From positions 2,418,001-2,482,000 of the forward strand of contig NZ_CP107989.1 of assembly GCF_041435015.1 (NCBI RefSeq): a stretch of DNA of 64,000 nucleotides, read 5' to 3'. This DNA is from Streptomyces canus. Lineage in GTDB: Bacteria > Actinomycetota > Actinomycetes > Streptomycetales > Streptomycetaceae. A program made the position numbers and the translations under genes. Below are positions 1 through 64,000 of this stretch, piece after piece. The notes under the pieces are model-generated. The model did no database searches. It was not told where the DNA came from and was given only the letters and a program-made list of their open reading frames with translations. Position 1 is the first letter of the stretch, and each line of letters begins with the position of its first letter.

Positions 1-929
1 TAAAGGGCGATGCAGTCGTCGGAGTTGCGCATGAACACGCCGTCGATGACGACGTTGCTGGAGCAGAACACGTCGATGCCGTCGCCCCAGCCCTTGGAGC
101 TGAAGGAGCCGAGCCCCTTGATGGTGACGCCGGTGGCCTCGCCCAGCTGGACGGCGTATCCGTTGGGGTTGAGCACGGTGACGGCGCCGATGGAGATGTT
201 CCGCGAACTCTCCACCAGGGCCCCGCCGCCCGCGGTCCCGGCGAGCACGCCACGGCCGGCGATCCCGGCGTGCTCCACGTTCCGGAAGATCACGGTCGCC
301 TTCAGGACGGCGCCGCCGTCGAGGTACACGGTCTTACCGGAGGGGACGAGCAGGGTGCCGTCGGCGGTGGTGTGGACGCCGGGGCCGTAGTAGAGGACGT
401 CCGGGTCGTCCTGCGCGGGCTTGTTCTTCTCGATCGCGCGGGCCAACAGGTGGAGACAGTCGAAGATGTCGTCGTTGATCTGGACGACGAGGTTGCGCGG
501 CTGGTCGAGCGTGAAGCGCAGGGTGTCACCGAGCACCTCGGGCGTGATGCCGTAGGAGTCCGGCCGCACCCGGACCTTGGTGGTGCCGCCCTTGAGGTAG
601 GTGATCTCGACCTCGACGGAGCCCTGGAAGTCGAAGTACGCCAGCGAGGAGTTGTAGGTCTTGCTCGACCCGGTGGTGGGGTTGATCTCGCCCAGCTGGG
701 GCCGCCAGATGTCGAGGGTCTGCCACTCGCCGTCGGGGGCGCTACGGACGCGCACCTTGAAGCTGGTGTTGGTCGGCATGGCGGACGGGCGGGGGTAGGT
801 GACCAGCTTCGGCGTGACGGCTGTGTCGTCGGCCCGGGCCGCCGTGGCCGTGAGGTTGGTGAGGCCGGCGGCGAGCACGGTGGCGCCGGCCGCCTGGAGA
901 GCCGTACGGCGGGACAACGGCGTGTTCAT
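1..929 (-). CDS. Secreted glycoside hydrolase, right-handed beta-helix (GH28-like), 3' end outside the window
   Basis: About 309 codons are present and the C-terminus is cut by the window edge. The N-terminus (MNTPLSRRTALQAAG, then an Ala-rich stretch) is a twin-arginine-type signal, so export is expected. Residues about 35-150 look like a beta-sandwich; from about 165 a beta-helix begins (LLVPSGKTVYLDGGAVLKA, then IAGRG). The visible end has GWGDGIDVFCSSNV followed by NSDDCIAL, resembling the paired-Asp active-site turns of GH28 polygalacturonases and related beta-helix enzymes such as GH49. It lies 34 bp after the permease gene of an ABC sugar operon on the same strand, which suggests that it releases the oligosaccharide that is imported. 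The exact family and substrate cannot be fixed without the C-terminal catalytic residues. Confidence 0.75.
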   Translation of the reverse strand, partial: MNTPLSRRTALQAAGATVLAAGLTNLTATAARADDTAVTPKLVTYPRPSAMPTNTSFKVRVRSAPDGEWQTLDIWRPQLGEINPTTGSSKTYNSSLAYFDFQGSVEVEITYLKGGTTKVRVRPDSYGITPEVLGDTLRFTLDQPRNLVVQINDDIFDCLHLLARAIEKNKPAQDDPDVLYYGPGVHTTADGTLLVPSGKTVYLDGGAVLKATVIFRNVEHAGIAGRGVLAGTAGGGALVESSRNISIGAVTVLNPNGYAVQLGEATGVTIKGLGSFSSKGWGDGIDVFCSSNVVIDGVFMRNSDDCIAL

Positions 930-963
930 TCGGAACTCCTTGCGAACAGGGTTACGGGGACGG

Positions 964-1821
964 CTACTTGAGGCCGGTCGTCGACATGCCGGCGACGAAA
1001 CCGCGCTGGGCGACGAGGAAGATCAGCAGGATCGGCACGACGTACATCACCGAGGCCGCGGCCTGGAGGTTGGTGACAGGGGTGCCGGCCGAGGTGACGT
1101 AGGTGGACATGACGGCGACCGCGAGGGTGGTGCGGTCCGTGGACAGCAGGAGCTGCGGGGCGATGTAGTCGCCCCAGGTCCAGGTGAAGGCGATCACGAA
1201 GCTCGCGGAGAGGACCGGCCAGGACTGCGGGAGGAAGATCCGCCAGAAGATGCCCGAGTAGCCGCAGCCGTCGACGATCGCGGCCTCCTCCAGTTCCCGG
1301 GGCAGCCCCGCGAAGAACTGCCGGAAGAGGAAGACCAGATAGGGGGCGGAGGACAGGCCCCACAGCACCCATGGCCAGTACGTGTCGACCATGCCGAGCT
1401 TGGCGAAGATCAGGTAGGTCGGCAGCAGGGTGATCATCTGGGGCAGCATCATCGAGCCGAGCAGGATGCCGAACAGGGTCTTCCTGCCCGGGGCTTCGAG
1501 GCGGGCGAAACCGAAGCCGACCCAGGCGGAGCTGAGCGTCACGAGGGTGGCGTAGATGAGCGCGATGATCAGGGAGTTGCGGGCGTAGCCGAGGAAGTCG
1601 ATGAGGTTGAAGGCGTCGGCGATGTTGTGCCACTGCACATGGTCGGGCAGCCAGTGCACCGGCGAGGCCGCCAGCTCGGCCGGGGTCTTGAGGCCGGAGA
1701 TGACCAGCCAGCCGAAGGGGCCGAGGAACAGGCCGGTGATCGCGACGAGGACCGTGTACAGGACGAGGCGGTTGACGCGCAGGCGCGGGCCGCGCCTCGG
1801 GGTGAGGCTGGTGGCGGTCAC
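964..1821 (-). CDS. Carbohydrate ABC transporter permease, MalG type
   Basis: A 285-residue inner-membrane subunit with about six membrane segments. The EAA loop that contacts the ATPase reads ELEEAAIVDGCGYSGIFWRI near residues 180-200. The start is GTG at 1821, giving a 4-base GTGA overlap with the stop of the preceding permease gene, so translation is coupled. It forms a heterodimer with the product of 1818-2810 and receives sugar from the lipoprotein encoded at 2807-4156. No ATPase gene lies nearby, as is common in Streptomyces, where one MsiK ATPase serves many sugar importers. The substrate is inferred only from the neighbouring beta-helix hydrolase. Confidence 0.9.
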   Translation of the reverse strand: MTATSLTPRRGPRLRVNRLVLYTVLVAITGLFLGPFGWLVISGLKTPAELAASPVHWLPDHVQWHNIADAFNLIDFLGYARNSLIIALIYATLVTLSSAWVGFGFARLEAPGRKTLFGILLGSMMLPQMITLLPTYLIFAKLGMVDTYWPWVLWGLSSAPYLVFLFRQFFAGLPRELEEAAIVDGCGYSGIFWRIFLPQSWPVLSASFVIAFTWTWGDYIAPQLLLSTDRTTLAVAVMSTYVTSAGTPVTNLQAAASVMYVVPILLIFLVAQRGFVAGMSTTGLK

Positions 1822-2810
1822 TTCTTCGCCTCCGGGTCGACGTTGTAGAACACCACGCCGGACGTGGCCTTGAAGATCAGTCCGGTCGCGACGAGGATCA
1901 GGACGAAGAGCACCCACAGCAGCGCGGAGGCGTAGCCGTAGCGGCCGAACGCGAAGTACTCCGCGAACACGTGCATCATGTAGAGGTAGGTGGACTGCGG
2001 GAGCGCGGTGATGCCGGCCGGGGTCGGGTCGGGGGCCAGCAGCAACGGCATGATGGTCTGCACCGAGGCGATGACCCCGGTCACGGTCTGGAAGAGCAGT
2101 ACCGGCGACAGCAGCGGCACCGTGATGCTGCGGAAGCTCCGCCAGGCGCTCGCGCCGTCGATACGGGCCGCTTCGAGGAACTCGCGCGGGATGTCCTGGA
2201 GCCCGGCCAGCGAGATGATCATGATGTTCCCGGCGGTCCAGAGCACCGTCATGATCAGTACGTAGCGGGCGTAGGGGTCGGCGAGCCAGCCGAGGGCGTC
2301 GATGCCGAAGAGGTTCAACACCCCGTTCGCGGCACCGGAGTTCTGGTCGAAGAGCTGCTTGAACGCGATCCCCGCGCCCACCGGGGGCACCACCGCCGGC
2401 AGATAGAGCAGGGTGCGGAACAGCCCACGCGCCTTGAGCGGCCGGTTCACCAGTACGGCGAGCCCGAGTCCGGCGATGATCGACAGGGGCACCGAGGTGA
2501 TCGCGAACAGGCCCGTGCGGCCCAGCGACTTCCAGGTCTGCGCGTCGGAGAACAGCTCGCGGTAGTTGCCGAATCCCACGTAGTGCCAGCGGGGCGAGAT
2601 GCCGTCGAAGGTGGTGAAGCTCAGCCACAGCGCGTACGCCATCGGGGCGATGGTCAGCAGCGCGAAGCCGATGATCCAGGGCGAGGCGAACATGTAGAAC
2701 GCCCGGTGCCTGCGGGTGGCGATGGAGGTGCGCGGCCGGGAGGCGGCCGACCCCGCCGCCGGGGCGGAACCGCGCCGGTCCACGACCGACGGAATCTGAT
2801 CGACCGTCAT
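1818..2810 (-). CDS. Carbohydrate ABC transporter permease, MalF type
   Basis: A 330-residue permease. After a cytoplasmic N-terminus of about 38 residues, the first membrane segment is FYMFASPWIIGFALLTIAPM. The EAA motif reads PREFLEAARIDGASAWRSF near residue 220. Its ATG overlaps the last bases of the binding-protein gene (stop at 2807-2809), and its own stop overlaps the next permease. The three transporter genes are therefore one translationally coupled operon on the minus strand, with the hydrolase at 1-929 as a probable fourth member. Confidence 0.9.
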   Translation of the reverse strand: MTVDQIPSVVDRRGSAPAAGSAASRPRTSIATRRHRAFYMFASPWIIGFALLTIAPMAYALWLSFTTFDGISPRWHYVGFGNYRELFSDAQTWKSLGRTGLFAITSVPLSIIAGLGLAVLVNRPLKARGLFRTLLYLPAVVPPVGAGIAFKQLFDQNSGAANGVLNLFGIDALGWLADPYARYVLIMTVLWTAGNIMIISLAGLQDIPREFLEAARIDGASAWRSFRSITVPLLSPVLLFQTVTGVIASVQTIMPLLLAPDPTPAGITALPQSTYLYMMHVFAEYFAFGRYGYASALLWVLFVLILVATGLIFKATSGVVFYNVDPEAKK

Positions 2811-4156
2811 CCCACCTGCTCCTTACCACGCTTGAGCTGATCGTTCATGGCCGAGTTCAGACGCCCGGCGAGGGCGTCGACGGAGAGGTGGCCGTTCATG
2901 GCGGCCGGGGCGATCTGGTTGAAGAGGGCGAGGAGCGAGTCCGCGGTGGCGTACGGCGTGAAGGCGATCACCGAGTAGTGCTTCAGCTCGGCCTCCTGCA
3001 CCGTCAACACCCGTTTCTGGTAGTCCTCCTGGGCCGGCATCAGCGGGCGCAGCGACTTCAGGGTCGGGATGCCCCAGCCGCCGGAGGCGCGCGCCTTGGC
3101 CGGCGCCTCGCCGAAGAACCACTCGAAGACCCGCCAGGCGGCGTCCTTGTGGTGCGATGTGCTCGGGATCCAGAAGCCGGTGCCGGCCTGGCAGGGACTG
3201 ACCCGTCGGCCGCCCTCGAAGTACGGAGCGGGAGCGAGCCGGGAGAGCGGCGCGAGCTTCTTGTCCGCGTTGATCAGGCCGCCGAGCCAGTAGCCCGAGT
3301 TCGACATGGCCAGCCGGTTCGCCTGGAACGTGGGCCCGTCCCAGGTGTTGGGGTCGGGCTGGATGATACTGGGCCCGACCTTCGTCCGGCAGTAGTCGAT
3401 GTACCAGCCGAGCGCCTTACGGGCCTCCGGGGTGGTGAAGTCGACGCGCGCGTAGTCGTCGGTGAAGAGGTTCCCGCCGGCGGCCACGGTGAGGCTCGCC
3501 AGGAGGCTGGGGGTGAGCACGCCGTTGTAGCTGCCGCCGAACACGGTGGTCTGGCCGTTCTTGCGGCGGGTGAGCCGTTCGGCCTTGTCCAGCCACTCCT
3601 CGTAGGTGACCGGGTCCAGCTCGGGCGGGTAGTCGACGTCCGCCTGGTCGAACAGCGCGGTGTTGTACCAGAACATCGAGTCCTGGGAGAAGTCCTTCGC
3701 CATGCCGTAGCGCGGGCCCTTGCCCTGGGTACGGCCGTCGTAGCGCCACAGGTCGTTGACCGGGTCCAGGTCGGCCGGACCGAGGACGCTGCTCTTGGCG
3801 AAGTACGGGTCGAGATCCTCCATCACGCCCCGGGCCGCGTAGTACGGGGCGTCCACGGCGCCGACACCGCGCACCAGGTCGGGCGGATTGCCGTTGGTCA
3901 TCATCGCGATCAGCTTGCTGGTGCTGTACAGCACCGTGTTGATCTTGACGCCGATGTCCTTCTGGGCCTGCTTGATCAGCTCCGGCGAGAAGTCGTCGGC
4001 CTTGGCCATGACCGTGACGGTCTCGCCGGAGCCGCCGACCGCGCTCGACACCCGCATCGCACAGCCGCTGAGTGCCGCCGCCCCCGCCACGGCACCGCCG
4101 GCGGAAAGGGAGAGAAAACGGCGGCGGCTCACGGCGGCACCGGCATGTGGGCGCAC
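2807..4156 (-). CDS. Sugar-binding lipoprotein of an ABC transporter (extracellular solute-binding family 1)
   Basis: A 449-residue protein starting at GTG 4156, chosen because AGGAGG lies 9 bases upstream; an in-frame ATG at 4186 is a longer alternative. The N-terminus has SRRRFLSLSAGG, a twin-arginine motif, and then a lipobox ending LSGC, so the mature protein is probably a lipoprotein exported by Tat. The body has the usual family-1 features: a Trp-rich C-terminal half and a FWIPSTSHHKDAAWRVFEWF stretch. It is the first gene of the minus-strand operon and faces the hydroxyacid dehydrogenase gene across a 282-bp gap that carries several palindromes. Confidence 0.9.
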   Translation of the reverse strand: MRPHAGAAVSRRRFLSLSAGGAVAGAAALSGCAMRVSSAVGGSGETVTVMAKADDFSPELIKQAQKDIGVKINTVLYSTSKLIAMMTNGNPPDLVRGVGAVDAPYYAARGVMEDLDPYFAKSSVLGPADLDPVNDLWRYDGRTQGKGPRYGMAKDFSQDSMFWYNTALFDQADVDYPPELDPVTYEEWLDKAERLTRRKNGQTTVFGGSYNGVLTPSLLASLTVAAGGNLFTDDYARVDFTTPEARKALGWYIDYCRTKVGPSIIQPDPNTWDGPTFQANRLAMSNSGYWLGGLINADKKLAPLSRLAPAPYFEGGRRVSPCQAGTGFWIPSTSHHKDAAWRVFEWFFGEAPAKARASGGWGIPTLKSLRPLMPAQEDYQKRVLTVQEAELKHYSVIAFTPYATADSLLALFNQIAPAAMNGHLSVDALAGRLNSAMNDQLKRGKEQVG

Positions 4157-4207
4157 GGCGCACCACCTCCTGATCTGTCCGTTCATGGGACGCGGTGGGC
4201 CGGTAGA

Positions 4208-4416
4208 CAACCGGTTGCCGCGTTGGGGCAGAGCTTCGGCCCTGGCTGGAAACGGCGTCAAGAGGCTTGACGAACTTTCGAAAAGACTGTGTAACCTCGC
4301 CGACATGGCCATGGGCGGGAAACCGGTTGTCATCCAGGCCTCTTCAGCGATTGACCACCCCTGGAGGCCAGACCTACGGTAGATCTGCCGTAGAAGACGT
4401 TTTCAGAAACTGTTTC
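4208..4416. promoter_or_regulatory. Divergent control region with several LacI-type palindromes
   Basis: The gap between the binding-protein gene (minus) and the hydroxyacid dehydrogenase gene (plus) holds four perfect palindromes: CAACCGGTTG at 4208-4217, TTTCGAAA at 4276-4283, AACCGGTT at 4321-4328 and GAAACTGTTTC at 4406-4416. LacI-family operators are typically palindromes with a central CG, and two LacI genes lie close by, at 5742 and 12724. AACCGGTT recurs at 7071-7078 and TTTCGAAA at 12578-12585, so the same regulators may bind several promoters in the region. Binding itself is inferred. Confidence 0.5.
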
Positions 4417-4438
4417 CACTCAGTGCGTCAGGAGTGAC

Positions 4439-5452
4439 ATGCCCAGCCCGCAGCCACCCAGGGCCGTGTTCGCGATGGATCCCGTGCACCTCCCTCTGCT
4501 CTTCCCCCCACCCCTGATGACCCGGCTGAGCGAGGCCGCCGGCCTCGACCCCGCGCTCGTCGTCCAGGACTTCACCGACCCCGTCGCGGCGGACGCCCTG
4601 GCCCGGGCCGACGTGCTGATCACCGGCTGGGGCTGCCCCCGCCTCGACGCCGGCGTCCTCACCGCCGCGCCCCGGCTGCGGACCGTCCTGCACGCCGCGG
4701 GATCCGTACGCTCCCTCGTCGGCGACGCCGTGTGGGAACGCGGGATCACCGTCTCCAGCGCCGTCACCGGCAACGCGCTGCCGGTCGCGGAGTACACGCT
4801 CGCGATGATCCTGCTGTGCGGGAAGGAGGCCTTCGAACACCGCGAGCGGTTCCGGACCACCCATGCGTATCCGCCGCCCGCCGAGACCGCGGCCATGGGG
4901 AACGTGGGGCGGCGGGTGGGGGTCATCGGGGCGTCCCGGGTGGGGCGGCGGTTGCTGGAGCTGCTGCGGCCGTTCGACTTCACGGTCCTGTTGCACGACC
5001 CGTACGTGAGTCCCGCGGAGGCCGCCGCGCTGGGGGCCGAACTCCTTTCGCTGGACGACCTGTTGCGGCACAGCGACATCGTTTCGCTGCATGCGCCCGA
5101 CATTCCGGACACCTATCGGATGCTCGACAGGGCCCGACTCGGGTTGATCCGGGACGGGGGCGTGCTCATCAACACCTCCCGGGGAGCGCTGGTCGATCCC
5201 GACGCGCTGACCGACGAGGTGGTCTCCGGACGGCTGCGTGCGGTGCTCGACGTCACCGAGCCCGAGCCGCTGCCCGCGGGGTCGCCGCTGTACCGGCTGC
5301 CCAACGTGTTCCTCACCCCGCACATCGCCGGGTCGCTCGGGAACGAACTGGAACGGCTCGGGCGGATCGTGGTGGAGGAGCTGGAACGGGTGGTGACGGG
5401 GGTGGGGTTGGAGCATGAGGTGCGATATGCGGATATGGCTCGGGTGGCTTGA
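4439..5452 (+). CDS. D-isomer-specific 2-hydroxyacid dehydrogenase
   Basis: A 337-residue NAD(P)-dependent oxidoreductase of the D-2-hydroxyacid dehydrogenase family. The family triad is present: Arg in LINTSRGALVD, Glu in LDVTEPEPLP and His in FLTPHIAGS. The dinucleotide fold begins at VGVIGASRVGRRLLELL, where the usual GxGxxG reads GASRVG. ATG 4439 has GGAG 4 bases upstream. It is divergent from the sugar-transport operon and followed by a LacI gene, so a role in catabolism of the imported sugar acid or aldose is plausible. The substrate cannot be read from the sequence. Confidence 0.88.
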   Translation: MPSPQPPRAVFAMDPVHLPLLFPPPLMTRLSEAAGLDPALVVQDFTDPVAADALARADVLITGWGCPRLDAGVLTAAPRLRTVLHAAGSVRSLVGDAVWERGITVSSAVTGNALPVAEYTLAMILLCGKEAFEHRERFRTTHAYPPPAETAAMGNVGRRVGVIGASRVGRRLLELLRPFDFTVLLHDPYVSPAEAAALGAELLSLDDLLRHSDIVSLHAPDIPDTYRMLDRARLGLIRDGGVLINTSRGALVDPDALTDEVVSGRLRAVLDVTEPEPLPAGSPLYRLPNVFLTPHIAGSLGNELERLGRIVVEELERVVTGVGLEHEVRYADMARVA

Positions 5453-5473
5453 GGCGGGCGGGGGTCGCTGCGG

Positions 5474-5549
5474 TCACGCCTGCCGTATTACCTGCTCCCG
5501 GGTCACTTCAGTCACCCCGGCTGTATCACCTGCTCCCGGGTCACTGCGC
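5474..5549. repeat. Two-copy 38-bp imperfect tandem repeat
   Basis: Copies at 5474-5511 and 5512-5549 share a core of 17 identical bases (CCTGCTCCCGGGTCACT at 5491-5507 and 5529-5545). Over 23 bases they differ at a single position. The repeat lies in the 289-bp gap between the dehydrogenase and LacI genes. It has no coding potential and no obvious hairpin beyond the CCCGGG core. Confidence 0.7.
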
Positions 5550-5741
5550 TTGCCCGCACCACATTGGTTCGGTCGCCTCCGGGGGCGCCTCAGTCGGTGT
5601 CCGGGGTGCAGTGGAGCCTGGTGGGCACTTGCCGCCGGTCGGTACCTACGCCGTCGGAATCGTGCTGGAGTAACAATGGGATACGGTTTCCGGACCCTGG
5701 GTCCTGTGTGGCCGGGCCACTACCGTTAAGGAGCCGCAAGG

Positions 5742-6830
5742 GTGAGTCAGCGCAAGGCGTCCGGGGACGTCGGACGGGCCACCATCCGGGACGTGGCCGA
5801 GCGGGCCGGGGTGTCCGTGGCCAGTGTGTCGCGCGTGCTGTCCGGGAACTATCCGGTCTCCGAGGACCTGCGCCGCAAGGTGATGAAGGTCGTGCGCGAC
5901 CTGGACTACGTCACCAACGCGCACGCCCGGTCGCTCGCCGGGGGCGGCACACCCACCGTCGCGATCCTCATCAACAACATCACCGGTGCCGCGTTCGCCC
6001 ACGTCGCCAAGGGGGTTGAAGGCGCCGCGACACTGCGCGGCTGGCTCTCCCTCGTGGGGACCACCGGGGACGATCCCGAGCGCGAGCTCGCCCTCGTCAA
6101 CCTCATGCGCCAGCAAGGAGTCGCGGCCGTGGTGCTGCTCGGCGGCGCCTACGACTACGACGAGTACCAGCTGCGCATGGCCCGGTTCGCCCGTTCCCTG
6201 GACGCCGCCGGGTCACATCTCGTGCTGGTGGGACGGCCCCCGCTGGAAGGTGCCGTGCCGGCCACCACCGTCGACTACGACAACGAGGGCGGCGCCTACG
6301 CCATGGCCAGCCATCTGTTGTCGGCCGGGCACCGCAAGGTGCTCGTGCTGCCGGGGCATGCCGAACTCACCACCGCCCAGGGGCGGCTGAACGGGGCCCG
6401 GCGCGCCTTCGAGGCGTACGGCGTGCCGTTCGAGGCCACGATGGTGCGGCACGGCCCCTACGACTACGAGCACGGGTACGCGGCCGTCGAAGAATGCCTG
6501 CGCGACGGACTCGACTTCACCGCCGTCCTCGCCGGGACCGATGTCGTCGCCGCCGGTGCCATGCAGGCCCTGCGCGCGGCCGGGCTGCGGGTGCCGGAGG
6601 ACGTGTCGATCGTCGGGTACGACGACATCCCGCTCGCCTCCCAGCTCACCCCGCAGCTCACCACCGTCCACGTGCCCTACGAGGAGATGGGACGGGTCGC
6701 CCTGCGGGCCGTCGCCGATCGGCGTGAGGGCGGCGGGGCGCGGCGCAAGGGAGCCGACGGGGACCATCTGGTGCTGGGCACCCATGTCGTCGTACGGCAC
6801 TCCGTACGCCCGCCCGCACAGCCCCGCTAG
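5742..6830 (+). CDS. LacI-family transcriptional repressor
   Basis: A 362-residue regulator. The N-terminal helix-turn-helix and hinge (ATIRDVAERAGVSVASVSRVL, about residues 13-35) are followed by the periplasmic-binding-like effector domain ending at VSIVGYDDIPLASQLTPQLT, a family hallmark. The GTG start at 5742 has AAGGAG 8 bases upstream. It stands between the two sugar operons. The motif CGGTTTCC just upstream of it (5684-5691) recurs upstream of the next operon (6859-6866), and the related TGTTTCC occurs near 4411 and 12664. It probably controls one or both operons. The inducer is unknown. Confidence 0.92.
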   Translation: MSQRKASGDVGRATIRDVAERAGVSVASVSRVLSGNYPVSEDLRRKVMKVVRDLDYVTNAHARSLAGGGTPTVAILINNITGAAFAHVAKGVEGAATLRGWLSLVGTTGDDPERELALVNLMRQQGVAAVVLLGGAYDYDEYQLRMARFARSLDAAGSHLVLVGRPPLEGAVPATTVDYDNEGGAYAMASHLLSAGHRKVLVLPGHAELTTAQGRLNGARRAFEAYGVPFEATMVRHGPYDYEHGYAAVEECLRDGLDFTAVLAGTDVVAAGAMQALRAAGLRVPEDVSIVGYDDIPLASQLTPQLTTVHVPYEEMGRVALRAVADRREGGGARRKGADGDHLVLGTHVVVRHSVRPPAQPR

Positions 6831-7214
6831 CCACGGAAGAAAGAGATCGTTTCGTAAACGGTTTCCACAGATCATCAGGGTGGGACAGAGCCGACCCGGC
6901 GGACCGCCGGGTCTTGCGTTCATCGTGTCCTCAGGTCTCTGAACTGGCAGTACGCCAGGTTTCTTGCCGTCGCGCGACCCGCGCACAGGCCTAACCCCAC
7001 GGACAAACCGGCGTAACAAATTGCCGTCTACCTCTTGCTAACCACGGGACCGTCGGCCTACCGTCCCAGCAACCGGTTACTACAGCTTCTGCTGGGCCGA
7101 CCCCCCGCAACCGCGAGCCGATGGAACTTCCGGCCGCCGTTTCCGGCCGACACCGAGCCGCCGATCCCCTCTCTCCTCTCCGAGACGCCCTACTTTCCGA
7201 AGGAACACGGTCAG
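6831..7214. promoter_or_regulatory. 384-bp control region upstream of the second sugar operon
   Basis: No gene is seen here. At 6848-6860 there is a perfect inverted repeat, CGTTT-CGT-AAACG, running into AAACGGTTTCC, a LacI-type site. AACCGGTT recurs at 7071-7078. The binding-protein gene begins at 7215 with GAAGGA about 10 bases upstream. The region between, including a CG-rich stretch near 6890-6915, shows nothing further that I can support. Confidence 0.5.
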
Positions 7215-8549
7215 ATGAACTTCAGCAGCCCCCGGAGAAGGTTCGCCCGCGTCGCCGTTGCGGGACTCGCGTTGTCAGGTCTGCTCACCGCGTGCGGCGG
7301 GTCGGACGATTCCGGCGACTCGCAGTCGTCGGGGCCCGTCACCCTCCCCTTCTGGGGCTGGGCCAACGGCCAGGACGCGGTCGTCAAGGCGTTCAACGCC
7401 TCGCACAAGAACATCCAGCTGAAGTACACGAAGGTCACCGACCAGCTGACCATGCAGAAGCAGCTGACCAACGCGGTCAAGGCGGGCAACGCGCCCTGTC
7501 TGGTCCAGAACACCGCCGAATACGTCACCAGTTGGGTCGCGCAGGGCGCGCTCGCCGACATCACCCAGTACGTCGAGGGCGAGAAGAGCAAGTTCAACAC
7601 CGGGTCGTGGGCGAGTGCGCAGGTGCAGGGCAAGTCGTACGGCGTGCCGACGAGTTCGTCGCCGAACTTCACCATCTACCGCACTGACATCCTCAAGAAG
7701 TACGGCATCAAGGCCCCGACGACCTGGGACGAGTTCATCGCCGCGGGCAAGGAGCTGAAGAAGCACGGCATCAAGATCACCAACTATGCGGGCGAGGACC
7801 CGAGCACGCTCGAGGTGCTGGCCATGCAGGCCGGGGCGCACTGGTACTCCATCGACGGCAACTCCTGGAAGGTGGACTTCCAGGACGCGGGCACGCTGAA
7901 GGCCGCCAAGGTGATCCAGGAGATCATCGACAACGACCTCAACTCCAAGCTGTCGTTCGCCGACTACGCGGCCGTGCAGCGCAACTACGACAACGGCGGG
8001 ACCGCCACCCGGCAGATCTCGACGTGGCAGATGGCCGGCATGGTGCAGAACTTCACCAAGTCCTTCGGGGACTGGGGGCTGTCGCCCTGGCCGACGTTCA
8101 CCGGTGAGGCCGCCAAGACCCCGGCGGGCACCAACCTGACCGGCAGTGTGACGCTGGTGACCAAGGGGTGCAAGAACCAGGAGCAGGCCGCCGAGGCAGC
8201 GCTGTGGATGTCCACGAACACCGGTGCGGTCAAGACGATGGCGAACCCGGAGACGGGCAACGGCGTGATGCCGGCGCTGGCCGACAGTGACGCGTATGTG
8301 CCCGAGGCGGTCTCCCAGAAACTGCTCGGCTCCAACTACCAGCCGGCGCAGCAGATCGTGAAGGACAGTCTGAAGACCGTCACCACCGACTGGACCTTCG
8401 GGCCGAACTGGACCGCGATGTTCACCGAGATGCAGGCCGGCTGGGCCAAGGTGGTCAGCAAGGAGCAGACGGTGACCCAGCTCCTGGCCCATATGCAGGA
8501 GTGGACGGTCAACGACCTGAAGTCCCGCGGCATCAGCGTCAAGGGCTAG
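7215..8549 (+). CDS. Sugar-binding lipoprotein of an ABC transporter (family 1)
   Basis: A 444-residue lipoprotein. ATG 7215 gives SPRRRFARVAVAG followed by the lipobox LLTAC, and GAAGGA lies 10 bases upstream. The longer in-frame reading from 7035 has no ribosome site and would bury the signal peptide. It is the first gene of a coupled operon with two permeases and a GH43 enzyme, which suggests uptake of xylo- or arabino-oligosaccharides. The substrate is inferred from that enzyme. Confidence 0.92.
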   Translation: MNFSSPRRRFARVAVAGLALSGLLTACGGSDDSGDSQSSGPVTLPFWGWANGQDAVVKAFNASHKNIQLKYTKVTDQLTMQKQLTNAVKAGNAPCLVQNTAEYVTSWVAQGALADITQYVEGEKSKFNTGSWASAQVQGKSYGVPTSSSPNFTIYRTDILKKYGIKAPTTWDEFIAAGKELKKHGIKITNYAGEDPSTLEVLAMQAGAHWYSIDGNSWKVDFQDAGTLKAAKVIQEIIDNDLNSKLSFADYAAVQRNYDNGGTATRQISTWQMAGMVQNFTKSFGDWGLSPWPTFTGEAAKTPAGTNLTGSVTLVTKGCKNQEQAAEAALWMSTNTGAVKTMANPETGNGVMPALADSDAYVPEAVSQKLLGSNYQPAQQIVKDSLKTVTTDWTFGPNWTAMFTEMQAGWAKVVSKEQTVTQLLAHMQEWTVNDLKSRGISVKG

Positions 8550-8568
8550 AGGCTGAGGGCTGCTACTG

Positions 8569-9453
8569 ATGATTCGCTCTCTGCGCTGGAAGGGTGCCGC
8601 CTTCACGGTGCCCTTCCAGCTCGGCTTCGTCTTCCTGTACCTGCTGCCGATCGGGTACGCCGTCTACCAGTCGCTGTACCGGTCGCAGTCCTCCGGGCTG
8701 GGGCTCGGTGGCACGACCGACGAGTTCTCCGGTCTGGACAACTACCAACAGGGGCTGACCGACTCGGCGTTCATGGGATCCGTGCTGCGGGTGGTGCTGT
8801 TCGCCTGCGTGCAGATCCCGATCATGCTGCTGGTCAGTCTCGTCCTCGCCCTGTTCCTGGACGCGCTGAGCTCCCGGATGGCCGGCCGGTTCCGGATTCT
8901 GCTGCTGGTGCCGTACATGATCCCCGGTGTGGTCGCCGCGATCGTGTGGCTGAACCTCTACAGCCCGGACGTGGGCCCGCTCACCCCGCTCGGCGAGATC
9001 TTCGGGTTCTCCTGGAACTTCTTCGCGCCCTCGATGGTGTGGCCGTCCATCGGCAACCTGCTGACCTGGCACGGCATCGGCTACAACATGGTCATCATCT
9101 ACTCGGCGCTCCAGGGCGTGCCCCGCGACCTGTTCGAGGCGGCGCGGCTGGACGGGGCCTCCGAGCTGCGGATCGCCCGCAGCATCAAGATCCCGTTCGT
9201 GCGGGGGGCGTTGGTGCTGACGGGGATGCTCTCCATCATCCAGATGCTCCAGATCTTCAACGAGCCCGCGCTCTTCCGGAACGTCACCCCGCAGACGGTC
9301 AGCGACTCATTCACCCCGATCATGATCATCTACAACCAGGCGTTCAACGCCGGCAACTACCACTACGCGGCGGCCCTTTCGGTGCTGCTCGCCCTGATCC
9401 TCGGCGTCGCCTCCTTCCTGTTCTACCGGTTCACCTCGAAGGAGACCGACTGA
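8569..9453 (+). CDS. Carbohydrate ABC transporter permease, MalF type
   Basis: A 294-residue permease with about six membrane segments; the first is around residues 10-30 (PFQLGFVFLYLLPIGYAVYQ). The EAA loop reads PRDLFEAARLDGASELRIAR near residues 185-205. It begins 19 bp after the binding-protein gene, and its TGA overlaps the ATG of the next permease (TGATG). No ATPase gene is present in the operon. Confidence 0.92.
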   Translation: MIRSLRWKGAAFTVPFQLGFVFLYLLPIGYAVYQSLYRSQSSGLGLGGTTDEFSGLDNYQQGLTDSAFMGSVLRVVLFACVQIPIMLLVSLVLALFLDALSSRMAGRFRILLLVPYMIPGVVAAIVWLNLYSPDVGPLTPLGEIFGFSWNFFAPSMVWPSIGNLLTWHGIGYNMVIIYSALQGVPRDLFEAARLDGASELRIARSIKIPFVRGALVLTGMLSIIQMLQIFNEPALFRNVTPQTVSDSFTPIMIIYNQAFNAGNYHYAAALSVLLALILGVASFLFYRFTSKETD

Positions 9454-10358
9454 TGACCCTCATCGAGGAACCCACGAAGACCCGGCCCGTCCGTCGGCTC
9501 ACCGCGCCCGATCCGGCGGCCCGTTCGCGGGGCGGACAGCGGTTTCTGCTCGTCGGGCTGTCCCTCGCGAGCGTCTACAGCCTCTTTCCGGTGTGGTGGC
9601 TGATCGTCGCCGCCACCAAGGACCGCACCGGGCTCTACCAGTCCAACGGGCTGTGGTTCTCCGGCTGGCATCTGTGGGACAACCTGCATCAGCTGTTCAC
9701 CTACGAGCACGGCATCTTCCTGCGCTGGACGGCGAATTCCTTCCTCTACGCCGGTGTCGGCTCGCTGGGCGGCACGTTGCTGGCGCTGGCGACCGGCTAC
9801 GGCCTCGCGCGCTTCGACTTCCCGGGCCGCAACCTCGTCTTCGCGTGCGTGGTCGGTTCCTTCCTGATCCCGATCGCGCTGCTCACGCTGCCGCTGTACC
9901 TGCTGTTCTCGGAGATCGGCCTGGTGGACACGCCCTGGGCGATGCTGATCCCCTGTCTGATCAACCCGTTCAGCGTGTACCTCGCCAAGGTGTACACCGA
10001 GGCCACGATCCCCTTCGAGCTCCTGGAGGCGGCTCGTATCGACGGTGCCGGGGAGCTCAGGATCTTCTTCAGCATCGTGCTGCGGATGATGACCACGGGT
10101 GGCGCGACGGTGTTCCTGCTGGCCTTCGTGAACACCTGGAACGCCTTCTTCCTGCCGCTGACCGTGCTGCGCGGCGAGAACAACTGGACGCTCAACATCG
10201 GCCTCTACAACTGGTCCGGCAAACGCCTGGAGTCCGGAGTCGACCTCACCAGTCTGGTCCTCACCGGCGCCCTGCTGTCCATCGTCCCGATGGCGATCAT
10301 GATGGTCGCGATGCGCCGCTACTGGCGTTCCGGAGTCACCCTCGGAGCCCTCAAGTGA
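9453..10358 (+). CDS. Carbohydrate ABC transporter permease, MalG type
   Basis: A 301-residue permease partner of the preceding gene. The EAA loop reads PFELLEAARIDGAGELRIFF near residues 187-206. The N-terminal 30 residues are cytoplasmic and basic. Its stop overlaps the GTG start of the GH43 gene (GTGA at 10355-10358), so import and intracellular hydrolysis are co-translated. Confidence 0.92.
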   Translation: MTLIEEPTKTRPVRRLTAPDPAARSRGGQRFLLVGLSLASVYSLFPVWWLIVAATKDRTGLYQSNGLWFSGWHLWDNLHQLFTYEHGIFLRWTANSFLYAGVGSLGGTLLALATGYGLARFDFPGRNLVFACVVGSFLIPIALLTLPLYLLFSEIGLVDTPWAMLIPCLINPFSVYLAKVYTEATIPFELLEAARIDGAGELRIFFSIVLRMMTTGGATVFLLAFVNTWNAFFLPLTVLRGENNWTLNIGLYNWSGKRLESGVDLTSLVLTGALLSIVPMAIMMVAMRRYWRSGVTLGALK

Positions 10359-12652
10359 CCCTGCTGCACAACCCGGTGATCCGCGGCTTCGCCCCCGACC
10401 CGTCGATGGTCCGCGTCGGCGACTGGTACTACGTGGCGACCAGCTCCTTCGAGTGGTTCCCGACGATCCCGCTGCACCGCTCGCGCGACCTCGCGCACTG
10501 GGAGTACGCGGGCCATGTCGAAGGCGCCGTCCCGGGCAACTCGCTTGCGGGCGTCCCCGATTCGGGCGGCATCTGGGCACCCTCCCTGAGCTGGGACGGC
10601 GAGCGGTTCTGGGTGGTCTACTCGATCGTCCGCTCGGTGGGAACGCCGTACTTCGACACGGACACCTATGTCTCCACGGCGACGGAGGCGGCCGGCACCT
10701 GGACGGCACCGCGGCGGATCGCGAGCCATGGCTTCGATCCCGCGCTCTTCCACGACGACGAGGGTCGGCTGTGGCTGCTCAACCTCCAGAACGACCACCG
10801 TCCCGGCGGCCGGCGTTTCGCGGGGATCGTGCTGACCGAGCTGGACCGGGAGACGCTTGCGCCCGTCGGTGACACGCACCTGCTGCTCCAGCACGAACGG
10901 CTCGTCGAGGGACCGAAGTTGGTTCACAAGGACGGCTGGTACCACCTCGTCCTCGCCGAGGGCGGCACCGGTTTCGAGCACGGGGTACTGGTGGCCCGCA
11001 GCCGGGAGATCACCGGCCCGTACGAGCTGGACGACCGACCGCTGCTGACGTCCCGGGACGACCCTTCGCTGCCCCTGCAAAAGGCCGGCCACGGCGAACT
11101 GGTCCAACTCCCCGACGGCAGCTGGGTATTGAGTCACCTCACGGCCCGCCCCCTGAACACACCGGACGGCCCCCGCTGCCCACTCGGCCGCGAGACGGCG
11201 ATCCAGCCGGTGACCTGGGACGCAGAGGGCTGGCCGAGGCTGCGGCACGGGGGTCCGCATCCTTCGACCGAGGTCGACGTATCGACCCACCCGCGCCTGG
11301 AGGGCGGGGCCGCCGCCTCGGCGCATCGAGGGCCAGAGGCCCAGATCGGTACACCGGCGCATCCAGCGCTGCAGACCCAACTCGGCGCACCGGCGCATCC
11401 CGGGCCACAGGCCCAGACCGGCGCACCGGCACAACCGCACCCGGCGGTCCGGACCGCCGTACCCACGCACCCGCGGCCACAGGACGAGACCGCCGCACCC
11501 GCACCACCACACCCGGCCATCGACGCCGCCGGACCAACACACGCGCGACCACAGACCCAGATGGCCACACCGGCGCCTCCCGGGCCGCAGACCCGGATCG
11601 GCGCGCCGGCACCAGCGCATCCGGCGGTCCAGCCCGGCACACCGACCCACCCACGACCAGAGGACGAGACCGCCGCACCAACGCACCCGCAACCGGCCAT
11701 CGACGCCGCCGCACCAATAAGCCCGCGATCACAGACCCAGCCCGTTATCCCAGCTCCCGGCCCGCAGGCCCAGACCGGCCCGCAGACCCACCCATGGTCC
11801 CAGCCCCAGCCCCAGCCCCAGCCCGGCACACCAACACACCCCGGACCCCAGGCCCACCCCGGCACCCCGGCACAACCGCACCCGGCGATCCAGCCCGCCG
11901 TACCACCGCACCCCCGATCGTCGGAACAACCCGCACTCACGAACGATCCGTTGCACTGGCCCTGGAGCACGCTGCGGGCCGCGCCCGATCCCTCGTGGGT
12001 GGACGCCGCCGCGCGTCCTGGCTGGATCCGGCTGCGTGGGCGGCACGGGCCCGAGTCGTGGTGGGCGCACAGTCTGCTGGCCCAGCGGATCACCGAGCAC
12101 CGGGCGGAGGCCGAGGTCACCGTGGAGGCGCGGCCGAGCACGTTCACCCAGGCCGCCGGTCTGGTGCTCTGGTACAACACCGAGTCCTATCTGGCCCTCG
12201 ACCTGACCTGGGCGGAGCCCGAGGGCGAGGAGCAGCGCGGCCAGCAGTGGCGGGGCGGCGGACGGACCGTGCTCAGTCTGGTCGAGCGGGACGAGGGCAG
12301 CACCCGGCAGGTGGCCGTCGTCGACGTCCCCACGGAAAGCGCCTTCACCCTCGGCGTCACCGTGGAGGACGGGGTGGCCCGTTTCTGGCGCGTGGACGGT
12401 GCCGGCCCACGGACACCCGTCGGCCCGGAACTGGACTTCACCCGCCTCTCCGACGACCACGGATCCAAGCTCCGGTTCACGGGCGCGATGGCCGGAATCC
12501 ACGCTGTGGACCTGGTCGGCGCGGCCTTCACGGCCGACTTCACCGGGTTCCGCCTGAGCTGCGGCCAACGTTCGAAGTTTCGAAAGTCAGGGGGACACGA
12601 AGACCCGCGAAGCCCTACCTCTTCCCGACCTCATCGGGTGAACCTAGGGTAG
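10355..12652 (+). CDS. GH43 glycoside hydrolase (beta-xylosidase/arabinofuranosidase type) with a long repetitive insertion
   Basis: A 765-residue protein with no signal peptide, so probably cytoplasmic. Residues 1-305 form the five-bladed propeller with the three catalytic acids: the base Asp in GFAPDPSMV, the Asp in HGFDPALFHDDEGRLW, and the acid Glu in VEGPKLVHKDGW. Residues about 532-745 (from LTNDPLHWPWSTL) are the C-terminal concanavalin-like domain of XynB-type enzymes. Between them lie about 220 residues rich in Pro, Ala, Thr, His and Gln, in repeats of about 60 residues; without them the length would be about 545, normal for the family. The reading frame stays open throughout, and both flanking domains look intact. 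GTG 10355 overlaps the permease stop. Xylan or arabinoxylan oligomers are the likely substrate. Confidence 0.88.
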   Translation: MTLLHNPVIRGFAPDPSMVRVGDWYYVATSSFEWFPTIPLHRSRDLAHWEYAGHVEGAVPGNSLAGVPDSGGIWAPSLSWDGERFWVVYSIVRSVGTPYFDTDTYVSTATEAAGTWTAPRRIASHGFDPALFHDDEGRLWLLNLQNDHRPGGRRFAGIVLTELDRETLAPVGDTHLLLQHERLVEGPKLVHKDGWYHLVLAEGGTGFEHGVLVARSREITGPYELDDRPLLTSRDDPSLPLQKAGHGELVQLPDGSWVLSHLTARPLNTPDGPRCPLGRETAIQPVTWDAEGWPRLRHGGPHPSTEVDVSTHPRLEGGAAASAHRGPEAQIGTPAHPALQTQLGAPAHPGPQAQTGAPAQPHPAVRTAVPTHPRPQDETAAPAPPHPAIDAAGPTHARPQTQMATPAPPGPQTRIGAPAPAHPAVQPGTPTHPRPEDETAAPTHPQPAIDAAAPISPRSQTQPVIPAPGPQAQTGPQTHPWSQPQPQPQPGTPTHPGPQAHPGTPAQPHPAIQPAVPPHPRSSEQPALTNDPLHWPWSTLRAAPDPSWVDAAARPGWIRLRGRHGPESWWAHSLLAQRITEHRAEAEVTVEARPSTFTQAAGLVLWYNTESYLALDLTWAEPEGEEQRGQQWRGGGRTVLSLVERDEGSTRQVAVVDVPTESAFTLGVTVEDGVARFWRVDGAGPRTPVGPELDFTRLSDDHGSKLRFTGAMAGIHAVDLVGAAFTADFTGFRLSCGQRSKFRKSGGHEDPRSPTSSRPHRVNLG
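11282..11945 (+). repeat. In-frame degenerate tandem repeat inside the GH43 gene
   Basis: C-rich repetitive DNA coding for a Pro/Ala/Thr/His/Gln linker. The string AGGACGAGACCGCCGCACC occurs at 11481-11499 and 11661-11679, exactly 180 bp apart (60 codons), giving the paired peptides THPRPQDETAAP and THPRPEDETAAP. A 21-base string beginning CCGGCACAACCGCACC occurs at 11426-11446 and 11867-11887, 441 bp apart, also a multiple of three. Such repeats expand by slippage or recombination, and spacings that are multiples of three suggest selection to keep the protein open. Confidence 0.85.
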
Positions 12653-12689
12653 GAAGCGCTTACTGTTTCCGCGCTGGTCGAAAACTTTC
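12571..12689. promoter_or_regulatory. Cluster of operator-like palindromes before the second LacI gene
   Basis: TTCGAA (12571-12576) and TTTCGAAA (12578-12585) lie inside the end of the GH43 gene. AAGCGCTT (12654-12661) overlaps the region just after its stop. GAAAACTTTC (12680-12689) lies before the LacI gene. TTTCGAAA also occurs at 4276-4283 ahead of the first binding-protein gene. AAGCGCTT has the central CG expected of a LacI-family operator. This suggests autoregulation of the gene at 12724 and possible shared control with the first operon. Confidence 0.5.
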
Positions 12690-12723
12690 ATGGCCCTCGG
12701 GCGGGCCGGAGAGGTGGTTCCCG

Positions 12724-13767
12724 ATGGTCCGCACGGGGAGTGCGAGCGTGGCGGCCGGTCCGACGCTGGCGGTCGTGGCCCGGGAGGCCGGCGTGTCGGT
12801 GCCGACCGCCTCCAAGGTGGTCAACGGGCGGGAGGACGTGGCCCCCGAGACCCGCCGCCGGGTCACCGAGGCGCTGGACCGGCTCGGCTACGTCCGCAGA
12901 CCGAGGTTCGACGCGGCGAAGGCGTCGGGACTGGTCGACCTGGTCGTACACTCGCTGGAGACCTCCTGGTCGGGGGCGGTGCTGCACGGCGCAGAGGCGG
13001 CCGCTCACGACGCGGGGCTCGAGGTGGTCGTCTCGGCCGGGCCGAACCGCACCCGGGCCGGGCGCCCGGAGCGCGGCTGGCTGGACAAGCTCACCGCGCG
13101 CGGCTCCTCCGGGGTGCTGTTCAACCTGGCCGAGCTGACGTCGTCGCAGTACGGCTGGCTGGACCAGCACCGCATCCCGTACGTCCTGATCGACCCGGTC
13201 CTGGAGCCTCCGCCGGGCGTCGTCTCGGTGGGCGCGGCGAACTGGCAGGGCGGGGTGACGGCGACCGAGCACCTGCTGGCGCTGGGGCATGAACGCATCG
13301 CGGTCGTCGCCGGCCACCAGCGCAAGCTGGGGAGCAGCGCGCGCGTGGCGGGCTACCGTTCCGCGCTCGCGGCGGCGGGGATACGGCAGCGGCCCGAGTA
13401 CGTCCGCCACGCCGGCTTCGACGAGAGCGCGGCCCACCGCCGCACGCTGGAACTCCTGGACCTGCCCGAACCGCCCACCGCGGTCTTCGCCTGCTCCGAC
13501 CGCATGGCCCTCGGCGTGTACGAGGCCCTGGCCGAACGGGGCCTGCGCGTCCCGGACGACATCAGCGTCGTGGGCTTCGACGACCTGCCCGAGGCCCGCT
13601 GGACCACCCCGGCCCTCACCACGGTCCGCCAGCCCCTGTCGGAGATGGCGGCGACGGCCCTGCGTTTGCTGGTCCGCATGATGGAGGGCGACCGCCCGGA
13701 GAGCACCCGGACCGAGCTGTCGACGCGGTTGATGGAGCGGGCGAGCACGGCCCCGCCGGCCGGCTGA
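12724..13767 (+). CDS. LacI-family transcriptional repressor
   Basis: A 347-residue repressor. The DNA-binding part is TLAVVAREAGVSVPTASKVV (about residues 13-32) with hinge RRVTEALDRLGYVRRP. The effector domain ends with ISVVGFDDLPEARWTTPALT. ATG 12724 is preceded by GGAGAGG at 8 bases. It follows the GH43 gene by 71 bp, a gap full of palindromes, so it probably regulates itself and the xylan/arabinan-type operon. It is distinct from the LacI protein at 5742. Confidence 0.92.
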   Translation: MVRTGSASVAAGPTLAVVAREAGVSVPTASKVVNGREDVAPETRRRVTEALDRLGYVRRPRFDAAKASGLVDLVVHSLETSWSGAVLHGAEAAAHDAGLEVVVSAGPNRTRAGRPERGWLDKLTARGSSGVLFNLAELTSSQYGWLDQHRIPYVLIDPVLEPPPGVVSVGAANWQGGVTATEHLLALGHERIAVVAGHQRKLGSSARVAGYRSALAAAGIRQRPEYVRHAGFDESAAHRRTLELLDLPEPPTAVFACSDRMALGVYEALAERGLRVPDDISVVGFDDLPEARWTTPALTTVRQPLSEMAATALRLLVRMMEGDRPESTRTELSTRLMERASTAPPAG

Positions 13768-14269
13768 ATCGCGTCGCCGCGACCCGTGCCCCGGCGTACG
13801 CCTCCCCGGTCGGCCCGTACGTCCTCGTATCGGCTGCATGGGCCACTGACCACCGCTTTCGTTCACCTTCGGTCATCTGTGGGCGGTGGGAGCCGGCCGG
13901 GGCGGGCGGGCGTCGAACGTTGCGGCCGGGAGCAGTGGGGGGGACGACCATGAGGCGCCGGCGGCCGCTGCCGCAGCTGCTCGACGAGATGCCGTGTCTC
14001 CCAGGAAGTGGCGGCGGTATCTCAGCGGGCAAGCAGCGCGCCGCGCGGGGCGGTGGAGGCGCTGCGCCCGGTGACGGGCGCGGATCAGGCGCGGCTGCCG
14101 GCGCTGTGGGACCTGGCCCGCCCGGTCTGGCCGTACGGCACCGTGGTGGCCGCAGTGGCGCCGGAGGTGGGCCCGAGGGGCCGGTGCCGAGGACGCCCGG
14201 CCTCGAGTACCGGCAGTGTCGCCGTACGGGTGTTCCATCGGGCGGGTCGCCGTGCGTAGCCTCGGCGCG
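13768..14269. other. 502-bp stretch without a supported gene
   Basis: Several short readings are open here but none has a convincing start, ribosome site or family resemblance. A plus-strand reading at 14008-14259 gives plausible protein-like text (LPALWDLARPVWPYGTVVAA) with no matching start signal, so a decayed gene is possible. Nothing else is seen. Confidence 0.4.
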
Positions 14270-14902
14270 GTGAACGCGATTCCCGCACGGCTGGACCATC
14301 TCGTCCTCGCGACCCCGGACCTGGCGGCGACGGTCGCCGACTTCACCCGGCGCACCGGCGTGACCCCCGCGCCCGGCGGTGTGCACGTCGGTCTCGGCAC
14401 CCGCAACCATCTCGTGTCCCTGGGCGGCACCGCCTATCTGGAGATCATCGGCCCGGACCCGGAGCAGCCGGAGCCGATGGGGCCGCGCCCCTTCGACGTC
14501 GACACCCTCGCCACCGCCCGCACGGTGACCTGGGCGATCGGCCCGCCCGACCTGAACGCGGCGGTCGCGACCGCCCGGGCCCGCGGTTACGATCCCGGCG
14601 AGATCCGCCCGATGAGCCGCCGCACACCCGACGGGACCCTGCTGAAATGGCGCCTCACGGACGGCGACACCCAGGACCCCTCCGGCCTGGTCCCCTTCCT
14701 CATCGACTGGGGCACCTCCCCCCACCCGACGGCCTCGGGCCTTCCCGCCGCTCCCCTGCTCTCCCTGATCGCGACCGCACCGGACCCGGACGCGATCCGG
14801 CCCCTCCTCGCCGCCCTCGACGCCGACCTCACCCTCACCGAGGGCCCGGTGGGTCTCTCCTTCACGCTGGACACTCCGCGGGGGCCGGTGCGGTTCGGCT
14901 GA
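14270..14902 (+). CDS. VOC-superfamily protein (glyoxalase-like)
   Basis: A 210-residue protein. It opens with LDHLVLATPDLAATVADFTR, the typical first strand and helix of vicinal-oxygen-chelate proteins with the first metal-ligand His, and YLEIIGPDPEQPEP later resembles the Glyoxalase_3-like group. GTG 14270 is preferred; an ATG at 14216 is in frame but would add residues with no family match. The enzyme activity is unknown. The next gene encodes another VOC protein, but the two look unrelated beyond the fold. Confidence 0.75.
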   Translation: MNAIPARLDHLVLATPDLAATVADFTRRTGVTPAPGGVHVGLGTRNHLVSLGGTAYLEIIGPDPEQPEPMGPRPFDVDTLATARTVTWAIGPPDLNAAVATARARGYDPGEIRPMSRRTPDGTLLKWRLTDGDTQDPSGLVPFLIDWGTSPHPTASGLPAAPLLSLIATAPDPDAIRPLLAALDADLTLTEGPVGLSFTLDTPRGPVRFG

Positions 14903-14954
14903 TGTGTCCGATTCCTTCAAGACCGGTCGTCCGGGCGCTGCCTACGGTGGCGGC

Positions 14955-15356
14955 ATGACTCCACGATTCGATGCCATCGGTCTGGTGGCCTCCGACATGG
15001 CCGCCTCCGTCGCCTTCTACCGTCGGCTCGGCTTCCCGTTCCCCGAAGGGTCGCAGACGCAGCCGCACGCGGAGGCCGAACTGCCGGGCGGTGTGCGGCT
15101 GATGCTCGACACCGAGGAGACGGTCCGCTCCTTCCACCCCGGATGGCGGGCACCGTCCGGCGGCAGTCGCACCGGGCTCGCGCTGCGGTGCGACAGCCCG
15201 GCCGAGGTCGACGCGGTGTACGAGGAGCTGGTGGGCGAGGGGTTCCACGGTGAGCTCAAGCCGTGGAACGCCGCGTGGGGGCAGCGGTACGCCTCGCTGC
15301 ACGACCCCGACGGCAACGGCGTCGACCTGTACGCCCCGCTAGCCGACGGCGAGTAG
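14955..15356 (+). CDS. VOC-family protein (glyoxalase/bleomycin-resistance fold)
   Basis: A 133-residue single-module protein: [20 protein letters not shown] at the N-terminus and [16 protein letters not shown] at the C-terminus are the typical paired beta-alpha-beta-beta-beta units. Its 3' end overlaps the convergent AraC gene by 18 bp. The substrate is not predictable from the sequence; members include glyoxalases, dioxygenases and antibiotic-binding proteins. Confidence 0.82.
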
Positions 15357-16004
15357 CCGCCCGAGCGGCACACCGGCCAACTCCTTGACGTCCCGCGCGA
15401 GATGGGCCTGGTCCGCGAACCCGCACCGCACGGCCGTCTCCGCGAACGGCACCCCTGCACCGGCCAGCACGAGAGCCCGCCGCAGCCGCAGAATCCGGGC
15501 CAGCGTCTTGGGCCCGTATCCGAAGGCCGCGAGCGACCTTCGGTGCAACTGTCGTGCCCCCAGGCCGAGTTCGTCGGCCGTCGCGGCGACGGGGCGGCCC
15601 GCGTCGAGGGCGGTCACCAGGCCGTGCAGAACGGGGTCGGGAGCGGCGGCACGCTCCAGGGCGATCCCTTCGAGTGCCGTGGCGGGGTCGGGGGCCTTCT
15701 CGGTACGGCTCCGCAGCCGCCGTACCTCCGAAGCCGGCCAGAGATCGGCCAACTCGACGCGGCGGTCCCGCAGTTCATGGGCGGGCACGCCCAGGAAGGC
15801 GGGCGCGGTCCCCGGGTAGAAGCGCACGCCCGCCCAGGTGCTCGGGGCGCCGCCGGCGACGTACGCACGCGTGTCGGGGCCGGCGACGAGCAGCCGCCCT
15901 TCGTTCCAGAGCAGATCCATGCACCCGTCGGGCAGCACACGTCCGGCCCCGTCACCGGTCCAGATGACGGCACCGGCAAGCCGGGACGCCCGTTCCGTGT
16001 ACAC
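15339..16004 (-). CDS. AraC-family transcriptional regulator
   Basis: A 221-residue regulator with a short N-terminal sensor region ([20 protein letters not shown]) and a C-terminal double helix-turn-helix of about 100 residues that ends [19 protein letters not shown], the usual second recognition motif. The start is GTG 16004; an ATG two bases upstream is out of frame. It overlaps the VOC gene tail to tail and is followed upstream by a second AraC gene on the same strand. Confidence 0.85.
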
Positions 16005-16013
16005 ATCACCAGG

Positions 16014-16961
16014 CTACGGTCGGCCCCCGCCGGCCCGCACCCGAAACTCCTGCGGGCTGACCCCGTATCCCCTCTTGAACGCACTGGACAGCGCGAACGC
16101 GCTTCCGTACCCCACCTGTCGGGCGATCGCCTCGAGCGTCGACGGACTCCCCCGCAGCAGATCCGCCGCCAAGGCCAGCCGCCATCCGGTCAGATACGTC
16201 ATCACCGGCTCCCCCACCAGCTCGCTGAACCGCCGAGCGAGCGCGGCACGCGAGACGCCGGCCTTGGCCGCCAGGGACGCCACCGTCCAGGGATGCGCGG
16301 GATCGTCCTGCACCAGCCGCAGCACCCGCCCCACGACAGGGTCCGCCAGCGCCGCGTACCAGGCGGGTGCCTCCGCCTCGGGCCGGGAGAACCAGGCCCG
16401 GAGCGCCGCGATGACCAGCAGGTCCAGCATCCGGTCCAGGACGACCTCCTGCCCCGGCTCGTCGCGCACGATCTCCTCCATGAGGAGCGGGGTCAGCGGG
16501 CACTCCCACACGTCGGTGGTGAGCGACAGCAGCGGCGGCAGCGCGTCCAGAAGCCGATTGCTGATCTCGCCCTCCATCAGATACGTCCCGATGAGGACCA
16601 CCGTCTCGCCGTCGAGCCGGTCGCCCCAGGTGCGCACCCCGAGGTCCATCGAGCCGTTCAGGGCCCGCCCGTCGGGGTAGCGGCACTCCGCGCCGGGCAG
16701 GATCAGTGCCTGCGGGGCCGTACCGGGGTCGTCGGCGCACGTGTAGGGGTCGGGGCCGCGGGCGATGGCGAGGTCGCCGGGGCGCAGCCGGATCCGCTCG
16801 CCCGAGTCGGGCACGATCCAGGCGTCGCCACGGACCATCAGCATGACCGTCAACGGCGCCCGGTCCTCCACCCGCAGCGCCCACGGCGGGTCGAAACACG
16901 CACGGATCATGAAGGCGCCACGCGCCCGCGGTCCTTCCAGCAGGCCTGCCAGAGCGTCCAT
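16014..16961 (-). CDS. AraC-family regulator with N-terminal cupin
   Basis: A 315-residue protein. Residues 1-190 resemble the cupin sensor of AraC regulators (LRPGDLAIARGPDPYTCADD). The C-terminal 100 residues are the DNA-binding domain, with WTVASLAAKAGVSRAALARR and VGYGSAFALSSAFKRGYGV. ATG 16961 was chosen because the longer reading lacks a family match. It is divergent from the NmrA-like oxidoreductase 81 bp away. In Streptomyces such AraC genes often regulate the adjacent oxidoreductase, so that is the likely target. Confidence 0.88.
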   Translation of the reverse strand: MDALAGLLEGPRARGAFMIRACFDPPWALRVEDRAPLTVMLMVRGDAWIVPDSGERIRLRPGDLAIARGPDPYTCADDPGTAPQALILPGAECRYPDGRALNGSMDLGVRTWGDRLDGETVVLIGTYLMEGEISNRLLDALPPLLSLTTDVWECPLTPLLMEEIVRDEPGQEVVLDRMLDLLVIAALRAWFSRPEAEAPAWYAALADPVVGRVLRLVQDDPAHPWTVASLAAKAGVSRAALARRFSELVGEPVMTYLTGWRLALAADLLRGSPSTLEAIARQVGYGSAFALSSAFKRGYGVSPQEFRVRAGGGRP

Positions 16962-17042
16962 GCGGCCAGCGTAGACGCGCGCGCATGGGAATGAGCCGTT
17001 CAGCGATGGCCCCTTGCGGCGGGCGGCAGTTGACTCGACGGC

Positions 17043-17879
17043 ATGACACAGAACGCGCGGAACATGACGGTGGTGGTGACCGGTGCCTCGGGTCGTACGG
17101 GCAGCCGGGTGGCGCGGTCCGCGGAGGCGGCGGGGCTGACGGTCCGGGCGGCCTCGCGGGCGCAGGGGTTCGACTGGCAGGACCGCTCGACATGGGCCGA
17201 GGTGTTGCGGGGCGCGGACGCGGCGTACCTCGTGTACCCCTCGGACATCGGCGCTCCGGGGGCCGCCGAGGCGATCGGGGCGGTCGCTCGGGAGGCGGTG
17301 GGGATCGGCGTACGGCAGCTGGTGCTGCTGTCGTCGCGGGGGCAGGACCGGGCGCGGGACGCGGAGGAGGCACTGCATGCGTCGGGGGCCGACTGGACGG
17401 TCGTACGGGCCGCGTGGTTCGCGCAGAACTTCAGCGAGGGGCCGTTGGTGGAAGGGCTTCGGCTGAGCGGGGAGCTGGTGTTTCCGGCGGGTGAGGTGCC
17501 GGAGCCGTTCGTGGACGTGCGGGACATCGGGGACGTGGTGGCGGCCGTGCTGGGGTCGCCGGACCGGTATGCCGGAGAGACGGTCACCGTCTCGGGACCT
17601 CGGCTGCTGACGTTCGGCGAGGCGGTCACGGAGATCGCGAAGGCGACGGGGCGGGAACTGACGTACCGGGCGGTGTCGCCTCAGCAGTACGGGGAGAACC
17701 TGGTCGGGTTCGGGGTGCCGGCCAAGGAGGCGGAGGCGCTGGTGGAGGCGTTCGCGCAGCTGCTGGACGGGCGCAACGCGTATCTGTCGGACGGGGTGCG
17801 GCAGGTTCTCGGCCGTGAGCCGCGGGACTTCGCCGACTTCGCGAGGGAGGCGGCGGCCGCGGGTACGTGGAAGCTCTGA
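17043..17879 (+). CDS. NmrA/atypical short-chain NAD(P)-binding oxidoreductase
   Basis: A 278-residue protein. The dinucleotide motif TGASGRTGSRVARSAEAAG is at residues 14-32, and LVLLSSRGQDRARDAEEAL and RAAWFAQNFSEG match NmrA/TMR-like proteins, which often lack the catalytic Tyr-Lys pair of classical SDRs. It is divergent from the cupin-AraC gene and convergent with the BrkB gene. It may reduce quinones or isoflavone-like compounds or act as a redox sensor; the substrate is unknown. Confidence 0.87.
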   Translation: MTQNARNMTVVVTGASGRTGSRVARSAEAAGLTVRAASRAQGFDWQDRSTWAEVLRGADAAYLVYPSDIGAPGAAEAIGAVAREAVGIGVRQLVLLSSRGQDRARDAEEALHASGADWTVVRAAWFAQNFSEGPLVEGLRLSGELVFPAGEVPEPFVDVRDIGDVVAAVLGSPDRYAGETVTVSGPRLLTFGEAVTEIAKATGRELTYRAVSPQQYGENLVGFGVPAKEAEALVEAFAQLLDGRNAYLSDGVRQVLGREPRDFADFAREAAAAGTWKL

Positions 17880-17903
17880 CCCCGGTCAGTGGACCCGCCC
17901 CCC

Positions 17904-19046
17904 TCAGGAGTCCTCCGGCTTCTGCGGCGGGTGCGTCGTCTTCGCATGGGTCCGCAGCCGCGACGTCACATCCTCCGGCGGCAGGAAGCGCGACCACCTC
18001 TCCGGGAACTCCGAGGGCATGTCGGGGTCCTCGGGGTCGGTGTCGGTGTCGTGGAGAGCGGCCGCCCGGGCGACGTACTCCGCGACCTGCGCCTCCCGCA
18101 GCCGTTCGTTCGCCGCGCGCGCCGCCGCCGTGGCCGCGGCAGGCCATACGCGGTCGATCGCGGCGTTCATCGCGGCGCCCACCAGGACCGCGAAGGCCGA
18201 CACCCCGATCCACAGGAGCACCGCCACGGCCGCGGCCAGCGAGCCGTAGATCGTCGCGCCCTCGATCGTGCTCTGGAGGTAGATCCTCAGCAGGAAGCTC
18301 CCCAGCACCCACATGGCCAGCGCCACCAGCGCGCCGGGGACGTCCTCGATCCACGGTGAGCGCACCGGTACCGACAGGTGGTAGAGCGTGGTCAGGAAGG
18401 CGATGGACAGGATGATCACCACGGGCCAGTACAGGACCTGCACCACCGTCGCCGACCAGGGCACGATCCGCACCACCGCGTCCGGCCCCGCCACCATCAG
18501 CGGCAGCGCCACCGAGCCGATCAGCAGGGCCGCGATGAACAGCGCGAACGCCACGAGCCGGGTCTTGACGATGCCGCGGACGCCGTCGAGGCCGTACATG
18601 ACGGTGATGGTGTCGATGAAGACGTTCACCGCGCGCGACCCGGACCACAGGGCGAACAGGAAGCCGACCGAGATGACGTCGGGACGGCCGCCCTTCATCA
18701 CGTCGTCGAGGATCGGCTGCGCGATCTCCCGTACCCCCTTGGAGGACAGGACCGTGCGCGCGGCGTCCAGGAGGTTGGCCTCCAGGCTGCTGATGCTGTC
18801 GGTGCCGGTCCAGTCGTCGACGTAGCCGAGCAGTCCGATGAGGCTGAGCAGCAGCGGTGGCACGGACAGCAGCGAGAAGAACGCGGCCTCGGCGGCGAGC
18901 CCCAGGATGCGGTACTCGATGCACGAGTTGACGGTGTCCTTGACCAGCAGCCAGGCGGTCCGGCGCTTCGAGACGTTCCGGTAGAGGACACGGGCCCGGT
19001 GGAGCCGGCCGGAGGGCCGCTGAGGGGATTCGCTTGCTGCCTGCAC
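17904..19046 (-). CDS. YihY/BrkB-family inner-membrane protein
   Basis: A 380-residue protein with about six hydrophobic segments. AAEAAFFSLLSVPPLLLSLIG near residues 51-71 is the family signature, and the last is near residues 270-295 (SLAAAVAVLLWIGVSAFAVL). The C-terminal 80 residues are charged and cytoplasmic. The start is GTG 19046. The family was once misnamed ribonuclease BN; its function is unsettled, with transport or envelope roles proposed. It stands alone between convergent and divergent neighbours. Confidence 0.88.
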   Translation of the reverse strand: MQAASESPQRPSGRLHRARVLYRNVSKRRTAWLLVKDTVNSCIEYRILGLAAEAAFFSLLSVPPLLLSLIGLLGYVDDWTGTDSISSLEANLLDAARTVLSSKGVREIAQPILDDVMKGGRPDVISVGFLFALWSGSRAVNVFIDTITVMYGLDGVRGIVKTRLVAFALFIAALLIGSVALPLMVAGPDAVVRIVPWSATVVQVLYWPVVIILSIAFLTTLYHLSVPVRSPWIEDVPGALVALAMWVLGSFLLRIYLQSTIEGATIYGSLAAAVAVLLWIGVSAFAVLVGAAMNAAIDRVWPAAATAAARAANERLREAQVAEYVARAAALHDTDTDPEDPDMPSEFPERWSRFLPPEDVTSRLRTHAKTTHPPQKPEDS

Positions 19047-19631
19047 GACCTAAAGGTATCCGCCATGGCAGCGTGCACTCATCCCCCGGTCCGGGTCCGG
19101 GGCACACCCGTGCGGGGAACGCCCGCTCGTGTTCGGTTCCGTCATGCCGCGGAAAACACCGGGCAACCCCGCGGAAATCGCCAAGTAAATCGAACCACTT
19201 TTCTGTCATGAACCCGGTGGCCGGATTTCGCGTCCGTGAAAAGCGGAATGCCGGACGGCATATGCGCCGCCCCTCTGGTGAGTTCCCCGGTGACGCCACC
19301 GAACGGCATGAGCAGGGCATACCGCCAATGAACGGTCGACCAGCAAGAAACCGCCATTGACCGAAACGCGCTTGACCTGTTCATGAGCCCGTCGAAACAA
19401 TTCGGATTGCATTCTCAGAGCCCTGACCAAGGCTCGAACAGGCCACCCCGTCCCCACCGCGTGGTCACTTCAGGCACAAACCGAACCGCTCCTTCTCTTA
19501 TTTCATTCCGTGCCTCACGGCACTTCTCTTTCTTCCGGCACACCGGAACCACGGGGGTTCTTCTTCATGATTTTCCGCTGCGTGGTGAACAGCGGGAGAT
19601 ATTCCGTCGCACCCCTCTCTGGAGAACTTCC
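19047..19631. other. 585-bp non-coding upstream region of the diaminopropionate cluster
   Basis: No gene is supported. The stretch is visibly less GC-rich than its surroundings, with many TTC, AAA and ATT triplets between 19140 and 19620. Two TTGACC hexamers sit 15 bp apart, starting at 19357 and 19372, but no convincing -10 follows either. A region of this size and base bias upstream of a specialised-metabolite cluster is a reasonable place for a promoter and long leader. I found no riboswitch or hairpin longer than about five pairs. Confidence 0.4.
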
Positions 19632-20840
19632 ATGCCTGTTCCGTATGCGCCGAAGCATGCCGTGCCGCGAATCGTGGGGGTCGATGTGGCACGGGGCCTC
19701 GCCCTGCTCGGTATGTTCTCCGTTCACGTGTTCGGCGCGTTCGACGCGGACGGCTCGGTCACCCCCGCCTGGATGGTCGCGGGCGGCCGTTCCTCGGCGA
19801 CGTTCGCCGTGACGGCCGGGATCGGCCTGGCCTTCACGACCGGCGGGCGGCGGCCGATCACCGGGCGGCCCGCGGCCGCCGCGGTGGCGGCACGGGCCGG
19901 TGTCATCGCGCTGATCGGGCTGCTGCTCGGCTACGCCTCGCGCGCGGCGGATCTGGACGTGGACGTGATCCTGGCGTTCTACGCCCTGTTGTTCCTGATC
20001 GCGATCCCGCTGCTGGGCCTCGGTCCGCGCACCTTGGCGTTCCTGTCCCTGGCCTTGGCCCTGGGCGCCCCGTTCGCCGTGCACGCGCTGCGGGGCGTGC
20101 TGCCGGAGCCCGCCTTCGACGGCGACCCGACCCTCCAGGACGTGCTCACCGACCCGCTCGGCCTGGTGTCGGACCTCCTGGTCCACGGCGACTACCCGGT
20201 CCTGGCCTGGACCGCCTATCTGTGCGCCGGACTCGCCCTCGGCCGGATGGACCTGACGTCACGAACGGCCGCACCCCGGCTCTTCGGCGGCGGTCTCGCG
20301 CTGGCGGCCGTCGTCTGGCTGGTGTCGTCCCTGGTCCTGTTCCGGTACGACGGGCTCCGGCACCTGTGGCGTGCGGAGTTTCCGGGCGCCTCCCGCGCCG
20401 AGGCGCTGTGGGACAGCCCCGACGGCGCGACTTGGTGGGCGCTGCTCTCCCGTGCGCCGCACGCGACCACGCCCTTCGACATGCTCCTCACCCTGGGCTC
20501 GGCGACGGCGATCCTCGGCGGCGCCCTGCTGCTGACCAGGAGCGCCCTCCTCGCGCGGGCGCTCACGCCGCTCGCGGCGGCGGGCAGCATGCCGCTGACC
20601 CTCTACGTCGCCCACGTGCTCCTTCTCGCCACCGGCGCACTCTCCGGCTCGCCCGGGCTCCTCTACGCCGTCATGACGACCGGAGCGCTCCTCTTCGCCC
20701 TCTCGTGGCGGCACGTCGGGCGTGGCCCGCTGGAAACGGTCGTCGCAGGCGCGGCCCGGCGGTGTCGCGAGGCCGTAACACCGACGCGGTCCCCGGAACC
20801 GGTGGAGAGCCCGGCCCGACTTAGCAAGCACATCGAATAG
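19632..20840 (+). CDS. Polytopic membrane protein, HGSNAT/DUF418-like (acyltransferase-type)
   Basis: A 402-residue protein with about 9-10 membrane segments. It begins with VPRIVGVDVARGLALLGMF, the signature shared by DUF418 proteins and the heparan-alpha-glucosaminide acetyltransferase-like family. A later AAAGSMPLTLYVAHVLLLAT matches the C-terminal end. The start ATG 19632 has GGAG 7 bases upstream. It lies 35 bp before the carrier/beta-helix gene on the same strand, so it is probably the first gene of that operon. It could modify or export the product. The catalytic His is not certain. Confidence 0.78.
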   Translation: MPVPYAPKHAVPRIVGVDVARGLALLGMFSVHVFGAFDADGSVTPAWMVAGGRSSATFAVTAGIGLAFTTGGRRPITGRPAAAAVAARAGVIALIGLLLGYASRAADLDVDVILAFYALLFLIAIPLLGLGPRTLAFLSLALALGAPFAVHALRGVLPEPAFDGDPTLQDVLTDPLGLVSDLLVHGDYPVLAWTAYLCAGLALGRMDLTSRTAAPRLFGGGLALAAVVWLVSSLVLFRYDGLRHLWRAEFPGASRAEALWDSPDGATWWALLSRAPHATTPFDMLLTLGSATAILGGALLLTRSALLARALTPLAAAGSMPLTLYVAHVLLLATGALSGSPGLLYAVMTTGALLFALSWRHVGRGPLETVVAGAARRCREAVTPTRSPEPVESPARLSKHIE

Positions 20841-20875
20841 TCCATAAGACCAAAAGTGATGATCTAGGAGCTCAA

Positions 20876-23344
20876 GTGGTGGTAAATCCCGGCGAGATCA
20901 CGACAGTCGCCCCGGTGGACGGCACCGCCCAGGTCTTCGCCGAGGTGCTGGCCGGGGTCGTGAAGACGGATCAAGTGCCCCTCGACAGCCATTTCTTCGA
21001 CGATCTGGGTGCCAACTCCCTGGTCATGGCGCAGTTCTGTGCCCGGGTCAGGAAGCGGGACGATCTGCCGCCGGTGTCGATGAGGGACATCTACGGCCAC
21101 CCGACGATCCGCAGTCTCGCCACGGCTCTCGCCGAGGTCCCGGAGGCCGAACCGACCCCCGCACGGCCGGCCGAACCACCTCCGCCGCCGGGCAGCACCG
21201 CCCGCTACGTCCTGTGCGGGGTCCTGCAGTTCCTCGTCTTCGCCGTGTACTGCCTCGCCGCGGGGATCGCCACCGCGCAGGGGTACTCCTGGATATCCGG
21301 TGGCGACGGCGCGCTCTCCGTCTACCTGCGCTCGCTGGTCTTCGGCGGCGCGCTGTTCCTGGCCGTCTGCACCCTGCCCGTGGTGGCGAAGTGGGTGCTG
21401 GTGGGCCGGTGGAAGGAGACGGAGTTCCCGGTGTGGGGCCTCGCCTACGTCCGCTTCTGGACCGTCAAGGCACTGCTGCACGCCAACCCGATGATCCTGT
21501 TCACCGGCAACCCGCTGTACGTCCTGTACCTGCGGGCCCTGGGCGCCCGTATCGGCCGGGGCGTCACGATCCTGTCCCACTCGGTGCCGGTCTGCACCGA
21601 CCTGCTGACGGTCGGCGCCGGCACGGTGATCCGCAAGGACGCCCTGTTCCTCGGCTACCGGGCGCACGGGGGCCGGATCCGCACCGGACCGGTCACCCTG
21701 GGCCGGGACGTGTTCGTCGGCGAGAAGACCGTCCTCGACATCGGCACCTCCATCGGCGACGGCGGCCAGCTCGGCCACTCCTCCGCGCTGTACGACGGCG
21801 CCGCCGTCCCCGCCGGGCAGCGCTGGCACGGCTCCCCGGCCCGCCCCACCGACGTCGACCACGTCCGTGTCCCGGCCACCCGCTGCGGCACCGCGCGCCG
21901 GGCCGGCTACGCCCTCGTGGCCCTGCTCCAGACACTGCTGGTGTACGTCCCGCTCGGCATCGGCGGCGCCTTCCTGGTGATGGAGCTCGTCCCGGCGCTG
22001 GACCCGCTGCTCGAACCGAACGCGAAGGAACTGGCGTCGGCGGCCTTCTACGCCGAGGCACTGGCCCTGTCCGTCGCCCTCTTCGCCGGTTTCGTGGTCC
22101 TCGGCTTCCTCACCGTCACGGTGCTGCCGCGGCTGCTGAACCTGACCCTGAAGGCGGACCGGGTCTATCCGCTGTACGGCTTCCACTACTCGGTGCAGCG
22201 CGCGATCGCCCGCATGACCAACGTCAAGTTCTTCAAGTGGCTGTGCGGCGACAGCTCGTACATCGTCCCCTACCTGCGGTCCCTCGGCTACGACCTCTCG
22301 CACGTCGAGCAGACCGGCTCGAACTTCGGCACCGAGGTGTCGCACGAGACGCCGTACCTGGCCACCGTCGGCAGCGGCACGATGGTCGCCGACGGGCTCT
22401 CGATCCTCAACGCCGAGTACTCCAGCACGTCGTTCCGCCTCTCGCGGGTGGCGATCGGGCCGCGCAACTTCCTCGGCAACCACATCGCCTACCCGGTCGG
22501 CGGCCGTACCGGCGACAACTGCCTGCTCGCCACCAAGGTGCTGGTCCCGCTCGGCGGTGAACTGCGCGAGGGTGTGGGCCTGCTGGGCTCACCGCCGTTC
22601 GAGATCCCGCGCACGGTGGAGCGCGACACCCGCTTCGACCACTTCCGCGAGGGCGACGAACTGCGGCGCCGGCTGTCCGGCAAGAACCGCTCCAATGCCC
22701 GTTCGATGGCCCTGTTCCTGTTCCTGCGCTGGCTGCACTGGTTCCTGCTGACGCTGCTCGGCTTCGCGGCCGTCGATCTCCAGGGCGGTCGGAGCGCCCT
22801 CGGCGGCCTGCTCATCGGCGGCTACCTGATGGCCGGACTCGCGGTGACCGTCGGCTACTGGGCGCTGGTGGAGCGCGTGATCACCCGGTTCCGGCCGCTG
22901 ACGCCGCGGCTGTGCTCCATCTACGACCCGTACTTCTGGTGGCACGAGCGGCTGTGGAAGGTGCCGGACGAGCATCTCGCCGTGTTCAACGGCACCCCGT
23001 TCAAGAGCCTGGTCTGGCGGCTGCTGGGCGTGCGGATCGGCCGCCGGGTCTTCGACGACGGCTGCTACATCACCGAGCGGACGCTGGTCGCGATCGGCAC
23101 CGACACCACACTCGGCCACCACTCCAAGGTGCAGGCCCACTCCCAGGAGGACGGCACCTTCAAGTCCGACCACATCGTCATCGGCGACGGCTGCACCGTC
23201 GGGGCGGGCGCGCTGGTCCACTACGGCGTCGCGATGGGCGAGGGCGCCGTGCTCGGTGCCGACGCCTTCCTGATGAAGGGCGAGGAGATGCCGGCGGGGG
23301 CGCACTGGGGCGGGAATCCGGCGGTGGCGCTGCGTCGCGCCTGA
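20876..23344 (+). CDS. Carrier-protein fused to Pls/PosA-type NRPS terminal domain (six membrane helices, three beta-helix domains)
   Basis: An 822-residue membrane protein. Residues about 10-90 are a carrier domain with the phosphopantetheine Ser in DLGANSLVMAQF. Then come alternating helix pairs (about 107-172, 345-422, 617-670) and three hexapeptide-type left-handed beta-helix regions (about 215-330, 470-580, 715-815; the last is rich in IGDG, GAGA and LGHH turns). This order matches the C-terminal part of epsilon-poly-lysine synthetase and similar Pls/PosA proteins, in which three tandem condensation-like domains are joined by membrane helices. In those enzymes the adenylation domain is in the same chain; here it is a separate gene (23380). 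GTG 20876 or GTG 20879 is the start, with AGGAG upstream. It probably joins or transfers the activated amino acid at the membrane. Confidence 0.83.
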   Translation: MVVNPGEITTVAPVDGTAQVFAEVLAGVVKTDQVPLDSHFFDDLGANSLVMAQFCARVRKRDDLPPVSMRDIYGHPTIRSLATALAEVPEAEPTPARPAEPPPPPGSTARYVLCGVLQFLVFAVYCLAAGIATAQGYSWISGGDGALSVYLRSLVFGGALFLAVCTLPVVAKWVLVGRWKETEFPVWGLAYVRFWTVKALLHANPMILFTGNPLYVLYLRALGARIGRGVTILSHSVPVCTDLLTVGAGTVIRKDALFLGYRAHGGRIRTGPVTLGRDVFVGEKTVLDIGTSIGDGGQLGHSSALYDGAAVPAGQRWHGSPARPTDVDHVRVPATRCGTARRAGYALVALLQTLLVYVPLGIGGAFLVMELVPALDPLLEPNAKELASAAFYAEALALSVALFAGFVVLGFLTVTVLPRLLNLTLKADRVYPLYGFHYSVQRAIARMTNVKFFKWLCGDSSYIVPYLRSLGYDLSHVEQTGSNFGTEVSHETPYLATVGSGTMVADGLSILNAEYSSTSFRLSRVAIGPRNFLGNHIAYPVGGRTGDNCLLATKVLVPLGGELREGVGLLGSPPFEIPRTVERDTRFDHFREGDELRRRLSGKNRSNARSMALFLFLRWLHWFLLTLLGFAAVDLQGGRSALGGLLIGGYLMAGLAVTVGYWALVERVITRFRPLTPRLCSIYDPYFWWHERLWKVPDEHLAVFNGTPFKSLVWRLLGVRIGRRVFDDGCYITERTLVAIGTDTTLGHHSKVQAHSQEDGTFKSDHIVIGDGCTVGAGALVHYGVAMGEGAVLGADAFLMKGEEMPAGAHWGGNPAVALRRA

Positions 23345-23379
23345 ACCGCCCGCACGAAGAAATCAGGGGGAAGAAAGTC

Positions 23380-25467
23380 ATGGAAACAGTTCCGCACCGC
23401 ACGCCCGGTCCGATACCGGACGTCACCGAGTACACGGTCCCGCTGCCCGACGGCACACCGTCCGATCCGGCCGCGCTGCTGACGGCCCACGCCAGGGTGC
23501 TGGCGGCCCTCTCGGGCGAGACGGAGGGCGCTCCCGGCGACGAGCTGCGCGTCACCGTCACCGACGGCACGCTGCGGCTGAGCCACCGCACCGGCGCCTT
23601 CGACACCGAGGCAGCCGCCCGCATCGCCGGCTACCACCTCACCGCGCTCGCCGACCCGGACCGCAGGAGCCTGCTGTCCGAGGAAGAACTCCGTTTCCAG
23701 CTCGAGGAGTTGGCGGGACCGGTCCGTGAACTCCTGGACCGGCGGGTGCACGAGCTCTTCGAGGAGCGGGTCGGCAAGCACCCGGACGCCGTGGCGGCCG
23801 TACAGGGCGAGCGGCGGTGGACGTACGCCGAGCTCAACTCCCGGGCCAACCAGATCGGCCGGGCGCTGCTGGCCCGCGGCCTCAAGGCCGAGGGTGTCGT
23901 CGCCGTCGTCATGGAGCGCGACCTGGACTGGATGGCGGCCGTGCTCGGCGTGTTCAAGGCCGGCGGGGTGTATCTGCCCGTCGAGCCGCACTTCCCGGCC
24001 GAGCGGGTGTCCAGGACGTTGTCCCGGGCGGGCTGCGAGCTCGTCGTCACCGAGCGGGGCAGCACCGGCTCGCTCTCCATGACGACGGCCACCACGCTGT
24101 TCGTGGACGCCGCGTACGCCGAGAGCCACGCGGACGACGATCTCGGGATCCCGGTCGCGGCGGACCAGCTGGCCTACATCTACTTCACGTCCGGCTCCAC
24201 CGGCGAACCCAAGGGCGCGATGTGCGAGCACGCCGGCTTCGTCAACCACGTGCTCGCCAAGGTCGAGGACCTGGGGTTCGGCGAGGACGACGTGGTCGCG
24301 CAGACCGCGCCGCAGTGCTTCGACATCTCCCTGTGGCAGCTGCTCGCCGGGCCGGTCGTCGGCGGGCGGACGCTGGTCATCGACCAGGAGACCGTCCTGG
24401 ACGTGCCGCGGTTCGTGGACACCGTGGTCCGGGAGCGGGTCAACGTGCTCCAGGTCGTGCCGTCGTACCTCGAGGCCGTCCTCGCGGAGTTGGGACAGCG
24501 GCCGCGCGAACTGGCCGACCTGCGCTGTGTGTCGGTGACCGGCGAGGCGGTGAAGCGGGAGCTGGTGCAGCGCTGGTTCGCCACCGCGCCCGGTATCCGC
24601 CTCGCCAACGCCTACGGGCTGACCGAGACCTCCGACGACACCAACCACGAGGTCATGGACCAGGTGCCGGATGGCGACCGGGTCCCGCTCGGGCGGCCGG
24701 TGCGCAATGTGCGCGTGTACGTCGTCGACGAGGACCTGGTGCCCGTGCCGCTGGGCGCGCCGGGCGAGATCGTCTTCTCCGGGGTGTGCGTGGGGCGCGG
24801 GTACGTCAACGACCCCGAGCGCACCGCGGCCGCCTTCATGGAGGACCCGTACCGGCCCGGCGAGCGGCTCTACCGCAGCGGTGACGTGGGGCGCTGGCGG
24901 TCCGACGGCCGGCTGGAGTTCCTCGGCCGCCGGGACACCCAGATCAAGATCCGCGGTTTCCGCGTGGAGATCGGCGAGATCGAGAACGCGCTGCTGCGGG
25001 TGGCCGGGGTGCGGGACGGGGCCGTCGTGGTCGTACGGGGGACGCAGCTCGCCGCGTTCTGCGCCGGGCCCGAGCCGGTGGGCGCGGACGCGGTGCGGGA
25101 ACGGCTGGCCGCGTCGCTGCCGGCCTACATGGTGCCCGCCGTCGTGCACTGGCGGGAGCACCTGCCGCTGACGGCCAACGGCAAGACCGACCGCCGGACG
25201 CTCACCGCGCTCGCCGAGGACCTCGACGCCGCCGTGGCGGGCGAGCCGGTGACGGCCGGCGAGCGGCGGCTCGCGGATGCCTGGGCCGAGGTGCTCGGTG
25301 TCCCCGCCGACCGGATCGGTCGCCTCGACCACTTCTTCGACCGCGGCGGCACCTCGCTGTCCGCCGTGCGTCTCGCGATCGCCCTGGACCGGGCGATCAC
25401 CCTCAAGGACGTCGTCCGCCACCCGGTCCTCGCGGACCTGGCGGGCCTGCTCGACCGGCAGCACTGA
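23380..25467 (+). CDS. NRPS adenylation-carrier protein with a vestigial condensation-domain tail
   Basis: A 695-residue protein. Residues about 1-115 resemble the end of a condensation domain (LRLSHRTGAFDTEAAARIAG) but lack its HHxxxDG core. The adenylation domain follows: YFTSGSTGEPKG (A3), FDISLWQL (A4, with Asp235 and Trp239 equivalents), NAYGLTETSDDT (A5), YRSGDVGRW (A7), GRRDTQIKIRGFRVEIGEIE (A8) and LTANGKTDRR with the catalytic Lys (A10). The last 75 residues are a carrier domain with Ser in DRGGTSLSAV. ATG 23380 has AGGGGG 9 bases upstream. It is 35 bp after the carrier/beta-helix gene. The neighbours make L-2,3-diaminopropionate, so that, or a hydroxylated form, is the most likely substrate. 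Loading in trans onto the partner's carrier is inferred. Confidence 0.88.
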   Translation: METVPHRTPGPIPDVTEYTVPLPDGTPSDPAALLTAHARVLAALSGETEGAPGDELRVTVTDGTLRLSHRTGAFDTEAAARIAGYHLTALADPDRRSLLSEEELRFQLEELAGPVRELLDRRVHELFEERVGKHPDAVAAVQGERRWTYAELNSRANQIGRALLARGLKAEGVVAVVMERDLDWMAAVLGVFKAGGVYLPVEPHFPAERVSRTLSRAGCELVVTERGSTGSLSMTTATTLFVDAAYAESHADDDLGIPVAADQLAYIYFTSGSTGEPKGAMCEHAGFVNHVLAKVEDLGFGEDDVVAQTAPQCFDISLWQLLAGPVVGGRTLVIDQETVLDVPRFVDTVVRERVNVLQVVPSYLEAVLAELGQRPRELADLRCVSVTGEAVKRELVQRWFATAPGIRLANAYGLTETSDDTNHEVMDQVPDGDRVPLGRPVRNVRVYVVDEDLVPVPLGAPGEIVFSGVCVGRGYVNDPERTAAAFMEDPYRPGERLYRSGDVGRWRSDGRLEFLGRRDTQIKIRGFRVEIGEIENALLRVAGVRDGAVVVVRGTQLAAFCAGPEPVGADAVRERLAASLPAYMVPAVVHWREHLPLTANGKTDRRTLTALAEDLDAAVAGEPVTAGERRLADAWAEVLGVPADRIGRLDHFFDRGGTSLSAVRLAIALDRAITLKDVVRHPVLADLAGLLDRQH

Positions 25468-25480
25468 AAGGAACCCCGAG

Positions 25481-26467
25481 ATGTCCTCCATGAATCTCCT
25501 TCCGAACCCGGACGTGGCCCCGGACAGTCCGCCGATCCTGCATGCCAAGCCCGCCGACGATCCGGCGAGTTGGGCCGCCGAGCACCACGACACCCTGCGG
25601 GCCCTCGTCCGCGAACACGGTGGCGTCCTGGTGCGCGGCCTGGGCCTTTCGGACCCCGCGACCACCGAGGCCGTCTTCCGGCGGCTGACCAGCGGTCTGA
25701 TGCCCGACCGCGAGCCCTTCGCGCCGCGGCGCAGCTACGGGGGCGGCGTGTACTCCACGACCAAGTGGCCGCCGAACCAGCAGATGTGCATGCACCACGA
25801 GGTCAGCTACGGCCTGGAGTTCCCGGGTCTGCTCCTGTTCGCCTGTCTGGAGGCGCCGGCGACCGGGGGCGCGACCGCGCTCGCCGACGCGTCGGCGGTG
25901 CTGCGGGACCTGCCCCGCGAGCTGGTCTCCCGCTTCGAGCGCGAGGGCTGGCTGCTGACCCGCTCGTACCACGAGGAGATCGGCGCGTCGGTGGAGGAGG
26001 CGTTCGGCACGGACGACCGCGCCGCCGTCGAGCGCTACTGCCGCCGGAACGCCATCGAGTTCGCCTGGCAGAGCGACGGCTCCCTGCACACCCGGCAGCG
26101 GCGCGGCGCGGTGCTCCGGCACCCGGACTCCGGCCTGCCCTGCTGGTTCAACCAGATCGCGTTCCTCAACGAGTGGACCATGGAGCCGGAAGTGCACGAA
26201 TACCTGGTGGAGATGTACGGCGCCGACGGGCTGCCCTTCAACACCCGCTTCGGCGACGGCGATCCGATCGACGCGGACGTCGTGGGGACGATCAACGAGG
26301 TGTACGACGCCCATACCGTGCGTGAGCCGTGGCAGGACGGGGATCTGCTGCTCGTCGACAACATCCGTACGGCGCACAGCCGCGAGCCCTTCGAGGGACC
26401 GCGCGAGGTGCTGGCCGCGCTCGGCAACCCGGTGGCGCGCACCGACGGCGAGGTGAGCGGCGTATGA
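25481..26467 (+). CDS. TauD/SyrP-like Fe(II)/2-oxoglutarate dioxygenase
   Basis: A 328-residue non-heme iron dioxygenase. Residues about 104-110 (MHHEVSY) carry the first His of the iron triad, followed by Glu rather than the usual Asp, as in SyrP-like amino-acid hydroxylases. The distal His with the 2-oxoglutarate Arg lies in NIRTAHSREPF near residue 301. RPVQ-type halogenase features (Ala or Gly in place of the acid) are absent. Its ATG overlaps no gene, and its stop overlaps the next start (ATGA). It is likely to hydroxylate the diaminopropionyl unit, free or carrier-bound. The position of hydroxylation is unknown. Confidence 0.85.
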   Translation: MSSMNLLPNPDVAPDSPPILHAKPADDPASWAAEHHDTLRALVREHGGVLVRGLGLSDPATTEAVFRRLTSGLMPDREPFAPRRSYGGGVYSTTKWPPNQQMCMHHEVSYGLEFPGLLLFACLEAPATGGATALADASAVLRDLPRELVSRFEREGWLLTRSYHEEIGASVEEAFGTDDRAAVERYCRRNAIEFAWQSDGSLHTRQRRGAVLRHPDSGLPCWFNQIAFLNEWTMEPEVHEYLVEMYGADGLPFNTRFGDGDPIDADVVGTINEVYDAHTVREPWQDGDLLLVDNIRTAHSREPFEGPREVLAALGNPVARTDGEVSGV

Positions 26468-27495
26468 GCACCGTCGGCGCACCGACCTTCGCGCTCGTCA
26501 CCGGCGCCCAGGTCCAACAGGCCCTGCACGGAAGGGAACCGGAGATCGCGGACCTCGTCGAGGCCGTCTACCGGCTGCACGGCGCGGGCGACTCGGTGAA
26601 CCCTCCGTCGTACTTCCTGCGGTTCCCGGACCGCCCGTCGGCACGGATCATCGCGCTGCCCGCGTCACTGGGCGGACCGCTGAGGGTGGACGGCCTGAAG
26701 TGGGTCTCCAGTTTCCCGGAGAACATCAGGTCCGGGCTGCCGCGGGCGTCGGCGGTGCTGATCCTCAACGACCCCGAGACCGGCTACCCGTTCGCCTGCC
26801 TGGAGAGCTCGGTCATCAGCGCCACGCGCACCGCGTCGTCGGCGGCGCTGGCGGCCGGAAAGCTCAGCGCGGGCCGGAGCCGCCCCACCCGGGTGGGCTT
26901 CATCGGCACCGGGCTGATCGCCCGCTACATCCACACCCATCTCACCGCCACCGGCTGGGAGTTCGAGGAGACGGGCGTGCACGACCTGTCCGCCGAGAGC
27001 GCCGCCGGGTTCCGCGGCTATCTGGAGCGGTCCGGCGCACCGGGGAAGGCCGTCGTGCACGACACGGCCGAATCCCTCGTCCGCTCCAGCGAGCTGGTCG
27101 TGTTCGCCACCGTCGCCGGCGCACCGCACGTCCACGACCCGTCGTGGTTCGGCCATCACCCCCTGGTCCTGCATGTCTCCCTGCGCGATCTCGACCCGGA
27201 GATCCTGCTCGCGTCCGCCAACTTCGTCGACGACGTCGAGCACTGCCTCAAGGCCGAGACCTCCCCGCATCTGGCCGAACGGCTCTCGGGGAGCAGGGAC
27301 TTCATCGACGGCACGCTCGACGACGTGCTGACCGGACGGGTGACCGTCCCGACGGACCGGACGGTGGTGTTCTCCCCCTTCGGCCTGGGGGTGCTCGACC
27401 TCGCCGTCGGCCGGTTCGTCCACGACGAACTGGCCCGGCGCGGCGAACTGCACGTCGTCGACGGGTTCTTCAACGAGCTGCGCCGGTACGGCTGA
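26464..27495 (+). CDS. sbnB: SbnB-like N-(2-amino-2-carboxyethyl)-L-glutamate dehydrogenase
   Basis: A 343-residue ornithine cyclodeaminase/mu-crystallin fold protein. The Rossmann motif VGFIGTGLIARYIHTHL is at about residues 146-162, and LKWVSSFPENIRSGLPRASA near residues 78-97 matches the SbnB subgroup. In S. aureus, SbnB oxidises the SbnA product with NAD+ to release L-2,3-diaminopropionate and 2-oxoglutarate. Pairing with the SbnA-like gene directly downstream supports this. The 2-oxoglutarate released is also the co-substrate of the dioxygenase encoded just before it. Start and stop overlap with that gene (ATGA). Confidence 0.87.
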   Translation: MSTVGAPTFALVTGAQVQQALHGREPEIADLVEAVYRLHGAGDSVNPPSYFLRFPDRPSARIIALPASLGGPLRVDGLKWVSSFPENIRSGLPRASAVLILNDPETGYPFACLESSVISATRTASSAALAAGKLSAGRSRPTRVGFIGTGLIARYIHTHLTATGWEFEETGVHDLSAESAAGFRGYLERSGAPGKAVVHDTAESLVRSSELVVFATVAGAPHVHDPSWFGHHPLVLHVSLRDLDPEILLASANFVDDVEHCLKAETSPHLAERLSGSRDFIDGTLDDVLTGRVTVPTDRTVVFSPFGLGVLDLAVGRFVHDELARRGELHVVDGFFNELRRYG

Positions 27496-27526
27496 AACAC
27501 CTGTGGCGCATGAGGAGGGGGGCGTC

Positions 27527-28510
27527 ATGCCCGTCATTTCCGATCCTTCGGAGTACAACGAGTCCGACCTCTACGTCGACCTGCGGGCGGCGCTGGAGCT
27601 TCCGCTGTTCCTGAAGTGCGAGGGCTTCAACTTCGCCGGGTCCATCAAACTGAAGGCGGCCCGCGAGATGGTGAACGCCGCCGAGCGCGACGGCACCCTG
27701 CGGCCCGGGTCGATCCTGGTCGAGTCGTCGTCGGGGAACCTGGGGGTGGCCCTGAGCGTGATCGCGGCGAGCCGGGGCTACCGGTTCCTGTGCGTGACCG
27801 ACTCACGGTGCAACCTGGTGACGATCCGGTTGATGGAGGCACTCGGCACCCGGGTGCACGTGGTCAGGGAGCCGGACCTGCACGACGGCTATCTGGGCGC
27901 CCGGCTCGCCTATGTGCGGGCGCTGTGCGCCTCGGACGAGCGGTACGTGTGGCTCAACCAGTACAGCAACGAGGGGAACTGGCGGGCGCACTACCGCACC
28001 ACCGCGCCGGACATCGCGCGCCGCTTCCCCGACCTGGACGTCCTGTTCGTGGGGGCCGGCACCACGGGGACCCTGATGGGCTGCGCCCGCTGGTTCTGGC
28101 AGTGGCGGCGTCCGGTGCGGATCGTCGCCGTGGACAGTGTCGGCTCGATCACCTTCGGGGGGCCGCCCGGCGTGCGGATGATCCCGGGGCTCGGCACCAG
28201 TGTGCCGCCGCAGCTGCTCGACAAGTCGTACATCGACGACGTCGTGCTCGTCGAGGAGCCGGACACCCTCCAGGTCTGCCGCCGGCTGGCCGCCCGGGGT
28301 TTCCTGTTCGGCGGCTCCAGCGGCACGGTCGTCAGCGGCGCCGACCAGTGGCTGTCCGCGCACGGCCGCCGCGGGCTCACCGCGGTCGCCATCGCGCCGG
28401 ACCTCGGCGAACGCTACCTCGACACGGTGTACCGACCGGGCTGGCCGCACGGCCTGCCCGAGGCGGACCCGGTCCACCACACGGCGGAGGCGATGGCCCA
28501 CCTCGCCTGA
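27527..28510 (+). CDS. sbnA: SbnA-like N-(2-amino-2-carboxyethyl)-L-glutamate synthase (PLP enzyme)
   Basis: A 327-residue fold-type II PLP enzyme. The Lys that holds PLP is in FAGSIKLKAAREM, the Asn loop is SSSGNLGVALS, and the phosphate loop is GTTGTLMG. In the SbnA family O-phospho-L-serine and L-glutamate are condensed. The ATG at 27527 is preferred because GAGGAGGGGGG lies right before it (27512-27522); an in-frame GTG at 27503 would place that site inside the gene. It is the last gene of the cluster. Together with the SbnB-like gene it gives L-2,3-diaminopropionate. Confidence 0.87.
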   Translation: MPVISDPSEYNESDLYVDLRAALELPLFLKCEGFNFAGSIKLKAAREMVNAAERDGTLRPGSILVESSSGNLGVALSVIAASRGYRFLCVTDSRCNLVTIRLMEALGTRVHVVREPDLHDGYLGARLAYVRALCASDERYVWLNQYSNEGNWRAHYRTTAPDIARRFPDLDVLFVGAGTTGTLMGCARWFWQWRRPVRIVAVDSVGSITFGGPPGVRMIPGLGTSVPPQLLDKSYIDDVVLVEEPDTLQVCRRLAARGFLFGGSSGTVVSGADQWLSAHGRRGLTAVAIAPDLGERYLDTVYRPGWPHGLPEADPVHHTAEAMAHLA

Positions 28511-28603
28511 CCCCCTCCACCCACGGCACCCGGCCCGCACACCTGCGGCACCCGGGTGCCGAGCCCGAGCCACCCGGCACGTGCCCTGTCGGCGAGGTAC
28601 CAG

Positions 28604-28960
28604 TACGCACACCCACAGCAACCAGAGGCCCTCCCCACAAGGCACCCGCACCGCCCCGGCTGCCTGACCGCGAGACGCCCGGCCCGCCGCAGCGACGCTG
28701 CCACACCGACGAGGCACCACTGCACACACTCGCCACGGCCAGAGGCCCTCCCCGCCACAGCGCCCCGGCAACCCAGCCCCGCAACCGCGAGACGCCCGGC
28801 CCCCCACAGCGACGCCGCCACACCGACGAGACACCACTGCACACACCCGCCACGACCAAAGGCGATCCCGCAACACGCCCGCAGCGCCCCGAACACCCGG
28901 CGCCACCGCAAGGCGCACACCACCCCCGCAGCGAGCCAGAGGCGATCCCCGCAACGCGCC
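28604..28960. repeat. 117-bp degenerate tandem repeat in a 604-bp gene-free stretch
   Basis: No gene is supported between 28511 and 29114. CCAGAGGCCCTCCCC-type strings begin at 28622, 28739 and 28856, spaced by exactly 117 bp. ACCGCGAGACGCCCGGCC occurs at 28667-28684 and 28784-28801, again 117 bp apart. More diverged copies extend to about 29050. Because 117 is a multiple of three, the minus strand is open for a Cys/Trp-rich repeated reading (for example CVQWCLVGVAASL), but this has no ribosome site or family match and I do not call it a gene. Confidence 0.82.
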
Positions 28961-29089
28961 CCAGCACCCCAGCGCCCGGCCCTTCAACCGCGAGGCGCCC
29001 CGCGCCCCCGCAGCGACCGCTGCCGTACCGGCGTGGCGCCGCTGCACACGCCCGCGGCGCCCGCGGCCGTGTCCATGAGGTGACCAGTG

Positions 29090-29107
29090 ACGTACCCCGG
29101 GGTACGT
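29090..29107. promoter_or_regulatory. 18-bp perfect palindrome over the acyl-CoA dehydrogenase promoter
   Basis: ACGTACCCCGGGGTACGT is a perfect palindrome ending 7 bases before the ATG at 29115. A plausible -35 (TGACCA, 29081-29086) and -10 (TACGTT, 29103-29108) flank or overlap it with a 16-bp spacer, and no ribosome site is seen. The mRNA is therefore probably leaderless and the palindrome would block the polymerase. A TetR-type repressor is the usual owner of such a site, but none is coded nearby. Confidence 0.6.
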
Positions 29108-29114
29108 TCGCAGA

Positions 29115-30749
29115 ATGGCAGGCAGTACGCACACCGTGACCAACCAGCCCCCACCGCTGATCGGCTACGACGTCTACGGCGCCGACCGCGCGCTGCGAGC
29201 GGCCGTGGAACGGCATCTCGACCCGGACCTGCTCGACGAGGTCCACGGTGAGCTGGCGGCGCTCGGCCGGGCCTGCGGCTCGGCGCAGGTGCAGGAGTGG
29301 GGCCTGCAGGCCAACGAGAACCCGCCCCGGCTGCGCACCCACGACCGTCACGGCCACCGTATCGACGAGGTGGAGTTCCATCCGGCCTGGCACCGCGTGC
29401 TCGGCAAGGGCGTCTCGGCGGGTCTGACGGCCGCCTGGGTCCGCCCCGGGGGCCATGTACGGCGAGCGGCCGCCTTCCTCCTGTGGACGCAGGTCGACGC
29501 GGGCAACTGCTGTCCGCTGTCGATGACCCACGCCGCGGTCCCCGCCCTGCGCACCGATCCGGACCTGGCCGCCGAGTGGGAGCCCCGCCTCACGTCCATG
29601 GTCTACGACCGCGAGCTGCGGCCCGCCCACCTCAAGGCGGGGGCGCTGTTCGGGATGGGCATGACGGAGAAGCAGGGCGGCAGCGACGTCCGGGCGAACA
29701 CCACGTCCGCACGGCCCCTGCCCGACGGCGAGACCTACGAGCTGACCGGCCACAAATGGTTCTGCTCCGCGCCCATGTCGGACGGCTTCCTGGTCCTCGC
29801 CCAGGCCCCGGGCGGGCTCAGTTGCTTCCTCGTGCCGCGCGTCCTGGAGGACGGCACCCGCAACACGTTTCTCCTCCAGCGCCTCAAGGACAAGCTCGGC
29901 AACCGTTCCAATGCCTCCGGCGAGGTCGAGTTCGACCGGACCTGGGCCCGCCGGGTGGGCGACGAGGGGCGAGGGGTCCGCACCATCATCGAGATGGTCG
30001 CGGCGACCCGGCTCGACTGCGTGCTGGGCTCGGCGGGCCTGATGCGCCAGGCAGTCGCCCAGGCGATCCACCACTGCACCCACCGCGAGGCCTTCGGCGG
30101 CAAGCTCGTCGACAAGCCGCTGATGCGCAACGTCCTGGCCGACCTGGCCCTGGAGTCCGAGGCGGCGACCACCCTCGCCCTGCGTCTGGCGGCCGCCTAC
30201 GACAAGGACGACGAGCAGGAACGGGCCTTCCTCAGGATCGCGGTACCGGCGGCCAAGTACTGGATCACCAAGCGCTGCACCCCGCTGACGGTGGAGGCCG
30301 CCGAATGCCTGGGCGGCAACGGCTACGTGGAGGAGTCGGGCCTGCCCCGCCTGGTCCGCGAATCACCGCTGAACTCCATCTGGGAGGGTGCGGGCAACGT
30401 CCAGGCCCTGGACGTCCTGAGGGTCCTCCGGCGGGAACCCCAGGCCCTGAACGCCTACCTCCTGGAGATCGGCCGGACCCGGGGCGCCGACCACCGCCTG
30501 GACGCGGCGACCAAGAACCTCTTCACCGAACTGGCCGATCTGGAGGGCGTCGAGGGCCGGGCCCGCCACCTGACGGAACGGCTCGCGCTCGTCCTGCAGG
30601 GCTCCCTGCTCGTCCGCCACGCCCCCGCGGAGGTGGCCGACGCGTTCTGCGCGTCCCGCCTGGGCGGCGACGCGGGATCGGCCTTCGGCACGTTGCCCTC
30701 GACCCTGGACCTGGAGTCGGTGGTGGATCGCGCCCGCCCGGTGCACTGA
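29115..30749 (+). CDS. AidB-like acyl-CoA dehydrogenase family protein
   Basis: A 544-residue flavoprotein. GMGMTEKQGGSDVRANTT near residues 178-195 and AAECLGGNGYVEESGLPRLV near residue 400 are typical of the AidB/isovaleryl-CoA dehydrogenase branch, with RESPLNSIWEGAGNVQALDV as the C-terminal signature. The length is near that of E. coli AidB (about 540). AidB binds DNA and protects from alkylation; other relatives are true dehydrogenases, so the role is open. ATG 29115 lies just after the palindrome, apparently without a ribosome site. Confidence 0.87.
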   Translation: MAGSTHTVTNQPPPLIGYDVYGADRALRAAVERHLDPDLLDEVHGELAALGRACGSAQVQEWGLQANENPPRLRTHDRHGHRIDEVEFHPAWHRVLGKGVSAGLTAAWVRPGGHVRRAAAFLLWTQVDAGNCCPLSMTHAAVPALRTDPDLAAEWEPRLTSMVYDRELRPAHLKAGALFGMGMTEKQGGSDVRANTTSARPLPDGETYELTGHKWFCSAPMSDGFLVLAQAPGGLSCFLVPRVLEDGTRNTFLLQRLKDKLGNRSNASGEVEFDRTWARRVGDEGRGVRTIIEMVAATRLDCVLGSAGLMRQAVAQAIHHCTHREAFGGKLVDKPLMRNVLADLALESEAATTLALRLAAAYDKDDEQERAFLRIAVPAAKYWITKRCTPLTVEAAECLGGNGYVEESGLPRLVRESPLNSIWEGAGNVQALDVLRVLRREPQALNAYLLEIGRTRGADHRLDAATKNLFTELADLEGVEGRARHLTERLALVLQGSLLVRHAPAEVADAFCASRLGGDAGSAFGTLPSTLDLESVVDRARPVH

Positions 30750-30765
30750 CCTGTTCACCGGTGAG

Positions 30766-30801
30766 CGGGGGTGGTGCTGCGCCGACACGGCACCACCCCC
30801 G
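30766..30801 (+). terminator. Hairpin after the acyl-CoA dehydrogenase gene
   Basis: A perfect 12-pair stem (CGGGGGTGGTGC at 30766-30777 and its complement at 30790-30801) with a 12-base loop begins 17 bp after the stop codon. It has no T-tract, as is common in Streptomyces. It probably ends the transcript or protects its 3' end. Confidence 0.6.
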
Positions 30802-30992
30802 TTGCGGCCCTCGGAGGCCGGACAACGCCGCTGCGAGACGGCGTTCGCCCAAGTTTCAAACACTCCGGGGCTCACCACCAGGGTTGCAGGGGGTTGCAAC
30901 TTCCTGGCGTCTGTGGGCGGACTGTGTCCCTGCCCGAGACACGACCGGCACTATGAGACGGACAGTCAATGGACCCGGGACCGGGAGGACCA

Positions 30993-32282
30993 GTGCCGCT
31001 CTCGCCGACGCATGTGACCCACCTAGCCACCGTGGACACGGCACGTGCGGCGCGGGTACTGAACGACGTCCGGTCGGCCACCCTGTCCGGCCGGCCCGCG
31101 CCCATCGCTCCGCGCCCCGTGATCGAGGAGTCCTGGACCCGTATGCTGCGCGGCGGCGTCGACCCGGACCACGACTTCCGGTCCGGGCTGCTGGCGCCCG
31201 AGGAGGTGCAGCGGCGCCGGGAGAGCACCCCGCTGCGGCACGTCCTGCCGGTCCTTCGGGAGGGGTTGTTGTCGGTCGCGGACGTCGCCCACCACATCAT
31301 GGTGGTCGCCGACGAGGACGGCCGGGTGCTGTGGCGGGAGGGCAGTTCCCCCGTGCTGCGCAAGGCGGACGGCACCGGCTTCGAACTCGGCGCGGACTGG
31401 CGGGAGGACGTCGTCGGCACGAACGGCATCGGTACCCCGGTGGTGGTGCGCCGTCCCGTCCAGGTCTTCGCCTCCGAGCACTTCGTCCGCTCCCAGACCT
31501 CCTGGACCTGCACCGGTGCCCCGATCAAGGACCCGCGGGACGGCCGGCTGATCGGCGTGGTCGATGTGAGCGGGCCGCTGGACACCATGCATCCGGCGAC
31601 GCTCGCCTGGGTCGACTCGGTGGCCAAGCTCGCCGAGTCACGGCTGCGTGAGCTGCATCTGACCACTCTGGAGCAACTGCGGGCCGTGGCGGCGCCGGTG
31701 CTCGCCCGGCTCAGCGGCCGGGCCCTGGTGGTGGACCGGGACGGCTGGACGGCGGCCGTGACCGGAATGCCGTATCCGAACCGGATCGCGCTGCCCAAGT
31801 CTCTCTCGCCGGGCCGACGGTGGCTGCCCGCGCTCGGCCTGTGCGCGCTGGAGCCGCTGGCGGGCGGCTGGTTGATCCGCGCCGCCGACGAACCGGAGCC
31901 GCAGGGCATCACCCGGATCGTCCTCGACCTCGCGCAGCCGCGCCGCTGGACGGTGACGGTGTCGGGCGGCGCGGGCACCTGGAGCCACGAACTGAGCCCC
32001 CGGCACGCCGAGTTGCTCTACCTGCTGGCCCTGCACCGCTCGGGCCGCAGTGCGGCGGGCCTGGCCGAGGACATGTTCGGCGATCCGGGCCGCACGGTGA
32101 CCGTGCGCGCGGAGATGTCCCGGGTACGGCGCTATCTCGGGGCGTTTCTGGAACACCGGCCGTATCGTTTCTGCGAGGACGCCGAGGTCGAGGTGCTGCT
32201 GCCGGGCCGTCCGGGCGACCTGCTGCCGCACTCGAGCGCCCCCGCCGTGCTCGGGGCCCGGGCCGACGCCGAGACCGAGTGA
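30993..32282 (+). CDS. GAF-domain transcriptional regulator (AcoR-type N-terminus, winged-helix C-terminus)
   Basis: About 430 residues. The N-terminal half resembles AcoR-type sensors (APRPVIEESWTRMLRGGVDP, then a GAF domain with HIMVVADEDGRVLWREG and GTNGIGTPVVVRRPVQVFA). No AAA+ domain follows. The last 90 residues, from WSHELSPRHAELLYLLALH, look like a winged helix. The GTG at 30993 has GGGAGG just upstream; the ATG at 30969 is an in-frame alternative. It probably senses a small metabolite. The target genes are not evident. Confidence 0.75.
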   Translation: MPLSPTHVTHLATVDTARAARVLNDVRSATLSGRPAPIAPRPVIEESWTRMLRGGVDPDHDFRSGLLAPEEVQRRRESTPLRHVLPVLREGLLSVADVAHHIMVVADEDGRVLWREGSSPVLRKADGTGFELGADWREDVVGTNGIGTPVVVRRPVQVFASEHFVRSQTSWTCTGAPIKDPRDGRLIGVVDVSGPLDTMHPATLAWVDSVAKLAESRLRELHLTTLEQLRAVAAPVLARLSGRALVVDRDGWTAAVTGMPYPNRIALPKSLSPGRRWLPALGLCALEPLAGGWLIRAADEPEPQGITRIVLDLAQPRRWTVTVSGGAGTWSHELSPRHAELLYLLALHRSGRSAAGLAEDMFGDPGRTVTVRAEMSRVRRYLGAFLEHRPYRFCEDAEVEVLLPGRPGDLLPHSSAPAVLGARADAETE

Positions 32283-32435
32283 AAACCCTCGATCTGGGCG
32301 CATCTTCCGCATAATTGCACGGTCTTCGTCCCCAGCGGCCCTTTACTGCCGTAGCATCCCCTACGGGTCACCCCACCTGCTCCTCGGTCAACGTACTGAT
32401 CATCAGGCGCAGTTGGCCCGCCTCGGGAGGACTGT

Positions 32436-33731
32436 ATGAAGCAACGTGGCAGACACCGCAGGCGCAAGCGGGGCCAAGCGCTGCGCGCCTTCCTGGCCGG
32501 GACCGCCCTCGCGCTGACCGCCGCCGCCACCATGATCAGTGCTTCCCAGGCCACGGTCGCCGCCAATCCCGGGACGCTCAAGCCGCTCACCTCGGCCGCC
32601 GAGACCGACCCGCTGGGTCTCAAGGAATCCCGGGTACCGCAGAGCGCCCTCGACCGGCTCTCCTCCGCGATGGGACGTCCGGCCGGCGTCTCCGCCGTCC
32701 TCGACTCCGCCGACCGGAGCCTGCGCGACGCGATCGGTTGCACGGCCGGCGAGCGCAGGGCGCTGCCCGTGGCCCCGGAGGCCACCGCCGCGTACTGCTG
32801 GGACAGCGCCGACACCCGCTCCTGGCGGGCCGGGGCGGTCACCACCTCCGGAGACGCCGACGACGACGGCCTGTGGGGCGCCCACCGCGTGATCCTCTCC
32901 GCGTGGAGCCGCACCGGCACCGCGGCGCGGGACGGGGGCCTGGCCCGGGTCGCGTTCGTCGACGCGGACGACCTGAACCGGCCCACCTACTCCTGGGTCC
33001 TCCTCGCCGTCCCCGTCGACGGCGGGCGCGACTACCGCGGCCTCGCCTCCCAGGTGTCCGGCATGGTCTGGTACCAGAACAAGCTGCTGGTCACCGCGAG
33101 CGGCGACGACGGCGACGCGCTGTACGTCTACGACATGAACCGCGTCCAGCGGGCCACCGTCGACAGCGACGCCGTCGGCAAGGTACGCGGCGGCTGGTCG
33201 GCGCACGGCGCCCAGTGGGTCCTGCCCGCGGTCGCCTCGTACCGCCCGACCGCCGACACGGGCGCCGCCCGCCCCGACTACCTCTCCCTGGACCGCAGCA
33301 CCGCCCCGGACAGCCTGGTCGCGAGCGAGTGGGTGTCCGGGGACGACGACGCCGGGACCCGGGTGTGGCGCTACGACTTCAGCACCTCCCCCGCCCGCTC
33401 CGGCCTCCTGGCCACGGACACCGGCGGCTCCGCGCGCGTGGCCGAGGCGTACGTCACCAAGGCGTCCGGCTCCGGCCCCGTGCTGTCGTACGACTCCCAG
33501 TGGTACCTGGGCCGCGCGGCCCACACCGAGGGCGACCACGGCACCCTGTGGCGCCAGAACGCGAAGGACCCCGCGAAGGCCGCCCGCTGCGGCGCGGACG
33601 AGACCCGCAGCTGCTGGAGCGGGGAGTCGGAGTCCCTGTCGTACTGGGAACAGACGGGCGACGTGTGGTCCCAGTCGGGCCGGGTGCTGTTCGCACTGCC
33701 GCTGGCCTCGATCGACAGATCTCTGGGATAG
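32436..33731 (+). CDS. Secreted protein of unknown function
   Basis: A 431-residue protein I do not recognise. An Arg/Lys-rich start, then a hydrophobic segment (ALRAFLAGTALALTAAATMI), ends near ASQATVAA with a probable signal-peptidase site, so secretion is likely. The body has many Trp and Tyr residues and repeated motifs such as SYDSQWYLGR, DGDALYVYDM and SGMVWYQNKLLVT, consistent with a beta-propeller, although no repeat unit is certain. ATG 32436 has CGGGAGG upstream. The GNAT gene begins 18 bp later and may be co-transcribed. Confidence 0.72.
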   Translation: MKQRGRHRRRKRGQALRAFLAGTALALTAAATMISASQATVAANPGTLKPLTSAAETDPLGLKESRVPQSALDRLSSAMGRPAGVSAVLDSADRSLRDAIGCTAGERRALPVAPEATAAYCWDSADTRSWRAGAVTTSGDADDDGLWGAHRVILSAWSRTGTAARDGGLARVAFVDADDLNRPTYSWVLLAVPVDGGRDYRGLASQVSGMVWYQNKLLVTASGDDGDALYVYDMNRVQRATVDSDAVGKVRGGWSAHGAQWVLPAVASYRPTADTGAARPDYLSLDRSTAPDSLVASEWVSGDDDAGTRVWRYDFSTSPARSGLLATDTGGSARVAEAYVTKASGSGPVLSYDSQWYLGRAAHTEGDHGTLWRQNAKDPAKAARCGADETRSCWSGESESLSYWEQTGDVWSQSGRVLFALPLASIDRSLG

Positions 33732-33748
33732 ATGATTCCCTGACCGGC

Positions 33749-34321
33749 ATGCCGAACATCCCCGTGACCACCTGGTCCCTGGAACAGACCGCTCCGACCG
33801 ACCTCCTTCCGGCCGAACCCCCGGAGGGTGACCTCCGCATCCGCCGCGCGGAAGTCCCCTCCCCCGAGTTCAGCCGCTACCTCTACGCCTCCGTGGGCGG
33901 CGACATCCACTGGACCGACCGGCTCTCGTGGACGTACGCACAGTGGCAGGAGCACCTGGAGCGCCCCGGCGTGGAGACCTGGGTGGCCTACGACCGCGGC
34001 ACCCCGGCCGGCTACGCCGAACTCGGCCCGCAGGACGACGGCGTCGTGGAGATCGAGTACTTCGGCCTGATCCCGGCGTTCCGCGGCCGGCGGATCGGCG
34101 GCCACCTCCTTTCCTACGGCGCCGCCCGCGCCTGGGACCTCGCGGACCGCTGGCCGGGGCTGACCGACACCAAGCGGGTCTGGCTGCACACCTGCTCCAA
34201 GGACGGCGAGCACGCGATGGCCAATTACCAGCGCCGTGGCTTCACGCTCTTCGACACCAAGGTCGAGGAGGAGGCCGAGGCGCCCTCACCCGGCCCCTGG
34301 CCCGGGGCCTACCCGGCCTGA
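33749..34321 (+). CDS. GNAT-family N-acetyltransferase
   Basis: A 190-residue protein. The acetyl-CoA loop is FGLIPAFRGRRIGGHLLSYG near residues 112-131 (Q/RxxGxG/A form), and NYQRRGFTLFDTKVEEE at the C-terminus is the typical last strand. The acceptor is unknown. It follows the secreted-protein gene closely and is ended by a strong hairpin at 34361. Confidence 0.82.
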   Translation: MPNIPVTTWSLEQTAPTDLLPAEPPEGDLRIRRAEVPSPEFSRYLYASVGGDIHWTDRLSWTYAQWQEHLERPGVETWVAYDRGTPAGYAELGPQDDGVVEIEYFGLIPAFRGRRIGGHLLSYGAARAWDLADRWPGLTDTKRVWLHTCSKDGEHAMANYQRRGFTLFDTKVEEEAEAPSPGPWPGAYPA

Positions 34322-34360
34322 CCTGCGGGAACAAGAGGCCCCGCGATCTTTGTGACCAAC

Positions 34361-34395
34361 GACACCCTGGTCTCGCCTGTCGAGACCAGGGTGTC
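34361..34395 (+). terminator. 15-pair perfect hairpin after the GNAT gene
   Basis: GACACCCTGGTCTCG (34361-34375) pairs perfectly with 34381-34395 around a 5-base loop, 39 bp after the GNAT stop. It separates this unit from the sulfur operon. No T-run follows. Confidence 0.7.
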
Positions 34396-34411
34396 CACAT
34401 GGTGGATAAAG

Positions 34412-34426
34412 CTGGACTGTGTCCAG
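34412..34426. promoter_or_regulatory. 15-bp palindrome before the sulfur leader peptide
   Basis: CTGGAC-TGT-GTCCAG is a perfect inverted repeat 23 bases upstream of the leader-peptide ATG (34449). Its position fits an operator of the sulfur-assimilation operon. The regulator is not identified. Confidence 0.45.
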
Positions 34427-34448
34427 ATCGCCGTGACACGCTTCCGTC

Positions 34449-34532
34449 ATGTCTGGAACTGGAATTGCCTTGGTGAGTCGGCGGCACGTCGACCTCGGCC
34501 GCATGTCCAGCGCCATCTGTCCGGTGCGCTGA
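34449..34532 (+). CDS. Sulfur-operon leader peptide
   Basis: 27 codons starting ATG 34449 and ending TGA 34530-34532. The peptide contains ALVSRRHVDLGRMSSAICPV, close to a short family of actinobacterial leader peptides (LVSRRHVDL...SA.C) found ahead of sulfur genes. The single Cys (codon 24) sits three codons before the stop, so ribosome stalling when cysteinyl-tRNA is scarce could control the downstream genes. 125 bp separate it from sulfite reductase. A hairpin switch was not worked out. Confidence 0.72.
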   Translation: MSGTGIALVSRRHVDLGRMSSAICPVR

Positions 34533-34657
34533 CGAGCCGCAGCGTCACCCGACACATCCTCTCGTTCTCCTGCCCGCGCAATGACGCGCAGGTACACCCA
34601 TGCGCCCGTACGCGCAGGTAAGAGCCGCTTTCCGCCTGTCCCGAAGGACGTAGAACC

Positions 34658-36355
34658 ATGGCCGCCACCCCGCAGAACCCTGCCGCCGCAGCGCCCCGCC
34701 GCAAGGTGAGCCGTCACCGCGGTGAGGGTCAGTGGGCCGCGGGGCACCACACCCCGCTGAACGGCAACGAGCAGTTCAAGAAGGACGACGACGGTCTCAA
34801 TGTGCGGACACGCATTGAGACGATCTACTCGAAGCGCGGCTTCGACTCGATCGACCCCAACGACCTGCGCGGCCGGATGCGCTGGTGGGGCCTCTACACC
34901 CAGCGCAAGCCCGGGATCGACGGCGGCAAGACCGCGATCCTGGAGCCGGAGGAGCTGGACGACAAGTACTTCATGCTGCGGGTGCGGATCGACGGCGGAC
35001 GCCTCACCACCCAGCAGCTGCGGGTGATCGGCGAGATCTCCGAGGAGTTCGCGCGCGGCAGCGCGGACGTCACCGACCGGCAGAACATCCAGCTGCACTG
35101 GATCCGTATCGAGGACGTCCCGGAGATCTGGAACCGCCTGGAGGCGGTCGGGCTGTCCACGACCGAGGCCTGCGGTGACACCCCGCGTGTGATCATCGGC
35201 TCGCCGGTCGCCGGCATCGCCGAGGACGAGATCATCGACGGCTCCTGGGCGATCGACGAGATCCACGAGCGCTACATCGGCAGCAAGGAGTTCTCCAACC
35301 TGCCCCGCAAGTTCAAGACGGCGATCTCCGGCTCGCCACTCCTCGACGTGGTCCACGAGATCAACGACATCGCCTTCGTCGGCGTCGAGCACCCCGAGCA
35401 CGGCCCCGGTTTCGACCTGTGGGTCGGCGGCGGTCTGTCCACCAACCCGAAGCTCGGCGTCCGGCTCGGCGCCTGGGTTCCGCTGGACGAGGTGCCCGAG
35501 GTGTGGGCCGGTGTGGTCGGCATCTTCCGCGACTGGGGCTACCGCCGCCTGCGCACCCGGGCCCGTCTGAAGTTCCTCGTCGCCGACTGGGGCCCGGAGA
35601 AGTTCCGCCAGGTCCTGGAGGACGACTACCTCGAGCGCAAGCTGGTCGACGGTCCCGCACCCGCCGAGCCCTCGGGCCGCTGGCGCGACCACGTCGGCGT
35701 GCACCGCCAGAAGGACGGCCTGTTCTACGTCGGTTTCGCCCCGCGTGTCGGCCGGGTCGACGGCACCACGCTGACGAAGATCGCCGAGGCCGCGGAGGCG
35801 CACGGCTCGGGCCGGGTCCGGACCACCGTCGAGCAGAAGATGATCATCCTCGATGTCGAGGAGGCGCAGGTCCAGCCGCTGGTCGAGGCCCTTGAGGCGC
35901 TGGACCTGACGGCCAAGCCCTCGCCCTTCCGACGCGGCACCATGGCCTGCACCGGCATCGAGTACTGCAAGCTCGCCATCGTCGAGACCAAGGCGCGCGG
36001 CTCCCAGCTGATCGACGAACTGGAGCGCCGGATCCCGGACTTCGACGAGCCGCTCACCATCAACCTCAACGGCTGCCCGAACGCCTGCGCCCGCATCCAG
36101 GTGGCGGACATCGGTCTCAAGGGCCAGCTGGTCCTCAACGACCGGGGCGAGCAGGTCGAGGGCTACCAGGTGCACCTGGGCGGCGCGCTCGGCCTGGAGG
36201 CCGGGTTCGGCCGCAAGGTGCGTGGCCTGAAGGTCACCTCCGAGGAGCTGCCCGACTACGTCGAGCGCGTCCTGAAGCGGTTCCAGGCCGAGCGCGAGGA
36301 GGGCGAGCGCTTCGCCGCCTGGGCCTCGCGCGCCGGCGAGGAGGCCCTGTCGTGA
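34658..36355 (+). CDS. sir: Ferredoxin-type sulfite (nitrite/sulfite) reductase
   Basis: A 565-residue siroheme-[4Fe-4S] enzyme that reduces sulfite to sulfide. The cluster cysteines are in TACTGIEYCKLA (C-x5-C) and LNGCPNACAR (C-x3-C), near residues 432 and 475. Two ferrite-reductase half domains and siroheme-binding repeats are complete. It is the first gene of the assimilatory operon and overlaps the small Zn-ribbon gene by 4 bp. The siroheme iron is supplied by the CbiX-like chelatase at 43082. Confidence 0.95.
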   Translation: MAATPQNPAAAAPRRKVSRHRGEGQWAAGHHTPLNGNEQFKKDDDGLNVRTRIETIYSKRGFDSIDPNDLRGRMRWWGLYTQRKPGIDGGKTAILEPEELDDKYFMLRVRIDGGRLTTQQLRVIGEISEEFARGSADVTDRQNIQLHWIRIEDVPEIWNRLEAVGLSTTEACGDTPRVIIGSPVAGIAEDEIIDGSWAIDEIHERYIGSKEFSNLPRKFKTAISGSPLLDVVHEINDIAFVGVEHPEHGPGFDLWVGGGLSTNPKLGVRLGAWVPLDEVPEVWAGVVGIFRDWGYRRLRTRARLKFLVADWGPEKFRQVLEDDYLERKLVDGPAPAEPSGRWRDHVGVHRQKDGLFYVGFAPRVGRVDGTTLTKIAEAAEAHGSGRVRTTVEQKMIILDVEEAQVQPLVEALEALDLTAKPSPFRRGTMACTGIEYCKLAIVETKARGSQLIDELERRIPDFDEPLTINLNGCPNACARIQVADIGLKGQLVLNDRGEQVEGYQVHLGGALGLEAGFGRKVRGLKVTSEELPDYVERVLKRFQAEREEGERFAAWASRAGEEALS

Positions 36356-36531
36356 GCGAGCGGGCCGCCCCCTTCTACTGCCCCTACTGCGGCGACGAGG
36401 ACCTCCGTCCGAGCGAGCAGTCTCACGGCGCGTGGGAATGCGCGGCGTGCAACCGCGCATTCCAGTTGAAGTTCCTCGGGCTGCTCGCCCGGGGCCTTCG
36501 GCACACCGACGCAGGGGGAGATCAGATATGA
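36352..36531 (+). CDS. Small zinc-ribbon protein of the sulfur operon
   Basis: A 59-residue protein from GTG 36352 to TGA 36529-36531, overlapping both neighbours. Two CxxC pairs (CPYC at 10-13, CAAC at 30-33) form a likely zinc ribbon. The same tiny gene lies between sir and cysH in other Streptomyces, as I recall, which supports a real conserved function. It may deliver metal or electrons or assemble the reductase; nothing is established. Confidence 0.85.
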   Translation: MSERAAPFYCPYCGDEDLRPSEQSHGAWECAACNRAFQLKFLGLLARGLRHTDAGGDQI

Positions 36532-37238
36532 CGGCGATTCAGGAAGAGCGCGCGACCGAGGATCTCAAGGCGCTCGCCGAGCAGGCGGGCCGCGACCTGG
36601 AGGACGCCTCGGCACTGGAGATCCTCCAGTGGGCGGTCGACACCTTCGGCAAGCGCTTCTGCGTGACCTCCTCGATGGAGGACGCGGTGGTGGCGCATCT
36701 GGCGTCCCGGGTCCTCAAGGGCGTGGACGTCGTCTTCCTCGACACCGGCTACCACTTCGAGGAGACCATCGGCACCCGGGACGCGGTCGAGGCCGTGATG
36801 GACGTGAACGTCATCACGCTGTCGCCGACGCGGACGGTCGCCGAGCAGGACGCCGAGTTCGGCCCGAAGCTGCACGACCGCGACCCCGACCTGTGCTGCA
36901 AGATGCGCAAGGTCGAGCCGCTGGAGCGGGGTCTGAAGGACTACCTGGCCTGGGCGACCGGTCTGCGTCGCGACGAGTCCCCGACCCGGGCGAACACCCC
37001 GGTGGTCGGCTGGGACGAGAAGCGGCAGAAGGTCAAGGTCTCCCCGATCGCCCGCTGGACCCAGGACGACGTGGACGCGTATGTCGCGGAACACGGCGTC
37101 CTCACCAACCCGCTGCTCATGGACGGCTACGCCTCCGTCGGCTGCGCCCCCTGCACCCGCCGTGTCCTGGAGGGCGAGGACGCGCGCGCCGGCCGCTGGG
37201 CGGGCAGCGCCAAGACCGAGTGCGGGCTGCACGGATGA
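36528..37238 (+). CDS. cysH: Adenylylsulfate (APS)/PAPS reductase
   Basis: A 236-residue thioredoxin-dependent reductase of the ATP-pyrophosphatase fold. The cysteines of the [4Fe-4S] APS-reductase type are in LCCKMRK and GCAPCTRR, and the catalytic Cys is in the C-terminal TECGLHG. With this cluster it should reduce APS directly, although the operon also codes for APS kinase. Starts overlap with the small gene upstream and the APS-kinase region downstream. Confidence 0.95.
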   Translation: MTAIQEERATEDLKALAEQAGRDLEDASALEILQWAVDTFGKRFCVTSSMEDAVVAHLASRVLKGVDVVFLDTGYHFEETIGTRDAVEAVMDVNVITLSPTRTVAEQDAEFGPKLHDRDPDLCCKMRKVEPLERGLKDYLAWATGLRRDESPTRANTPVVGWDEKRQKVKVSPIARWTQDDVDAYVAEHGVLTNPLLMDGYASVGCAPCTRRVLEGEDARAGRWAGSAKTECGLHG

Positions 37239-37261
37239 CGACATCTACCAAGGAGTTGCAC

Positions 37262-37798
37262 GTGACGACCGGAGCCACCGTCTGGCTCACGGGTCTGCCG
37301 AGTGCCGGCAAGACCACCATCGCGTACGAGCTGGCCGGCCGGCTGCGCGAGGAGGGCCACCTCGTCGAGGTGCTCGACGGCGACGAGATCCGCGAGTTCA
37401 TCTCGGCGGGCCTCGGCTTCAGCCGCGAGGACCGGCACACCAACGTGCAGCGCATCGGCTTCCTCGCCGAACTGCTCGCCCGCAACGGCGTGAAGGCGCT
37501 GGTGCCGGTCATCGCGCCCTACACCGACAGCCGTGACGCGGTGCGCAAGCGCCACCAGGAGAGCGGTGCGGCCTACCTCGAGATCCACGTGGCGACTCCG
37601 GTCGAGGTGTGCTCCGTACGCGATGTGAAGGGCCTGTACGCCAAGCAGGCCGCGGGTGAGCTGTCCGGGCTGACCGGGGTCGACGACCCCTACGAGGAGC
37701 CCGAGTCGCCCGATCTGCGCATCGAGTCGCAGAACCAGACCGTCCAGGAGTCCGCGGCGGCGGTCCACGCGCTGCTCACCGAGAGGGGACTGGCATGA
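37262..37798 (+). CDS. cysC: Adenylylsulfate kinase
   Basis: 178 residues from GTG 37262. The P-loop GLPSAGKTT is at residues 10-18, and FSREDRHTNVQRIGFLAELL and LYAKQAAGELSGLTGVDDPY are family motifs. GTG 37262 is chosen because AAGGAG lies 6 bases upstream; the ATG at 37235 overlaps the cysH stop and would give nine more residues. It phosphorylates APS to PAPS for sulfotransfer or storage. Confidence 0.9.
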   Translation: MTTGATVWLTGLPSAGKTTIAYELAGRLREEGHLVEVLDGDEIREFISAGLGFSREDRHTNVQRIGFLAELLARNGVKALVPVIAPYTDSRDAVRKRHQESGAAYLEIHVATPVEVCSVRDVKGLYAKQAAGELSGLTGVDDPYEEPESPDLRIESQNQTVQESAAAVHALLTERGLA

Positions 37799-38733
37799 CG
37801 ACGACCGTTGCCAAGGCGGATGAGGGCACGGAGGCTCCGTACGCCCTGTCCCACCTGGACGCGCTGGAGTCCGAGGCGGTGCACATCTTCCGTGAGGTGG
37901 CGGGTGAGTTCGAGCGGCCGGTGGTCCTGTTCTCCGGCGGCAAGGACTCCATCGTCATGCTGCATCTGGCGCTGAAGGCGTTCGCCCCCGCGGCGGTCCC
38001 CTTCTCGCTGCTGCACGTCGACACCGGACACAACTTCCCCGAGGTGCTGGAGTACCGCGACCGTACGGTCGCCCGGCACGGTCTGCGGCTGCATGTCGCC
38101 TCCGTGCAGGACTACATCGACCGGGGTGTCCTCAAGGAGCGCCCGGACGGCACCCGCAACCCGCTCCAGACGCTGCCGCTGACCGAGAAGATCCAGGCGG
38201 AGAAGTTCGACGCCGTCTTCGGCGGGGGGCGCAGGGACGAGGAGAAGGCCCGGGCCAAGGAGCGGGTGTTCTCGCTGCGGGACGAGTTCTCCCAGTGGGA
38301 CCCGCGCCGCCAGCGCCCCGAACTGTGGAACCTGTACAACGGCCGCCACGCCCCCGGCGAACACGTCCGCGTCTTCCCGCTGTCCAACTGGACCGAGCTG
38401 GACGTCTGGCAGTACATCGCCCGCGAGGGCATCGAGCTCCCGGAGATCTACTTCGCCCACGAGCGCGAGGTGTTCTCGCGCAGCGGCATGTGGCTGACGG
38501 CGGGCGAGTGGGGCGGCCCCAAGGACGGCGAGAGCGTCGAGAAGCGCCTCGTGCGCTACCGGACCGTCGGTGACATGTCCTGCACGGGTGCCGTCGACTC
38601 CGACGCCGTGACGCTGGAGCAGGTCATCACGGAGATCGCCGCCTCCCGGCTCACCGAGCGCGGCGCCACCCGCGCCGACGACAAGATGTCCGAGGCCGCG
38701 ATGGAAGACCGCAAGCGCGAGGGGTACTTCTAA
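37795..38733 (+). CDS. cysD: Sulfate adenylyltransferase small subunit
   Basis: A 312-residue ATP-pyrophosphatase subunit. VVLFSGGKDSIVMLHLALKA is the PP-loop, and WTELDVWQYIAREGIELPEI and the C-terminal ERKREGYF-type tail are family hallmarks. It makes APS from sulfate and ATP, with GTP hydrolysis by the CysN subunit coded 2 bp downstream. Its ATG overlaps the cysC stop. Confidence 0.95.
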   Translation: MTTTVAKADEGTEAPYALSHLDALESEAVHIFREVAGEFERPVVLFSGGKDSIVMLHLALKAFAPAAVPFSLLHVDTGHNFPEVLEYRDRTVARHGLRLHVASVQDYIDRGVLKERPDGTRNPLQTLPLTEKIQAEKFDAVFGGGRRDEEKARAKERVFSLRDEFSQWDPRRQRPELWNLYNGRHAPGEHVRVFPLSNWTELDVWQYIAREGIELPEIYFAHEREVFSRSGMWLTAGEWGGPKDGESVEKRLVRYRTVGDMSCTGAVDSDAVTLEQVITEIAASRLTERGATRADDKMSEAAMEDRKREGYF

Positions 38734-38735
38734 GC

Positions 38736-40064
38736 ATGACCACCACCACGGAACTCACCGAGACGACCCTTCTGCGGTTCGCGACCGCCGGTTCGGTCGA
38801 CGACGGCAAGTCCACGCTCGTCGGCCGGCTGCTGCACGACTCCAAGTCGATCCTCACGGACCAGCTGGAGGCCGTGGAGCGCGCGTCGGCGAGCCGGGGC
38901 GCCGAGGGCCCGGACCTCGCGCTGCTCACGGACGGCCTGCGGGCCGAGCGCGAGCAGGGCATCACCATCGACGTCGCGTACCGCTACTTCGCGACGCCGA
39001 AGCGCCGGTTCATCCTCGCCGACACGCCCGGCCACGTGCAGTACACCCGCAACATGGTGACGGGTGCCTCCACCGCCGAGCTGACGGTGATCCTCATCGA
39101 CGCCCGTAACGGCGTCGTCGAGCAGACCCGCCGGCACGCCGCCCTCGCGGCGCTGCTGCGGGTGCCGCACGTGGTGCTCGCGGTCAACAAGATGGACCTC
39201 GTCGACTACGCCGAGCCCGTCTTCGCCGCGATCGCCGAGGAGTTCACGGCGTACGCGCTCGAACTGGGCGTCCCCGAGGTCACCGCGATCCCGATCTCGG
39301 CGCTCGCCGGCGACAACGTGGTGGAGCCGTCCGCGAACATGGACTGGTACGGCGGCCCGACCGTCCTGGAGCACCTGGAGACGGTCCCGGTCACCCACGA
39401 CCTGAGCCACTGCCACGCCCGGCTTCCCGTGCAGTACGTGATCCGGCCGCAGACCGCCGAGCACCCCGACTACCGGGGCTACGCCGGTCAGATCGCCGCC
39501 GGTTCCTTCCGCGTCGGCGAGCAGATCACCGTGCTGCCGTCGGGCCGTTCCACGAAGATCGCCGGCATCGACCTGCTCGGTGAGCCGGTCGACGTCGCCT
39601 GGACGACCCAGTCGGTGACGATCCTCCTGGAGGACGACATCGACATCTCGCGCGGTGACCTGCTGGTGCCCAGCAAGGACGCCCCGCCGACCACCCAGGA
39701 CATCGAGGCGACCGTCTGCCACGTGGCCGACGCCCCGCTGACCGTCGGCCACCGGGTGCTGCTCAAGCACGGCACCCGTACGGTCAAGGCGATCGTCAAG
39801 GACATCCCGTCCCGGCTCACGCTCGCCGACCTGTCCCTGCACCCGCACCCGGGTCAGCTCGTCGCCAACGACATCGGCCGGGTGAAGATCCGTACCGCCG
39901 AGCCGCTGCCCGTCGACTCCTACTCGGACTCGCGGCGCACCGGTTCGTTCATCCTCATCGACCCGAACGACGGCACCACGCTCACCGCGGGCATGGTCGG
40001 CGAGTCGTTCGCGTCCCCGGAGCCCGTCAAGGACGAGTCCGAGGACGACGGGTGGGACTTCTGA
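38736..40064 (+). CDS. cysN: Sulfate adenylyltransferase large (GTPase) subunit
   Basis: A 442-residue elongation-factor-like GTPase: GSVDDGKSTLVGRLL (P-loop), DTPGHVQYTRNMVTGAS (switch II), VNKMDLVDY (guanine-binding) and two beta-barrel domains. No fused APS kinase domain is present, which agrees with the separate cysC. A small reading starts 1 bp after its stop. Confidence 0.95.
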   Translation: MTTTTELTETTLLRFATAGSVDDGKSTLVGRLLHDSKSILTDQLEAVERASASRGAEGPDLALLTDGLRAEREQGITIDVAYRYFATPKRRFILADTPGHVQYTRNMVTGASTAELTVILIDARNGVVEQTRRHAALAALLRVPHVVLAVNKMDLVDYAEPVFAAIAEEFTAYALELGVPEVTAIPISALAGDNVVEPSANMDWYGGPTVLEHLETVPVTHDLSHCHARLPVQYVIRPQTAEHPDYRGYAGQIAAGSFRVGEQITVLPSGRSTKIAGIDLLGEPVDVAWTTQSVTILLEDDIDISRGDLLVPSKDAPPTTQDIEATVCHVADAPLTVGHRVLLKHGTRTVKAIVKDIPSRLTLADLSLHPHPGQLVANDIGRVKIRTAEPLPVDSYSDSRRTGSFILIDPNDGTTLTAGMVGESFASPEPVKDESEDDGWDF

Positions 40065-40065
40065 C

Positions 40066-40170
40066 ATGAACTCCACCGACTACTGGTCCACGTTCGCGAA
40101 GGAGGGCGGCCGCGTAGGCAGCGGCGCGCTCGGCAGCGGGCAGGGCGGAGTGGCGCGATGTGTGCGCTGA
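40066..40170 (+). CDS. Possible 34-residue peptide between cysN and the sulfonate transporter
   Basis: ATG 40066 begins two bases after the cysN stop codon and runs 34 codons to TGA 40168-40170. The peptide is Gly-rich (EGGRVGSGALGSGQGG) and ends RCVR. A Cys codon close to the stop is reminiscent of the leader peptide at 34449, so it could act as a cysteine-sensing leader for the transporter genes. It may equally be a chance reading, since it has no strong ribosome site of its own. Confidence 0.4.
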   Translation: MNSTDYWSTFAKEGGRVGSGALGSGQGGVARCVR

Positions 40171-40286
40171 CGTACGCGCACCGCTTGCGCGCCCCGTCCC
40201 CCCACAGCCGTAGACGCAGACCTGCCGACCTCCCGGCCACGACCTGAAAGACCGTGACCGCCGGGCCTCCGAGAGGAACACCTCCC

Positions 40287-41390
40287 GTGCCTGCTACACC
40301 AGTTCTTCGCCGCACCCTCGCGGTCATCGCCGCGCTCCCGCTCCTCACCCTCGCCGCCTGCGGTTACGGCTCCGACGCGAAGGACGACGGCGCCGCCAAG
40401 GTCGCCGCCGGGGCCAAGAAGATCGACGGGCTCGACTCCGTCAAGATCGGCTACTTCGGCAACCTGACCCACGGCACCGCGCTCGTCGGGGTGAACAAGG
40501 GCTTCTTCCAGAAGGAGCTCGGGGCCACCAAGGCGTCGTACGCGACCTTCAACGCCGGCCCTTCCGAGATCGAGGCGCTCAACTCCAAGTCGATCGACAT
40601 CGGCTGGATCGGCCCCTCCCCGTCGATCAACGGCTACGTCAAGTCGGGCGGCAAGAGCCTGAAGATCATCGGCGGTTCGGCCTCCGGCGGTGTGAAGCTG
40701 GTCGTCAACCCGGACAAGATCAAGTCCCTGAAGGACGTCAAGGGCAAGAAGATCGCCACCCCGCAGCTCGGCAACACGCAGGACGTGGCGTTCCTCAACT
40801 GGATCGCCGACCAGGGCTGGAAGGTCGACGCGCAGAGCGGCAAGGGTGACGTCACCGTCGTCCGCACCGACAACAAGATCACGCCGGACGCCTACAAGTC
40901 GGGTTCCATCGACGGCGCCTGGGTGCCGGAGCCGACCGCGTCCAAGCTGGTCGCCGAGGGCGGCAAGGTGCTGCTCGACGAGGCGTCGCTGTGGCCGGAC
41001 AAGAAGTTCGTGATCACGAACATCATCGTGCGGCAGGACTTCCTCAAGGAGCACCCGAAGGCGGTCGAGGCCGTCCTGAAGGCGTCGGTGGAAGCCAACA
41101 AGTGGATCAACTCCAATCCCGACGCGGCGAAGGCGGCGGCGAACAAGCAGCTGGAGGCGGACTCCGGCAAGGCGCTCAAGCCCGAGGTCCTGGACCCGGC
41201 CTGGAAGTCGATCCAGTTCACCAACGACCCGCTGGCCGCCACGCTCAACACCGAGGCGGAGCACGCGGTCAAGGCCGGTCTGCTGAAGAAGCCCGACCTG
41301 AACGGGATCTACGACCTCACGCTCCTCAACAAGGTCCTCAAGGCCGACGGCGAGTCCCCGGTCGACGCCGCCGGTCTCGGCACCAGCTGA
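40287..41390 (+). CDS. ssuA: Sulfonate/taurine-type ABC transporter binding lipoprotein
   Basis: A 367-residue lipoprotein from GTG 40287 (GAGAGGA upstream). The lipobox is LLTLAAC. The body (SVKIGYFGNLTHGTALVGVN, then GWIGPSPSINGYVKSGG) matches SsuA/TauA-like proteins for sulfonates or other alkyl sulfur sources. It is followed by ATPase and permease genes. Confidence 0.88.
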   Translation: MPATPVLRRTLAVIAALPLLTLAACGYGSDAKDDGAAKVAAGAKKIDGLDSVKIGYFGNLTHGTALVGVNKGFFQKELGATKASYATFNAGPSEIEALNSKSIDIGWIGPSPSINGYVKSGGKSLKIIGGSASGGVKLVVNPDKIKSLKDVKGKKIATPQLGNTQDVAFLNWIADQGWKVDAQSGKGDVTVVRTDNKITPDAYKSGSIDGAWVPEPTASKLVAEGGKVLLDEASLWPDKKFVITNIIVRQDFLKEHPKAVEAVLKASVEANKWINSNPDAAKAAANKQLEADSGKALKPEVLDPAWKSIQFTNDPLAATLNTEAEHAVKAGLLKKPDLNGIYDLTLLNKVLKADGESPVDAAGLGTS

Positions 41391-41426
41391 CCCCGGTCCC
41401 CGAAGAGTTCCCAGGAGGTGACGACC

Positions 41427-42212
41427 ATGGCCACGACCACGACGCTCGCCAAGGCCGACGAGTCCGTCGAGTACGCCGCACGCCTCGACCACGTCTCGAA
41501 GTCCTTCGCGGGACCGGGTGGACAGCAGCTCGTCCTGGACGACATCAGCATCGATGTCGCGCCGGGCGAGTTCGTCACCCTCCTGGGGGCCTCGGGCTGC
41601 GGCAAGTCCACGCTGCTGAACCTGGTGGCGGGACTGGACCAGCCCAGCACGGGCGCCATCACGACCGATGGCCGCCCCGCCCTGATGTTCCAGGAGCACG
41701 CCCTCTTCCCGTGGCTGACCGCGGGCAAGAACATCGAACTCGCCCTGAAGCTCAGGGGAGTTCCCAAGCCCGAGCGGCGCGGCAAGGCCGAGGAGCTGCT
41801 CGAACTGGTCCGGCTGAAGGGCGCGTACGGCAAGCGCGTCCACGAACTGTCGGGCGGTATGCGCCAGCGCGTGGCATTGGCCCGCGCGCTGGGGCAGGAG
41901 AGCAACCTGCTGCTGATGGACGAGCCGTTCGCGGCCCTCGACGCCATCACGCGGGACGTGCTGCACGACGAGATCACCCGGATCTGGACGGAGACCGGGA
42001 TCTCCGTCCTGTTCGTCACGCACAACGTGCGCGAGGCGGTACGGCTCGCGCAGCGCGTGATCCTGCTGTCCTCCCGGCCCGGCCGGATCGCGCGCGAGTG
42101 GACGGTCGACATCCCGCAGCCGCGCCGCATCGAGGACGCGCCCGTGGCCGAACTGGCCCGTGAGATCACCGAAGAACTGCGTGGGGAGATCCGCCGTCAT
42201 GGCCAGCACTGA
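41427..42212 (+). CDS. ssuB: Sulfonate-type ABC transporter ATPase
   Basis: A 261-residue ATPase. Walker A GASGCGKST, signature LSGGMRQRVALARALGQ, Walker B LLMDEPFAALD and the His switch FVTHNVREA are all present. ATG 41427 has AGGAGG 8 bases upstream. Its last 14 bases overlap the permease gene. It powers sulfonate or similar uptake. Confidence 0.92.
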   Translation: MATTTTLAKADESVEYAARLDHVSKSFAGPGGQQLVLDDISIDVAPGEFVTLLGASGCGKSTLLNLVAGLDQPSTGAITTDGRPALMFQEHALFPWLTAGKNIELALKLRGVPKPERRGKAEELLELVRLKGAYGKRVHELSGGMRQRVALARALGQESNLLLMDEPFAALDAITRDVLHDEITRIWTETGISVLFVTHNVREAVRLAQRVILLSSRPGRIAREWTVDIPQPRRIEDAPVAELAREITEELRGEIRRHGQH

Positions 42213-43077
42213 CACGACACCGGCCCAGGACGCCGGGAGCGTAGAGGCGGGCCTCGACGCGCTGGAGACCCAGGCCACCGGCCGCCCGACCCTCCGGCAG
42301 ACCCTCGTCAACAAGATCCTGCCGCCGGTCATCGCGCTCGCGGTGGTCCTCGCGGTCTGGGCGCTCCTCTACCCGGTCGTCGACGACCCGTCGAAGCTGC
42401 CGTCGCCGGCGGCCGTGGGCTCCACGTTCAAGGCGGCCTGGCTCCAGGGCGATCTGCTCGGCTACATCTGGACCAGCGTCTCGCGCGGTCTGCTGGGCTT
42501 CTTCTTCGCCCTGCTCATCGGCACCCCGCTGGGCCTGATCGTGGCGCGGGTGAAGTTCATCCGCGCGGCCATCGGCCCGATCCTGTCCGGCCTCCAGTCG
42601 CTGCCGTCGGTGGCGTGGGTGCCGCCGGCCGTGATCTGGCTGGGCCTGAACAACTCCATGATGTACGCCGTGATCCTGCTCGGCGCGGTCCCCTCCATCG
42701 CCAACGGCCTGGTGTCCGGCGTCGACCAGGTGCCGCCGCTGTTCCTGCGGGCCGGCCGCACGATGGGCGCGACGGGCATCAAGGGCATCTGGCACATCAC
42801 GCTGCCTGCCGCGCTGCCCGGCTATGTGGCGGGCCTCAAGCAGGGCTGGGCGTTCTCCTGGCGCTCGCTGATGGCCGCGGAGATCATCGCCCAGTTCCCC
42901 GACCTCGGCGTGGGCCTCGGCCAGCTGCTGGAGAACGGCCGCACCAACAGCGACATGGCCATGGTGTTCGAGGCGATCCTGCTCATCCTGTTCGTCGGCA
43001 TCGCGATCGACCTGCTGATCTTCAGCCCGCTGGAGCGGTGGGTGCTGCGCAGCCGCGGTCTGCTGGTGAAGAGCTGA
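42199..43077 (+). CDS. ssuC: Sulfonate-type ABC transporter permease
   Basis: A 292-residue permease with about six membrane segments. AGRTMGATGIKGIWHITLPA near residues 185-205 is the coupling loop. GLQSLPSVAWVPPAVIWLGL is a family motif. It overlaps the ATPase gene, and the sirohydrochlorin chelatase gene follows 4 bp later. Confidence 0.92.
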   Translation: MASTDTTPAQDAGSVEAGLDALETQATGRPTLRQTLVNKILPPVIALAVVLAVWALLYPVVDDPSKLPSPAAVGSTFKAAWLQGDLLGYIWTSVSRGLLGFFFALLIGTPLGLIVARVKFIRAAIGPILSGLQSLPSVAWVPPAVIWLGLNNSMMYAVILLGAVPSIANGLVSGVDQVPPLFLRAGRTMGATGIKGIWHITLPAALPGYVAGLKQGWAFSWRSLMAAEIIAQFPDLGVGLGQLLENGRTNSDMAMVFEAILLILFVGIAIDLLIFSPLERWVLRSRGLLVKS

Positions 43078-43081
43078 GTCC

Positions 43082-43822
43082 ATGAAGCCCGTTCTCCTGG
43101 TCATCGCCCACGGCAGCCGCGATCCGCGGCATGCCGCGACGGTGCACGCTCTCGTTCGCCGGGTGCGCTCGCTGCGCCCGGACGTACGGGTGGAGACGGG
43201 CTTCCTGGACTTCAACATCCCTTCCGTGCAGGGGGTGTTGGAGTCCCTGGCGGCGGAGGGCGTCCGTGACGTCGTAGCGCTGCCCCTGCTGTTGACGCGA
43301 GCGTTCCATGCGAAGGCGGACATCCCCGCGGTGCTGCGGGACGCGCCGCCGCAGCTGCGGATCCGGCAGGCGGAGGTGCTCGGCCCGTCGCCGCTGCTGC
43401 TGTCGGCGCTCGAACGGCGGCTGTACGAGGCTGGGTTGACGCCCGCCGACAAGTCCTCGACCGGGGTCGTGCTGGCCTCGGCGGGGTCCACCGACCCGGA
43501 GGCGATCGCAGTGATCGCTGACATCGCGCGGGAGTGGCGGCACACCGGTTGGTGCGCCGTGCGGCCTGCGTTCGCCTCCGCGGCCCTGCCCCGCACCGAG
43601 GACGCGGTGCGGGAGCTGCGGGCTCTCGGCTGCGCGAAGGTGGCCGTCGCGCCGTACGTGCTCGCCCCGGGCTTCCTGCCCGACCGCATCGCGCGGGGCG
43701 CGGCCGAGGCGGACGTCCTGGCCGAGGTGCTGGGGCCCGCGCCGGAGGTGGCGCGGGTGCTGCTGCGGCGGTACGACGCGGCGGCGGCGCGGGGGCTGCT
43801 GCGGCTGACGGTGAGCGCGTAG
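43082..43822 (+). CDS. Sirohydrochlorin chelatase (CbiX/SirB-like)
   Basis: A 246-residue chelatase with two CbiX-like halves. The first His ligand is in VIAHGSRDPRHAATVHALV, and LLLTRAFHAKADIPAVLRD carries the second. It inserts Fe2+ into sirohydrochlorin to make siroheme for sulfite reductase, which explains its place at the end of the sulfur operon. It meets the panE-like gene tail to tail with 3 bp between. Confidence 0.9.
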   Translation: MKPVLLVIAHGSRDPRHAATVHALVRRVRSLRPDVRVETGFLDFNIPSVQGVLESLAAEGVRDVVALPLLLTRAFHAKADIPAVLRDAPPQLRIRQAEVLGPSPLLLSALERRLYEAGLTPADKSSTGVVLASAGSTDPEAIAVIADIAREWRHTGWCAVRPAFASAALPRTEDAVRELRALGCAKVAVAPYVLAPGFLPDRIARGAAEADVLAEVLGPAPEVARVLLRRYDAAAARGLLRLTVSA

Positions 43823-43825
43823 GCG

Positions 43826-44845
43826 TTACTCCTCGGCAGCCGCCACCGCCTCGTCGGCCAGCCGTGCCAACTCCCCCACCGGCAGCGACCCGGCTGCCCT
43901 GCGCTCGCGGGCGAAGGTGTTGGCCAGGCCCTGGAGAAGTTCGTTCAGCGGCGTCGGGACGCCGTGCCGTCGGCCCAGGAGGACGATCTCACCGTTGAGG
44001 TAGTCGGCCTCGATGGTGCCGGTGGCGCGGGCGAGGGACTGCCAGGAGGAGCCGCCGACCGGGACGCCGTCGAGCGGGACGGCGGTGACCTTGTCGCCGC
44101 GGGTCGTCCGCTGTTCCTCGACGCTCGCGTACGGGATCCCGGCCGCGTCGAGCGCCGCCTCGCCCTCGGCACGGACCCGCCGGCGCAGTGACCTGCTGTC
44201 CGCTCCGCCGTCGTCGGGGCCGCTCAGAGCCATCAGGGCGTTGCCGAGGTTGGTCAGCAGTTTGGCGTACTGCCACCGCGTCACGTCCGCCACGACCGGC
44301 GCCTCGAACCTGGACTTCTCCAGGTCGGCGGCGATCCGGTGCAGGATCTCGTCGGTGCCGTGCGGGTAACGGCCGAGGTGCAGCATCCCGGTGAGCGGGG
44401 CGCAGGCGGCGCTGACGACACCGGGTTCCACGAAGCTCGCCGGCAGCCAGACGCAGACGCCGTACACCTGCCGGAATCGCCGCAGGGCCACGCGCTGCCC
44501 CTCCACGCCGTTCTGCGCACACAGCAGCGGCAGCCGCTCGGCAGCCGTGCCGCCGCCCTCGACCGGGGCCGGGCCCCACGCGTTCAGGGCGCCTTCCGTG
44601 TCCTGGGTCTTCACGGCGAGGACGAGTACGTCGTCGGCGCGCAGTACGCCGAGTCCGGCCGGCCCCTCCACGACCGGGAGCCGGTACGTGAACTCGCCCT
44701 CCGGCACCCTCAGTCGCAGCCCGCTGTCCCTGAGCGCCGCGTACTGCTTGCCCCGCGCGACCAGAACGACCTCGTGCCCGGCCCCCGCGAGCCGTCCGCC
44801 GACGGCCCCGCCGACCGCCCCTGCCCCGATGATGATGTAGCGCAT
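43826..44845 (-). CDS. Ketopantoate reductase (ApbA/PanE) family protein
   Basis: A 339-residue NADPH-dependent reductase. IIIGAGAVGGAVGGRLAGAG is the dinucleotide motif at residues 4-23. The Lys in VLAVKTQDTEG and the Lys-Leu-Asn group in YAKLLTNLGNAL match the catalytic set. True 2-dehydropantoate reduction (panE) is possible, but Streptomyces have several paralogues, so I leave the symbol empty. It is convergent with the sulfur operon. Confidence 0.85.
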   Translation of the reverse strand: MRYIIIGAGAVGGAVGGRLAGAGHEVVLVARGKQYAALRDSGLRLRVPEGEFTYRLPVVEGPAGLGVLRADDVLVLAVKTQDTEGALNAWGPAPVEGGGTAAERLPLLCAQNGVEGQRVALRRFRQVYGVCVWLPASFVEPGVVSAACAPLTGMLHLGRYPHGTDEILHRIAADLEKSRFEAPVVADVTRWQYAKLLTNLGNALMALSGPDDGGADSRSLRRRVRAEGEAALDAAGIPYASVEEQRTTRGDKVTAVPLDGVPVGGSSWQSLARATGTIEADYLNGEIVLLGRRHGVPTPLNELLQGLANTFARERRAAGSLPVGELARLADEAVAAAEE

Positions 44846-44890
44846 GGGAGGAGCCTCGCACAGGGGTGTCGACGCTGTGCGCCCGGCGGG

Positions 44891-45256
44891 TCATCCTGCG
44901 AACGGCGTCGCCTGGTGGAAGTACAGCAGCCACCCGCTCGGCGTGCGCCGCCACAGTGAACTGCGGTGTGCCCGGCCGCCGTTGTGCTCCGTGTCGAAGG
45001 TGAGATGAACGACGTCGGGCGCGAGCCGGACCCCCTTCATCCCGGACGCGGCGATCGGCCCGGCCTCCTGATCCGAGGCCCCGGCGAGGGCGGCGATGAT
45101 CGACAAGCGGTCCCAGCGCCGCCCGGACGCGCCGAACTCGTGGAACTCGGGGTGCAGCAGCGCGCCCACCAGCTCGGGCGAGGCGCGCACCTCGGGGACC
45201 AGGAGCCGCAACTCGCCCTGGACGGCGGCCTCCACGGCGGAATCGCGGTCAGGCAC
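44891..45256 (-). CDS. DUF4440/SnoaL-like protein
   Basis: A 121-residue NTF2-fold protein. VEAAVQGELRLLVPEVRASPELVGALLH is a typical helical start, cut at about 20 residues here for brevity: the strand block is VHLTFDTEHNGGRAHRSSLW, ending in RTPSGWLLYFHQATPF. GTG 45256 overlaps the stop of the DUF1697 gene by 8 bp. The function is not known. Confidence 0.8.
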   Translation of the reverse strand: MPDRDSAVEAAVQGELRLLVPEVRASPELVGALLHPEFHEFGASGRRWDRLSIIAALAGASDQEAGPIAASGMKGVRLAPDVVHLTFDTEHNGGRAHRSSLWRRTPSGWLLYFHQATPFAG

Positions 45257-45797
45257 CGGTCATCTCCACCAGCTTGACGACGGTGTTCCAGTTGCGGCTG
45301 GTGGCGATCACGCCCTTGTTCAGCCTCGGCTTGGACAGGTGCTCGGCGAGCTTGGAGCGGCCGAGGCCGTCCGGGGCGTACAGGTACAGGGCGCGGTCGC
45401 CGAGGCGGAACTCCTCGGGGAGGTAGGCGGCCTGGTCGATCTCCGCGAAGCGGTCCGCGTCGACGGGCGCGGAGAAGTAGGTGACGTGGAGCTGTTTGGC
45501 CTCCAGCTCGGCGGCCGGGAAGGGGCAGGCCTCGGCGATGGCCTTCAGGTAGGCGTGGTCGCGGACGATCACGTCGACCGCGAAGCCGAACCGCTTCTCG
45601 ATCGCGCCCGCGAGCTCGGCGGCCAGGGTCTCCTCGTCGCCGTGGTCGGCGGTGAACACGGCCTGTCCGCTCTGGAGGTAGCTGCGTACACCACCATGCC
45701 CGAGGTCTTCCATCAGGGTGCGCAGGTCGGCCATGGGGACCTTCCTGCTGCCTCCGACGTTGATTCCGCGCAGCAGCGCCGCATACGTGGTCGTCAT
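45249..45797 (-). CDS. DUF1697 family protein
   Basis: A 182-residue protein with the family start (YAALLRGINVGGSRKVPMAD) and the conserved YLQSGQAVFTA and SRNWNTVVKLVEM motifs. ATG 45797 is used; an in-frame GTG two codons upstream is possible. The family has no known activity. It is cotranscribed with the DUF4440 gene. Confidence 0.88.
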   Translation of the reverse strand: MTTTYAALLRGINVGGSRKVPMADLRTLMEDLGHGGVRSYLQSGQAVFTADHGDEETLAAELAGAIEKRFGFAVDVIVRDHAYLKAIAEACPFPAAELEAKQLHVTYFSAPVDADRFAEIDQAAYLPEEFRLGDRALYLYAPDGLGRSKLAEHLSKPRLNKGVIATSRNWNTVVKLVEMTGA

Positions 45798-46031
45798 GCG
45801 CACACCCTAGGACGGCCTTCGCGCGTACCCCGATCATCGCCCCGCACAAGGGCCGTTAGATGTAAGGGTCACGGTCCTCCCCAGTGCGGAGGGCGCGCGG
45901 TCCCTTGGGAGGAGCCGGTGCCCGGCGGACCTCACCGGGCAGCACGACGAGATGGCCTTATCCGGCCCATACCTTCGAAACGAAAGGTGGCGGCAGGGGG
46001 CTGCCACCGCTCTCGAGGGGGCAAGCCCGTC

Positions 46032-48296
46032 ATGGGGAACGGAGACACAAGGGTGCGGGGCCTGGCCGCCCGGGCCGGCGGCTGGAGCGCACGGCACCGA
46101 TGGGCTGCCGTCGGTATCTGGGTGCTGTTCGTCGTTCTGGCGATGGGGCTCGGCTCGGCGGCGGGCCGGGTCGACGTCAAGGACAGCGACCAGCTGAAGG
46201 GGGAGACCCACACCGCCGCGAAGATCATCGAGGACGCCGGGATCGACGAGCCGGCCAGTGAGTCGGTGCTGATCCAGGCCAGGGACGCCGACGCCAAGGC
46301 GACCGACGCCGACTTCAGGGCCGCCGTCGCCGCGGTCGTGAAGGCGGTCGAGGGCACCGGCAAGGTCACCGACGTGACGTCGCCGTACGACACCAGGACG
46401 ATCTCGAAGGACGGCCGCAGCGCGCTCGTGCAGTTCGACATGCGCGGCGAGGCGGACACCGCCGGGGACCGGGTCGAGCCGGTGCTGAAGGCCGTCGAGG
46501 GGGTGCAGAAGGAGCACGAGTCGCTGCGGATCGAGGAGATCGGCGGCGCCAGCATGATGAAGACGTTCTCCGACGCGTTCGGCGACGACTTCGAGAAGGC
46601 CGAGCTCTCCGCGGTACCGGTGGCGCTCGGCATCCTGCTCATCGCGTTCGGCGCCCTGGTCGCGGCCTTCCTGCCGGTGCTTCTGGCCGTGAGCGCCATC
46701 ATGGCGACCATGGGGCTGATGGGCATCGTCAGCCATGTGATGCCCATGAGCGACACCGCCAACTCCGTGATGCTGCTGGTCGGTCTGGCCGTGGGCGTCG
46801 ACTACTGCCTGTTCTATCTGCGCCGTGAGCGCGAGGAGCGGCAGGCCGGGCGGGATCCGCAGACCGCTCTGCGGATCGCCGCCGCCACCAGCGGCCGCGC
46901 GATCATCGTCTCGGGTGTCACGGTGTGTGTGGCGATGGCGGGCATGCTGTTCACCGGGCTCGCCGAGTTCGAGGCGATGGGTCTGGCCTCGCTGATGGTC
47001 GTGGCGGTCGCCATGGTCGGTTCCGTGACCGTGCTGCCCGCGCTGCTCTCCCTGCTGGGCGAGCGGGTCGAGAAGGGCAAGATCCCCTTCCTGCACCCGG
47101 AGAGCCGGCTGCGTCGCAAGCGGGGCGGCAACCGGGAGAGCCGGTTCTGGACCGCCGTGCTCAAGGGCGTCCTCGCGAAGCCGGTCGTCTCGGTCGTGGT
47201 CGCGGCCGGCGCGCTGCTCGCCATCGCGGCGCCCGCGCTCGGCATGAAGACCCAGAACCTCACCCTGGACCAGCAGTTCGGCGACTCGCTGCCGATCGTG
47301 CAGACGTACAACCGGGTCAACGACGCCTTCCCGGGCGGCTCCGAGCCGGCCGAGGTGGTCGTGAAGGCGGCCGACATCAACGCCCCCGAAGTCACCTCCG
47401 CGCTGGCCGACTTCAAGGCGAAGGCGATCTCCTCGGGTGCCTCGCGCGGCCCGGTCGAGATCAAGCTGCACGACGCGCAGAACCTCGCCTTCGTGTACGT
47501 CCCGCTGGTGGGCGGCTCCGATCTCGACAAGGCCGGTCAGAGCCTGGACACGCTGCGCGACGAGGTGCGTCCGGCCACCCTCGGCAAGGTCGACGGAGTC
47601 GAGGCGCCGATCACCGGGCAGGTCGCCGGTTCCAAGGACTTCAACGACCAGCTGGCGGGAGCGGTCGTCCCGGTGTTCGCGTTCGTCGTGGTCTTCGCCT
47701 TCGTGCTGATGCTGCTGTCGTTCCGCTCGCTGACGGTCGCGATCACCTCGATCGTGCTCAACCTGCTGTCGGTGGGCGCCGCCTACGGCATCCTCGTCGC
47801 GGTCTTCCAGCACGGCTGGGGCGCGTCACTGGTGGGCGCGGAGGGCGTCGGCGCCATCATCACCTGGTTGCCGTTGTTCCTCTTCGTGATCCTGTTCGGC
47901 CTGTCGATGGACTACCACGTGTTCGTGGTCTCCCGGATCCGCGAGGCACGCCTGCGGGGCCGTACGACGAGGGACGCGATCCAGCACGGGGTGGTCACCA
48001 CGGCCGGTGTCGTCACCAGCGCCGCCGTCATCATGGTCGCCGTGTTCGCGATCTTCGGGACGCTGTCCATGCAGTCCATGAAGCAGATGGGCGTGGGCCT
48101 CGCGGCCGCGGTGCTCATCGACGCGACGATCATCCGGGGCGTGCTGCTCCCGGCGGTGATGGCGCTCCTCGGCGAGCGCAACTGGTATCTGCCGAAGTGG
48201 CTGAACCGGCTGCCCGACCTCACCCACGACGAAGCCGCGGACGCCGTGGCGGCGCCTGCGGCACGGGACGACGAGGGTGAGCCCCTGAGGGTCTGA
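46032..48296 (+). CDS. MMPL/RND-type membrane exporter
   Basis: A 754-residue transporter with two six-helix repeats and two extracytoplasmic loops (about residues 45-200 and 400-540). MLLVGLAVGVDYCLFYLRRE and VILFGLSMDYHVFVVSRIRE contain the family proton-relay Asp-Tyr pairs. ATG 46032 is a clear start after GAGGGGG. It may export lipids or antibiotics. The gene for an mgt-type glycosyltransferase lies convergent behind a bidirectional hairpin, so a role in drug efflux is conceivable. Confidence 0.9.
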   Translation: MGNGDTRVRGLAARAGGWSARHRWAAVGIWVLFVVLAMGLGSAAGRVDVKDSDQLKGETHTAAKIIEDAGIDEPASESVLIQARDADAKATDADFRAAVAAVVKAVEGTGKVTDVTSPYDTRTISKDGRSALVQFDMRGEADTAGDRVEPVLKAVEGVQKEHESLRIEEIGGASMMKTFSDAFGDDFEKAELSAVPVALGILLIAFGALVAAFLPVLLAVSAIMATMGLMGIVSHVMPMSDTANSVMLLVGLAVGVDYCLFYLRREREERQAGRDPQTALRIAAATSGRAIIVSGVTVCVAMAGMLFTGLAEFEAMGLASLMVVAVAMVGSVTVLPALLSLLGERVEKGKIPFLHPESRLRRKRGGNRESRFWTAVLKGVLAKPVVSVVVAAGALLAIAAPALGMKTQNLTLDQQFGDSLPIVQTYNRVNDAFPGGSEPAEVVVKAADINAPEVTSALADFKAKAISSGASRGPVEIKLHDAQNLAFVYVPLVGGSDLDKAGQSLDTLRDEVRPATLGKVDGVEAPITGQVAGSKDFNDQLAGAVVPVFAFVVVFAFVLMLLSFRSLTVAITSIVLNLLSVGAAYGILVAVFQHGWGASLVGAEGVGAIITWLPLFLFVILFGLSMDYHVFVVSRIREARLRGRTTRDAIQHGVVTTAGVVTSAAVIMVAVFAIFGTLSMQSMKQMGVGLAAAVLIDATIIRGVLLPAVMALLGERNWYLPKWLNRLPDLTHDEAADAVAAPAARDDEGEPLRV

Positions 48297-48330
48297 GCCT
48301 TCCTCGGTGAAGGCTGAACCCCCTTGTACT

Positions 48331-48367
48331 GAGGGCCCGTTGGTGACCGGGGTACCAACGGGCCCTC
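48331..48367. terminator. Bidirectional terminator between the MMPL and mgt genes
   Basis: GAGGGCCCGTTGGT (48331-48344) and its complement (48354-48367) make a 14-pair perfect stem with a 9-base loop. It ends two bases before the mgt-type gene's stop codon and 34 bp after the MMPL stop, so it can serve both strands. Confidence 0.78.
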
Positions 48368-48369
48368 AC

Positions 48370-49563
48370 TCATGCGGGCAGTGCCGCCTCGATGAGGTCG
48401 GCCGCCCTGCGGGTGCCGCCCTCCTGAGCCATCTCCGCCTGGATCTCCTTCAGTTTCCGGGCGACTTCGGGGTCGTCGACCAGCGCGAGGGCAGCCGCTT
48501 TCAGGGCCTCGGCGGTTGCCTCCTCGGTGTCGATCCGGCGGGCGACACCGAGGCCCTGGAGCATGTCCGCGTTGCCGAACTGATCCACGGCCTGCGGTAC
48601 GGCGATCATCGGCGTGGCGGTCGCCAGTCCCTCCTGGCTCCCGCCCGCGCCGGCGTGCGTGACGAACAGGTCGGCCTGCTTGAGGATCGCCAACTGCGGT
48701 ACCCAGGACCGTACTTCGACGTTGTCCGGCACGGTGCCGAGTTCGCCCGGGTCCACGTGCCTGCCGATCTGGAGCACGAGGTGCCAGCCGGGAAGGTCAC
48801 CGAAGGCCCTGACGCACTCCTTGTAGAAAACGGGCCGCCGGGTGAACGAGGAGCCGAGCGAGACCAGCGCCACCTTCTCCGCCGCGGCCGGCCGCTGCCA
48901 TTCCCCCTCGGCGCCGCGGTCGCCCTGACAGGCGCCGACGAAGGTGTACACGCTCTCGTCGACCCGGTCGGCGTTCGGCTGCAGGGCCTTGGGGATCAGC
49001 ACGAGGGAGCGGTCGGGACGGCCGACGAAGGTGTCCGGGTGCATGGCGACCCCGTTCTCCTCCAGCCAGCTCTGGAACCGGGCGTAGTAGGCCTGCCCGC
49101 GCTCGGTCTTCTTCGGCTCGGCCCACATCGGCTCGGCGACCTCCTCCTCGTAGCCCCGCCAGGCGACGAGGTTCGGCGAGAGGGAGATCGCCGACACGCC
49201 CCAGCGGTGGGCGAGGATGCGGGCCGGGTAGGCGGTGATGTCGTGCAGGACGAGATCCGGTTCGTCACCGTCGTACGCCTCGACCTGCTGCGGCAGGGCC
49301 TGGATCGCGTCGGCGAGGAAGAGCTCCACGTGGTCGAGCAGCTCGGTGCCCCAGGCCGCCGGGTCGTCGTCGGGGCCCGGCAGAGTCGAGTTCCAGGACT
49401 TCACCTCGGCACCGGTCTCGGCGACCTTCTCGGCGAACAGGGGCGGGACGGCGTACGTGACCCGATGCCCGCGCGCCACGAGCTCGCGGATCACCTCGAG
49501 GCTGGGGTTCACATGACCGTGGGCGGCGATGGAGAACATGGCGATGTGCGAGCGAGTGGTCAT
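48370..49563 (-). CDS. mgt: Macrolide-type UDP-glucosyltransferase
   Basis: A 397-residue GT1 enzyme. The start [20 protein letters not shown] and the C-terminal donor motif ([20 protein letters not shown], then [13 protein letters not shown]) match the Mgt/OleD/OleI group that inactivates macrolides by glucosylation. ATG 49563 is 7 bases from a -10-like hexamer, so a leaderless message is likely. It lies 126 bp downstream of the erm gene on the same strand, as in the S. lividans lrm-mgt pair. Confidence 0.88.
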
Positions 49564-49570
49564 GACGGGA

Positions 49571-49600
49571 AGGCTAGACGAGACGAAACGTCTCGTGCAA
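49571..49600 (-). promoter_or_regulatory. mgt promoter with an internal palindrome
   Basis: On the minus strand TTGCAC (49600-49595), an 18-base spacer and TAGCCT (49576-49571) form a promoter 7 bases before the ATG. The spacer carries the 19-bp palindrome ACGAGACG-TTT-CGTCTCGT (49578-49596), the standard place for a repressor to block transcription. The message would be leaderless. No regulator gene is adjacent. Confidence 0.6.
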
Positions 49601-49688
49601 CGTGTTTGGGGAGTTCGAGCGGTACGGCGTCCGTTGTCCGCGGCGCCACCGTGCCCGGTCGCGCAGTTCCCCGCGTTCCTGGGCCCGC

Positions 49689-50462
49689 TCACGGCGCCAG
49701 CACCTCGTACAGCCGCAGCCAGTGCACCGGCGCCACCTCGCCCACCAGCGACCTCCGGTCGAGCCCCGCGGAGCGGAACGCCGCGTCCACCCGCCGCCGT
49801 GGGTGGGCCCGGCACAGGGACGCGTGCAGCGACCCGCCGACTCCCGAGAAGCCGAGCTCGACCAGGTGCCGCCAGCCGTGCAGCGCCGCGGGCCCGAGCA
49901 AGGGTGTATGCCGGCGCCCGATCCGGAGGATCCCCGCGTCCACCCGTGGCGCGGGCCGGAAGCTGTGCCGACCGACACGGCCCACCAGCCGCCAGTCATG
50001 ACGGGGCCAGCTCAGGACCGTCAGCTGGGTCCACCTCCCGTAGTCCCCGGTGCGTTTACGGGCGTACTCGAGCTGGGTGAGGAGTGTCGCGTCGGTGAGG
50101 GCGGGAGCCCGCAGACACCAGTCGACGATGTCCGCGGTCCGCGAGAAGGGCACGTTGCCGGCGACGGCGAACGGCGTGCGGGGCGGTCGGGCGACGAGGA
50201 AGTCCCCCTCGACCACCTGCACGTGTGGGGTGTCCGAGAAGCGCTCCCGGAGTACCGGAACGAGCCGCGAGTCGATCTCGTACGCGAGCAGCCGACGGCA
50301 GCGCGGGGCGAGCAACTCGGTCAACGCGCCCTTTCCCGCGCCGACTTCGAGCAGCAGCGGGGTCGGGCGAGGTACGGCGAGTCCGGCGAGGCGCGCGGCG
50401 GCACCGCGGTCGGTGAGGAAGTTCTGCGAGAGCACGCGGGAAACGCGGGTGGGGCGGCCCAT
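49689..50462 (-). CDS. 23S rRNA adenine N6-methyltransferase (Erm type)
   Basis: A 257-residue SAM-dependent enzyme. [19 protein letters not shown] (N-terminal), [15 protein letters not shown] (SAM loop) and [13 protein letters not shown] (catalytic N-x-P-F) are typical of Erm; methylating A2058 gives MLS-antibiotic resistance. The nearest type by memory is the monomethylating Erm(O)/Lrm of S. lividans. The downstream mgt gene adds a second resistance mechanism. ATG 50462 is preceded by a leader peptide (50554-50667). Confidence 0.9.
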
Positions 50463-50553
50463 GGCCAGTGGTCCTTGTCTTCCGTGACGGGAAACGGGCA
50501 GACGAAGGCCCCGACCGGAAGACTGGGGAAACAGAAGCGGGGACGCGCAGACG

Positions 50554-50667
50554 TCAGAGGGTGTCGCGCCCCGGGCCGGTCAGGGCTCCGGGGCCGCGGC
50601 GCATCCGGATGGAGTGCGTGCAGCCCCGGCCGAGACCGGAGATGTAGATCGCGTTGAAGGCTCCCAC
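50554..50667 (-). CDS. Candidate erm leader peptide
   Basis: 37 codons from GTG 50667 to TGA 50556-50554. The peptide begins VGAFNAIYISGLGRG, whose short hydrophobic NAIYIS stretch resembles known Erm leader peptides on which macrolide-bound ribosomes stall. GTG lies 7 bases from a -10-like hexamer, suggesting a leaderless message. 91 bp then separate it from the erm start. Pairing with the erm ribosome site was not modelled. Confidence 0.65.
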   Translation of the reverse strand: MGAFNAIYISGLGRGCTHSIRMRRGPGALTGPGRDTL

Positions 50668-50674
50668 GGAGGGC

Positions 50675-50704
50675 ACGCTAGGCGCGGGCCCTCGACGCCG
50701 ACAA
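50675..50704 (-). promoter_or_regulatory. Promoter of the leader-erm unit
   Basis: TTGTCG (50704-50699), 18 bases, TAGCGT (50680-50675), then GTG 50667 seven bases on. These are good sigma-70-type (HrdB) elements. They overlap the 3' flank of the sugar transporter gene at 50715 on the same strand, so the unit probably has its own promoter. Confidence 0.6.
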
Positions 50705-50714
50705 CCGAATTACC

Positions 50715-51989
50715 TCAGCGCTGGTAGCGGGCCAGCACCAGGTTCCCGTCGTCCTCCAGACGTTTGCGCAGCTCATCGAGGCCGATCGCTCCGCTGTAGT
50801 ACTCCTGGAAGGCGGGGGTGGCGACCTTGTCCTTCCACTCCGGGTAGCCGCGGACGGACTGCGCGGGCGCTGTGGTGAGGTGGGAGGCCAGGGCGGTGCC
50901 GGTGGCCCAGCCGTCCTTCGTGACATGGAGGGCCGGATCGGCGAGCGCCTGCGTCCCCGTGGGCAGCATCCAGTCCCCCAGCGCCAGCCGGACCATGTTC
51001 TTGGGCCGGAGCAGGAAGTCGATGAACTCGGCGGCTTCCTTCTTATGGGGGCTGTCCTCGGCGACGGACAGGGTCTGCGGGCTGACGCCCTGGGTGAGCC
51101 CGTCGGCGCCGGCCGGGGCCGGCAGCACCTGCCACTGGAAGCCCTTCGGCGCCTGCTGCGCGATCTGCTGACGGTAGGAGAACCCGAGCGGGACCATCGC
51201 GTACTTGCCGCCGAAGAAGCCGGGCAGGGTGTCGGAGCCGCCGCTGCCGAGTGTGGTGGGCGAGGCGCTGTGGTCGGTGTTCGCCTGGTCGTGGATCGTG
51301 CGGGGCACGGTCTCGTCGGCCTTCTCGAAGCGGATGGTGGCCTTTCCGTCGGCGCCCCGGTGGAAGAGCTGTCCGCCCGCCGACAGCGACAGGTTGAGGG
51401 TCGCGGAGACGGGCTCCTTGAGCGGCCAGGCCACGCCGTACGTGCCGTCTCCGCTGAGCCGCTCGGTGATCCGCCGGAACTCCGCCCAGCTCCATGGGCG
51501 TTCGGGGGTGGGGATCCGGACGCCGGACTCGTTCAGCCACTCGGCGTTGGCGATGAGGACACGGGGCTCCTGGAGGAAGGGCACGCCGTAGACCCCGTCA
51601 CCGAAGGTGGCGGTCGCCCAACTCCGTTGGGGGATGTCCGACTTCAGCCGCTGCGGCAGCAGGTCCTTGAGATCCGCCAGGTAGCCGCCGTAGGCGAAGT
51701 CCGCGAGGTCGTCGGAGGCGTCATGGATGATGTCCGGCGCCTCACCGCCCTCGAAGGAGGTGAGCAGCTGGTCGTGGACGCTGTCCCAACTCCCCTGCAC
51801 ATACTCGACCTTCACGCCGGGATGAGTCGCGTTCCACTCCTTCACGAGTGCCTTGTTGGCCTCGACGGACTCCTCCTGCCAGGCGAGGGACTGGAAGCGG
51901 AGGGTGATGCGACCGTCCTCCGGTGCGCTCGTGCCGGTACACCCGGCCAGGAGCAGAAGGAGCACTCCTACGAACCATCGGGCGCGCAT
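50715..51989 (-). CDS. Sugar-binding lipoprotein of an ABC transporter
   Basis: A 424-residue lipoprotein with lipobox LLLLLAGC at residues about 10-17. The body has the family-1 features (GSWDSVHDQLLTSFEGGEAP, FLRP-type C-terminus). It is the last gene of its minus-strand operon, after two permeases, and its ATG overlaps the permease stop by one base. The sugar is unknown. Confidence 0.9.
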   Translation of the reverse strand: MRARWFVGVLLLLLAGCTGTSAPEDGRITLRFQSLAWQEESVEANKALVKEWNATHPGVKVEYVQGSWDSVHDQLLTSFEGGEAPDIIHDASDDLADFAYGGYLADLKDLLPQRLKSDIPQRSWATATFGDGVYGVPFLQEPRVLIANAEWLNESGVRIPTPERPWSWAEFRRITERLSGDGTYGVAWPLKEPVSATLNLSLSAGGQLFHRGADGKATIRFEKADETVPRTIHDQANTDHSASPTTLGSGGSDTLPGFFGGKYAMVPLGFSYRQQIAQQAPKGFQWQVLPAPAGADGLTQGVSPQTLSVAEDSPHKKEAAEFIDFLLRPKNMVRLALGDWMLPTGTQALADPALHVTKDGWATGTALASHLTTAPAQSVRGYPEWKDKVATPAFQEYYSGAIGLDELRKRLEDDGNLVLARYQR

Positions 51990-52822
51990 CAGCTCTTCAC
52001 CGCCCCGGCCAACATGCCTCCCGTGATACGGCGTTGGATGATCGCGAAGATGATCAGCGAGGGAAGGGTGGCGAGGAAGGCGGCCGCCGCCAGTGGACCG
52101 AGGTCGGCGACGCCCTCGGCGCCGATGAAGTGGGTGAGGACGACCGGCAGGGTCTGTTTGTCGGAGGTCTTCAGCAGCACCAGCGCGAAGAAGAACTCGT
52201 TCCAGGCGGTGATGAACGCGAACAGTGCCGTCGCCACGATCCCCGGCGCGAGCAGCGGCGCCGTCACCGACACCAGGGTCCGCAGGCGCCCGGCTCCGTC
52301 GACGGCCGCCGCCTCCTCCAGTTCGGTCGGCACGGCGCGGACGTATCCGACGAGCATCCACAGCGCGAACGGCAGCGCCCACACGACGTACACCAGCACA
52401 AGGCCCACGAGGGAGTTGATCAGCCGGAGGTTCTTCAGCACCAGGAACAGCGGGATGATCACCAGCACGAGCGGGAAGGCCTGGCTGACCACCACCCAGC
52501 CCGTGGCGGCCTTCGCGAGCCAGGTGCGCCGGCGTGCCATGACGTACGCCAGCGGGGTCGCGATCAGTACGGCGATCACGGCGGCGGCGGATGCGGCGAG
52601 CAGGGAGTTTCCGGCGGCGCGCAGCAGGGGCTGTTCGTCGAAGGCCTGGCGGAAGTTGTCGAGGGTGGGGTCCCGTGGGATCCAGGTGGGGTGCAGACTG
52701 CCCAGTTCTCGCGGGGACTTGAAGGCGGTGGAGACCAGCCAGAGGAAGGGGAAGGCGAGGAAGACGAGATAGGCGAGGAGGGCGGCGTACTGGCCGACGC
52801 GTCCGGTGGTGCTGGTCCTCAC
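51989..52822 (-). CDS. Carbohydrate ABC transporter permease, MalG type
   Basis: A 277-residue permease; the EAA loop reads PTELEEAAAVDGAGRLRTLV near residues 165-184. GTG 52822 overlaps the preceding permease stop (GTGA). It pairs with the 52819-53763 product. Confidence 0.9.
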   Translation of the reverse strand: MRTSTTGRVGQYAALLAYLVFLAFPFLWLVSTAFKSPRELGSLHPTWIPRDPTLDNFRQAFDEQPLLRAAGNSLLAASAAAVIAVLIATPLAYVMARRRTWLAKAATGWVVVSQAFPLVLVIIPLFLVLKNLRLINSLVGLVLVYVVWALPFALWMLVGYVRAVPTELEEAAAVDGAGRLRTLVSVTAPLLAPGIVATALFAFITAWNEFFFALVLLKTSDKQTLPVVLTHFIGAEGVADLGPLAAAAFLATLPSLIIFAIIQRRITGGMLAGAVKS

Positions 52823-53763
52823 GCCTGGTCACCTCCCGTGCGGTCCCTGAGCCGGCCCACCAGGAAGAGGGCGAGGAGGAGGGAGATCACCGCGACCATC
52901 ACCAGGCCCATCGCGGCCGCGTAGCCGAACTGGCCGTAGCGGAAGGCCTCTTCGTAGGCGAAGAGCATGGGGAGCCGGGTGCGGCCGCCGGGTCCGCCGC
53001 TGGTCAGTACGTACACGAGGGCGAACGAGTTGAAGTTCCAGATGAAGTTGAGGGCGGTGATCGCGAGGGCGACCGGTCTGAGGGCGGGCCAGGTGACCGT
53101 ACGGAACCTGCGCCAGGCGCCCGCGCCGTCCATCGCTGCCGCCTCGTGGAGTTCGCGCGGGGTGTTCTGGAGGCCGGCGAGCAGGGTGACCGTCGTCTGG
53201 GGCATCCCGGCCCAGACGCCGACGACGATCACGGCGGGCAGGGCGGTGGACAGGCCGCTGAGCCAGTCACGGCCGTCGCCGAGGCCCAGGGTTCGGAGGG
53301 TCTCGTTGAGGACGCCGGCGTCCGGGTTGTAGACCAGCCGCCACATGACACCGACGACCACCTCGGGCATGGCCCAGGGGATGATCGCGAGGGCGCGGGC
53401 GAGCCAGCGCAGTTTGAGGTCCTGGTCGAGCAGAAGGGCGAGGCCGAGCGCGAGCAGGAACTGCGGCACGGTCACGCCGACCGCCCACACCAGACCGATC
53501 CGGAACGACTCCCAGAACAGGGTGTCGTGCAGCAGATCCTGGAAGTTGAGGCCGCCGATCCACTGGGTGGCCCGGGTCCGGCCCGACTGGGCGTCGGTGA
53601 AGGCCAGCAGGATCCCGTACAGCAGGGGTCCCACGCTCAGCACCAGGATCGGGATCAGCGCCGGCAGCACCAGGAACCAGGCCCCGCGGTCGGGAGGCCG
53701 GCGGTCCCCCTCGGCGCGCGGTGCGCCCTGCGCCGACCGCTCCGTCGCGGTCACCAAGGTCAC
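52819..53763 (-). CDS. Carbohydrate ABC transporter permease, MalF type
   Basis: A 314-residue permease with EAA loop PRELHEAAAMDGAGAWRRFR near residues 200-220. The first gene of the operon, from GTG 53763. No ATPase or hydrolase gene accompanies it. The divergent neighbour is a phosphotransferase. Confidence 0.9.
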   Translation of the reverse strand: MTLVTATERSAQGAPRAEGDRRPPDRGAWFLVLPALIPILVLSVGPLLYGILLAFTDAQSGRTRATQWIGGLNFQDLLHDTLFWESFRIGLVWAVGVTVPQFLLALGLALLLDQDLKLRWLARALAIIPWAMPEVVVGVMWRLVYNPDAGVLNETLRTLGLGDGRDWLSGLSTALPAVIVVGVWAGMPQTTVTLLAGLQNTPRELHEAAAMDGAGAWRRFRTVTWPALRPVALAITALNFIWNFNSFALVYVLTSGGPGGRTRLPMLFAYEEAFRYGQFGYAAAMGLVMVAVISLLLALFLVGRLRDRTGGDQA

Positions 53764-53976
53764 GTCATCGGCTCCTTCGCACGGTTCGTGACGTTCCGGC
53801 CCGCCTGGCCTGGGCCTCCGTCATGGTCGTGAAGGGGGTATGCGCCGTCAAGGCAGCGCGCACACGGGCCCACCTGTGGGAATGCGAGACTGGCCGGGCG
53901 ATGGCGTGAACTCGACGCCGTTCGCGGTGGCAGGACACAGGCATGCGTGACGTGTCAGGACCGGGAGGGCCGGACG

Positions 53977-54828
53977 ATGGACGAGACACTGGCGCGGGAC
54001 GTACTGGCCGCGGCGGGGGTGCTGCCCGGGGCCCGGCTGCTCGCCCTGGGCGAGAACGCCGTGTTCGCCGCCGGTGACCTGGTCGTCAAGGTGGGCCGCG
54101 ACGCCGAGCTCCTCGACCGGGCACGCCGTGAACTGGCCATCGCCGTGTGGCTCGCGGAGGCGGGGGTGCCCGCGGTGCGGGCGGCCGAGCCGGAGGCCCG
54201 GTTGGTGGAGGGGCATCCGGTGACCTTGTGGCACCGGATGCCCGACGCCGTACGGCCCGCCGAGCCACGGGATTTGGCCGAACTGCTACGGGTCGTGCAC
54301 GCGCTGCCGAAACCGTCCTTCGACTTGCCGCCCCGTGAGCTGCTGGGTGGTGTGGAGCGGTGGCTGAGGCTTGCGGGGAACGCGATCGACCCCGCCGACG
54401 CGGCGTACCTCCGCGAGCGGCGGGACGGTTTCGCGGCGGCCGCGGCCGCGGTGACGCCTCGTCTGGAGCCGGGGCCGATCCATGGGGACGCGCTGCCCCG
54501 CAATGTGCACGTGGGGCCTGACGGGCCGGTTCTCGTCGATCTGGAGACCTTCTCCTCGGATCTGCGTGAGCATGATCTGGTGGTCATGGCGCTGTCCCGG
54601 GATCGGTACGGGCTGCCTGCCGAGGCCTATGACGCGTTCACCGCCGCGTACGGGTGGGACGTCCGGGAGTGGGAGGGGTGTTCGGTGCTGCGCGGGGCTC
54701 GGGAGACGGCCAGCTGTGCGTGGGTCGCGCAGCATGCGCCGTCGAATCCCAAGGCGCTGGGCGAGTTCGAGCGCAGGGTGGCTTCGCTGCGGGACGGTGA
54801 TGACACGGTGCGGTGGTCTTCGTTCTGA
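53977..54828 (+). CDS. APH-type phosphotransferase family protein
   Basis: A 283-residue kinase-fold protein. The catalytic loop is IHGDALPRNVHV (HGDxxxxN) with VLVDLETFS as the Mg-binding motif. The APH family includes aminoglycoside and macrolide phosphotransferases and choline or homoserine kinases. ATG 53977 has GGGAGG 8 bases upstream. It is the third possible drug-modifying gene in this stretch, but no substrate can be assigned. Confidence 0.82.
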   Translation: MDETLARDVLAAAGVLPGARLLALGENAVFAAGDLVVKVGRDAELLDRARRELAIAVWLAEAGVPAVRAAEPEARLVEGHPVTLWHRMPDAVRPAEPRDLAELLRVVHALPKPSFDLPPRELLGGVERWLRLAGNAIDPADAAYLRERRDGFAAAAAAVTPRLEPGPIHGDALPRNVHVGPDGPVLVDLETFSSDLREHDLVVMALSRDRYGLPAEAYDAFTAAYGWDVREWEGCSVLRGARETASCAWVAQHAPSNPKALGEFERRVASLRDGDDTVRWSSF

Positions 54829-54837
54829 CCGGTGGGG

Positions 54838-55743
54838 TCAGTCATCTCCCCCTTGGACTGTGCGTGCCGCGCTCCTGAGCTCCGTCAGAACCGAGCGGAC
54901 CGCCCGCCTCGCCGTCCTCTCGGGGCGGTACAGCGCGTCGATGTACCGTCTCGCCCGGACGCCGCTCAGGGGTCTGAGCGCCAACGCCGGATGGCGGCGC
55001 GTCGTCCAGCGGGGCATCAGTGCCAGGCCGCCACCCGCGGCCACCGCCTCCGCTGCCACCGCGAACTCGTTGATGCGGTGGGCCAGGTGGAGGCGGCGGC
55101 CCGCTGCCGCCGCGATCGCCTCGATGGTGGCCATGACCGGGAAACCGTCGTGGACGGTGATCCACGGCTCGTTGGCCACGTCGTCCGGGGTCACCCGGTC
55201 TTTGGCCGCCAGTGGGTGGTCGGCAGGCATGGCCACGTCCAGTGGTTCCCGCAGGAGGGTGGTGGCCGTGACCGTGGACGGCCAGGCGGGGGCATGGTCG
55301 AGACGGTGGGCCAGGACGATGTCGTACTCCCGGGTGAGGCGGGGGAAGTCCTCCTGCGGCACGTCCTTGTCGGCCAGCCTCGGCACGGGGGCGCCGGGGT
55401 GGGCGAGTGCGCGCAGCAGCAGGGGGAAGAAGGCCGCGCCGGCACTGTTGAAGGCCGCCACCGAGACCTCGCCCTCGGGCCGGTCCACGAACTCCTCGAC
55501 CGTGTGCCGCGCGCGTGCCAGCGCCGTCTCCACCTCGATGGCCGCGCCCGCCAGGGCCTGCCCTGCGTCCGTGAGCACCAGCCGCCTGCCGTCGCGCTCG
55601 GTCAGCGGGACCCTGACCGAACGCTGCAGCAGCCGCAGTTGCTGTGAGATCGCCGACGGGGTCACCAGCATTGCCTCGGCGACCGCGGTGACGCTGCCCA
55701 GTTCGCCGAGCTCCCGCAGGATCCGCAGCTGTCGTTCGTCCAT
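54838..55743 (-). CDS. LysR-family transcriptional regulator
   Basis: A 301-residue regulator. ILRELGELGSVTAVAEAMLV and SQQLRLLQRSVRVPLTERDG form the DNA-binding domain at residues 5-55; the ligand domain follows. ATG 55743 is used; GTG 55746 is adjacent. It is divergent from the EamA transporter and probably regulates it. Confidence 0.9.
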   Translation of the reverse strand: MDERQLRILRELGELGSVTAVAEAMLVTPSAISQQLRLLQRSVRVPLTERDGRRLVLTDAGQALAGAAIEVETALARARHTVEEFVDRPEGEVSVAAFNSAGAAFFPLLLRALAHPGAPVPRLADKDVPQEDFPRLTREYDIVLAHRLDHAPAWPSTVTATTLLREPLDVAMPADHPLAAKDRVTPDDVANEPWITVHDGFPVMATIEAIAAAAGRRLHLAHRINEFAVAAEAVAAGGGLALMPRWTTRRHPALALRPLSGVRARRYIDALYRPERTARRAVRSVLTELRSAARTVQGGDD

Positions 55744-55761
55744 CACGACAGTGTAGGAGTA

Positions 55762-55778
55762 CTAAAAGATCGTTTTAG
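55762..55778. promoter_or_regulatory. Inverted repeat between lysR and eamA genes
   Basis: CTAAAA (55762-55767) and TTTTAG (55773-55778), five bases apart, lie 19 bp before the LysR start and 46 bp before the transporter start. An AT-rich dyad in such a place is a good LysR-type site. Confidence 0.5.
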
Positions 55779-55823
55779 AAAGTGGATCTGGGCTTCAGCG
55801 GGCTCCTGGTGGACCGTAGGGAC

Positions 55824-56789
55824 ATGTCCGACACCCGCCGTACCGACGCGGTACTCCTGCTGGTCGCGATCGTCTGGGGTTCGAGTTATCTCTCCGCCCA
55901 GACAGCGACGTCCGCTCTCCCCGTCCTGCTGGTGCTCTTCGCCCGCTACGCCCTGTCCGCGCTCGCCTGCCTGGGAGTGGTCGCCGCCCGCGGGCGAGGG
56001 CCGCGCGGGTGGACCCGTGAGGAGCTCCGGGCGGGGGTGCCCCTGGGCCTCACCCAGGCCGCCGTCCTCGTCGTCGAGACCTACGGCGTCGCCCACACCA
56101 GCGCCGCCAACGCCGGGCTCATCATCAGCCTGACCATCGTCCTCACCCCCCTTCTCGACCGCACCGGTCACCGGGGCGGTCTGCCGCCCGCCTTCTACGC
56201 CGCCGCCGGTGTGTCCGTCCTGGCCGTCGGGCTCCTCATGGCGGGCAACGGCTTCCACGCGCCCCGCCTCGGAGACCTGCTGATGCTCGGCGCCGCTGTC
56301 GTACGGGCCGGCCATATGGCGCTGGTCGGCCGGCTCACCGCGGGCCGGGCGATACGGCCGCTGCACCTCACGACCGTGCAGACCCTCGTCGGCACGGCCC
56401 TGTTCCTCGCCCCGGCCGCACGCGAGCTTCCGACGCTGGCCCACGCCGGCCCGGCCATCTGGGCGCAGCTGCTCTATCTCGCCCTGTTCTGCAGTGTGTT
56501 CGCCTTCCTCGCCCAGACCTGGGCGGTGCAGCGCACCTCGGCCAGCCGGGCCAGCCTGCTGCTCGGCACCGAACCGATCTGGGCCGCCGCGGTGGGAGTC
56601 GCCCTGGGTGGTGAGCCCTTCACCGTACTGACCGGGCTAGGCGCGGTCATGATGCTCACCGGCACCTACTGGGGTCAGTCCGTGGAACGCGCCCACCGCG
56701 CAACGACTCCGCCCCGCACCACAGTTCACCCCAGCGAAGAGGACACGCGATGCCCGGCGACGACGCCTACGACACCTACGACCGTCTGA
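55824..56789 (+). CDS. EamA/DMT-superfamily transporter
   Basis: A 321-residue protein with ten predicted helices in two repeats. The first is AVLLLVAIVWGSSYLSAQTA, with the family WGSS motif. The last 35 residues are Thr/Pro-rich and cytoplasmic. Its last 40 bases overlap the YbaK gene. Export of an amino acid or metabolite is typical. Confidence 0.88.
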   Translation: MSDTRRTDAVLLLVAIVWGSSYLSAQTATSALPVLLVLFARYALSALACLGVVAARGRGPRGWTREELRAGVPLGLTQAAVLVVETYGVAHTSAANAGLIISLTIVLTPLLDRTGHRGGLPPAFYAAAGVSVLAVGLLMAGNGFHAPRLGDLLMLGAAVVRAGHMALVGRLTAGRAIRPLHLTTVQTLVGTALFLAPAARELPTLAHAGPAIWAQLLYLALFCSVFAFLAQTWAVQRTSASRASLLLGTEPIWAAAVGVALGGEPFTVLTGLGAVMMLTGTYWGQSVERAHRATTPPRTTVHPSEEDTRCPATTPTTPTTV

Positions 56790-57256
56790 TCTCGCTGCTC
56801 GACGCCTCCTCCGTCGACTACACACTGATCGACCACGCGCCCGAGGGCACCACCGACGCCGTGTTCGCGCTGCGTGGACACCCCGCCTCCGAGGCCGCGA
56901 AGTGCATCGTCCTGCGGGTCAAGGTGGATCGCCGGACCACCCGGAGTGTCCTGGCGGTCGTCCCCGGGGACCGGCGCGTGGACCTGGACACGATCCTAGC
57001 GCTGTACGCCGCGCGCTATGTCGGGTTCAGCGATGCGGAGACCGCCGAGCGGCTGGCCCGCGCGATCCCCGGCACGGTGCTGCCGTTCAGCTTCGACCCC
57101 GAGCTGGAGGTCGTCGCCGATCCGGGCGTCGTGGCCCGACCCCGGCTGTACTTCAACGCCGCCCGGCTCGACCGGTCGCTGTGCATGTCGGGGGCCGACT
57201 ACGCGCGGTCGGCGAAGCCGCGGGTGGAGCCCATCGCGGGTCCCGTGCCGGAGTGA
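56750..57256 (+). CDS. YbaK/EbsC-type aminoacyl-tRNA deacylase
   Basis: A 168-residue prolyl-tRNA editing-domain protein. TLIDHAPEGTTDAVFALRGH and AAKCIVLRVKVD are the typical core, with the conserved Lys in ASEAAKCIVL; YFNAARLDRSLCMSGADYAR closes the domain. It may hydrolyse mischarged tRNA in trans. It overlaps the EamA gene and is convergent with the exonuclease. Confidence 0.85.
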   Translation: MPGDDAYDTYDRLISLLDASSVDYTLIDHAPEGTTDAVFALRGHPASEAAKCIVLRVKVDRRTTRSVLAVVPGDRRVDLDTILALYAARYVGFSDAETAERLARAIPGTVLPFSFDPELEVVADPGVVARPRLYFNAARLDRSLCMSGADYARSAKPRVEPIAGPVPE

Positions 57257-57263
57257 CGTTCTC

Positions 57264-57986
57264 TCAGACCGTCTCGTCGGCAGGCTCGCGCAGCGGCCAG
57301 GTGCCGTCGATCACCGCCGTGGCGTCGCCCTTGCGGCGCAGGAAACTCTGGAAGTCCGCCGCCCATTCCGCGTACCACTCGATCTGGCGGCGGTGCAGGT
57401 CCGCCGGGCCGAGGGCGGCGACCTTGGGGTGGCGCGCGGCTATCGCACAGGCGAGCCGGGCCGCGGCGAGGGCGTCGGCGGAGGCGTCGTGGGCGGCGTC
57501 GAGTGCGACCCCGTACTCCGTGCAGACCGCTTCGAGGTTGCGCTTGCCGCGCCGGTAGCGGTCCACCGAGCGGTCGATGGTGTACGGGTCGATGACCGGG
57601 GCCGGGTCGAGGCCGCCCAGGCGCTCGCGCAGGGACGGCAGGCCGTACCGGCGCAGTTCGGCGGAGAGCAGGCTCAGGTCGAAGGCGGCGTTGTACGCGA
57701 CGACCGGGACGCCCGTCTTCCAGTAGGTCGCGAGGACGTCCGCGATGGCGTCGGCGACCTGGTCGGCGGGTCGGCCCTCGGCGGTCGCCCGTTCGTTGCT
57801 GATGCCGTGCACCGCCACGGCGTCCGCCGGGATCTGTACGCCCGGGTCCGCCAGCCACTCCCGGCGCCCCAGGGCCTGCCCGTCCCTGACCTCGATCACG
57901 GCTCCCGTGACGATGCGCGCCTCGCGCGGATCGGTGCCGGTGGTTTCCAGGTCGAAGCCGATCAGCAGCTCTCGGTGCCAGCCCAT
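57264..57986 (-). CDS. DEDD-type 3'-5' exonuclease
   Basis: A 240-residue nuclease. GFDLETTGTDP (first D-x-E), VPVVAYNAAFDLSLLSAELR (second Asp) and HDASADALAAARL (final Asp) make the active site. ATG 57986 has GGGGGA upstream. It resembles the epsilon subunit of polymerase III but stands alone, so a repair or RNA role is also possible. Confidence 0.88.
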   Translation of the reverse strand: MGWHRELLIGFDLETTGTDPREARIVTGAVIEVRDGQALGRREWLADPGVQIPADAVAVHGISNERATAEGRPADQVADAIADVLATYWKTGVPVVAYNAAFDLSLLSAELRRYGLPSLRERLGGLDPAPVIDPYTIDRSVDRYRRGKRNLEAVCTEYGVALDAAHDASADALAAARLACAIAARHPKVAALGPADLHRRQIEWYAEWAADFQSFLRRKGDATAVIDGTWPLREPADETV

Positions 57987-58079
57987 GGGCCGTCCCCCTT
58001 CTTGGTGGTGCTTTCCCCCAGTGGTCTCCACCTTCCCATGCGCCACTGACAATCAGAGGACCGCATTCCGCTTACGGGT

Positions 58080-58150
58080 CCGGACACTTCGGGAGGCCCG
58101 GACACTTCAGGCCCGGACACTTCAGAACACCGGAACACTTCAGGACACCG
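58080..58150. repeat. Short direct repeats (CCGGACACTTC)
   Basis: CCGGACACTTC occurs at 58080-58090, 58098-58108 and 58113-58123, with a fourth variant CCGGAACACTTC at 58130-58141, so at spacings of 18, 15 and 17 bp. The set lies between the exonuclease gene and the stop of the HEPN gene. No palindrome or coding role is visible; protein binding or slippage could explain it. Confidence 0.7.
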
Positions 58151-59384
58151 GCCGCGAATCCGCCCAGTTCGTCTCGAACTCCTCGCGGTAGGTGGGGAAG
58201 AGGCCGCTGTCGTCCACATCGCCCGGCTTGACCACGCGACGGCCGTTGCGCAGCACGAGGACCGGTGCCTCCATGCCTCTGGCCCGGCGCAGATAGGACT
58301 GCACGACCGCGATGCCGTCCGAGCCGTCGCCGTCCACGAGGTAGGCCGTGAAGCGCGGGGTCTCGTCGTAGACCTGGATCTCGAAGGCGCCCGGGTCGCG
58401 CAACCTCGACCGCACCCGGCGCATGTGCAGGATGTTCATCTCGACCGCGCGGCTCAACTCACCGCGCTTGATGCCGAGTTCCCGCTCGCGCCGCTTGACC
58501 GCGCTGGAGGCGGGGTTCAGGAACAGCAGCCGCACCCGGCAGCCGCCCTCGGCCAGACGGACCAGACGACGGCCGGAGAAGTTCTGCACGAGGAGGTTGA
58601 GGCCGATGCCGACGGCATCCAGGCGGCGGGCGCCGCCGAAGATGTCCTCGGCGGGGAACTGCCGCAGCAGCCGCACCCGGTCGGTGTGCACGGCGACCAC
58701 GTCGGCGTACCGGTCGCCGACCAGGTCCTCGACCGCGTCGACGGGCAGCCGGCGGGCGGACGGCACGTCGCCGCCGGCGCCGAGTATCTCCAGCAGCTTG
58801 GCGGAGGCGCGCTCGGCCTGGCCGAGGACCGCCTCGGACAGGGCCCGGTTGCGGGAGACGACGTTGCGTGTCACCTCCAGCTCGTCCAGAGCCAGTTCGA
58901 CATCGCGTCGGTCGTCGAAGTAGGGCTCGAAGCAGGGCCAGTGCTGCACCATCAACTCGCGCAACTGCGGCAGGGTGAGGAAGCTGAGGACGTTGTCGTC
59001 GGCCGGGTCGAGCAAGTAGCCCTTGCGGCGGCTGACTTCGCGCACGGCGACCGCGCGCTGCACCCACTCCTGCCCGGCGGGCCCGGCAGCGGCCACCACC
59101 CAGTCGTCGTGGCCGTGGACGGGTTCGTAGATGGGACGCAGAACAGCGGCCACCACGGCCCGCAGCCGCTGTTCGACGAGGTTCAGCCAGATGTAGGCCC
59201 GGCCGGCCCGCTGTGCGCGCGTGCGTACCTCGCGCCAGGCGTCGGCGTCCCAGTCCAGCTCCGGCCCGATGGTCGCTCCCGCGTCCATCGGCCGCGCCAG
59301 GGACACCGTGCCGGGCGGGGCGTCTGCGGAGTTCCCCTCGTGACCCTCGTCACCAGGGGGCAACTCCAGCCCTCCCGAGCCCAC
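58140..59384 (-). CDS. SAV2148-family HEPN-domain protein
   Basis: About 414 residues from GTG 59384; ATG 59426 would add 14. The N-terminal half is helical, with AYIWLNLVEQRLRAVVAAVL followed by RPIYEPVHGH, an R-x6-H motif like HEPN nucleases. The C-terminal part (GCRVRLLFLNPASSAVKRRE, then PRFTAYLVDGDG) resembles a PLD-like/DUF5919 effector or sensor domain. HEPN proteins often cut RNA; the cell role here is unknown. The name is recalled from Streptomyces annotation. Confidence 0.75.
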   Translation of the reverse strand: MGSGGLELPPGDEGHEGNSADAPPGTVSLARPMDAGATIGPELDWDADAWREVRTRAQRAGRAYIWLNLVEQRLRAVVAAVLRPIYEPVHGHDDWVVAAAGPAGQEWVQRAVAVREVSRRKGYLLDPADDNVLSFLTLPQLRELMVQHWPCFEPYFDDRRDVELALDELEVTRNVVSRNRALSEAVLGQAERASAKLLEILGAGGDVPSARRLPVDAVEDLVGDRYADVVAVHTDRVRLLRQFPAEDIFGGARRLDAVGIGLNLLVQNFSGRRLVRLAEGGCRVRLLFLNPASSAVKRRERELGIKRGELSRAVEMNILHMRRVRSRLRDPGAFEIQVYDETPRFTAYLVDGDGSDGIAVVQSYLRRARGMEAPVLVLRNGRRVVKPGDVDDSGLFPTYREEFETNWADSRPVS

Positions 59385-59498
59385 CCGCGCACCGCCTTCC
59401 GCTCCCCCGAGCACTCCCGGGGGCATGACCCCACCCAACGATCAAGGAAGGGTACTCCGGGAGCGGTCGGCGGTGCAGCCGGATGGACAGGGTCAATC

Positions 59499-60818
59499 TC
59501 AACTACCGGGCTCCCAGTGACCGTTCTGTCCGGCGAGCTCGGCGGGAGTGAGCGGATTCATAGCCGTGACGTCCCTGGGGGCGATGGAGAAACCCTGCCA
59601 GTGGACCGGCATGGGCTGCTGGTCCTCGTCCCGGGCGATGTGGTGGAAGCCCACGTTCATCCAGACCACCGGGTGGGTGAGGGTCTGGCCGTTGACCCAC
59701 TTGTCGACGGACTCGCCCGCTCCGGCACCGCAGTTGCCGGTGTTGTTGCTGGCGAACTGCTCGCACGGGTTGTACTCGGTGAAGTACACGTCGTGCTTGG
59801 TGAAGGAGCGGGCCGGGTACTTGGTGCTGGGACCGGGGACGATCTCGTACGACCGCGGGTGCCAGTCCTTGTTCTTGCCGACCGCGCTGACCATGCGCCA
59901 CCAGCGGTAGCTCTTGGCGTCGCCCGCGAGTTCCTTGGTGACCGGGGTGCGGGTGGTCTTCACGGTCGCCGTCTGCTGGCCCTGGGCGGCCGCGGTGACC
60001 GTGGAGTCGTACTGCTCGACCCGGTTCTTGGAGGAGCCGTCGAGGGCGAAGTCGAGGCGCCAGAAGGCGTTGTGGCTGTGGCTGGTGGCCTGGGCGCGGG
60101 GGCCCTTGCCGATGGGCCAGCCGCGGCCGTCCCCGGCGTCGTAGTCCTCGTAGGAGAGGCTGCCGGTCGCGCCGAGGTTCATGGTGATGGTGCCGTCGTC
60201 CTGGAAGCGCCACTCGGTCATGTACTCGTACCAGCCGACCTGGTTGACCGAGTAGACGAGCAGGTCCTTGCCCTGGGCCTGGTAGACCTTGTTCGCGCTG
60301 TCGCCCTGCATGCGGTAGGCGTGGCCGCGGGAGCGGGTGGTGGTGCACAGGCCGTTGACGTTCGGGTGGTCCGGGTCCCAGGAGTCCGGGACCTTGACGC
60401 TCTTGATGGTGCCGCCGGGGCACTCGCCCGGGTCCAGGTTCATCAGGCCCTGCGCGAAGCCGAAGCCCGTCAGGTCGTCGTACTCGACGCTTCCGTCGTC
60501 GTAGGGGACGTGGATCTGGCCGAGCCTGGCGCTGTTGAGGACCTTGATCGGCGCGGTCTCGCCCTTGGGCTGGTAGGAGATGTTCTCCAGGACGAGCCCG
60601 GCCTTGCTGTCGTAGCGCCAGCACATCCGCCACGTCGTGCCGCTGGAGAGCTTCTGCTCGATCTTGTAGGCGGTGCTGCACTCCGCGGCCGCCGCGGCGG
60701 CGGCCTTCGGCTGGGCGGCGGCCGGTCCCGCCCCGGTGGTGACACCGGCGGCCAGCGCGGCCACGGACACGCCGAGGGCCGCGTGCCTGCGCGCGCGGCT
60801 GATTCTGTTGACACGCAT
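59499..60818 (-). CDS. Secreted copper amine oxidase-like catalytic subunit
   Basis: A 439-residue protein with a signal peptide (ALGVSVAALAAGVTTGAGPA). The copper-ligand His pair is in TSHSHNAFWRL, and the third His region is GFHHIARDEDQQPMPVHWQG. The Tyr that becomes the TPQ cofactor would be in VGWYEYMTEWRFQDDG; the usual Asn before it is Trp here. The N2/N3 domains are absent, and the adjacent gene codes for a protein like them, so the enzyme is split into two subunits. Oxidation of a primary amine is expected only if the cofactor still forms. Confidence 0.75.
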   Translation of the reverse strand: MRVNRISRARRHAALGVSVAALAAGVTTGAGPAAAQPKAAAAAAAECSTAYKIEQKLSSGTTWRMCWRYDSKAGLVLENISYQPKGETAPIKVLNSARLGQIHVPYDDGSVEYDDLTGFGFAQGLMNLDPGECPGGTIKSVKVPDSWDPDHPNVNGLCTTTRSRGHAYRMQGDSANKVYQAQGKDLLVYSVNQVGWYEYMTEWRFQDDGTITMNLGATGSLSYEDYDAGDGRGWPIGKGPRAQATSHSHNAFWRLDFALDGSSKNRVEQYDSTVTAAAQGQQTATVKTTRTPVTKELAGDAKSYRWWRMVSAVGKNKDWHPRSYEIVPGPSTKYPARSFTKHDVYFTEYNPCEQFASNNTGNCGAGAGESVDKWVNGQTLTHPVVWMNVGFHHIARDEDQQPMPVHWQGFSIAPRDVTAMNPLTPAELAGQNGHWEPGS

Positions 60819-60876
60819 GAAGAAATGACTCCCTTGCGGAAGGAGCAGGTGGGAAAAGTGGACGGAGGGAGGCGGA

Positions 60877-61695
60877 TCAGTTCTTGAGCTTGGCGACCTT
60901 GCGGGCGCTCAGATCGATCACGAAGGCCCTGGCGTCGATCCAGGGGCCGTTCTTCACCTTCGGGAACAGCCGCACGCAGCGGTGCTCGCCGCACTTGTCG
61001 AGCACGGCGGGCTGGCCGCCGGGAACCGCCCGGTACACGGCGCCGGTGAGCAGCAGCTGGTTCGGGTCGGTGAGTTCCTTGTCGGTGGCGTCCTTGTAGT
61101 CGGCCTTCAGGTCCGCGCCCAGCGGGTCGGCGATCAGAAGGCTCGCGGCCTCGGCGTACTCGGCGCTGCTCAGCGGCGGCTGGACGCCGTGCTGGGTGCC
61201 GGTCGCGACGACCTTGCCGGTGTCGAGGTCGACGGTCCTGGTGACGAGGGTGTCGTCCCGGTAGTCGTAGAGCGTCACGTCGGCGCGCCGGGGCGCGTCC
61301 GGGTCGTCCAGCTCGCCGGCTTTCGGGTCGGCGAGGTCGACGGTGAGCCGTTGCGGGCCGCGCTCGCCCTCGACGTCCTCACTGGCGTTGAGCAGCTGCC
61401 GGTTCACGGCGATCTGCTCGACCCGCTGGATCTCGTCGTCGGTGAGCGGGTCGCGGCCCTTGCCCTTCTCGCCCTCGGCGGCCGGCGCCTGCTCGACCAC
61501 CCCGGGCGCGACAGCCCCGTCCGCGCCCTGTCCCGCCTGTGCAGCGGACTGTCCCGCGGCCGTCTTGCCGCCCCCCGTGTCGTCCGCCCCCGCCGTGCCG
61601 GGCAGCGTGATCCCGATCATTACGGCGGTCCCGGCAACCGCGACGGCCGCACCTGCCACCACCTTCCCGAGGTGGCGGTGCACTATCTTGCGCAC
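60877..61695 (-). CDS. Copper amine oxidase N-domain-like partner (tyramine oxidase subunit B type)
   Basis: A 272-residue secreted or membrane-anchored protein with a signal (VAGAAVAVAGTAVMIGITLP). DPLTDDEIQRVEQIAVNRQL resembles the start of the N2 domain of copper amine oxidases. It precedes the catalytic subunit by 58 bp on the same strand and lacks catalytic motifs, so it probably docks to it or handles substrate. Confidence 0.7.
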   Translation of the reverse strand: MRKIVHRHLGKVVAGAAVAVAGTAVMIGITLPGTAGADDTGGGKTAAGQSAAQAGQGADGAVAPGVVEQAPAAEGEKGKGRDPLTDDEIQRVEQIAVNRQLLNASEDVEGERGPQRLTVDLADPKAGELDDPDAPRRADVTLYDYRDDTLVTRTVDLDTGKVVATGTQHGVQPPLSSAEYAEAASLLIADPLGADLKADYKDATDKELTDPNQLLLTGAVYRAVPGGQPAVLDKCGEHRCVRLFPKVKNGPWIDARAFVIDLSARKVAKLKN

Positions 61696-61890
61696 ATCTT
61701 CCCCCTACTCCCCGGGTATCTCCGGGAGTACGTGTCTGCCCCATTGGTTCGGCACAGGGCGATCCTGTGATCGCACTGTGCTCTGGTCGATCGGTAAGAG
61801 GGACGTAAGTCATAGGTGGTTCCATCACTTTCGGGGACACTCGGGGCCAAGGGGCCCCACGCGGCGCGGGACAGCTGAAAGAGTCGTTTC

Positions 61891-64000
61891 ATGCAGGTCT
61901 GGCCTGGAGAGGCGTATCCACTCGGTGCCACGTACGACGGCGCCGGTACCAACTTCGCGGTCTTCACGGAGGCCGCGAACCGAGTAGAGCTGTGTCTGTT
62001 GCACGACGACGGCTCGGAAACGGCGGTGGAACTGCGCGAGAGCGACGCGTTCGTCCGGCATGCGTACCTGCCCGGCGTGATGCCCGGACAGCGCTACGGC
62101 TTTCGCGCTCACGGCCCGTACGCGCCCGAGCGCGGCCTGCGCTGCAACTCGTCGAAGCTGCTGCTCGACCCGTACGCGCGCGCGATCAGCGGTTCCATCC
62201 GCTGGGGCGAGGAGGTGTACGGCTATCACTTCGACTCGCCCGACAAGCGCAATGATCTCGACTCGGCGCCGCACACCATGACGTCGGTCGTGGTCAACCC
62301 GTACTTCGACTGGGGCGACGACCGGCGGCCCCGGATCGGGTACCACGAGACGGTGATCTACGAGGCGCACGTCAAGGGCCTCACCATGCGGCACCCGGGG
62401 CTGCCCGAGGAGCTGCGCGGCACCTACGCCGCCCTGGCGCATCCCGCGATCATCGAGCACCTGGTGGAGCTCGGCGTCACCACCCTGGAGCTGATGCCCG
62501 TCCACCAGTTCGTGAACGATCACCGCCTGGTCGACATGGGCCTGAACAATTACTGGGGCTACAACACGATCGGTTTCTTCGCCCCGCACAACGCGTACGC
62601 CTCCTGGGGCGACCGCGGCCAGCAGGTCCTGGAGTTCAAATCGGCGGTCAGGGCGCTGCACGAGGCCGGGATCGAGGTCATCCTGGATGTCGTCTACAAC
62701 CACACCGCCGAGGGCAACCATCTGGGCCCGACGCTGTCCTTCAAGGGCCTCGACAACCCGCAGTACTACCGCCTGACCGATGACCAGCGGTACTACATGG
62801 ACACCACGGGCACCGGGAACTCGCTGCTCATGAGGTCCCCGCACGTACTCCAGCTGATCATGGACTCGCTGCGGTACTGGGTCACCGAGATGCATGTCGA
62901 CGGCTTCCGCTTCGACCTCGCGGCGACCCTGGCCCGGCAGTTCCACGAGGTGGACCGGCTGTCGTCGTTCTTCGACCTGGTGCAGCAGGACCCGGTGGTC
63001 TCCCAGGTGAAGCTGATCGCCGAACCGTGGGACGTCGGCGAGGGCGGCTACCAGGTGGGGAACTTCCCGCCGCTGTGGACCGAGTGGAACGGCAAGTACC
63101 GCGACACCGTGCGGGACCTGTGGCGGGGCGAGCCGCGCGCGCTCGCGGAGTTCGCGTCCCGGCTGACCGGGTCCTCCGACCTCTACCAGGACGACGGACG
63201 GCGTCCGCTGGCCTCCATCAACTTCGTGACCTGCCACGACGGGTTCACCCTGCACGACCTCGTCTCGTACAACGACAAGCACAACGAGGCCAACGGAGAG
63301 GACAACCGCGACGGCGAGAGCCACAACCGGTCCTGGAACTGCGGGGCGGAGGGCGAGACGAACGACCCCGCGGTGCGGGAGCTGCGCGCCCGGCAGATGC
63401 GCAACTTCATCGCCACGCTGATGCTGTCCCAGGGCGTCCCGATGATCAGCCACGGCGACGAGGTCGCGCGTACGCAGCGTGGCAACAACAACGCGTACTG
63501 CCAGGACAGCGAGCTGGCCTGGGTGGGATGGCCGGAATCCTCCGGCGAAACGGGGCTCGGCGCCGAGCTGCTGGCCTTCACGCGCGCGATGGTGTGGCTG
63601 CGCAAGGACCACCCGGTTTTCCGCCGTCGCCGCTTCTTCCACGGGCGGCCCGTGGAGGGCACCCACGACGAGCTGTCCGACATCGCCTGGTTCACGCCCG
63701 AGGGCAAGGAGATGACCCAGCGGGACTGGGACCACGCGCAGGCCTCGGCGCTGACGGCCTTCCTCAACGGCAACGCGATCTCCGAGCCGGGCCCCCGTGG
63801 AGAGCGGATCACCGACGACTCGTTCCTGCTGATGTTCAACGCCTCGCCCAAGGCGCTGGACTTCGTGGTGCCGGTCAACCACGGCCGGCAGTGGCAGGTC
63901 GTGGTCGACACCGGCCGCCCGGACGGGGTGCCGCCGGGCACGGGGGCGAAGGTGCAGGCCGGGGATCGGCTGACGCTGGTGGACCGCAGCATGACGGTGC
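61891..64000 (+). CDS. glgX: Glycogen debranching enzyme GlgX, 3' end outside the window
   Basis: 703 codons are visible and the end is cut. The CBM48 domain opens PLGATYDGAGTNFAVFTEAA. GH13 motifs follow in order: DVVYNHT, MHVDGFRFDLA, VKLIAEPWD and FVTCHDGFTLHD. It hydrolyses alpha-1,6 branches of glycogen or limit dextrins. ATG 61891 has GAAAGAG 8 bases upstream. It is divergent from the copper amine oxidase pair. Confidence 0.92.
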   Translation, partial: MQVWPGEAYPLGATYDGAGTNFAVFTEAANRVELCLLHDDGSETAVELRESDAFVRHAYLPGVMPGQRYGFRAHGPYAPERGLRCNSSKLLLDPYARAISGSIRWGEEVYGYHFDSPDKRNDLDSAPHTMTSVVVNPYFDWGDDRRPRIGYHETVIYEAHVKGLTMRHPGLPEELRGTYAALAHPAIIEHLVELGVTTLELMPVHQFVNDHRLVDMGLNNYWGYNTIGFFAPHNAYASWGDRGQQVLEFKSAVRALHEAGIEVILDVVYNHTAEGNHLGPTLSFKGLDNPQYYRLTDDQRYYMDTTGTGNSLLMRSPHVLQLIMDSLRYWVTEMHVDGFRFDLAATLARQFHEVDRLSSFFDLVQQDPVVSQVKLIAEPWDVGEGGYQVGNFPPLWTEWNGKYRDTVRDLWRGEPRALAEFASRLTGSSDLYQDDGRRPLASINFVTCHDGFTLHDLVSYNDKHNEANGEDNRDGESHNRSWNCGAEGETNDPAVRELRARQMRNFIATLMLSQGVPMISHGDEVARTQRGNNNAYCQDSELAWVGWPESSGETGLGAELLAFTRAMVWLRKDHPVFRRRRFFHGRPVEGTHDELSDIAWFTPEGKEMTQRDWDHAQASALTAFLNGNAISEPGPRGERITDDSFLLMFNASPKALDFVVPVNHGRQWQVVVDTGRPDGVPPGTGAKVQAGDRLTLVDRSMTV

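Follow-up and report, generated by a model that had tools for sequence, protein, structure and literature searches.

A Streptomyces canus operon joining a Pls-type transferase to a separate adenylation-carrier protein and diaminopropionate synthesis genes

We think it somewhat probable that six genes at positions 19632–28510 of the window (the whole 64,000-nucleotide stretch of Streptomyces canus DNA that was analysed) encode a thiotemplate machine, divided over two chains, that would build an isopeptide-linked oligomer or polymer from 2,3-diaminopropionate (Dap). At the sequence level, this reading is supported by the parts, their order and their conservation, by intact active-site residues, a Dap-type pocket, the lack of a condensation domain and one natural fusion. 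The earlier note had called such a system possibly undescribed, and we likewise found no published two-chain Pls system in the accessible literature, most subscription papers lying outside the search. A survey of PosA enzymes used a similarity network filtered to 1100–1800 residues (PMC10522769), which shut out the form of approximately 820 residues found here. A naturally split form of Pls would make activation, modification and polymerization testable one by one.

The operon and its setting

The six genes fill the interval, in a genome of 10.68 Mb, as follows:

19632–20840, + strand: multi-pass membrane protein, HGSNAT_cat / acyltransferase-3-like, accessory (PF07786, 38.9 bits, cut-off 22)
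20876–23344, + strand: carrier and Pls/PosA-type membrane transferase, 822 aa, proposed amide-forming and export part (TIGR02353, PF00550)
23380–25467, + strand: adenylation-carrier protein, 695 aa, proposed to be L-Dap-specific (PF00501, PF13193, PF00550; pocket DIWQSTADDK)
25481–26467, + strand: TauD-type Fe(II)/2-oxoglutarate oxygenase, proposed oxidizer of carrier-bound Dap (PF02668, 155 bits)
26464–27495, + strand: SbnB, Dap synthesis (TIGR03944, 402 bits, cut-off 326.9)
27503–28510, + strand: SbnA, PLP enzyme, Dap synthesis (TIGR03945, 379 bits, cut-off 349.95)

Neighbouring genes were at most 35 bp apart (in order: gaps of 35, 35 and 13 bp, an overlap of 4 bp and a gap of 7 bp). Since all gaps are small, the whole set, and not its 3' half alone, is likely one operon. 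The dioxygenase, SbnB and SbnA genes had earlier been singled out as tightly coupled, which they are, but all six genes lie close together. The parts, their order and their single strand, as first described from the letters, were all confirmed with Pfam and TIGRFAM profiles. The opening gene of the interval, which encodes an HGSNAT_cat-family membrane protein, is an addition to that description.

Genes of the BrkB family (17907–19046), of the AidB/acyl-CoA-dehydrogenase type (29115–30749) and with a GAF domain (30969–32282) flank the operon. They recurred in 30, 25 and 23, respectively, of 81 compared stretches (80 loci and the window) and are probably shared chromosomal surroundings outside the system. 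Elsewhere in the window (34658–38730), a sulfite/nitrite reductase and two PAPS-reductase-family proteins form an assimilatory sulfur locus.

Transferase, adenylation domain and Dap enzymes

The Pls-like protein contained a full Pls/PosA terminal domain (TIGR02353: 784 bits, cut-off 423.1, profile positions 1–695 of 695) with a carrier domain directly before it (PF00550, residues 22–85). The serine of this carrier (Ser48) was kept in all 99 loci covering the position. Hydropathy showed seven transmembrane-like stretches in three groups, two adjoining, and allows six or seven helices, one of which counts is the six-helix description given earlier. Two other traits of Pls/PosA enzymes were absent. 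The adenylation (A) domain does not precede the carrier within one chain but sits on a separate 695-aa protein, which bears out the claim that activation has a chain of its own, and the third residue of its pocket is W rather than the Glu conserved in Pls-type A domains (PMC10522769). Its profile match places the transferase within the Pls family, whereas the enzyme as a whole resembles Pls but departs from it in chain number and pocket. No condensation or thioesterase domain was found in the window copy of the A-carrier protein; without a condensation domain there, the Pls-type protein is the only candidate for amide formation in the operon. A search of the PDB by sequence found no structure of the transferase domain, and published work describes it as being without a solved structure and its amide-bond mechanism as unsolved (PMC10522769).

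The host genome held two places above the TIGR02353 cut-off and one above the TIGR03944 cut-off. Among 14 control genomes, the former was passed in one and the latter in none. A second, fused Pls-type enzyme of the host (L081; G000:C1:8103078-8108096) is probably a polylysine synthetase, its pocket (DAESIGTVVK) having the alanine reported for such synthetases.

L-Dap had been proposed as the activated amino acid, which is supported by a conserved pocket like that of SulM A3 and by the Dap-synthesis genes in the operon. The ten pocket residues were identical in all 97 fully readable loci, and Ser659 of the A-carrier protein was kept in 96 of 96. The nearest solved structure for the pocket stretch was 9n1u, the L-Dap-bound A3 domain of the sulfazecin synthetase SulM, and the acidic residues at positions 330/331 (D419 and D420) were invariant in 14 aligned rows. 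The pocket thus combines a Dap-bound closest structure with the acidic pair expected of an L-Dap A domain, though it has Q at position 278, where SulM A3 and PvdL have E. This substitution counts against a Dap polymer. So do the matches of the whole protein, in which 9n1u (276 bits, a shorter construct) came below LgrA (333 bits, its best stretch) and PvdL (392 bits), and the comparison by structure, in which 9n1u led the other A domains by only approximately 1.3 Z. A literature search for the pocket code DIWQSTADDK gave no match.

In the oxygenase, H105, E107, H299 and R308 were kept in all 92 loci covering them. From the motif, we take the first three to be the HxE...H iron ligands of the TauD family and R308 to be the distal Arg. 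The second-best solved sequence match was 9yut; a search by fold was set aside because the structure model had a pLDDT of 42. A hydroxyl on the carbon bearing the free beta-amine gives an unstable hemiaminal, which becomes stable once the amine is acylated. Oxidation is therefore the safer wording for the step on Dap, which may be a hydroxylation or, alternatively, a desaturation.

Both SbnA and SbnB scored above their curated equivalog cut-offs. The best solved match of SbnA was S. aureus SbnA (5d87, 202 bits), and further solved matches of the pair were CmnB (8if7) and CmnK (7cxs). The co-substrate of the oxygenase, 2-oxoglutarate, is also released by the S. aureus SbnA/SbnB pair (PMC4668381). 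The Dap pair of S. albulus uses L-serine and L-ornithine, not O-phosphoserine and glutamate (PMC4668381), so the L-Dap supply step may differ here.

Relatives of the operon

In a genome-contig scan, the best 80 of 156 confirmed loci were taken, and 20 further loci, chosen for a short TIGR02353 protein, were added from genomes of the genus. The 100 fetched loci amount to 95 distinct ones, as five pairs had identical transferases. The order transferase, A-carrier, TauD, SbnB, SbnA, which the earlier note had suggested looking for in relatives, was found in 89 of the 100; two more had sbnA inverted, and nine were cut by a contig end. Among the added 20, the corresponding numbers were 17, two and one (cut after TauD). 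All 91 loci uncut by a contig end (86 distinct) held the five core genes, and their grouping is more than chance.

Matches to the window transferase (E up to 1e-180) occurred at 81 places in 71 of 199 genomes of the genus, host included, so the product should be findable. The window oxygenase (E up to 1e-90) occurred at 92 places in 80 of the 199, and lay at most 9 kb away at 71 of the 81 transferase places. The other ten comprised four long frames (1388–1412 aa, with an A domain in front in the three that were read, the fourth being in G150), two contig ends, one broken cluster and three orphans (L189–L191, in three genomes). The stretches read around the orphans had no A-carrier or oxygenase, which argues against a two-chain machine; elsewhere in the same genomes, a further transferase place is accompanied by an A-carrier or the oxygenase.

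Two loci were disrupted. In L012 (Streptomyces sp. P3), one of the 91 complete loci, the A-carrier, TauD and SbnB frames were broken, either by sequencing error or by decay. In genome G012, the cluster was split 5.3 Mb apart between the A-carrier and TauD genes, with SbnA, transferase and A-carrier at L186 and SbnB and TauD at L210.

A homologue of the opening membrane protein (>100 bits) lay 31–399 bp upstream of the transferase in only 13 of the 100 loci. This low frequency weighs against a Dlt-like system moving Dap to a cell-surface or lipid acceptor, the alternative offered in the earlier note, which we consider very improbable. Adenylation, a carrier and membrane acyltransfer do resemble Dlt in outline, with an adenylation-carrier pair beside membrane acyltransferase-like proteins, and DltA models matched the A domain at 255 bits. 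That score is under the cut-off of 476, however, the A domain and carrier are on one chain, and the transferase is of the Pls family. Neither an MBOAT (DltB-type) nor a DltD family member was present among the six operon proteins. With these parts missing and the DltA scores below the cut-off, Dlt-like transfer was rejected.

The designation as a split Pls holds in part. The transferase is of the Pls type and activation is separate, but two halves of one Pls enzyme would not describe the system: its A domain is an ordinary NRPS one, with W and not the Pls-type E as the third pocket residue, the A-protein of longer relatives begins with what appears to be a condensation domain's C-terminal half, and a thioesterase follows the A-protein carrier in 61 of the 100 loci. 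No thioesterase was found in the other 39, five of which break off no more than 130 bp from the A-protein. An origin by simple fission of the gene for a single-chain Pls is unsupported, since the A domain belongs to another NRPS type.

A fused thioesterase in 61 relatives fits the release of a small product and counts against a polymer machine. We therefore considered a small Dap-derived molecule (a dipeptide antimetabolite, an aldehyde or a metal chelator), for which the transferase would form a single bond or a few, release of the product being left to a thioesterase or a nucleophile. Sbn-type Dap pairs are known to supply siderophore and small-antibiotic pathways. No thioesterase is present, however, in the window copy or its close relatives, no metal or chelator gene was recognized among the six operon proteins, and TIGR02353 enzymes of known product make polymers or oligomers, according to published work. 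We regard a small product as rather unlikely for this operon.

The picture from oxygenase places without a transferase bears on the same alternative. There were 21 such places, 20 of which were read (all but G102:C901), and 16 of these had an A-carrier protein 53–64% identical to that of the window. Ten of the 16 also had SbnB and SbnA, five had a protein 30–33% like SbnA and one showed no such protein. Further NRPS-type A domains were present in at least seven of the 16 stretches (L164 with L173, L165, L196, L201, L202, L204 and L208). The remaining four places were two NRPS loci with no Dap genes visible, one contig-end cluster and one half of the broken cluster. The pocket DIWQSTADDK was also that of the A-proteins of L164 and L165 and of one A-protein in L163, which lies in a genome of another family and has partial transferase matches. 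Pfam found no condensation domain in the A-proteins of the window, L164 and L165. In a Kitasatospora plasmid A-protein, the pocket was DIWQATCDDK. The A-carrier/oxygenase cassette also serves NRPSs, and the cassette alone therefore does not imply a polymer; its sharing with NRPS clusters fits small or mixed products and counts against a polymer machine. A portable Dap cassette would help to predict an unusual residue in uncharacterized NRPS clusters.

Some A-carrier/oxygenase loci without SbnB had a PLP enzyme instead (L208:15215-17811; L177:11519-16213; L203:10634-12862) and are perhaps another route to Dap. L208 and L177 share an argininosuccinate-lyase-like protein, L177 and L203 an ATP-grasp part. 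In a cassette without transferase (L197:12957-14678), a phosphoglycerate dehydrogenase gene after SbnA would fit phosphoserine supply. Two Streptomyces plasmid clusters (L178:11962-24819 and L180:8992-18789) had SbnB and SbnA joined with a tryptophan halogenase, the former also containing an A domain and a TauD oxygenase of 38% identity.

In one genome (G105), a single frame of 2327 codons without a stop (L182:4164-11144, minus strand) covered the transferase, a condensation remnant, the A domain, the carrier and the oxygenase, and SbnB and SbnA came after it. No other sequence evidence points as strongly to the transferase, the A-carrier and the oxygenase working as one machine as this frame, which may be translated as one chain. 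Its domain order, with the transferase before the A domain, is the reverse of that in Pls, and all 100 fetched loci were split.

Plasmids carried further relatives of the transferase. Those in L139, L145 and L147 had no normal A domain and one to three carriers; those in L143 and L144/L146 had an A domain without core motif, a TauD gene and one to three carriers. Among the fused plasmid forms, L140 was flanked by two homologues of the window membrane protein and L141 was located beside ectB. In L147 (7192–7446; Arthrobacter sp. FW305-BF8), a fragment 65% identical to residues 9–92 of the window SbnA preceded the three-carrier transferase directly. Several plasmid relatives were near metal-related genes (CDF, CopC, ArsR, ZIP or multicopper oxidase). 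Orphan Pls-type transferases beside such genes on some plasmids would be in keeping with a small-molecule product.

In a transferase-domain tree with a midpoint root (46 rows, 24 of them split; long-branch joins flagged), the split rows did not form one clade, and fused and orphan plasmid forms were placed among them. The tree excluded eight fused loci in which no match reached 1e-20, those with matches of <500 residues and L146 (a near copy of L144). The window transferase grouped with fused poly-Dab/poly-Dap-like plasmid enzymes and not with the sampled fused Streptomyces enzymes. Owing to the mixed clades, the midpoint root and the flagged long-branch joins, the tree does not settle whether the split or the fused form came first.

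Proposed route and known systems

In the two-chain route that we favour, SbnA and SbnB, assigned by family membership, would supply L-Dap. The A domain, to judge by its pocket and the kept serine, would activate L-Dap and load it onto its own carrier as a thioester. There, the TauD-type oxygenase may oxidize it, a placement suggested by its pairing with the A-carrier protein both with and without a transferase. Dap would then reach the transferase-fused carrier by loading or transfer in trans. As expected from its family, the transferase would form amide bonds, probably via the side-chain amine, and the product would exit through the membrane part of the same protein. Carrier-bound oxidation, trans loading, polymer length, linkage and export are features that we infer.

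The operon has two carriers, and these would also suit a plain poly-Dap or a comb-like polymer of Dap on Dap, with one carrier for the backbone, the second for the branches, and an oxygenase that tailors a minor part or the chain end. Takehara is said to have reported a comb-like Dap polymer of Streptomyces in 2021. Such a polymer is cited from epsilon-polylysine-producing Streptomyces (PMC9606270, PMC10522769), and the host, too, has the fused Pls enzyme with the polylysine-type alanine. The comb polymer has been attributed to an A-carrier-transmembrane protein (PMC10522769), however, and it would be odd for an oxygenase with a minor role to keep its iron ligands in all 92 readable loci. We consider such a product improbable. 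A wider proposition, quite unlikely in our estimation, is a class of Dap isopeptide polymers oxidized on the carrier, with one carrier for the backbone and one for branches or modified units; the comb-like Dap polymer, or an oxidized relative of it, would have its missing genetic origin here, and the portable cassette would donate the same unusual residue to NRPS antibiotics. If true, this class would be widespread and overlooked.

The operon is like the Pls/PosA enzymes in its full-length transferase domain, in the carrier directly before it and in the diamino-acid substrate. It is unlike them in having its A domain on another protein and from another NRPS lineage (DIWQSTADDK, not D-x-E), and in holding oxygenase and Dap-synthesis genes. 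Published work describes as single chains the enzymes that make polylysine, poly-Dab (L and D), poly-Dap and polyornithine (PMC8117764, PMC10522769, PMC4668381), and in S. albulus PD-1 the Dap genes lie away from pdaps (PMC4668381). A Dap-binding-type A domain, a Dap-synthesis pair and a 2-oxoglutarate oxygenase are shared with the sulfazecin pathway (SulM module 3, SulG/SulH and SulO; PMC11298585, PMC6097109). SulO acts after release (PMC11298585, PMC6097109), a difference from the role proposed for the operon oxygenase, and the SulM thioesterase uses Cys2818 (PMC11298585), in contrast to the GHSSG of the fused thioesterase in L036. A sulfazecin-type monobactam pathway was rejected because the six operon proteins include no condensation domain or module, no beta-lactam-forming Cys thioesterase and no sulfotransferase.

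With its SbnA and SbnB above the curated cut-offs, the Dap pair is like Staphylococcus SbnA/SbnB and capreomycin CmnB/CmnK; unlike in those systems, it is coupled to a Pls-type transferase. The dapdiamide system also has SbnA/SbnB homologues, but no fumarate ligase or ATP-grasp gene was found among the six operon proteins. SyrP and DdaC are carrier-acting oxygenases, SyrP acting on a carrier-bound amino acid. The TauD-family oxygenase beside an A-carrier protein is like these systems by description. The S. coelicolor dipeptide cluster SCO6429-38 may be a further candidate for comparison.
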